Shown: positions 1 to 30,032 of the stretch, piece by piece | How positions within the stretch are numbered: the stretch's first letter is position 1 | How the letters are laid out: each line of letters opens with the position of its first letter | Source: a virus | DNA: 30,032 bases | Virus record (IMG/VR): IMGVR_UViG_3300029319_000319 | Location: 1-30,032 of that record | Reading direction: 5' to 3' (one strand) | Position numbers and translations under genes: made by a program | The notes under the pieces: model-generated | What the model was told of the DNA's origin: nothing | Databases searched by the model: none | The model's input: only the letters and a program-made list of their open reading frames with translations

Positions 1-3000
1 GGAACAGTGTCGGTGCGGCCCAAAGTCGTCCAATTGAGTTCAATTGTTTTATTGACATGTTGAACAAAATTTTGTGCGGTTTCTAAACAAGTGTCACCAA
101 TCAAGAAATTCTCCATTGGAATACTATCTCTTGGACGGGCAGTGGTGACCCCTTCCCCTCCATTGAAATGTTTTGAAACCTTAGTCTCATTATACACCCC
201 TCGGCTCTTCGCAAACAATCCTTCTACAGCATGAGGGTTTGTGTAATGCATATTCATCCATACAGTGTCACCATCACGCAGACCACCGGGCGAATATGGA
301 TTAAGCCATTTCTTATTGAGAGCAACATCTTCTATGTCAACAGGGTATTTACGTCGATATAATTGCTCATCGTCCGCTAATGCATGTGCTGTGGCTCCAT
401 GGAAAGTAATAGTTGTAGAAGCCACAGCGGTCACAGTCAAAACTTCATTTCCATCAGAATCACATACCACATCCCCTACACTAAATTGTGTAGTGGCGTC
501 AACTGTATCCACTGTGATGGAACCATATACACCAGCAGCATATCCTGAACCATTGTTGACTAAAACGCCCGTGGCCGCCAATACATAGTAAAAACGATTG
601 ACGGTAATAATGTCCCCAGCACTTGGAGAAAAGCCACTTTCATTGGCAGTAGTGATTACATTACCGCTAATGTCCCCTTGCCCATATGTGGCAGTTCCTC
701 CATCTTCTTCTATCAATTCAAACTGATACCCACTATAGTCACTTTCAGCGTGTCCTGTAGGTAATTCAGAGGCGTCCTCTACAACAAGTGTACCACTAGT
801 GAATGTTACTACCTTTGCAGTCCCCCTCTTTACCTTCACATGTGGTAAGTGAGGATTAGTACGAGGACCGGCACGGAATTCAACAGCACTGACATATTGA
901 CGCAAACCATAATCGACATTTCCACCTTGAGTTTGTACATTTGAGCGGTCATAGTAGTATTGTTTGCGCACTTCTAATGCCACGCTATCAATAATCGGAT
1001 GGTCACGCAATGGTATCAAAGCCTCTTCATATCGTGAAGGAGCGGGGAAAATAGCAGACCCAAGAGCACGACTTATGAAATTACGACTAAAGGCAAAGGT
1101 ACTCCAAGCATCTGGCACTACTAAGTAACCATCACTATGTACACTTTGGTATAGAACTGATTCACCATCTGGTAAAAAGGCCCTATGAACACGTAAAGCA
1201 AAGTCTCGTCCTGCAATATCTACTGCTTCACCTTCAATAGAGCCCACAAAAATATCAGGGTTGTCTACATAAATATCAATAGTATTAGAGCCCGATTCAA
1301 CAATTTTTGTTACTCTGCTGGCCTTTATCGCTTCACCTTTCAAATAAGCAATAGAGTGTGAATTAAGCACTTCTGGGTCACTGGGGTCAATATCAAAACA
1401 ACGAGGACCTACAGGATTAGGGGCCCACGTATGTGCGGTGTGTGTAGCATCTATTGTCAATTTTAGAGAATTATCAGGACCGGGGAAGATACCTTGGTCT
1501 ACATTATCGAAGAAAAGATTAGGGAAAAGAGGTATTTCTGCCAATGCACGAGTAGAAGCATATTGTGTCCCTAATTGATAATCATGGTTCACACCTGATT
1601 GGTTTTGGAAAAGACGGTCATTGATTGTGGTCCCATCACCACAAACACTGTCCTCATTGAAGTCTTTATCTATGAATAAATAATCTCCAACTGTAAGACC
1701 TACAGCAGCAAACCACAAGTCAAATGTAGCGTAATCTTTACCATCCTCATCTATGTAATTACCAATCGCCTCACTGGCACCCATAGTAAAGGCAGTGCCT
1801 GTTTTCGCACTATAATAGGCCGATGCCCCACTACTAGTGTAAACACGACCTCGTGTTGGGAAACAATATGTCCCCCAACTTGCAAGGTCAGTGGCATCAT
1901 TATTGAGAGGATAAACAGTAATACCGGGGGAGGGGGCACCACTAATGTCGCTTATCACAACACCACAATCACGACGTGTATTCCAACCTAATCGGGCAAG
2001 AGGGCTTGGGTCCCACGTAGGTTTTGTATTCACGGCACCTTGACCCGGACCACCCAATGTCACACTAACAACAGGCGCACCCGGCATGATTTCCTTGACT
2101 ACATGAGAATCAGGAGACCCTCTACCCTCAAAGTCAACATTGCGTTGGGCAAGGTCACTTGCAATACCAATTGCTTCAATAGTGGTGCGACGAGAATCAT
2201 CTTCTGCTTGTATAATCTGCTTTATGCGAGCCTTACTCATCATATATTGTATAGAGCAAATATTTGCTTCTTGACCCGGAGCAACGAAGGGGGTTTTCAT
2301 TTTACGTAATTGTCCACTACGAGTCCGGTCACTGGGATGTACCAATAAAGTGGTGAAACTACCATTGAGTTCATATTGTAAATTATCAATAATATCGTAT
2401 GTCTCAAACACGTGAGAAGAAACAGGAGCAGTTCCCACATCTACAGAGCCAGTGGCTGTATTTGTTATTACAGGACTTCGCTGTACTGATATGCGGTCAT
2501 TTGTGGCCAATTGTCCACTCAAAGCACTCGTTTCAGGTGTTACAACTAAACGATGATAGGTAGATGTGTGTGTAGTGGTTGCACTGGCATTACTGGTAAT
2601 GAGTTGAGGCCCAGTATTGGGCTCATCATTATCGGTCGCCGGAGTATAATTTGCAGGAGTGCGACTCTCATCAAAGATATCTTCGACCTCAGAGCCCCCT
2701 GTGTCATCCCCTTGTAGTGAATGTGATTCAATGATATGTTGTAAGGAGCCACCATTTTGCACTTCTCCAAGAACTAACAAGCCACCCGGAGCCGTAAGAG
2801 TGGCACCTGAACTGACTGCGGCAGTGATTTTGTCAAGAATAGTATCCCCATCATCTAAGACTGTAGTTTCGTCTGGCACTACTTTAGTGACCATCAATAC
2901 TGGGGCAGAATAACCCATTGACGCCCCTGTTAAGTCTACAGCATTGTAATGTATTTCTACATAAGGAGAAAGGCCTCGGGCCGTCAAACTGGAGAGTTCT

Positions 3001-4886
3001 AAAATAGCCACACGAGCATCTGCGGGTTTCAAATGTTGAGTTCGTGTTGTGGCGTCAACATTATCTATATTTTCTACCATTGGTGAACGCAACAAAAATG
3101 GTCGAGGGTCAAACTTATTCGAGCCACTTAAGCCACCAATAGCGATGAGTTTACGAACACTATCTGCAGTCAAACCATTATGTTTGATTTGATAAGCAGT
3201 GCTCTGGTCAAGTATATCTGCAGCAGCGGCCCTCAAACTGTCATGATAAACATTGATTTTACTATTCAAGGGAACATGTTCACTTATTCCCTCATGGGCG
3301 GCCCCATATTCTAAAATGACCATATCACCAGTACCATCAATACTTTGGGTGACGTTTTCTTGGTCTGCTTGTGGGAAATGGCGCATATAGTGATGACCAT
3401 CAACACTATTCAGAGTATGACGCCCGCTATGGCCCGCTTGGAAACCAACAGGTAAAGTGGAGTCCCATTCTATAGCAAATGGATTGCTTATCTCAGCAGT
3501 GTCCTCAGCAGTAGTAATCATTTGAGAAGAATAAACAAAACCATGCAATTCACTTCTACTTTCATCTATACACATTTGCCCTGCCCTATCAATGGCTTGT
3601 GAAGCAAAATGAGGTGGTTGGTATGGTTTTCCTGTACCTGCACTATCAATAAGCAAATCACCTGACACTAACACAAAGTGGTCGTCAACATTCGCAGTAC
3701 GCCCATGTAAAAGACCACGTCGGGGATTGTTCCCATTTGTGTTAGCAGAACGGAAATCAAGATGGATACTCTCAACTGTGAGCACACCTGTGGTGCCATT
3801 TACTCCCAATAACCTCAATCGTTCTGGGGCTTTTTGATTAGGACCATATGTGGTTCGATTAATACCATCTGGGTTGAAAAGAATGTTGTAGGGGGTGTGA
3901 GCAATGGCTATTGTGGCATCAGTGCCGGGTGTGCTGGCACGGTCAGCCACACTGTAATTACCCTGTGAATAAGGGGCATCTGTTAATGTCACAGAACTAT
4001 TGGTTGTGGCATCATAGTCTTTACCTGTAATGATTTTAACAAGATTTTGAGCCTGTGCTGTGGTAATGGTAATGCCTGTCGAGGTGCCGCTGGGGTCAAT
4101 ACCAAAAGTACCGCTGTTGAAAATAGTCGATTCAGCCAAAACAGGCTCTTCAAAACGCCATAATCCCAACGACTCAGGAGAAAGAAAACACCCTGTTGGC
4201 GCACGGACTTGGGAATGTGCTCCTCGACGGATATGAAGTGCCTCAATATCCCCACGATATTGACCACCCTCACCCCCAATGAAGAGGTCATATTCAGACA
4301 TTGGGACAACAATATTTTCATTAATTTTGACTTTCGCCATTGTTTCCCCATTTATGTATAAAGAAACAAATGGGGGTCTGACTTCACCAACAACATGTAT
4401 CAATTCACGAGCATGAATAGATAGACCAGACACCTCGTCCGTACTTGAAAAAGAATTGAACGACCCATGTGCACTATCTATGTTATGTCTTGGGAAAACA
4501 ACACCGGACCATTTAGTGGCTTCTTTACTGGCAGTAGTCAAGAAATAAGGTTGGATTTCCCCCGCCTCATCTTTAATCGAAATAGTGAATGTTGCAGGTC
4601 CGGGCTCAGCAATGTCCCCCACCTGTAAACGAAATACGTTTTCTTGTTGAGCAATAACACCACCACAATCAGGCCGTACCCAAGCCTCAACACTGAAAAC
4701 TGGAAAATCAGTACTGGTCCCAATTTGGCTCTGCTCACCAGCAGCAGTGCGACCTAATAGAGTGCTATCGTTTTTACCTAAATTACTTGGAGCACCTGTT
4801 TTAGCAAAAGTAGATTGAGGCACAATAACTGATTCATTAATGCCATTGAAACGTAAAGCATGGGTACTTTGACTGGTAACAGGCAT
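1..4886 (-). CDS. Giant LamG-domain tail/adhesin protein, 3' end outside the window
   Basis: The frame stays open from an ATG at 4886 to the window edge, giving 1628 residues with no stop reached. Residues about 63-220 look like a concanavalin A-like LamG domain: 'FSVEAWVRP', later 'VSLYINGE' and 'LFIGGEGGQYRGDIEALHIRR', the usual strand pattern of LamG_3. The rest is Thr/Ser/Asp/Gly-rich beta-type sequence with few helices, typical of baseplate or fibre proteins. Residues about 1440-1513 carry a module shared with two other virion proteins here ('GVLVNNGSGYAAG', ending 'HALADDEQLYRRK'). The start lies 4 bases after the stop of the preceding gene. It is last in the tail module after tape measure and a distal-tail-like protein, so a role as tail tip, baseplate or host-binding fibre is inferred; LamG domains commonly bind glycans. 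No catalytic motif was recognised. Confidence 0.8.
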   Translation of the reverse strand, partial: MPVTSQSTHALRFNGINESVIVPQSTFAKTGAPSNLGKNDSTLLGRTAAGEQSQIGTSTDFPVFSVEAWVRPDCGGVIAQQENVFRLQVGDIAEPGPATFTISIKDEAGEIQPYFLTTASKEATKWSGVVFPRHNIDSAHGSFNSFSSTDEVSGLSIHARELIHVVGEVRPPFVSLYINGETMAKVKINENIVVPMSEYDLFIGGEGGQYRGDIEALHIRRGAHSQVRAPTGCFLSPESLGLWRFEEPVLAESTIFNSGTFGIDPSGTSTGITITTAQAQNLVKIITGKDYDATTNSSVTLTDAPYSQGNYSVADRASTPGTDATIAIAHTPYNILFNPDGINRTTYGPNQKAPERLRLLGVNGTTGVLTVESIHLDFRSANTNGNNPRRGLLHGRTANVDDHFVLVSGDLLIDSAGTGKPYQPPHFASQAIDRAGQMCIDESRSELHGFVYSSQMITTAEDTAEISNPFAIEWDSTLPVGFQAGHSGRHTLNSVDGHHYMRHFPQADQENVTQSIDGTGDMVILEYGAAHEGISEHVPLNSKINVYHDSLRAAAADILDQSTAYQIKHNGLTADSVRKLIAIGGLSGSNKFDPRPFLLRSPMVENIDNVDATTRTQHLKPADARVAILELSSLTARGLSPYVEIHYNAVDLTGASMGYSAPVLMVTKVVPDETTVLDDGDTILDKITAAVSSGATLTAPGGLLVLGEVQNGGSLQHIIESHSLQGDDTGGSEVEDIFDESRTPANYTPATDNDEPNTGPQLITSNASATTTHTSTYHRLVVTPETSALSGQLATNDRISVQRSPVITNTATGSVDVGTAPVSSHVFETYDIIDNLQYELNGSFTTLLVHPSDRTRSGQLRKMKTPFVAPGQEANICSIQYMMSKARIKQIIQAEDDSRRTTIEAIGIASDLAQRNVDFEGRGSPDSHVVKEIMPGAPVVSVTLGGPGQGAVNTKPTWDPSPLARLGWNTRRDCGVVISDISGAPSPGITVYPLNNDATDLASWGTYCFPTRGRVYTSSGASAYYSAKTGTAFTMGASEAIGNYIDEDGKDYATFDLWFAAVGLTVGDYLFIDKDFNEDSVCGDGTTINDRLFQNQSGVNHDYQLGTQYASTRALAEIPLFPNLFFDNVDQGIFPGPDNSLKLTIDATHTAHTWAPNPVGPRCFDIDPSDPEVLNSHSIAYLKGEAIKASRVTKIVESGSNTIDIYVDNPDIFVGSIEGEAVDIAGRDFALRVHRAFLPDGESVLYQSVHSDGYLVVPDAWSTFAFSRNFISRALGSAIFPAPSRYEEALIPLRDHPIIDSVALEVRKQYYYDRSNVQTQGGNVDYGLRQYVSAVEFRAGPRTNPHLPHVKVKRGTAKVVTFTSGTLVVEDASELPTGHAESDYSGYQFELIEEDGGTATYGQGDISGNVITTANESGFSPSAGDIITVNRFYYVLAATGVLVNNGSGYAAGVYGSITVDTVDATTQFSVGDVVCDSDGNEVLTVTAVASTTITFHGATAHALADDEQLYRRKYPVDIEDVALNKKWLNPYSPGGLRDGDTVWMNMHYTNPHAVEGLFAKSRGVYNETKVSKHFNGGEGVTTARPRDSIPMENFLIGDTCLETAQNFVQHVNKTIELNWTTLGRTDTV
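348..569 (-). repeat. Shared virion module, copy in the LamG tail protein
   Basis: Residues about 1440-1513 of the giant tail protein. The pattern is G-[VI]-L-V-N-N-x-x-G-Y, T-V-x-x-V-D-A-T-T, then T-I-T-x-x-G and H-A-L-A-D-D-E-x-L-Y. The same order of motifs occurs in the 139-residue head accessory protein (14767-15018) and in the tail tube candidate (10171-10401). It is a protein-level repeat, not a DNA repeat. Confidence 0.7.
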
Positions 4887-4890
4887 GATA

Positions 4891-6180
4891 TCACAACAAG
4901 AAATCCACTGGTATGAAAGTCAAGGTGAAGTTGTACACTGTTTCACCTGCTGAATAATTTACATCAAGACTTTGGACAGCCCCATCCATACCCACAAAAT
5001 CATTTGTATTATCACTCAAAATTTGACCGGGAGTCAGTGCCGCTGTTGCTCCTTTATCATCTGCCTTTTTGAAACCACCAGTTGGCATATGAAATATGCG
5101 CACATCTGAATCTTGCCCAGCGGCAGCATTCACAAATGATTTGAAGGGAATTTCAATCCCCATGATGTAATCATTTGATGCTCTGGAAGTTGCAAAATTA
5201 TGGCCATGTGGGTCTCCGCCCGGCCAAAGGGCAAGTATATCTTTTAAATGAGCACCAATGCCTCGTAAACCTAAATCACTCTGATTATTGCTATTATTCA
5301 TGATACCTACGAGATTCTGAACTTTATCACCAGCAGATTGTCTTCTTAATCGTGTGCTAATGATATCAGTTGGAAATTTGGTAACAATAGGGTATTGGCT
5401 TGAAGGAGGTCTGGTACCATTTACCCCTGTGGGGGCACTTGTTGTTTGGAAAACACTTGGACTGGTGACGGTGATATCTGTTTCTGTATCATCTGCTACA
5501 ATTTGAAGAGCGTAATTACTACCTGTGGTATCTAAACCAGACACAGCAGAGGCTGTGAAATGGGCAGACATTGTAGTACTGGATGCATAACCAGTAGAAA
5601 GAGTGAAACTACCATTATTGATAACTCCGGCTAAAGTTGTAATGAAATTAGTTTTCCATGTAGTATCACTTGAACCATAACCTGTAATGCTTCTCAAAAA
5701 AACATCCACAATATGTTGACCACTCACTGTGGCCACCGCATCTGTTCCTGTTGAATCGTTCAAACGAATGAAGAAATCTACATCTGCGGAGTTTGTCAAT
5801 TTGATATAGGCCCCATCATAATCACTTGATATGTTAGCAGCAGTATAAATTCCCTCTGCATTTGAAAATAAACTTGTGATAAGTTGATTAGGATAAAGTG
5901 CTCGATAAGAATCAGAAGTATTAGCGTCTCTTGAAAAATCAATCACTGCCTTAGGTCCTAATGTACTATCTATAGCCGTTTTATCATCTACGATAATACC
6001 TGAAGCCATTACCGTACAATTGTTCATATTGAAATCCATCCCAAACCGCTTACTTCCAGAGAATGGGAGAGGTATTTGTCCCACCTTACGATTTGTAGTA
6101 ATTTGTAATTCATTGGCCATCAACTCGATGCGGCGACCACTTTCTTGTACTAATCGTATGGGAGTCCCTGTGCCGCTCAT
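4891..6180 (-). CDS. Putative distal tail / baseplate structural protein (429 aa)
   Basis: This gene lies directly after the tape measure gene (4-base ATGA overlap at 6177-6180) and before the giant tail protein, the usual place of the distal tail protein. Residues about 14-65 form a compact beta-rich N-terminus ('GRRIELMANELQITTNRKVG', then 'FGMDFNMNNCTVMASGIIVDD'). The last 30 residues return to the same style ('NYSAGETVYNFTLTFIPV'). Between them is a long Ser/Thr/Asp-rich section (about 110-260) that looks like an inserted domain. A split beta-barrel around an insertion is a common design for tail tube and distal tail proteins, but I do not recognise a specific family. Function is inferred from position and fold-like appearance only. 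Confidence 0.6.
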   Translation of the reverse strand: MSGTGTPIRLVQESGRRIELMANELQITTNRKVGQIPLPFSGSKRFGMDFNMNNCTVMASGIIVDDKTAIDSTLGPKAVIDFSRDANTSDSYRALYPNQLITSLFSNAEGIYTAANISSDYDGAYIKLTNSADVDFFIRLNDSTGTDAVATVSGQHIVDVFLRSITGYGSSDTTWKTNFITTLAGVINNGSFTLSTGYASSTTMSAHFTASAVSGLDTTGSNYALQIVADDTETDITVTSPSVFQTTSAPTGVNGTRPPSSQYPIVTKFPTDIISTRLRRQSAGDKVQNLVGIMNNSNNQSDLGLRGIGAHLKDILALWPGGDPHGHNFATSRASNDYIMGIEIPFKSFVNAAAGQDSDVRIFHMPTGGFKKADDKGATAALTPGQILSDNTNDFVGMDGAVQSLDVNYSAGETVYNFTLTFIPVDFLL

Positions 6181-7526
6181 GCTAATCCACCCCGTACTGC
6201 GGTAGAACCAATATCTCTTCGTAGTTCTGTTCTAATCATTTGACTCACATCTTGGGCAAGTTTGCGCTTATCTGTGCGGTCAGTGATACCTGACATATTG
6301 AATGTCATGTTGAAGGTCTGATTGCCCCCAGCCATACCCCTTCCTTGACTATTCAAAGGCACAACTGCCTCAGGACCTGCCTCACCAATCATGGCTAAAG
6401 TTGGTGTATTGACAATACCACCCTCGGCTAAAAACGGAATATCGACGCTACTCACTAACTCTCTCAGCGACTTACCAATGACTGGAAGTTGGAAATCCAC
6501 AATAGCGCTGATTATACCACTGATTGTGTCAACAACTTGAGTAATTGGTATCAAAAGTACATCCAATAGGCTTGCTAAAGTTGCACCTATTTCCTCACCA
6601 ATGTCGCCCTCTCCATCGAATAAACCAAAGACGTTGCTGAAGAAATCTATTATTGTCTGTAGGGGGGCGGGAACACTTCCTGTAAATAGACTACCAACAT
6701 CAAAACCTGTGTATTCAACGAAATCATCCCACCAGCCAATAAGACGACCTAAAACAGGTACATCCTCTAATTTACCCATAAATTTCTGTATTACTTTGAC
6801 TTTGTTTGCATCATCCAAACTCTGAAATGTTTTCCAAAACGTAATCAGAGGCCCAATGACTGGTAAATCTTCCAATGCTCCCATGAATTTGTCTTTGAGC
6901 GCCACTTTGACTGCAGGATTCTTGAATGCATTCCAGAATGTGACAAGAGCGCCTATAAGAGGAATTTTCGTTAGAGCGCCTGCAAATTTGTCTTTGAGCG
7001 CCACTTTGACTGCAGGGTTCTTGAACGCTCTCCAGAATGTAATGAGGTTGCCAATAACAGGCAAATCCTCTACAACACCTGAAAATTTACCCATAAGGTC
7101 GACTGTGCCTGTTTTGAAATTATCCCATACATCAAGAACTGGTTGTACTTTCTCACCGAAGAAATCCACCATGGCTCCAAAAACGTCACCAATGGTAAAA
7201 TCACCATCTTTCAATCCTTTAATGAAAGTGACAATCATTTGGAATAATTCACCATTAAATACCATTATAACGCCATCAAATATAGCACCAAAGGCAGTCG
7301 CTATGGCATCAACAACTGGTTTCAGAGGTTCAAAAAAATCACCTATGGGAGTTATGATTTTTTCATCTATCCAACTTCCAACGTCTTTCGCCCATTGAAT
7401 AACATCCCCGACAAAGTCACTTATCCATTGACCCATCTTTTCGAGAAGGTCCATGCCCCCCGAGAGTGCTGCTTTAAACCCGGTCGCAATACCTTTTAAT
7501 TTGGTAAGCATAAGGCCCATTGCCAT
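6177..7526 (-). CDS. Tail tape measure protein (short, 449 aa)
   Basis: The C-terminus carries the hallmark tape-measure sequence 'AEGGIVNTPTLAMIGEAGPE' followed by 'AVVPLNSQ'. The rest is Trp/Phe-rich amphipathic helix, with four tandem copies of a 33-residue unit between about residues 150 and 270 (pattern LPVIGxLITFWxxFKNPAVKVALKDKFxGAL). The ATG at 7526 is chosen because AGGAGG lies about 10 bases upstream; an in-frame TTG at 7532 is too close to it. It follows the two chaperone genes, which normally bind the tape measure during tail assembly. If the usual 1.5 angstrom per residue holds, the tail would be only about 67 nm long. The length is small for the family, and no lytic or peptidase domain is seen. 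Confidence 0.9.
   Translation of the reverse strand: MAMGLMLTKLKGIATGFKAALSGGMDLLEKMGQWISDFVGDVIQWAKDVGSWIDEKIITPIGDFFEPLKPVVDAIATAFGAIFDGVIMVFNGELFQMIVTFIKGLKDGDFTIGDVFGAMVDFFGEKVQPVLDVWDNFKTGTVDLMGKFSGVVEDLPVIGNLITFWRAFKNPAVKVALKDKFAGALTKIPLIGALVTFWNAFKNPAVKVALKDKFMGALEDLPVIGPLITFWKTFQSLDDANKVKVIQKFMGKLEDVPVLGRLIGWWDDFVEYTGFDVGSLFTGSVPAPLQTIIDFFSNVFGLFDGEGDIGEEIGATLASLLDVLLIPITQVVDTISGIISAIVDFQLPVIGKSLRELVSSVDIPFLAEGGIVNTPTLAMIGEAGPEAVVPLNSQGRGMAGGNQTFNMTFNMSGITDRTDKRKLAQDVSQMIRTELRRDIGSTAVRGGLA
6886..7016. repeat. 32-bp direct repeats inside the tape measure gene
   Basis: Two identical 32-base copies lie at 6886-6917 and 6985-7016, exactly 99 bases apart, matching the 33-residue period of the protein repeats. 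The outer two protein copies have diverged at DNA level. This points to recent in-frame duplication of one unit. Confidence 0.85.
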
Positions 7527-7528
7527 AA

Positions 7529-7780
7529 TCAATCATCCTCCTCGTCAAGGAAGACGAAATCGAGAGGGATGACGTCTTGCTTTGGGTTTTCTTGTTTCTT
7601 TCTCTCTTCACTCTCAACTGTTTGAGCAGCGCTGGCCAATTCGGCGGCTTTGATGAACATGTCATAATCCATGTCAAATGCTTCTTGAAGCGATGTGCCA
7701 TAGTGCTTTGCTACCATGTAAGCCCACACATCCATTGATTCAACCATGCTTTTATCTTCGCCCTCTACTACTCCTCTCAT
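7529..7780 (-). CDS. Tail assembly chaperone, downstream (T-like) part
   Basis: An 83-residue acidic, helical protein ending in 'FVFLDEEDD', located just before the tape measure gene. Small genes in this slot are typically the second tail assembly chaperone (lambda T or its equivalents), often made only as a frameshift fusion to the gene before it. The ATG at 7780 has no convincing Shine-Dalgarno sequence, and this frame is open upstream to 7840, overlapping the end of the preceding gene. That supports, without proving, synthesis by frameshifting. The stop lies 3 bases before the tape measure ATG. Assignment is by position and size; the sequence itself is not diagnostic. Confidence 0.65.
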   Translation of the reverse strand: MRGVVEGEDKSMVESMDVWAYMVAKHYGTSLQEAFDMDYDMFIKAAELASAAQTVESEERKKQENPKQDVIPLDFVFLDEEDD

Positions 7781-7803
7781 TTGTTTACGATAGCGCTGTA
7801 CTC

Positions 7804-7840
7804 TTAATTGCGAAACCCCGACGTCAACAAATCTCCCATA
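7804..7840 (-). promoter_or_regulatory. Possible -1 frameshift window between chaperone genes
   Basis: In these 37 bases both the upstream chaperone frame and the -1 frame are open. The minus-strand run GGGGTTT (7813-7819) falls in the upstream frame as GGG TTT, so a tRNA on GGG could slip back one base onto GGG. This is not a canonical X XXY YYZ heptamer. The downstream frame then reads through 7804 into the 83-residue gene. Confidence 0.35.
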
Positions 7841-8154
7841 TCATTCAATGAAGGTAATGCCATAAGTATTTTTTGTGCTATGTCCGCAGGTAACAATTTC
7901 AAATCATCAGGTGTTAAATCGGGCTCAGTGCGAGATATCAACCTCGTGAAAAGGAAATCAAAAAGCGAGCCCAAATCCACTTGGGGGTTTTCACCATTAA
8001 CATCAAGGACATTGTCAAGCAAATATTGTAAATCAAGAAACGTCAAAGGCTTGACATAGACGACGAGTATTTCGTCATCACCAACGTCAATCTCTATTCT
8101 CTCTTCACTCTTCTTCGCCAATAGGCTGCTCTTCTCCACTATTTTCCGACTCAC
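7804..8154 (-). CDS. Tail assembly chaperone, upstream (G-like) protein
   Basis: A 116-residue protein with a beta-rich N-terminus ('RIEIDVGDDEILVVYVKPLT') and a helical C-terminal half, ending 'LTSGFRN'. 'VKPLTFLDLQYLL' resembles the start of many tail assembly chaperones. The GTG start at 8154 lies 6-7 bases after AAGGTGA. The first 50 bases overlap the end of the SAP-domain gene in another frame. It should coat the tape measure helices before the tube polymerises. Its 3' end overlaps an open -1 frame that continues into the next gene. Confidence 0.7.
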   Translation of the reverse strand: MSRKIVEKSSLLAKKSEERIEIDVGDDEILVVYVKPLTFLDLQYLLDNVLDVNGENPQVDLGSLFDFLFTRLISRTEPDLTPDDLKLLPADIAQKILMALPSLNDMGDLLTSGFRN

Positions 8155-8542
8155 TTACTTCACCTTCCGGTTCTTCTTCTTCGTTGGACACAGCCTCTTC
8201 CGAGGGGGCGTCCGAGGCCTCGGTTGCAGCCTCTTCTGAGATAGGTATCTCTTCCGAGGGGGCGTCGTCGGCCTGTAATCGAGCAATCAACTCGACCTTT
8301 GTCCCTGTGGCATCTAAGCCACGCTCCTTACAGAGCGACCTCAAATCATTGTAGGTCATGGATTCGTAATCTGTGATGTTATCTGGGAATGGGTCTTCTG
8401 TGACTTTACCTGCTTCTGGGTCAAACACATCAACCTCTTGCTCCAAAACTGGAGGCTCTTCTTTTACCACAACAGGAGTGGCCTTGGGTGTAGGTGCCAT
8501 CATTTTGGCAGTTGTTGGGTTTTTGTAAAGACGGTTTGGCAT
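8105..8542 (-). CDS. SAP-domain protein with acidic tail (145 aa)
   Basis: Residues about 60-93 match the SAP helix-extended-helix motif: 'MTYNDLRSLCKERGLDATGT' followed by 'KVELIARLQADD'. SAP domains usually bind DNA or serve as small protein-binding modules. The N-terminus is Pro/Lys-rich and low in complexity; the last 50 residues are extremely acidic with a repeated DAPSEE unit. It sits between the tail tube candidate and the chaperones, where a DNA-binding protein is unexpected. The 3' end overlaps the chaperone by 50 bases. It could be a tail structural or assembly protein, or a domain of the tube provided in trans; I cannot tell which. Confidence 0.7.
   Translation of the reverse strand: MPNRLYKNPTTAKMMAPTPKATPVVVKEEPPVLEQEVDVFDPEAGKVTEDPFPDNITDYESMTYNDLRSLCKERGLDATGTKVELIARLQADDAPSEEIPISEEAATEASDAPSEEAVSNEEEEPEGEVSESENSGEEQPIGEEE
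8195..8266. repeat. 18-bp direct repeat in the SAP-domain gene
   Basis: The sequence CTCTTCCGAGGGGGCGTC occurs at 8195-8212 and again at 8249-8266. It encodes the repeated DAPSEE unit of the acidic tail. Confidence 0.8.
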
Positions 8543-8550
8543 ATTATTCC

Positions 8551-11073
8551 TCAGTAGTGATAGATAGTATCTGTTGATACCACTTTGATGGTTTGTGGTA
8601 CTATCTTGAGAGCACTACGAATCATACCCTTATCTTCAGGTATAGGGATTGGTGCCTCTGCAATATAGTATTCATCAATGAAGATTGTTATCCGCTCACG
8701 AGTATCCCCATCACCTTGCTTTGTGAAAGAGAGTTTGATACCATCTTTGCTGGTACCTGTGCGAGTATTGAACTCATCAGTTGCCCTCATATGGTGGAAG
8801 AAAGTAGGGTCATCAGTAATGATTTCCATCGACATATCATATGTTGCTTTCCCTGCCACAGCAATGCTTGGGTTGCGTGAACCGCCAAATGGCACTTGGT
8901 CAAGGCTTAGACCACTTGTGGTGTTCGTGTTAGTGGCAGCAGGACTTGACCCAATAGTGTGAACATGAGTGACTCCTGTGCTTCCTGTTAAAGAGAAGGT
9001 AGTTACTTGTGCTACTGATTTTCCAGCGACACTCACTGAACCGTTATAGAAAAAGAATGGTTTTTGTGTTTTAGCACCAATTCCTGATTCAAGACGTGCA
9101 GTGTCTGTATTTGCAGTGTTTTCAAACATACGGTGTGCAGTATAACGGTCACCCGCATTACTCGCATCCAAACGACCAGTATCTGTGTAACAATGAGCGG
9201 CGTTGAACCCAATAGTCAATTTAACAGCAGCGTCTGTATCTGCGGACATTGTGAAACTGCCTACCTTACAACCTCGGAAGACACGAGTGAGTTGCCCACT
9301 GTCTGTGGAACTACCCGGAGCATTTGCACTGTCTTCTCCACTATAAGAGCCAGTATCTCGCTTACGAACACTGGTTTCTAATGCAAAAGAAGGTAGTTCT
9401 GTGTGAGTGAACATCAGATGGTTCACAGCGTTCTCTATTCTACCAAATCGAGAAGCAGTAGACCCCGCCTCAGTTGTACTACCCGTTACGAAACTTGGTG
9501 AACCTTTTGTGTCTGTACCATATTGGTATAGAAGAATTGGTACACCCTTATCGTGAGAAAAGAGCAACGCATCATCAAGATATACACGTGTTCCAGATAT
9601 TGCAGTCACTCGACGTATCTCAGAGCGACAAGATTTATCGAAACGGGTGCCACTATCATCGTGTATCTCAGCATAAGTATTGAAATCACGCCCTCCAAAG
9701 AAATCTTGAGTAGTGGCTTTATGTAAAGCGTCCCCATCATCTAAACCACTTAAAAGACCACCAGCACCTAGTGTTATATTGGTATTCCCTGTCATGTCCA
9801 TAACAACCCCCACAAACTTTACATCTGCAGGTACACCACCACCATCATCGAAAATACCTTCACCAATATTGAAACCACTTTGAGGAGTAGGGGAAGCATC
9901 GGTCACAATAGCAGTATTGGTGGCACTCTTAGCGCCATCAATAGTTACACTACTGGTACCTGTCGAAGTTGAAGTGTCCACACTTTTATGAGTAGGCACA
10001 GCAAGGAGATTGCCACCATTAGTGCCTGTGTGAATATCATAAATACAGATATAATCCCCAACTGCTAATGTTTGTGAATCAGCACCATTGACTGTTTTCA
10101 TGCTACTGACTTGACTCAAATCCACATATGTTTGTCCAGCCGACGAAGCAGCGTTGAGTGAAGTGTCTGCTTTTGGTCGCATGAATAACTCTTCATCGTT
10201 TGCAACAGCCACTAATGTGTTACCACCTACAGTGAGAGTATTCGACCCCGTCGCTGTAAGAACTCCTATGGAAGTGCCCGCACCGTTGAATAGAGTGTCT
10301 CCTACTACCAAATGGTTGGTGCTAGGGTTAACTCCATCTACTGTCATGGCACTTGATGTACCTGAATTGTAACCACCAACATTGTTAATGAAAGTACCAC
10401 TGGGGATTAATTGAGAAGGGACAGTTACTATACCACCAAGAGCATAATACAACCATCGAGCACTGTGCATAGATACATCAAATGAGCCTCCTTCATAGGA
10501 AAACTTACCCGGTGCTTGAACTGCAACATCTCGCCCAAGTCCAACTACATGATATCGCTTGATGTCAGCCTTGGTTTCAGGGAGAGTCACAGTTCCCGCA
10601 AGACCAAGGAATTGGTCAGTAAGAACTGATTCATCAGCCGTTAACGCGTCAGCATGTGATGTCATGCCTCTATCCAAAGAAGGGACACCAAATCCATCAA
10701 TAATGATAGCATCACCAGCCTCTGCACCGGTGGAGTCGGCTTCTTTCATCGCTGGTGTTACTTTGATATTCTGGAGGTGGTTTTCTATAATTGTGTAAAC
10801 ATGGCCATGATTAGCATAATCATCATCAGCAAAATTGCCTCCTCCAACAATTCTCAAACGAGCCCCAACCAACATATTTTTCGGATAAAGTAAGTAACTA
10901 GAATCCCCCACAGGACCTTCAGTTGACCCACTAAGGGCAATCGTAGTTGTATTATCATTATTCTGAGTAATCTGCCAATCTAGAGATGCAGGGCTACCAT
11001 GAGCCAAGTAAAGGCCAGTCTCGTGTCCGAATGTCACCTCAGCAAGGTCGCCTTTGTACACTGTCGATGGCAT
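8551..11073 (-). CDS. Putative major tail tube protein with inserted domains (840 aa)
   Basis: The ATG at 11073 follows GAGAGGAACTGAC, a good ribosome binding site. The gene lies between a terminator candidate and the chaperones, which is the slot of the major tail protein. Tube-like pieces occur at both ends: about residues 170-212 ('GKFSYEGGSFDVSMHSARWL') and about 590-840 ('CKVGSFTMSADTDAAVKLTI', 'ATYDMSMEIITDDPTFFHHM', 'ERITIFIDEYYIAEAPIPIP'). In between are several Gly/Thr/Ser-rich beta domains, including the shared virion module at 225-301. A typical tube protein has 150-350 residues, so this one is two to four times larger, presumably because of surface-exposed insertions. A sheath protein is an alternative, but I see no sheath motif and no second tube gene. 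Confidence 0.6.
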   Translation of the reverse strand: MPSTVYKGDLAEVTFGHETGLYLAHGSPASLDWQITQNNDNTTTIALSGSTEGPVGDSSYLLYPKNMLVGARLRIVGGGNFADDDYANHGHVYTIIENHLQNIKVTPAMKEADSTGAEAGDAIIIDGFGVPSLDRGMTSHADALTADESVLTDQFLGLAGTVTLPETKADIKRYHVVGLGRDVAVQAPGKFSYEGGSFDVSMHSARWLYYALGGIVTVPSQLIPSGTFINNVGGYNSGTSSAMTVDGVNPSTNHLVVGDTLFNGAGTSIGVLTATGSNTLTVGGNTLVAVANDEELFMRPKADTSLNAASSAGQTYVDLSQVSSMKTVNGADSQTLAVGDYICIYDIHTGTNGGNLLAVPTHKSVDTSTSTGTSSVTIDGAKSATNTAIVTDASPTPQSGFNIGEGIFDDGGGVPADVKFVGVVMDMTGNTNITLGAGGLLSGLDDGDALHKATTQDFFGGRDFNTYAEIHDDSGTRFDKSCRSEIRRVTAISGTRVYLDDALLFSHDKGVPILLYQYGTDTKGSPSFVTGSTTEAGSTASRFGRIENAVNHLMFTHTELPSFALETSVRKRDTGSYSGEDSANAPGSSTDSGQLTRVFRGCKVGSFTMSADTDAAVKLTIGFNAAHCYTDTGRLDASNAGDRYTAHRMFENTANTDTARLESGIGAKTQKPFFFYNGSVSVAGKSVAQVTTFSLTGSTGVTHVHTIGSSPAATNTNTTSGLSLDQVPFGGSRNPSIAVAGKATYDMSMEIITDDPTFFHHMRATDEFNTRTGTSKDGIKLSFTKQGDGDTRERITIFIDEYYIAEAPIPIPEDKGMIRSALKIVPQTIKVVSTDTIYHY
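10171..10401 (-). repeat. Shared virion module, copy in the tail tube candidate
   Basis: Residues 225-301 of the 840-residue protein: 'SGTFINNVGGYNSG', then 'AMTVDGV', 'LVVGDTLF', 'NTLTVGG' and 'ANDEELFMRPK'. This copy has diverged more than those at 14767-15018 and 348-569, but all motifs occur in the same order with similar spacing. Confidence 0.6.
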
Positions 11074-11108
11074 GTCAGTTCCTCTCAGAGTGGGTCAGCA
11101 TTTCAATA

Positions 11109-11555
11109 CTACGGTATTTGCTCTGCGAATGTGATAATCTCAACTTGAAAAGTCATACGAAAGAGCCTTTTCGTCCTGTCTGACAGGTCAGTGCGTGATT
11201 TGAACAATAATCTGTCATAGTTTTCTCCGTCTCCTTTGCGCTTTGTGTGAATCAGTCGCCTGAATTCGTTCTCAAGTTTGCGCAAACGTCCCCTGCTATG
11301 GATGGTGCGGATATCTACTGTCATATTGATACGAGTCGTAACGAAATCATAGAGCAACTCAGGGGCTTCTTCATTGTGAGCGGTCTCATACAAGAGCACG
11401 TAATCGTTTCTTTGGAGGTCAATCCTCTTCCCACGCTCTGGTGTGACCTCTGCAATGTCTTGGATGATGGGTGTGAGATTGTCACTGTTCGCCCGATTCC
11501 AATCATCAAGAACTCCCAACAAGGCAGGAATGCTCTCTAGTGCTGCAGAAACCAT
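11109..11555 (-). CDS. Putative tail terminator / neck protein (148 aa)
   Basis: A mixed alpha/beta protein starting with a helix ('MVSAALESIPALLGVLDDWN') and containing 'YVLLYETAHNEEAPELLYDF' and an alternating strand 'NMTVDIRTI', with a C-terminal strand 'FRMTFQVEIITFAEQ'. This helix-strand-strand layout, the size and the place directly before the major tail protein fit tail terminator proteins, which cap the tube and join it to the head. The ATG at 11555 lies 1 base after the previous stop and follows TGAGGAT. No specific family signature was recognised, so the role is mainly from gene order. Confidence 0.55.
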   Translation of the reverse strand: MVSAALESIPALLGVLDDWNRANSDNLTPIIQDIAEVTPERGKRIDLQRNDYVLLYETAHNEEAPELLYDFVTTRINMTVDIRTIHSRGRLRKLENEFRRLIHTKRKGDGENYDRLLFKSRTDLSDRTKRLFRMTFQVEIITFAEQIP

Positions 11556-11556
11556 A

Positions 11557-11928
11557 TCAAATCCTCAAAAACTCCTTCAATTTATTTTTGACATAAGGAG
11601 ACATTTGACTAATCATTGGGCTTGTATTAAACATTTGAAGATTGACATTTTTTTCTATACGGGCTTCATCTACCTCACTTAATTCACCACTACCGGGTAT
11701 AGATTGTAAGTTATCAATTTCAATTTGTTTCAAACGCTCACGTTTCGTCAATGGCCTTTCTGTAACTTCTGTGGCCAATTGTCGCATAAAGTCAGGGTCC
11801 TTTGTGAAATCAATCTCTTCTATCATCTCTCTAACTTCATCTCTTTTGTCTACATCTTGTAATTCCACATATCGTTGTGGGTCAAACAACCTAGGGTCAT
11901 CAATCATGCGTTTGACTTCAGGCTTCAC
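11557..11928 (-). CDS. Unknown helical neck-module protein (123 aa)
   Basis: The GTG start overlaps the stop of the adaptor candidate by 4 bases (GTGA), so translation is probably coupled. The protein is strongly charged and helical ('YVELQDVDKRDEVREMIEEI', 'RPLTKRERLKQIEIDNLQ') and ends in 'SPYVKNKLKEFLRI'. I do not recognise a family. The position between adaptor and terminator is where a head-tail stopper often lies, but stoppers are usually beta-barrels, so that equation is doubtful. Confidence 0.6.
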   Translation of the reverse strand: MKPEVKRMIDDPRLFDPQRYVELQDVDKRDEVREMIEEIDFTKDPDFMRQLATEVTERPLTKRERLKQIEIDNLQSIPGSGELSEVDEARIEKNVNLQMFNTSPMISQMSPYVKNKLKEFLRI

Positions 11929-13505
11929 TCAAACACCACCATCTCAGTATAACGTGAGAGGATGGCTTCAGCGTCCTGTTTCCACATCGCAATTTTGTTA
12001 GCCAAGGGAACATTTTGTGTTCCCTCAGGTATGAGCACACTTCTGTCGTCACTCATGAGCAACTCAGCCGCCACTAACTTAGTACAAGCATCTTCAATGG
12101 CCTTTTCCAGATATCGCTCACCATAGATATACGATGCTTTGACCGCATTCCACTCAAAGAAAGGATATGAATTATTGAAGTACACAATACCTGATTCTGG
12201 GTCCAACCACCAATCACGAAGACGAGCGTGGTCTCCAACACTTGTGCCCCCTTGGAAGTCAACTTGGAACTTGGTCTGGGATGCAGTAGTGCCCGAAGTA
12301 TTGAGCGTGGTCAAAGGAGTACCACTCACATTCGCACAGCCTGTGAAGGAGGTGTCAGTTGTACCTGTATAGGAAAGAACTTCTTGACCGACCTGAATTA
12401 ATCCACCTGACTCCACAAAACCACTCGTGCTTGCCACGTTCACAGTTGTGCTCGAAACTGAGGTGCTAGTTGTGCTCACACTTGAGCCACCACTAATTGT
12501 CAATCCTGTAGTATCAGTGGTAGCAATAGTGCATGTCTCTCCAGAAGCACCATCACGCATAGATGTGATTTTGACTTTCCCACCACCATAATCTGAGTTA
12601 GCAGTAGCAAGGAATTCATTGTCTACAGCCACATTATCTGTAGAACCCTCTAATGTGAAGTTTGGACTAAACGCCACAGCAGTCTTACCCACCCTGTCTT
12701 CTTTATTGATGAGGTCAGCAATGTTCTGAGCAGTAGTAACCTTGTCAAAATCTGAGCGCCAATTTGTTGTGCCTGTGCCCACCGTCAGTGTTCCCACAGA
12801 GCCGTTACCGGGGCTCAGATACAATGAATCTCCACTCAATACTGTATAATCTGAAACTTCTACACGCACTTCTGCTGCTGCCACTTCACGATAATCATCA
12901 CCTTGCCATAACTCAAGTCTAAGCATTTGCTGTACATTACGAAACAATAGAGGCACTGTGCCCACATAATCAGTGTAATATCGACGCCTATAGGGCTTGT
13001 AAGTGTCGAAGTTGAGATATTCTGCAGTGACCAGATAAGGTCTCCAAGCATTGTGAGTCTTGTTATCAATGATGTCTTGATAGCGCAAAATCAGATTTTC
13101 TACATGGCTCTTCTTCGGCCCACGGGTTTTACCATTCGTGAAAGGTGCTTGGTTTTGCACATATGTGTTGTCGGCACTTTGGTAGTCTGAAGTAGAGAAA
13201 GAACCTGTGAAATACAAAGCAACTCCATTAGAGCCACCCTCTGCGATTGATGTAATGGTCTTCTCTATTCCCAATGCCTGAGCGTCGCTGTAAATAAGGA
13301 TGGTATCATTGACTGCAAAGCCATGACTGCGATAATCTGCACCTGTGACATAGACTCTATCAGACTCTGAATCAGCACTGACTGCGACTGCTTCACCGGG
13401 TCCTATTTCCAATAATTCCCCTACTTTATCAGCAGTAGTATAGACTACTTCGGTTGGATATAAGGGACGAACTTCTGGCTCGCCGGGACTAAACACTTTG
13501 GGCAT
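11925..13505 (-). CDS. Putative head-tail adaptor with inserted beta domains (526 aa)
   Basis: The ATG at 13505 lies about 7 bases after TGAGGG. The C-terminus, about residues 450-526, is helical and resembles gp6-type connector proteins ('YLEKAIEDACTKLVAAELLM', then 'LANKIAMWKQDAEAILSRY'). A central region (about 130-210, 'HVENLILRYQDIIDNKTHNA') may be the other part of the core. Between and before these lie Thr/Ser/Gly-rich beta sections, including 'VNVASTSGFVESGGLIQVGQ' with 'EVLSYTGTTDTSFTGC', a pattern often seen in phage tail and neck proteins. Known adaptors have about 100-180 residues, so this would be an expanded version. It follows the head genes and precedes the terminator, which supports the call. 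Confidence 0.55.
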   Translation of the reverse strand: MPKVFSPGEPEVRPLYPTEVVYTTADKVGELLEIGPGEAVAVSADSESDRVYVTGADYRSHGFAVNDTILIYSDAQALGIEKTITSIAEGGSNGVALYFTGSFSTSDYQSADNTYVQNQAPFTNGKTRGPKKSHVENLILRYQDIIDNKTHNAWRPYLVTAEYLNFDTYKPYRRRYYTDYVGTVPLLFRNVQQMLRLELWQGDDYREVAAAEVRVEVSDYTVLSGDSLYLSPGNGSVGTLTVGTGTTNWRSDFDKVTTAQNIADLINKEDRVGKTAVAFSPNFTLEGSTDNVAVDNEFLATANSDYGGGKVKITSMRDGASGETCTIATTDTTGLTISGGSSVSTTSTSVSSTTVNVASTSGFVESGGLIQVGQEVLSYTGTTDTSFTGCANVSGTPLTTLNTSGTTASQTKFQVDFQGGTSVGDHARLRDWWLDPESGIVYFNNSYPFFEWNAVKASYIYGERYLEKAIEDACTKLVAAELLMSDDRSVLIPEGTQNVPLANKIAMWKQDAEAILSRYTEMVVFE

Positions 13506-13514
13506 TCACTGCCC

Positions 13515-14351
13515 TCACATCTGCTCTTGTTCAAATGCCCTTCGTGCCTCAGGAGACAGGCGTCCTCTTGCTTCTTCTCCCTCTTCACGTGCTGCTTGAA
13601 GTGCTGCTTGACGATTGATGTCCCCTCTCATTTGTGACCGGGCCGGAACAGGTGGAGTAATCTGCTGCATTGTATATTCTTCATCTTCTTCAGGTGGTTT
13701 TGCCTTGAATCCTCGGTATGGGGCATCATGGCCATACTCTGCTACTGGAGCATCTATTTCTTGTGACAGTATTTGTGCCGCTTCATCTTCAGTATATCCT
13801 TGACGTAACAAATCTGACATTTTGGCTTCTAAATAAGGCCGGAGTGCCTCAAATTGACGATTTTCAGGAGTAATAGCCTTGACTAATTCTTCCCAAGCGG
13901 CGGCTAATCCGAGAGCATGTGACTTCAGCATGTTTGTTTTCAAACCGAACTCTTCTAATGAACGTTGTCCAGAATCAGAAGGTGTCTGAGCAGGGGCCGA
14001 GTCAGATGTGGAGGTTTTTTCCGAAGATGATGGGACAGAAGGAGTACCTTCGTCGGCCCCGCTCAGACTGTGATGTGGGTATGCTTCTTGTACGGCACTA
14101 TTAGGACCGCCCACAAAACGAATACCGTGTTTTGAATCCTCACCCAACAATTCATCTGCCGTGAAAGGCTTTCCTGTTTTAGGATGGTTTCGATTCATGA
14201 GGTGACTGACTTTCAAATCTCCTTTTTTCTTACTATTGGTAAAAACATCAGCAATTGCACTATGATATGGTCCCTTTTTGTTATGTTGAAACTCAATCTT
14301 CTGATGGCCTACTTTGACCTCTCTTGCTTTAACCAATATTTTTCTACTCAT
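13515..14351 (-). CDS. Unknown head/neck-module protein (278 aa)
   Basis: The start is an ATG at 14351 with an excellent site, GAGGTGA, and a 4-base ATGA overlap with the preceding gene. The N-terminus is basic ('MSRKILVKAREVKVGHQKIE') and is followed by 'KTGKPFTADELLGED'. Residues about 95-130 are a Ser/Pro/Thr linker, and the C-terminal half is helical and charged, with 'AALQAAREEGEEARGRLSPE' near the end. No family is recognised. It may be a minor head protein, but there is no direct evidence for a role. Confidence 0.6.
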   Translation of the reverse strand: MSRKILVKAREVKVGHQKIEFQHNKKGPYHSAIADVFTNSKKKGDLKVSHLMNRNHPKTGKPFTADELLGEDSKHGIRFVGGPNSAVQEAYPHHSLSGADEGTPSVPSSSEKTSTSDSAPAQTPSDSGQRSLEEFGLKTNMLKSHALGLAAAWEELVKAITPENRQFEALRPYLEAKMSDLLRQGYTEDEAAQILSQEIDAPVAEYGHDAPYRGFKAKPPEEDEEYTMQQITPPVPARSQMRGDINRQAALQAAREEGEEARGRLSPEARRAFEQEQM

Positions 14352-14653
14352 AATCTCACCTCATCGTCTCGATGTCCAAGATTGAAATCCATAGCACGAT
14401 TGCAACCACGACAAGTATCTACCCAACAGAAATGAAGCAGCCCGCAATTTGTACATCTTGTGCCGCTACCAATATTGAGAACATCCTTGACTTTGTTATA
14501 TCGTTGCTTCTTCTTTGTGAACCAGCCCGGAAGAGTGTCTCGCTCTCCCTCAGGGGCCACAGCGGCTCCCTGTGCCTCAGCCTGACGAATACCACGCTTC
14601 TGAAGTCGCTGGATATCTTGTAAATCGAATTCAGCCTGCTCCATGTTTATCAC
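14348..14653 (-). CDS. Small zinc-ribbon protein (101 aa)
   Basis: Four or five cysteines form a zinc-ribbon pattern: C67-x2-C70, C76 and C81-x2-C84 ('CTNCGLLHFCWVDTCRGCN'). The first 50 residues are helical and charged. A GTG at 14653 overlaps the previous stop (GTGA), but an ATG at 14644 sits 4 bases after GTGAT, which pairs with the 16S 3' end, so the shorter form of 98 residues is equally possible. It is one of three zinc-binding candidates in the head module. The function is unknown; it could be structural or bind nucleic acid. Confidence 0.65.
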   Translation of the reverse strand: MINMEQAEFDLQDIQRLQKRGIRQAEAQGAAVAPEGERDTLPGWFTKKKQRYNKVKDVLNIGSGTRCTNCGLLHFCWVDTCRGCNRAMDFNLGHRDDEVRL

Positions 14654-15069
14654 GTATCATACAAGATTGTGTAAGTCATTTCGCCACGAATGACATCCGA
14701 TTCAAAAGCAACAACTTTACCATTATTGGTAACTCCACGCTCAGCCATTTCTTTGTTAAATATTGCATCAAGTTCGACATATAATTCATCAAGGTGAGTT
14801 AAAGCATGGAGAAGCCCCCCACCAACAGTAATTGTAGTAGCGTTAGCAATAGCGCTAACTTTCCCCACAAAAAGGAAGGCACCTGCATCATTTTTGATAA
14901 ATATCTTGTAAAGAGCAGCGTCTGCTTTGAAAACCGTAGTAGCGTCTACAACAGATACAGTCATTGTACCTGTGTGACCTTTGGCATAACCAGCAGCGTT
15001 GTTGACGAGTATCCCTGACGGATGAGCCATTACTGGCGGGTAAGAGAAGGTGTATGCGTCAAGTGCCAC
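14650..15069 (-). CDS. Head accessory protein made mostly of the shared virion module (139 aa)
   Basis: The GTG start at 15069 lies about 7 bases after GAGGTGA. Residues 18-101 are the clearest copy of the module found also in the tail tube candidate and the giant tail protein: 'SGILVNNAAGYAKG', 'VVDATTVF', 'ATTITVGGGLLHALTHLDEL'. The last 38 residues ('GVTNNGKVVAFESDVIRGEM') resemble the end of small capsid decoration proteins. Its place among the small genes after the capsid gene suggests capsid decoration or a head fibre, by inference. Confidence 0.65.
   Translation of the reverse strand: MALDAYTFSYPPVMAHPSGILVNNAAGYAKGHTGTMTVSVVDATTVFKADAALYKIFIKNDAGAFLFVGKVSAIANATTITVGGGLLHALTHLDELYVELDAIFNKEMAERGVTNNGKVVAFESDVIRGEMTYTILYDT
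14767..15018 (-). repeat. Shared virion module, copy in the 139-residue protein
   Basis: Residues 18-101 of the head accessory protein. Compared with the copy in the giant tail protein, it keeps L-V-N-N-x-x-G-Y-A, V-D-A-T-T, T-T-I-T-x-x-G, H-A-L and D-E-x-L-Y/E-L-Y at matching spacing. Confidence 0.7.
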
Positions 15070-15080
15070 AAAATTTCACC

Positions 15081-15356
15081 TCAGCGCTTTCCTAGTGCCC
15101 ACCACTTACCAGTGTTCCCACTCACACAATCTATGGTCATGGAACCGGGAGCGGCGGTCGTGATGATGGCGAATGCACCATCTACTCCCCCACCACTGTT
15201 GTCTTCGGTATCGCCGATGACGTCCCCAGCGAGTATCTCACTTAGTCCTGATACTATTGTTCCAGTGTCTACGCTCGCTGCGTTCCATGTTCCAGTGACC
15301 ATCAGTAGGTCACCCATTGCGTGCGTTCTCGTGTCTGTTGTATAACTAAATGCCAT
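15081..15356 (-). CDS. Small beta-rich head accessory protein (91 aa)
   Basis: The ATG at 15356 follows GGAGTGAT with a 5-base spacer. The 91-residue sequence is beta-type: 'HAMGDLLMVTGTWNAASVDT', a Gly/Asp-rich turn 'TEDNSGGGVDGAF' and a Trp-containing end 'NTGKWWALGKR'. Its size and style fit small head decoration or accessory proteins that follow capsid genes in many marine virus genomes. I cannot name a family. It has no cysteine, signal peptide or membrane segment. Confidence 0.65.
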   Translation of the reverse strand: MAFSYTTDTRTHAMGDLLMVTGTWNAASVDTGTIVSGLSEILAGDVIGDTEDNSGGGVDGAFAIITTAAPGSMTIDCVSGNTGKWWALGKR

Positions 15357-15362
15357 AATTCA

Positions 15363-15764
15363 TCACTCCGTTTCCGTTATTTGTTCCTCAGCGGGCTTTG
15401 GATTTAGATGTTCCTCCACCAGTGAGAGTAATTTTGCTTTGGTTGTATAAGTTCTTGGAACCGAAATGCCATTTCCAGATAACCATTCACGTATTTGTGC
15501 ACGAGTCCATGCGCTATCAGGGATACCATCATCGTCTGATGCAGGGGGTGAGGTATCTTCTACGACCTCCTCTACTTTTTCAACCACTGGGGCTGGGACG
15601 TCATCAAGATTCACTCCTTCGATTTGCCAACAATCTGCTCGCAAATGTACTGCATTGTCCTTCACCCATTGTTCACTGACTTCTCTTGGGACTTTCCTCA
15701 GCCATTCCCTGCCATCAAAGGCAGCACGAGAATACTGTGGACCCAGATACGTCACAGTGGCCAT
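15363..15764 (-). CDS. Small head-module protein with SAP/HeH-like C-terminus (133 aa)
   Basis: The ATG at 15764 follows GAGGTGG. The N-terminal 50 residues look like the short 'head fibre / FluMu-type' N-terminus ('VTYLGPQYSRAAFDGREWLR' then 'KVPREVSEQWV'). An acidic Pro/Val linker follows. Residues about 83-121 fit a helix-extended-helix (SAP, HeH or Rho-N-like) motif: 'AWTRAQIREWLSGNGI', then 'TTKAKLLSLVEEHL'. This is the second such domain in the window. HeH-type domains at the end of small phage head proteins are known; their partner here is unknown. Confidence 0.65.
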   Translation of the reverse strand: MATVTYLGPQYSRAAFDGREWLRKVPREVSEQWVKDNAVHLRADCWQIEGVNLDDVPAPVVEKVEEVVEDTSPPASDDDGIPDSAWTRAQIREWLSGNGISVPRTYTTKAKLLSLVEEHLNPKPAEEQITETE

Positions 15765-15773
15765 TTAGCCACC

Positions 15774-16211
15774 TCAGCCTGCGATGAGGGTGATGAGTGT
15801 CGTATCTGTTGCGCCACCGACAGTGAAAGTTAGTTCACCAGATTCGTGTGCCACAGTTGTAGCAGCAGCCAAAAGGGACTCATCAGTATCGGTGTTGTTA
15901 ATCAATGAGACAACAGCGTAGATGTAGTTGAGGTTACTGTCGTATGCGTTAACATCGAACTTCTGAGTTGTTCCTGTGTCACCAGTTACCATGACTGAGA
16001 TAAGTCGTAGTTGGTGGCTGTCTTCGGTAGACTCAGTGTTGGATGCCGTGAAAGCGTCCAGATTTCCGGGGTAAGCAGTTCCTGCAGGTCCTCGCTGCCA
16101 GAGCGTGTTCGCTGCTACTGTTCCATCTGCGTTTGGATAGTTGACAGGGGCACCGTTGTGGATACCAATGTCAAGATAGGTGGTCGTGACTGTTAGATTA
16201 CTATGTGCCAT
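15774..16211 (-). CDS. Putative capsid decoration protein (145 aa)
   Basis: First gene after the major capsid protein. The ATG at 16211 follows GGAGATGA. The protein is beta-rich and neutral ('NLTVTTTYLDIGIHNGAPVN', later 'QLRLISVMVTGDTGTTQKFD' and 'SGELTFTVGGATDTTLITLI'), with no cysteine or long helix. The place and composition fit a capsid cement or decoration protein. Its short direct distance from the capsid gene and strong ribosome binding site agree with a protein needed in many copies. The family was not identified. Confidence 0.6.
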   Translation of the reverse strand: MAHSNLTVTTTYLDIGIHNGAPVNYPNADGTVAANTLWQRGPAGTAYPGNLDAFTASNTESTEDSHQLRLISVMVTGDTGTTQKFDVNAYDSNLNYIYAVVSLINNTDTDESLLAAATTVAHESGELTFTVGGATDTTLITLIAG

Positions 16212-16251
16212 TATTTTTCATCTCCATTTTTTTTTTCTCTCTTCACAACCC
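16212..16251 (-). other. Longest intergenic gap, with A10 tract
   Basis: These 40 bases separate the capsid stop from the next start. On the coding strand they are almost pure purine, with a run of ten A (T on the plus strand, 16227-16236) followed by GGAGATGA, the ribosome binding site. There is no inverted repeat and no T-run on the coding strand, so it is not a terminator. Confidence 0.6.
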
Positions 16252-17382
16252 TCACTGCAGGTCTCGCACGCTCCCTTGTGCTCCAAAGAAAGAGCACCAG
16301 ATTTCGCCCATTGTTCGGTAGAGACCTTCCTGACCAAGTCGGTTGATACCGAATGGGTCACCAGTCTCAATACCAGACTCAAAGTACTGGGTTGGAATTG
16401 CTGTGCTAAACCAAAGATAGTCCGTGTCAAGGTAGTAGATACGGCTGATTCCATCGCTTGGCATGTCCTTGGTTGGGATGATTGGGACCCCATTGTAGGT
16501 AGCCACGATGAATCCGGCTTCGACGCCGGGTACACCCTGTACACCATTGTAGGATGGGACCACTCTCTTCTCTTCCATGAAGCGCTGCTGGCTCTGGAGG
16601 AGTTGTTGGATTCTCATCAGTGTGTCGTATCCCGTCAGCATAACCTTCGGGTTGCCACCACGAGTCCAGAGTTGCTGGAAGAGATTGTCGAGGTGGTCAA
16701 GGCTGAGGGTTCTGTTAGTGCTACCAGAGTCTGCCTCGTCTTCAGCGAAAGACCACGTGTTTGCACTGCGGTCAATGCTGTAGATGTCCTCATCGGCTGC
16801 ATCGTAGTGCGTACCAGAGGTCATCGAGGTGTTTCCAGTTGTGACTCGGTCAAGGGACTCGAAATTGTTCCCAGCGGCTGTGGTCACGTCGGTCAAGAGC
16901 ATCTTGTTCACCATCTCAGCGTGGTGCTTGCCCATTTCTTCCTTCATGACTGCTCGGATGTCACCCAGACCATCGTCCTTGTCAGCAAGGAAGATGGCAG
17001 TCTCCGACATGTCGAAGGTGTGAGCAATCGTCTTTGGCTTTGCACCAACATTCTGGAATGTTGGGCGAACCGTGTCAGGGAGTGTTGCATTCTCTGCTAC
17101 TCCACCATGGACAGTTCCTGCGTTGGGCTTGGCCGTGATGACCCTCCAACCGCTTCGGTCCCATGGCTTCTTTGGTAGAATACTGAAAGCGTTGAACTCT
17201 TGGTTCAGTTGGCTCCAGACCTTGCGACCATAGATGGCTTGGTAGGTACCTGCTGTGGTCGACAGCATTGGGCTGTCTGCCTTCAGCAACTCACTACCGG
17301 AGTATGAATACCCCATTGCGTTGCCTGCGCCGTAGTAGTAGCGTTCCAAATCTGTGACTGTCCTTACGTAGTTTCGTGCCAT
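16252..17382 (-). CDS. Major capsid protein, HK97 fold (376 aa)
   Basis: It lies directly after the maturation protease, as in HK97-type viruses. The sequence suits an HK97 fold: an N-terminal arm, then 'QAIYGRKVWSQLNQEFNAF' and 'GVAENATLPDTVRPTFQNV', a region like the E-loop and spine, and a C-terminal half with 'GNPKVMLTGYDTLMRIQQLL' and 'GVPIIPTKDMPSDGISRIYY', typical of the A and P domains. AGGAGG lies 8 bases before the ATG at 17382 but only 2 before the ATG at 17388, so 17382 is preferred; the 17388 start would overlap the protease stop. Codon use is visibly more GC-rich than in neighbouring genes, consistent with high expression. Confidence 0.9.
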   Translation of the reverse strand: MARNYVRTVTDLERYYYGAGNAMGYSYSGSELLKADSPMLSTTAGTYQAIYGRKVWSQLNQEFNAFSILPKKPWDRSGWRVITAKPNAGTVHGGVAENATLPDTVRPTFQNVGAKPKTIAHTFDMSETAIFLADKDDGLGDIRAVMKEEMGKHHAEMVNKMLLTDVTTAAGNNFESLDRVTTGNTSMTSGTHYDAADEDIYSIDRSANTWSFAEDEADSGSTNRTLSLDHLDNLFQQLWTRGGNPKVMLTGYDTLMRIQQLLQSQQRFMEEKRVVPSYNGVQGVPGVEAGFIVATYNGVPIIPTKDMPSDGISRIYYLDTDYLWFSTAIPTQYFESGIETGDPFGINRLGQEGLYRTMGEIWCSFFGAQGSVRDLQ

Positions 17383-17384
17383 TT

Positions 17385-18773
17385 TCATTCCCTCCTGATA
17401 ACTTGGTTAGCAAGGTCATGGACTTCACTCCATGACATTCCTGCCAATTCTGTGGTCTCAGGGATTGGTACTTCTGAAAGAGGTGCTCCACCAGACTTCT
17501 GGATGGTGGTGCTCTCAGAGGAAAGGTTGTCGATTCTCTCGGAGAGAGATTCGATTGCCTTGGTGATGTCGGCCAGAGGCCCACGAGCATCGAAGGACTG
17601 TCGGGCTTGGGCTTCCTGTGCCTCTTGGTTCTCCTTTGCGAGTCTCTCAGCGAAGAAGCCGCCAAGGTTCTCTTTGAACTGCTGCTCATTGGCTGCAGCC
17701 TTGTAGACTTCGTAGGCTTTCTCGATGTCTGCATCGGTGACATCAGTTGGGCTGAGGAAGCCTTTCTTGGCTTGCATCTCATCACTGCCACCGAGGCCCA
17801 TGTTCTTGATAGCGTTGGTTGAAGGAGAGCCACTCTCTTGGGCTCGTCCCTTGACCTGTCCTGCAAAGTAGTCAGCGCCATCTACGGATTCTGGGTTGTC
17901 GAATCCACCAAGTTGTGCCTTCTCCATTGAATCTGGGTCAGCGAAGTGGGCTCGTGCCTTGTCTACATCATAGTTAGCAGACTTAGCAACTCCCTCTAGG
18001 AAGTTAAGATAATCTTCACTGATGAACTCATCATCAGATTTCTTTTTGTCATCTTTGTCTTCGTCTTTCTTCTCTTCTTTGGCGTCTTTCTCATCAGCCG
18101 CCTCTTCTTTTACTTCTTCAATGAAGTCAGGGGCTTTTTCCACTTCGTCACTCTTTTCCATAGAATCGAGGCGAGTTTCCAGTCGATTGAGAACGTCAGA
18201 TAGTTCGTCCAAGGCTGTCATATGCTCCCCCTTGCTAACGTCTTCCTTAATAATACGGAAGGTTGACTCTGGGTTAATGCCTTTTTCACAAATTGTAACT
18301 TCATGGAGTTCCAGTTTGCTGATTTCACGATAATCTCCATGCTTAGAATCAGATTTATTCATTCTTTTGAACGCTTGGCCACCGATGCTAAATCCACGCA
18401 AATTTCCCTTTCTTATTTCTGAAGCGACTTCTCGTGCCTTTTCTATGTCGTCCCTTAACTTTACGACTACAAACATACCAACATCGTCAACCTCAGATTT
18501 CCAAACCTTACCTTGACTGTCTGCATATTCAGAGATAACACTACCAACCTGTATGTTAGAATGTGCTAACTGTACATTACTATATTCAGGAGATGCCATA
18601 TATTTCTTGAAAGCATCTCGCAATGCCTCACGAGTAATAAGGTCGCCTTGTTTATCGACCAACTCTACACTTGCATAACCAGCAACAATGAGTTCATCTG
18701 ATTTCAACAATTGAATATCTTGCAAAGGTACTCTCATGTCTAACATATTATCATATGTGCGCAAATGTCTCAT
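17385..18773 (-). CDS. Prohead maturation protease fused to a scaffold-like C-terminus (462 aa)
   Basis: Residues about 20-175 resemble XkdF/HK97-type prohead proteases: 'AGYASVELVDKQGDLITREA', the catalytic histidine H71 in 'LAHSNIQVGSVI', serine S129 in 'LRGFSIGG', and a downstream acidic residue in 'LELHEVTICEKGINP'. Residues about 185-285 are highly charged and helical, with a Lys/Asp/Glu-rich stretch around 215-250. The rest is helical and scaffold-like, with a coiled coil near 410-425. The enzyme would cleave scaffold and capsid arms during maturation; the fused tail probably acts as the internal scaffold. The start overlaps the giant gene's stop (ATGA) and has no Shine-Dalgarno sequence, suggesting coupled translation. 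The last 28 residues share a motif with the 124-residue protein. Confidence 0.88.
   Translation of the reverse strand: MRHLRTYDNMLDMRVPLQDIQLLKSDELIVAGYASVELVDKQGDLITREALRDAFKKYMASPEYSNVQLAHSNIQVGSVISEYADSQGKVWKSEVDDVGMFVVVKLRDDIEKAREVASEIRKGNLRGFSIGGQAFKRMNKSDSKHGDYREISKLELHEVTICEKGINPESTFRIIKEDVSKGEHMTALDELSDVLNRLETRLDSMEKSDEVEKAPDFIEEVKEEAADEKDAKEEKKDEDKDDKKKSDDEFISEDYLNFLEGVAKSANYDVDKARAHFADPDSMEKAQLGGFDNPESVDGADYFAGQVKGRAQESGSPSTNAIKNMGLGGSDEMQAKKGFLSPTDVTDADIEKAYEVYKAAANEQQFKENLGGFFAERLAKENQEAQEAQARQSFDARGPLADITKAIESLSERIDNLSSESTTIQKSGGAPLSEVPIPETTELAGMSWSEVHDLANQVIRRE
17388..17471 (-). repeat. MSW motif at the end of the protease-scaffold
   Basis: Residues 435-462: 'VPIPETTELAGMSWSEVHDL' followed by ANQ. 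The same pattern, VP-x-[DN/PE]...E-[LF]-x-[GA]-MSW-[SD]-[ED]-[VI]-H-x-[LM]-A, is seen at 24652-24717. Confidence 0.7.
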
Positions 18774-21700
18774 CTATTTAATACGGAGGCATTCTTCTTC
18801 CGTTTTTCTTCTTCTCTCGTTTCCTTTGCTTCTTTTTCATCAGTATATTCACTGTCAGAAGAGTCCCAATCAGGCATGGTGGCTCCACCATCAATAGTAG
18901 TAGGGCCACGTGGGGCAGTCTCCCCTGTTCCATAATTAATGGCTAAACTCTCAATACCAATTGATGCCATTCTCTCTTTTGTAATGCGGTCCATCAATTT
19001 CGCAGCCAATAATGCAGCCTTCACAGTCAAGTCTTCCTCTGTCGGTTTATGGAAAGTACCCGGTACTAATTTGGGTTCAAGGAATGGTTCATGGGGCTCA
19101 GGGTTATCAATTTCCTTAGGTGGTTTTGCCAACTTCTTACGGTCTTTCTCAGACATCTTAACTGCTATCTTCTTACTTTTGAGCAAAGCAGCGGCCACAG
19201 GTTCCCAATCATCACGAGTTGCTTCACATAGACGAATGACGTAATCGCTATCGTTTTGGTCAGGGAGAGAAACTTGTGGCTCTTGTAATTCTACTCCTAA
19301 CTCATTAGGATACATCTTGTAGAGTACATCATTTTCTAAATGGGATAATTCGACCTTCAAGAAATTCTCTTCAAGTGAAACCTTAGTGGGAGTCCACACT
19401 GGTGCAGATTTTGCTAAAATACCAAGCGTCTCAATGCTTGCTGGTGCATCTCCCTCACCATGCACCTTCCCCCCTCTTACAGTAAACAATGAGCGACCTT
19501 TCTGCTTCTTCTCTTTAACAGAAGCCACAGTGACTTTCACAGTGTGTCCTATCTCATAACGCTGCGGTGAACGGAAAACTGTCCCTACATCCATGTAAGT
19601 ATGTTTCTTGGTTTTCACTGCTCGGGGACCTAATCCTTCTGTGTCAAATATAGGGCCCGCCCCCAGTCTATAGGTATAAGGACCAGTTCCTGAGCGGTCA
19701 AGAATGATGAGGTCAAGTTTCTTTCCTTTCTGTAAAATGACCCACTTAGGATGTCTTAATTCCCCACGCATGTAAGTAGATTGAGCATCTCTTAACAAAA
19801 TAGGTTGTTCCAATTCAGCAATAGCATCCTCAAGGCCGTCATCGTCAGTTGTGCGCAAAGTTGAGGGGGACGGGGGTTGGAAATACTCATGTGGCTCAAA
19901 AGTGGCCCTTAACAATCGAACTCGCTCTGTTGCCTTCATTTCATGAACATCATCATCCTCAATTCTCAGCACATCTATTACATAGAAACGCTTCTTGTGC
20001 AACATTCCATCAAGAACGAAATCTTTCTCACTGGATTTCTTTGCATCTTTCTGTACCTGTTTAGGGACTTCTATTTTCTCATTAAGAGTGGTTTGAGCAG
20101 TGAAATTATCTCCTTTCCTCGTTAGCATAATACGCTGACCCTTTGGCCAACAAGTAACAACCCACTCTCCTGTAAAACCACGAAGAGAATCTAAATCATT
20201 AATATTGAAAATGCGATGCATAGGAAGAATGGGGTCAGGTCGAGGTGTTTTGAAGAAAACATTGTCTAATAGACCAAGAGTATCGGTTTCTTCACTATGG
20301 TAAAACAACCTACCACCATCATCTCCAATTGTTTCATCAGGCCGCACATCACGAGCCGACTCCCCGTGTATGGTTTGTTTCAAGGCGTTGGGAAGAGATA
20401 GATGCTCATCACCTGTCAACATTCCTTCTAATTCAGGAAATACATCAAATAAATATCCACTGGGCACACTCATCAAGGGAGTCTCTTTTACAGGAGTATC
20501 TACAATGTCCACACTTCCGTCTTTACCCAATCTCAAACTATAATCAGGTAACATACCCCAACCCCAATTCAAACGAGGGCCATCAAAGAAATCATGTATT
20601 GAGTGGCCGCCCGGTTTAGGTGTATCAATAGGAGCCTCTCCCCATGTATATTTTGTATTCTTTCGTTTCATAGGTGCTACTTCTCCTGAAGGAGAAAACA
20701 AAACTACACTATCAAGAATTCTTGCCGCTCTAGCCATCTGTCCTTTCTGTTTTTGGTCTCCGGTTTTCCCACCCCTTTTGCCAGTAATAATTTTCATTTC
20801 CCCAGTTTTTTTATCTCGCACTCTTTTTTGACGCCTTTTATCTGTGGGGATGTCTCGCAATGGGGCCTCAACACGCATAAGGCCATGCTTTTCTCCTGCT
20901 GATGTTATAATATTCGATGCTCTTTTAGCGGCGGCTAAAAGTCCCCTAGCGGTATCACTCTTCCTATCTTTTGGAGACCCAATCATATCAAACAAACCAT
21001 CTCCAATATGGTCCATATCTTCTGCATGTTCCTTGCCACCTAACAGCCCTCTTTTGATTGCTTCATTTACAGTCATAGCCATCATCGGGTCTTTCTTATG
21101 CATTGCAGATTGTACCCTTTGAGCAATTGCTTGATGGTGTTTATTTGAAGCATCAAGACCAAGCACTCCCATGATATCTTTGCCTGTCATATTTTGTGAA
21201 ACTATACCTTCCTTATGTTCACCCACACCTTGTGCCAAAAACGCTGCAGGGTTTTCTGCAGCCTTTGATTGTTCATATTCATCTGTTCCACTCAAAGTAT
21301 GCCCCATTTGACCATGTGCCTCATGAGGGAGTTGCAACAAACCAAGGTTTGCTTGTCTGAATAATTGAAGCGCATTTGATAACAATGCCTGTGGGTCGTC
21401 TTTGTGGCGCTCAAAAAAATCAGGCCTTATTTCTTCCATAGCGTCTCTAAGTTTTTTAGCCATGTTTGTGATAGCATCCATGTGTTTTGACAAGACTTTA
21501 TCATGTTGTTTAATGTAAGACGCTGCACCAAATCTTTCTTCAAATGGGTCAGTGACAATACCGTCTGGACCCACTGTTTGTCCTTGTAATTCATGATGTA
21601 AAACAGGGTCATTTGTTGCATGATTATCTGGTGATACTCTATCAAATGACATCATCCTTGCTTTCTTCCCGTCTGGACCAATAACTTGTTGTGTGAAATG

Positions 21701-24163
21701 TGTATTTGGTAACATTTTCCCTGCCATTGGTGCACCGGGAGGATAGATACTACCCATCTTAGTTCTCAAAACTAAATTGTGTGCTATTTTATCTGGCATC
21801 TTATCTCGTTCTATCGTTATGGGTAAAGAATGATGCATGTCTAATAATTTACCATGACTGTCCCAAAACGTCTTTGGGTTAGTGGGTACCTTACCTTTAC
21901 CTTGGGTCCCATAAGTCTCTTCATCTAATCTGGATTGTGTTGCCCCCGCATGAGTTGTTGTAATATTAGCCCGAGCATTGATATTAGTGTATTGGGGAGT
22001 TTCCAAAGTATTGTGGTTTTCATCAACAAAAGCGTGCGATGCACCACCCATATCAAGAATTTCATGTGGCTCCATTCCACCATGTATAGTGGGTTGTTCT
22101 ACTAGAAGCAACCCTCCTTCTGAACCAACCCTCCCGAATTGGACTTTTTCAGCATATTTGGGATTCATAATAGTAACCCCTTGGCCCTTTCCTTCTGGGT
22201 CTAAAGGATTCATAGGTTTTGGTCCCACTTCTCTGTGTTTTACACCATATACAGTGGGATGTAATGGTGCTAACAATCCTGCCATCTCAGGCCTGAAACC
22301 AATAATAGGTAAATCTTCTTGTAATATTTTAGAAGACAAACCTTCCACCAAGCCTTCTTTACCCTCACTAACATCAAGGTCATCATCAGGAGTAAAATCT
22401 TCACCCAAAGCAACTTGTTCTCTCAACGCCTGCGGTATGTCTACCTGAGACATATCTTCCATTTTGACACTTGAAACTTTACGTCCTCTCTTTGTTTGGT
22501 CTTCTGGGTGTGTTTCATGGAACCCATGACCGATAAGTGATAATGATTGATGTGTTGGTCCCCCAATTGTGGTTTCTTCTAAAGGAGTATAGTTTGTTGT
22601 CAAAAAATCATGCAAGCCGTCAATATATGTTTCATGGTCCCTTCCCAAGCCTCCTCTCCTGTGGAAAGGCTCCATCCAATGTGAAGCAAAGGTACGAGAA
22701 TGGCCATCATGGTCGTGATAATATCCAAGGTCACCCTCTTGTGAAATAAAATCAGGGCTAGGCCCAAACATATTGCGATATGCCAAATAGGCATTACGAG
22801 TATCTTTTTGTCGAGCAGCGTGTCCACCTAACTCTTTCACTTTATTTTGAAACTCTTCAATCAAAGAAGGGTCTATGATATGTGCCCCTTTCCATTTATC
22901 TCCATATATTGGGTGCTGTCCTTGTTCATACACATTCCCATCTTCATCTAGGCCTGCTAACATGTTGAATAATTGAGGTGTTAAGATTTCACCCTCATTT
23001 CCATGAAAGTTTTCGCCACCACTATAACCGGGTAAAGGGGCGTTTTCGTCTTCTACCATAGAGCGATGAGTGGCCAATAATCGCTCATAGATACTATCAC
23101 CATCTTCGGTATCAATCTTTTGAGCAGCATCAGTATATGTGCTCAAATTCACATCACCGGCCCCATGTATCTTTTCATGTATGGGGGCTATATTCGGCCC
23201 ATGCTTATCTTCAGCACGCATCATCCAATCTTTTTCACCAGCAGTTCGGGCAATAAAATTGCGCTTTAGGCGTGCAGCAGCCATATGGGGTATTGTCTCT
23301 TCTCTATCAGAGCCGTGCTCCCAAAGGTGACCAATAATTTCTGTTCTCTTTGACGGTGGCATGAATTCAAGCCCGAGATTGTATCCTAACCAACCAAGTT
23401 TGCGTGAATGTAATCCGTTTTCATCTTCATAATGCTCACCATCAGTCCATTGCTTAGCACGGTCATTGAAATGTTCTTCACGCAAATTGTGTTGCATTTC
23501 AGCATCCAATTCTGCCAAACCGATGTTTTTGCTTTTCAACCATCTCAAAAAATCAGTGTCATAATAATCATGAGCAGACTGGTCGTCTGCCAAAGTCCCC
23601 AAGAACCTGTTACCAAAAGCAGAGGATTGATTCCACCGCTTTTGATGTGCCAGTTCTGCCTTGGCTTCTTTTTCTGCTAAAGATTCAGTATGAGCGTCTG
23701 GTCTCAAATAATAGTTCCTTAAGACTTCAACAAAATGATTTCCTTCTCGTAAAGGGTGAATAGATTCAGAAAAGGGGTGGTGGCTACCATATGGCATTTG
23801 TTCACTGTTGCGAGTGGGCATTAAATCGTGAGTGGGGCTCATTTGAGGCCAAGCACCATGAATCAATCCTACTTCTCCCTCACCCTCCTCATCTCCATAT
23901 GCCACCGGCATTGCAGGTTCAGTTCGCTCATTGTATGGTCCTTGAGGTAAATCACTAACAGCCTTTGACAAAACCATATCACTGAAAACCCGTGCCATTA
24001 CATCATCACTCTTAGTGATGTGAACAGCATCATGTCTCTGTAAATTACGCAGAGCAAAGCGATAAGCAGCCGCAGAATCTACAGTATCTATGCCATCGAA
24101 AAGAGATTTGAGCACATCTGAGCGGGCTCTCAGATAAACTTCAACAGGTCCCTCGATTGACAC
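18770..24163 (-). CDS. Giant head-module protein with a degenerate DNA-ligase-like domain (1797 aa)
   Basis: The GTG start at 24163 follows GGTGAGG by 4 bases. It lies near the portal, just before the protease, the slot where MuF-type minor head proteins are often found. Residues 1-1300 match no family I know; they are rich in His, Met, Asp and Gly ('DLGYYHDHDGHSRTFASHWM') with scattered helical parts and one basic stretch (about 1105-1145, 'KRRQKRVRDKKTGEMK'). Residues about 1311-1565 follow the motif order of ATP-dependent DNA ligases and capping enzymes, but lack the catalytic lysine. About 200 residues follow, ending in a charged tail. It has no signal peptide or membrane segment. I infer an internal virion or minor head protein, possibly ejected with the DNA. 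A multi-domain enzyme with other, unrecognised active sites is possible. Confidence 0.8.
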   Translation of the reverse strand: MSIEGPVEVYLRARSDVLKSLFDGIDTVDSAAAYRFALRNLQRHDAVHITKSDDVMARVFSDMVLSKAVSDLPQGPYNERTEPAMPVAYGDEEGEGEVGLIHGAWPQMSPTHDLMPTRNSEQMPYGSHHPFSESIHPLREGNHFVEVLRNYYLRPDAHTESLAEKEAKAELAHQKRWNQSSAFGNRFLGTLADDQSAHDYYDTDFLRWLKSKNIGLAELDAEMQHNLREEHFNDRAKQWTDGEHYEDENGLHSRKLGWLGYNLGLEFMPPSKRTEIIGHLWEHGSDREETIPHMAAARLKRNFIARTAGEKDWMMRAEDKHGPNIAPIHEKIHGAGDVNLSTYTDAAQKIDTEDGDSIYERLLATHRSMVEDENAPLPGYSGGENFHGNEGEILTPQLFNMLAGLDEDGNVYEQGQHPIYGDKWKGAHIIDPSLIEEFQNKVKELGGHAARQKDTRNAYLAYRNMFGPSPDFISQEGDLGYYHDHDGHSRTFASHWMEPFHRRGGLGRDHETYIDGLHDFLTTNYTPLEETTIGGPTHQSLSLIGHGFHETHPEDQTKRGRKVSSVKMEDMSQVDIPQALREQVALGEDFTPDDDLDVSEGKEGLVEGLSSKILQEDLPIIGFRPEMAGLLAPLHPTVYGVKHREVGPKPMNPLDPEGKGQGVTIMNPKYAEKVQFGRVGSEGGLLLVEQPTIHGGMEPHEILDMGGASHAFVDENHNTLETPQYTNINARANITTTHAGATQSRLDEETYGTQGKGKVPTNPKTFWDSHGKLLDMHHSLPITIERDKMPDKIAHNLVLRTKMGSIYPPGAPMAGKMLPNTHFTQQVIGPDGKKARMMSFDRVSPDNHATNDPVLHHELQGQTVGPDGIVTDPFEERFGAASYIKQHDKVLSKHMDAITNMAKKLRDAMEEIRPDFFERHKDDPQALLSNALQLFRQANLGLLQLPHEAHGQMGHTLSGTDEYEQSKAAENPAAFLAQGVGEHKEGIVSQNMTGKDIMGVLGLDASNKHHQAIAQRVQSAMHKKDPMMAMTVNEAIKRGLLGGKEHAEDMDHIGDGLFDMIGSPKDRKSDTARGLLAAAKRASNIITSAGEKHGLMRVEAPLRDIPTDKRRQKRVRDKKTGEMKIITGKRGGKTGDQKQKGQMARAARILDSVVLFSPSGEVAPMKRKNTKYTWGEAPIDTPKPGGHSIHDFFDGPRLNWGWGMLPDYSLRLGKDGSVDIVDTPVKETPLMSVPSGYLFDVFPELEGMLTGDEHLSLPNALKQTIHGESARDVRPDETIGDDGGRLFYHSEETDTLGLLDNVFFKTPRPDPILPMHRIFNINDLDSLRGFTGEWVVTCWPKGQRIMLTRKGDNFTAQTTLNEKIEVPKQVQKDAKKSSEKDFVLDGMLHKKRFYVIDVLRIEDDDVHEMKATERVRLLRATFEPHEYFQPPSPSTLRTTDDDGLEDAIAELEQPILLRDAQSTYMRGELRHPKWVILQKGKKLDLIILDRSGTGPYTYRLGAGPIFDTEGLGPRAVKTKKHTYMDVGTVFRSPQRYEIGHTVKVTVASVKEKKQKGRSLFTVRGGKVHGEGDAPASIETLGILAKSAPVWTPTKVSLEENFLKVELSHLENDVLYKMYPNELGVELQEPQVSLPDQNDSDYVIRLCEATRDDWEPVAAALLKSKKIAVKMSEKDRKKLAKPPKEIDNPEPHEPFLEPKLVPGTFHKPTEEDLTVKAALLAAKLMDRITKERMASIGIESLAINYGTGETAPRGPTTIDGGATMPDWDSSDSEYTDEKEAKETREEEKRKKNASVLNR
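19469..20233 (-). other. Inactive nucleotidyltransferase (DNA ligase/capping) fold plus OB-fold domain
   Basis: Residues about 1311-1565 of the giant protein. In order: 'PILPMHRIF' (1311 on) like the ligase 'PMLA' entry; motif I position 'EWVVTCWPKGQR', where K-x-D-G-x-R is replaced by W1339-P-K-G-Q-R1344; motif Ia-like 'LTRKGDNFT'; motif III 'FVLDGML' (D1385-G-M in place of D-G-E); motif IIIa 'RFYVIDVLRIEDDDV'; motif IV 'EQPILLRDAQSTYMRG' (1452 on) with S, Y and G at +4, +6 and +9 after R1458 as in ligases; motif V position 'KWVILQK', lysines lost; then an OB-like part 'DVGTVFRSP...IGHTVKVTVASV' from 1525. The fold is convincing, but every catalytic position is substituted. Confidence 0.7.
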
Positions 24164-24169
24164 ATGTCC

Positions 24170-24595
24170 TCACCGAGAGCCACCGTCAACAAGTCTGTCT
24201 ACACCAGTCTTAGTGTGAGGATTCAGATGTATAGTTTCAAGATTGACTTCTTCTTTGTTCGCTCCCTTATTGGTAATATCTTCAACCTCGACCGTATTGC
24301 CATTGGTCCAATAAGGAGCAGTCCTCACTTGTCCTCCAGTTTCCGTCACAAAGTGAGATGGTCCAACGGTTGAGCCCTCTTTTTGACCACTGTATTCGGG
24401 TTCAGACTTTTCCATGTAGCCCATTTTCCCACAACCCATTTTACAAGCCATTTTACCCATACCGGATGACTCCATAGCCTTGCCACACTCAGGGCATTTC
24501 TTATCTTTAGCCTTCTCAATACGCTCATTCAAACGCAGTGCCTTGAGCATTAACTCTTCTACTTCTGGTGAAATTTCACTATATCTCGGTCTCAT
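24170..24595 (-). CDS. Small zinc-ribbon head-module protein (141 aa)
   Basis: Four cysteines, C34-x2-C37 and C51-x3-C55 ('CPECGKAM' and 'CKMGCGKMGY'), form a probable zinc ribbon behind an N-terminal helix ('EVEELMLKALRLNERIEKAK'). The C-terminal 80 residues are polar and apparently disordered, with 'VGPSHFVTETGGQVRTAPYW'. The ATG at 24595 overlaps the previous stop (ATGA). The gene lies 6 bases before the giant protein's start, so the two products may work together. The family and function are unknown. Confidence 0.65.
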   Translation of the reverse strand: MRPRYSEISPEVEELMLKALRLNERIEKAKDKKCPECGKAMESSGMGKMACKMGCGKMGYMEKSEPEYSGQKEGSTVGPSHFVTETGGQVRTAPYWTNGNTVEVEDITNKGANKEEVNLETIHLNPHTKTGVDRLVDGGSR

Positions 24596-24966
24596 GCGTC
24601 CAACCCCGCTACTGGTGGAACTGACTGGTCGGTTAGACCAAGGGATTTGGCACTATCTGCCATTGCGTGTATATCGTCCCAACTCATTGCATGGAACTCT
24701 TCGTTGTTATCAGGTACAGAGAAATCGTCTGTTCCTTTGAGTATAGAATCATCATCCCCACGGAAAGCATCAACCACCATACCCTCAGCAAAAGGAGTGG
24801 TGGTAGGGACAAAACCTGCTTTACGCAAAAGAGCAGCAGGGTCCATGAGAATCTGTTTCATAATGGTGTTTTCAGATTGTAGCATCTGTAGTTGACCATC
24901 CATTGACTCCATTTTCGTGATAAGAGTCTCCATGAGGCGAGTTGCCCCATCTTCTTCATCACTCAT
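24592..24966 (-). CDS. Coiled-coil protein with scaffold-type MSW motif (124 aa)
   Basis: Residues about 8-42 form a coiled coil ('TRLMETLITKMESMDGQLQM' and on). A short Pro-rich part follows, then residues 84-104 match the C-terminal motif of the protease-scaffold. The coiled coil plus a terminal motif is the general design of small scaffold or internal head proteins. It lies 4 bases after the preceding gene and overlaps the next by 4 bases. I infer a head assembly factor, perhaps a second scaffold or a portal-proximal organiser; there is no family match to confirm this. Confidence 0.65.
   Translation of the reverse strand: MSDEEDGATRLMETLITKMESMDGQLQMLQSENTIMKQILMDPAALLRKAGFVPTTTPFAEGMVVDAFRGDDDSILKGTDDFSVPDNNEEFHAMSWDDIHAMADSAKSLGLTDQSVPPVAGLDA
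24652..24717 (-). repeat. MSW motif in the 124-residue protein
   Basis: Residues 84-105: 'VPDNNEEFHAMSWDDIHAMA'. It is matched by the end of the protease-scaffold (17388-17471), with MSW, the following acidic pair, H and A at identical spacing. Confidence 0.7.
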
Positions 24967-24970
24967 GTTT

Positions 24971-25309
24971 TCACATATCCCGCTGACTTAGTTTCTTCAT
25001 TGGGGAGCGCACTGTGCTTGCTCGCACATATCCAGCCAGAACATCTGAACTGTTCTGGTAATTCCTTTCACTTTGTTCAAACTTGCGTACTGGAACTCCA
25101 CCAGCATAGATATCATTCACGCCTTGGGTTTTGTCAGACTTAGCCACTGCACTCTCAATATCACTGGCCAAAAATTGAGCAAACTTCTGTATTTCATTAA
25201 TGTGATAACGAGCGTTTGTTACATCTCCAGAGTCAATTGCTTTGTGGAAAGATTCTACTTCGGCCCCAAGTTTACGAGCCATGGGGTCCATCTTCGATAA
25301 TTCAGTCAT
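24971..25309 (-). CDS. Small helical portal-adjacent protein (112 aa)
   Basis: I chose the ATG at 25309 because GGAGTGA lies 5 bases upstream and it places the gene 37 bases after the portal stop. A longer frame from a GTG at 25357 would add 16 residues and overlap the portal by 11 bases, without a good ribosome binding site. The protein is helical ('ARKLGAEVESFHKAIDSGDV', 'INEIQKFAQFLASDIESAVA') with a polar C-terminus ending 'RSPMKKLSQRDM'. No family was recognised. The position suggests a small head-assembly or portal-binding protein. Confidence 0.65.
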   Translation of the reverse strand: MTELSKMDPMARKLGAEVESFHKAIDSGDVTNARYHINEIQKFAQFLASDIESAVAKSDKTQGVNDIYAGGVPVRKFEQSERNYQNSSDVLAGYVRASTVRSPMKKLSQRDM

Positions 25310-25346
25310 ATCAGTCACTCCAAAGGGCCTCCATCTTTCAATGTTC

Positions 25347-27071
25347 TTATGCTCCACGAGGACGCCTTGCGTCCATTAACGCCTTAGAGTTTCGTTGTGC
25401 TGGGCCGGGTTGAGGACCTCTTTGTTGAACACTTGAAACAGGAGAGCCACTCACAGCACTACGATTTTGTGGGGAGGCGGGACCACGATTTCGCAATCCA
25501 ACCCCCTCTCCTCCGGGCTGAGCACCGGGCATTGTCATAGAACCATGGCCCATCCCACCTTGCATTGGTGACATTCCACCTTGCATTGGTGGCATTCCAC
25601 CTTGCATTGGCACTCCGCCCATTGGCATACCTCCGGGCATCATCCCCGGCATACCGGGTTGTTGCCCTTCTTCTGGGCTACTATACACGAATCTCAAATC
25701 CTCTTCTCCCTCAGATTTGAGTTCAGGCTTGAAACCAAGCATCATCATACGCTGAGCGATATTAACTTCCATCTCATCTCTACGAAGACGTGTAACTTCA
25801 TCCTCTTCTTCACTTGGATAAAGAGCAAGTTTCCAATCTGTGACACCCATCTCAGCAAGTAATTTCGGGAACAATGAATCCGTGTACACTTTTTGGCCAA
25901 ACTCAACTGCCCTGTTAGTGACAACCATTTGCATACCTTCATTGTTCAGACCACCCGATTTACCAGTGTCCATCATAAAGACATTTGATACACCATAGAA
26001 AGCAGCCATACGCATACGAATTTCATCTCGCACTGCAATATACTGCATCTCCTCTAAAGTATCCATGAATTTGACCCAATTGACCCCACCTCTTCCACTG
26101 GAAGACTCAATGCCCACCTTAGGGACATAATGGGGGTCTCTCTCCATCTTTTCATCTACTGCTTTCCAGAAGGATTTCATAGATTCCAAATTGTCAGTTG
26201 TAACACTGATAATGCCTTTTGGAGTGCGTCGCTTCTGATAAGCAGTGTAAATGTAATTGTCCATAGCAGTCAATGTCATTGCTTGACGCCATAGGGTGTT
26301 TACAGGGGCCTTACCATACAATTTACTGGGATTGTATTTGCTAACATGAAGCACCTCACCCTTGATGAAATATTGTGTTTTCCCACTACCAGCAGTGTTG
26401 ACAAAGTGAACATCAAACATTTCATCTTCATCATAATCACTTGCACCCGGATAAATGGGCTTAACACGGTCTTTGAGGCGCACACGATACTTACCACCTC
26501 TCACCCCTCTCTTATCCGCAACAATACGCATGAAGATAGGGTCACCACGAACTACCTCTTTGACACGAGACATAATGGGTTGACCTTTTTCATCAAGATA
26601 ATATTCCTTGACCAAAATCAAAAAGGCATCATCTACCACATCAAGGTCATATTCAACTTCTCTCATAACATCGAGGAAAGATTGACCCATGGAATTCTCT
26701 TGTTGTAACATCCATTGAGGGTAATTCAATTGTTCATGGTCGGGACCCTTTACCTCACCCCCGCATTTATTGCACATTACTAAATCGTGTTGGAATTCCT
26801 CATGACACTGGTCACACTTCTTAACGAATTTTGGCTCCCAAAAATAACCACGGCGAAACATTTCTTGATTAAGAGTAGTCAAAACTGTACGCAAAATCAA
26901 ATTCTCACTGGCCACTGCATACAATGCAGGAATTGTAATTCCTTGTGCCAAAACTGGTTCTTGTATCCCCGTTGTCCAAAGGGGCATGATGGGTTCAGGA
27001 GTAGATTTACGTCGAAAAGGACGAGTAAGGGCCGATATGACCCGCCTGACTGGACCTTGCCTGTCGCTCAT
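25347..27071 (-). CDS. Portal protein with embedded zinc ribbon and Met/Gly-rich tail (574 aa)
   Basis: HK97/SPP1-type portal features: an N-terminal basic segment, 'LYAVASENLILRTVLTTLNQ', a wing region 'LDVVDDAFLILVKEYYLDEK', 'GEVLHVSKYNPSKLYGKAPV', a long stem-type helix 'NTLWRQAMTLTAMDNYIYTA', and 'VRDEIRMRMAAFYGVSNVFM' near the crown. Portals form the 12-fold DNA entry ring. Unusually, C86-x2-C89 and C100-x2-C103 form a zinc ribbon between the first helices and the wing. After about residue 470 the tail is low in complexity, with 7-residue repeats of the type MQGGMSP, and then Pro/Gly/Gln-rich. The ATG at 27071 overlaps the LAGLIDADG gene stop (ATGA) and follows GGGATGA. Confidence 0.9.
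   Translation of the reverse strand: MSDRQGPVRRVISALTRPFRRKSTPEPIMPLWTTGIQEPVLAQGITIPALYAVASENLILRTVLTTLNQEMFRRGYFWEPKFVKKCDQCHEEFQHDLVMCNKCGGEVKGPDHEQLNYPQWMLQQENSMGQSFLDVMREVEYDLDVVDDAFLILVKEYYLDEKGQPIMSRVKEVVRGDPIFMRIVADKRGVRGGKYRVRLKDRVKPIYPGASDYDEDEMFDVHFVNTAGSGKTQYFIKGEVLHVSKYNPSKLYGKAPVNTLWRQAMTLTAMDNYIYTAYQKRRTPKGIISVTTDNLESMKSFWKAVDEKMERDPHYVPKVGIESSSGRGGVNWVKFMDTLEEMQYIAVRDEIRMRMAAFYGVSNVFMMDTGKSGGLNNEGMQMVVTNRAVEFGQKVYTDSLFPKLLAEMGVTDWKLALYPSEEEDEVTRLRRDEMEVNIAQRMMMLGFKPELKSEGEEDLRFVYSSPEEGQQPGMPGMMPGGMPMGGVPMQGGMPPMQGGMSPMQGGMGHGSMTMPGAQPGGEGVGLRNRGPASPQNRSAVSGSPVSSVQQRGPQPGPAQRNSKALMDARRPRGA
25555..25610. repeat. 21-bp tandem repeat in the portal gene
   Basis: Nearly three tandem copies of a 21-base unit start at 25555, 25576 and 25597, the first two differing at one base. 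They encode the 7-residue Met/Gly/Pro repeats of the portal tail. Confidence 0.85.
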
Positions 27072-28399
27072 AATTCATCCCGCCATTTTGCTACTGTATC
27101 AATGTTGACACCCCAATCACTCAACATTTGCTGACTTTTTGTTTCATTATCCGACCAATTCTCATATTGGACCAAACGCTTGAGATTTTCTTTCTTGAGA
27201 GGGTCACTCTCATCAATGAATGCAAGAACTGCTTTGGCTTGCATCCCCTTTAGTCTAAGATGGGGCTGTATGCCTACCAATAGTTTACGCATATCGTCTT
27301 TGGAATAGAATTGCAAACGATGTTGACTTCGTTGTCCGTCCTTGTACACTTTCTGGTCAAGTTGCAATACACCACATCCAAGTGTTTTGTGTAGAGCCTC
27401 GCAATGGGCTCTGCCCCGGTCACCTGTTGCTATGAAACCCGCTCTGGGCTCTCCTCTTCCAGTGATTGAAATATATCCATCTGCATCAAGGAACCCTGCT
27501 GCATAAGACCAAGCCTCATCTTCTTTGAGTACTAATTCTCCCCTCTCTTGAAGTATGTATTCACCTCTGCGTGCCCCTTTCATGATACCATATTCATCCC
27601 CATACATTTTGAACAATAGACCCAAACGACGTGCTGTCAACATACGTTTCAAATTTCCAGAACACTTACCAAGTATGTTATCCAAGATTGTAGCAGCATC
27701 CATTGCTCCTTTTTCTCTCAATTCTTCTGTTGCAAGAACCATACATTCTTGCTCACTTTTGTTCAACATATCACGTGGATTAAGTGTATTAGACCATGAC
27801 TTCTTGGCACTGGTTCTTTCGTCCATTGCCCAAACCCATTTCTTTTGTTCATCTTCTCCCCAAACACCCTCATGTTGTTCTAATGTCTTGAGTAAAGCAT
27901 CTGCTCGCTCCCAGCGCTGACAGGCCCTCAATAGTGTATCTTTTTGCTCTACACCACGCCGCCTCAAGGTTTTGAGAGTCTTATCGCTCAGCCCCATATT
28001 ACGTATTGTGCTTTGATGCTCTAAGGCCCACCCTAATGATTTGAGTGTAGCATCTACTTCTTCTTCTTTCAACTTACGAACGCTACGTATGACAATATCA
28101 ATATCTTCTTTGATGTCTTTATGTTGTCTGCGTGCTTTACGCAAGGACCTCACAACTTCATTGGCTGAGCGCCCCATATGTAATTCAAACCAGCCCTCAC
28201 CATCGTGACCAAATGGAATAGGAGATTCATATTCTTCACCACCTAACATTTCCTTGACTGACTTTGTCACAACTTCAGGATATTGCGCATAGACCGGGTG
28301 CCTGAGTAACTCTCCACATATTTCTGTCATTTCTTTGGAGATTGAATCAAATTGAGGAACATCCTCTAATTCATTCAATAAAGACGAAGCCCATACCAT
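27068..28399 (-). CDS. LAGLIDADG-domain protein between terminase and portal (443 aa)
   Basis: Residues about 294-400 are a single-motif LAGLIDADG endonuclease domain: 'WSYAAGFLDADGYISI', with catalytic-type D307 in G302-F-L-D-A-D-G308, followed by 'EALHKTLGCGVLQLDQKVYK' and 'GMQAKAVLAFIDE'. Residues 1-290 are helical, charged and unknown. The ATG at 28399 lies 1 base after the terminase stop; a longer frame to 28474 would overlap the terminase by 74 bases and is less likely. With one motif the protein would need to dimerise to cut symmetric DNA. It may be a free-standing homing endonuclease or a nuclease used in packaging. There are no intein splicing motifs, and the neighbouring genes are intact. 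Confidence 0.8.
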   Translation of the reverse strand: MVWASSLLNELEDVPQFDSISKEMTEICGELLRHPVYAQYPEVVTKSVKEMLGGEEYESPIPFGHDGEGWFELHMGRSANEVVRSLRKARRQHKDIKEDIDIVIRSVRKLKEEEVDATLKSLGWALEHQSTIRNMGLSDKTLKTLRRRGVEQKDTLLRACQRWERADALLKTLEQHEGVWGEDEQKKWVWAMDERTSAKKSWSNTLNPRDMLNKSEQECMVLATEELREKGAMDAATILDNILGKCSGNLKRMLTARRLGLLFKMYGDEYGIMKGARRGEYILQERGELVLKEDEAWSYAAGFLDADGYISITGRGEPRAGFIATGDRGRAHCEALHKTLGCGVLQLDQKVYKDGQRSQHRLQFYSKDDMRKLLVGIQPHLRLKGMQAKAVLAFIDESDPLKKENLKRLVQYENWSDNETKSQQMLSDWGVNIDTVAKWRDEL

Positions 28400-28400
28400 T

Positions 28401-29855
28401 TCAAACACCAAACCAAGACGGCTTTTTGGGAGTGCCCATAACCCAATCATCGAAACCCGGTAAATAATCATCAAGCATTACAACACTTCCTTTGAACTCC
28501 TTTGTTGCCCAATTCGCCAAAGCCAAACCCATTGCAAGGTCATCGTGAGTACCCACACTCTCAAGTCGGCCCCACTTTGTCATTCCGAAACGATTGAGTT
28601 CAGTTTCTAATTTGTGCGTAAATCTCTTACTCTCTTCATCTGCATATGGAGTTCGGATTTTACCTTGCTCAAACGCAAGAAGGAGGCTCATGAATAGACT
28701 CTCTTTCTTTTGCCGTGTTGTCATGAATGTACGAATTGGAATGTCAGTTTCTCTCATTTCCATTGCAAACATACGCTGAAAGTTGTTACCTTCTAATTCA
28801 ATCAAATCCGCATGAAAACGATTGTTGAGTAGCATCATCATACGACGCTGTGCCTGAGAATTCAATCCTTTTTCATGCACAGCATGAATGATTTGTTTCA
28901 CTTCATCATCAGGCATTCTCATGACAATCATAGCAGTATAGTCAGCATTCTTATCTGAAGCAATAGCAGGGTCCCAACCAATGAAATGTTGACCAAAAGG
29001 AGTGCCATCATCATTAGTTTCTGCCCTCTGTAATAGGCTTAATTCAGGGTCCCTTGCCGCCTCAAGTATGTCCATCGGGAACATACTGGCAACATCGTGA
29101 ATAGGTTCACACAGATACTCACGTGCAAACTGAATGGCAGGCATTGACATACGTCGCTGGTCTAGAGCATCTAAGTCCCAACGCTCAGGCCAAAGGGCCT
29201 CACCATCTTCATTGATAGCAGGATATGTCTGTACCTTGAACGCATCTTTGCGCTCTAATTCAGCATACAAGTCATTGTAACTGAAAGGAGTCCCCACCAT
29301 CATCAGGCGTCCCGTGTGGTGCAGAACAGGAAGAAGAACTGAGTAAAACCAATCAGCAGTACGTGCCAATTCACTTGCAGTACTGCCCCATAGAATATCG
29401 TCACACACAACCACGTCAGGGTGGAAACCACGAGTTGCTCCACCAACCGACTTACCCATAATACGACTTTTGTTAGTGAAATCCAGATATGACTTAGCCC
29501 ATGGGCGACCTTCTGGTTTGAGATGTTGTAGAACTGGGTGGTTTGTGATTTGATTACGAATAAATCTCATGTGCTCCAATGTCTGCTCCAAAGAATGAGA
29601 GAAAATCATGATGTGAGTATTAGGTGTAAAAGCCGCTAACCAAAGCGCATATGACATAAAAAGCGTCGACTTACCGTGGTCACGAGATGCTTTGACGACA
29701 TAGTAACGATTCTGTTGGAGGGATTCAACCCACTCATTGTGATGATGGCTGTAATGAAACCCCAAAACATCAGTAAAGAAGTAATGAAACGATTTTGCAC
29801 ACATCTCACGGTCCACTTCAAGGACCATTTTTTGCATATCGACTGCTTCACTCAT
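28401..29855 (-). CDS. terL: Terminase large subunit (484 aa)
   Basis: Packaging motor ATPase and nuclease. Walker A is 'KASRDHGKST' with K62; Walker B is 'DVVVCDDI' with D152 and D153; the coupling motif is 'RLMMVGTPF'. The RNase H-like nuclease carries 'GWDPAIASDKNADYTAM' (D295), 'LIELEGNNF' (E353/E355) and 'VGTHDDLAMGLALA' (D438, D439), so all acidic active-site residues appear present. The length is normal for the family. The ATG at 29855 follows AGGAGGT by 6 bases; an in-frame TTG at 29858 is rejected. Its start overlaps the upstream stop (TGATG), as usual for a small-large terminase pair. Confidence 0.95.
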   Translation of the reverse strand: MSEAVDMQKMVLEVDREMCAKSFHYFFTDVLGFHYSHHHNEWVESLQQNRYYVVKASRDHGKSTLFMSYALWLAAFTPNTHIMIFSHSLEQTLEHMRFIRNQITNHPVLQHLKPEGRPWAKSYLDFTNKSRIMGKSVGGATRGFHPDVVVCDDILWGSTASELARTADWFYSVLLPVLHHTGRLMMVGTPFSYNDLYAELERKDAFKVQTYPAINEDGEALWPERWDLDALDQRRMSMPAIQFAREYLCEPIHDVASMFPMDILEAARDPELSLLQRAETNDDGTPFGQHFIGWDPAIASDKNADYTAMIVMRMPDDEVKQIIHAVHEKGLNSQAQRRMMMLLNNRFHADLIELEGNNFQRMFAMEMRETDIPIRTFMTTRQKKESLFMSLLLAFEQGKIRTPYADEESKRFTHKLETELNRFGMTKWGRLESVGTHDDLAMGLALANWATKEFKGSVVMLDDYLPGFDDWVMGTPKKPSWFGV

Positions 29856-30032
29856 CAATTACCTCCTGTTGGTGAAGGCAAATTATTATCTTCGCCAAGG
29901 AGAGCCCTCCATGGTGGTTCTTTTTCAGAAGCATCTCCCTGCGCCAGATTCTGCTGCTGTTGTTGAGCCATCATTTTGTCCTGCTCTTTTTTGGCTTTTT
30001 CAGCAGCGTCTACTTGTGGATTCGATGGTTGT
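29855..30032 (-). CDS. C-terminal end of a Gln-rich protein, 5' part outside the window
   Basis: A frame open from the right edge to a TGA at 29855-29857 gives 58 residues. They are helical and charged ('VDAAEKAKKEQDKMMAQQQQ') and then polar, ending 'RALLGEDNNLPSPTGGN'. The stop shares one base with the terminase start. Its place directly before the large terminase suggests a small terminase subunit, but the visible part shows no DNA-binding domain, so that is only a guess from gene order. Confidence 0.6.
   Translation of the reverse strand, partial: QPSNPQVDAAEKAKKEQDKMMAQQQQQNLAQGDASEKEPPWRALLGEDNNLPSPTGGN

Follow-up and report, generated by a model that had tools for sequence, protein, structure and literature searches.

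A predicted DNA-ligase fold lacking its catalytic residues in a giant head-operon protein of magrovirus-type tailed viruses

Magroviruses, viruses of archaea abundant in the ocean, rank among the commonest viruses of the sea (PMC10160649). They have been credited with an ATP-dependent DNA ligase (PMC10768690; PMC12999244; PMC10160649), which stands on the list of enzymes in accounts that describe them as nearly self-sufficient in replication (PMC10768690; PMC12999244). In a group A magrovirus, a single read of 678 bases carries the ligase gene together with the prohead protease gene (PMC7318539). Among ligase-related proteins with other roles, poxvirus A20 has, within a larger protein, a middle domain that combines a catalytically inactive DNA ligase with an OB fold (PMC11142717), and catalytically inactive Lig4 has a structural role in DNA end synapsis (PMC10858965). 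Snurportin binds the cap (PMC5396385), and the tail-fibre attachment role of T4 gp63 (RNA ligase 1) is separable from its ligase activity (PMC3004832).

The head module and the family of giant proteins

The DNA analysed here, referred to as the window, is a stretch of 30,032 nucleotides from the virus record IMGVR_UViG_3300029319_000319. Its head genes are as follows:

28401..29858, minus strand: terminase large subunit, TerL (PHROGs phrog_38, E 2.7e-66)
25347..27071, minus strand: portal protein, similar to Druskaviridae portals (PHROGs phrog_18178, E 9.8e-57)
18770..24163, minus strand: giant head-module protein of 1797 aa with a GTG start (open frame and homologues)
17385..18773, minus strand: prohead protease (PHROGs head maturation protease)
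16252..17388, minus strand: major capsid protein, MCP (PHROGs phrog_24667, E 4.1e-61)

The gene order is TerL, an HNH-bearing frame, portal, three small frames, the giant gene, prohead protease and MCP, with TerL, portal, protease and MCP in the order of a head module on one strand. The protease gene is the next one downstream of the giant gene, and the two overlap by 4 bases. The window is a head module of the magrovirus type (archaeal, Caudoviricetes), since its portal protein resembles the portals of the Haloarcula tailed viruses (Druskaviridae), which have been named as relatives of magroviruses (PMC12999244; PMC10768690).

The frame between TerL and portal (468 aa, window 27068-28474) overlaps TerL by 74 bases, and its C-terminal third matches an HNH nuclease (phrog_5046, residues 321-428). 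A 141-aa frame directly before the giant gene (window 24170-24595) had 261 similar frame matches, the highest number among the queries (portal, 155), perhaps reflecting two copies in some genomes. The tail part of the operon holds a 1628-aa frame (window 3-4886), which runs past the window end, and an 840-aa frame (window 8551-11073), both without a PHROGs match.

A scan with the portal protein yielded 80 viral contigs, and nearly all those spanning the region carry a giant gene with the ligase-like domain described below at the same place. Scans with the domain alignment added 431 and 117 further stretches encoding relatives, the two sets overlapping. Portal, giant, protease and MCP genes keep the same order and strand in every examined locus that reaches them, TerL comes first wherever the locus reaches it, and the gap between giant and protease genes has a median of 17 bases. 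The same gene order was found in 80 loci gathered by similarity of the domain and not by synteny. In every locus examined, the domain lies within the giant gene, directly before the protease. An earlier note on this DNA had called the giant a head-module protein, a description borne out by the invariant order of portal, giant, protease and MCP on one strand. Short frames considered as split giants were rejected, as they are ends of loci. Neither the giant nor its domain gave a match in a tblastn search of 50,697 phage records, the cellular genomes scanned yielded no relative with the patterns used, and no counterpart was seen in the loci of Haloarcula HCTV-5, HGTV-1 and Methanomassiliicoccales vir335.

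Fold, catalytic residues and conservation of the ligase-like domain

The domain as a whole comprises residues ~1311-1590 of the giant protein. The ligase consensus is K-x-D-G-x-R at motif I and WLKIK at motif V. The entry sequence PILPM occupies residues 1311-1315 (window 20233-20219, minus strand), and the Asp-Gly of motif III (residues 1385-1386) follows W1339 by 46 residues. The parts of the domain in the window are as follows:

19730..20233, minus strand: predicted pseudo-nucleotidyltransferase core, residues 1311-1478 (Pfam/NCBIfam; PDB profile; AlphaFold with Foldseek and VIA)
20132..20149, minus strand: motif I slot WPKGQR, residues 1339-1344, with W1339 at the place of the nucleophile Lys and with Gly and Arg kept
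20000..20017, minus strand: motif III slot VLDGML, with Asp kept and Glu replaced by Met
19967..19984, minus strand: motif IIIa slot YVIDVL, residues 1394-1399 (alignment)
19787..19810, minus strand: motif IV slot EQPILLRD, residues 1452-1459, with Glu-Gly replaced by Gln-Pro and Lys by Arg
19730..19753, minus strand: motif V slot HPKWVILQ, residues 1471-1478, with both Lys gone in the window (the second is Q)
19439..19720, minus strand: predicted OB-like beta barrel after the core, residues ~1482-1575 (beta strands 193-281 of the model; VIA alignment)

Compared alone with Pfam, the excised window domain matched DNA_ligase_A_M with an E-value of 0.0025 and 18 bits (gathering cut-off 26.2 bits) and the snurportin cap-binding domain with 0.0065, also below the Pfam cut-off. 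At the family level, DNA_ligase_A_M was matched by all 64 aligned relatives (Pfam, E up to 1; best 2.1e-8), the snurportin domain (PF21974) by 24 of the 64 (best 1.9e-6, Pfam), and the mRNA capping enzyme likewise by 24 of the 64 (Pfam). NCBIfam families of ATP-dependent DNA ligases were matched with values up to 3.5e-9, and the family profile matched a Thermococcus DNA ligase (4.8e-5) and snurportin-1 (0.003) in the PDB. The AlphaFold model of the domain, made with the family alignment as input, has a pLDDT of 82 overall and ~90 in the core. With an E-value of 1e-11 and a probability of 1.00, its top Foldseek matches in the PDB are ATP-dependent ligases from archaea and human, and VIA aligned model residues 6-300 with the core and OB domain of the Pyrococcus furiosus ligase 2cfm (Z 19.9, 271 residues, rmsd 3.4 A). 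In a control of the family profile, two real ligases from archaea reached 19.9 and 15.7 bits and none of 600 shuffles exceeded 7.8 bits; the third real ligase of the control, that of HGTV-1, was outside the top matches of the profile.

Taken together, the profile matches and the model predict that residues ~1311-1590 form a DNA-ligase fold, and homology in sequence and predicted fold would place the domain in the nucleotidyltransferase superfamily as a non-catalytic branch. The ligase fold with its OB domain was recovered by AlphaFold, Foldseek and VIA; one clade lacks the OB domain. The earlier note had read the order and spacing of nucleotidyltransferase motifs here from the letters; its coordinates and motif positions are exact (PILPM, WPKGQR, the Asp-Gly spacing of 46, YVIDVL and EQPILLRD), and the resemblance is a real one, since the Pfam, NCBIfam and PDB-profile matches are significant and the structure prediction gives a confident ligase fold. 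A chance resemblance, or another fold, would fit the single-sequence Pfam score below the curated cut-off and the lack of a match when the family was compared by profile with the lone ligase sequence of HGTV-1 (other active ligases were aligned instead); it is extremely improbable, given that the structure prediction is in line with every sequence test made at the family level and that the shuffled ligases fall well apart from the two real ones.

The clade without an OB domain after the dead core is monophyletic and fully supported in the core tree, and the OB domain was lost in it or was never present. Its members include L062, L063, L065, L031, L032, L187 and L217. In this clade, the motif I slot varies among M, L, Y, H, Q and F.

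Catalytic residues were counted over 155 distinct relatives, in columns placed by alignment with the active ligases of Thermococcus, Archaeoglobus and HGTV-1, whose motifs at these columns are KYDGAR, VEGEL, EGLMAK and WLKIK. The nucleophile column holds W in 42, M in 41, Y in 24, F in 14, H in 11, L in 10, Q in 9 and I in 4 relatives and K in none, which answers in the affirmative the question raised in the earlier note of whether the lysine is lost throughout the homologues. The motif III Glu is likewise absent from all 155 (the column is I, V, T, F, M, A or L), as is the first motif V Lys (L, M, V or I). The second motif V column is K or R in 88 of the 155 and Q in the window. At the motif IV Lys position, 154 of 155 have Arg, and the motif IV Glu column is E in ~47 of 155, an approximate count from a gapped alignment. 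The loss of all catalytic positions, as the earlier note had it, thus holds for the window but not for the whole family, some of whose members still have this Glu. The enzyme hallmarks absent from the window domain are the motif I Lys, the motif III Glu, the Glu-Gly and Lys of motif IV and the lysines of motif V.

Other positions are nearly invariant. The motif I Gly is kept in 152 and its Arg in all 155, the motif III Asp in 154, the motif IIIa Asp in 149, and the Asp, Lys and Trp after the motif IV Arg each in 155 of 155. The domain also has an invariant stretch, RD..S.YM.GE..HPKW, without a catalytic counterpart. Judged by the lost residues, the formation of a lysyl nucleotide by the known route would be impossible for the domain. 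Catalytic loss is present throughout all clades of the core tree, and under the preferred explanation the common ancestor of the members sampled had already lost the adenylation chemistry.

Across the family, no other part of the giant is as well conserved as the domain, which is under strong purifying selection, with a dN/dS of 0.042 compared with 0.082 after the domain and 0.32 for residues 1-1290. It is 95% identical to that of the nearest distinct relative, with which the N-terminal 1300 residues share mostly 40-80%. The boundary of conservation is sharp and lies near window position 20260 (residue ~1300), where identity to the nearest distinct relative rises from 40-80% to 93-95%. The domain has a lower dS as well, so recombination may have taken place near residue 1300 in the past.

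The rest of the giant gave no consistent match in Pfam, PHROGs or the PDB. Residues 1-560 (window 22484-24163) are predicted to be mostly helical (pLDDT 76, pTM 0.77), and their model had no match among solved structures, the best VIA result being Z 5.2 over 63 residues. Invariant residues in this part are W208, H231, G264, R298 and G504. No PCNA-binding (PIP-like) motif is conserved in the giant.

The annotated magrovirus ligase and the role of the domain

In a PF01068 search of 31 records of 73-111 kb, every match but one fell inside the giant; the search was not exhaustive, as record G002 gave no match though its giant is known. The exception is record G024 (102,093 bases), which has a separate ligase gene of 379 aa at positions 12641-13780 (L264:1142-2281), with the intact motifs QRKFDGVR, FDGELY and EGAM, a Pfam E-value of 2.6e-19 and an OB domain. 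G024 keeps the dead domain in its giant beside this gene and is the only such record of the 31. Families of NAD-dependent ligases and RNA ligases were not found in 12 long magrovirus records. Because the dead domain is the only match to ATP-dependent ligases in the long records other than G024, the published magrovirus ATP-dependent DNA ligase is, judging from sequence, probably this domain of the giant, and the 678-base read that joins a ligase gene to a protease gene (PMC7318539) very probably covers the junction of giant and protease. The published ligase is listed as a replication enzyme, whereas the domain of the giant lacks the catalytic residues. Most magroviruses would then use a host ligase or do without one, and the annotation would need to be corrected.

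In active ligases, the motif I Arg, the motif IV Lys and the basic positions of motif V contact phosphates or DNA. The giant may be a head-morphogenesis protein whose C-terminal third holds the pseudo-ligase as a noncovalent binding module, most simply for DNA ends or nicks, a reading to which we give a probability of about 0.5. Under this reading, the domain, which has the nucleotidyltransferase core of an archaeal-type ATP-dependent DNA ligase and in most members its OB domain too, would make no lysyl-AMP and would still grip a phosphate-bearing ligand. Such a grip is suggested by the retained motif I Arg, the Arg of motif IV and the often basic residue of motif V. The domain could encounter such ends or nicks at the portal vertex or in the head while DNA is packaged. 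The predicted fold, the lost residues, the purifying selection and the fixed place in the head operon, all computed here, speak for a binding module; from them we infer DNA as the ligand, a location in the virion and a role in packaging or assembly. This agrees with the proposal of the earlier note that a ligase fold was kept for binding nicks, DNA ends or a protein partner after its chemistry had gone. The narrower proposal, that a giant protein of the head or portal vertex uses the dead ligase to read DNA ends or nicks in packaging, head maturation or genome release, is put forward tentatively, with the odds rather against it.

Two observations count against the preferred reading. A whole clade has no OB domain, which speaks against closing around DNA, as ligases do, being the function that all members have in common, and elsewhere in the giant no fold was recognised that would point to its place in the virion. 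The conserved surface residues might serve a protein contact instead, and the dead fold would then be a module for docking or structure in the head or neck, holding the portal, protease or scaffold and making no contact with DNA. This alternative is quite possible, with a somewhat less than even chance; besides the dispensable OB domain, the invariant RD..S.YM.GE..HPKW may be a docking face, and the assembly role of T4 gp63 is separable from its ligation (PMC3004832), while the basic residues kept at phosphate-contacting motif positions count against it. By analogy, the precedents of A20, Lig4, snurportin and T4 gp63 make DNA binding and protein docking both plausible.

The A20 middle domain, with the same ligase-OB architecture, bridges subunits of the polymerase holoenzyme (PMC11142717), and magroviruses encode their own replisome (PMC10768690), so the giant might be an accessory of replication or repair merely located in the head operon. 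This is unlikely in view of its invariant position between portal and protease, its tight coupling to the protease gene, the lack of a conserved PIP-like motif and the opposite direction of replication and morphogenesis genes in magroviruses (PMC10768690). Even less probable is an active nucleotidyltransferase or ligase with a displaced or different nucleophile, for which the published name would be right. A Lys does immediately precede the slot in one clade (SKWYDGKR) and immediately follow it in another (HKDGKR), and the motif IV Glu persists in part of the family; yet the clades share no conserved lysine in or around the slot, none of the relatives has the motif III Glu or the first Lys of motif V, and in G024, where the intact ligase is a separate gene, the dead domain is still kept. 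The noncovalent binding module remains the preferred reading, and the domain, as a defined piece of 260-340 residues, is open to expression and testing.

Comparison with described systems

The setting of the dead ligase, a gene for head assembly in archaeal tailed viruses, appears to be new, and no earlier description of it was found in the papers searched. Dead viral ligase domains as such are already known from poxvirus A20 (PMC11142717), and only the present setting would be unprecedented. It would be the second viral case, after A20, of a ligase fold kept without its chemistry, here in a morphogenesis gene.

The archaeal ATP-dependent ligases of Pyrococcus and Thermococcus (PF01068, TIGR00574) share with the domain the core plus OB fold, the motif order, motif IIIa, a Y..G..R..W element before motif V and the LDL-I strand leading into the OB domain. 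Unlike them, the domain of the giant lacks the nucleophile Lys, the motif III Glu, the first motif V Lys and a segment of ~30 residues between motifs III and IIIa, and it is embedded in a head-operon protein of 1700-2150 aa. The m3G-cap-binding domain of snurportin-1 (PF21974) is also a nucleotidyltransferase-related binding domain with profile matches to the family, and its motif I slot, V-C-P-V-G-K-R, is much like the T-C-W-P-K-G-Q-R of the window. However, snurportin-1 is eukaryotic and binds an RNA cap, whereas the giant is viral and archaeal, with a ligase-like core plus OB domain. To our knowledge, no cap ligand is known in archaea. T4 gp63 resembles the giant as a nucleotidyltransferase protein with a role in virion assembly, but it is a small active RNA ligase outside the particle, while the giant carries a dead domain and belongs to the head operon. 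By description, A20 likewise holds an inactive ligase and OB fold within a larger protein of a virus (PMC11142717); A20 is the processivity factor of the poxvirus polymerase, whereas the giant is encoded in a different gene context, that of the head operon.
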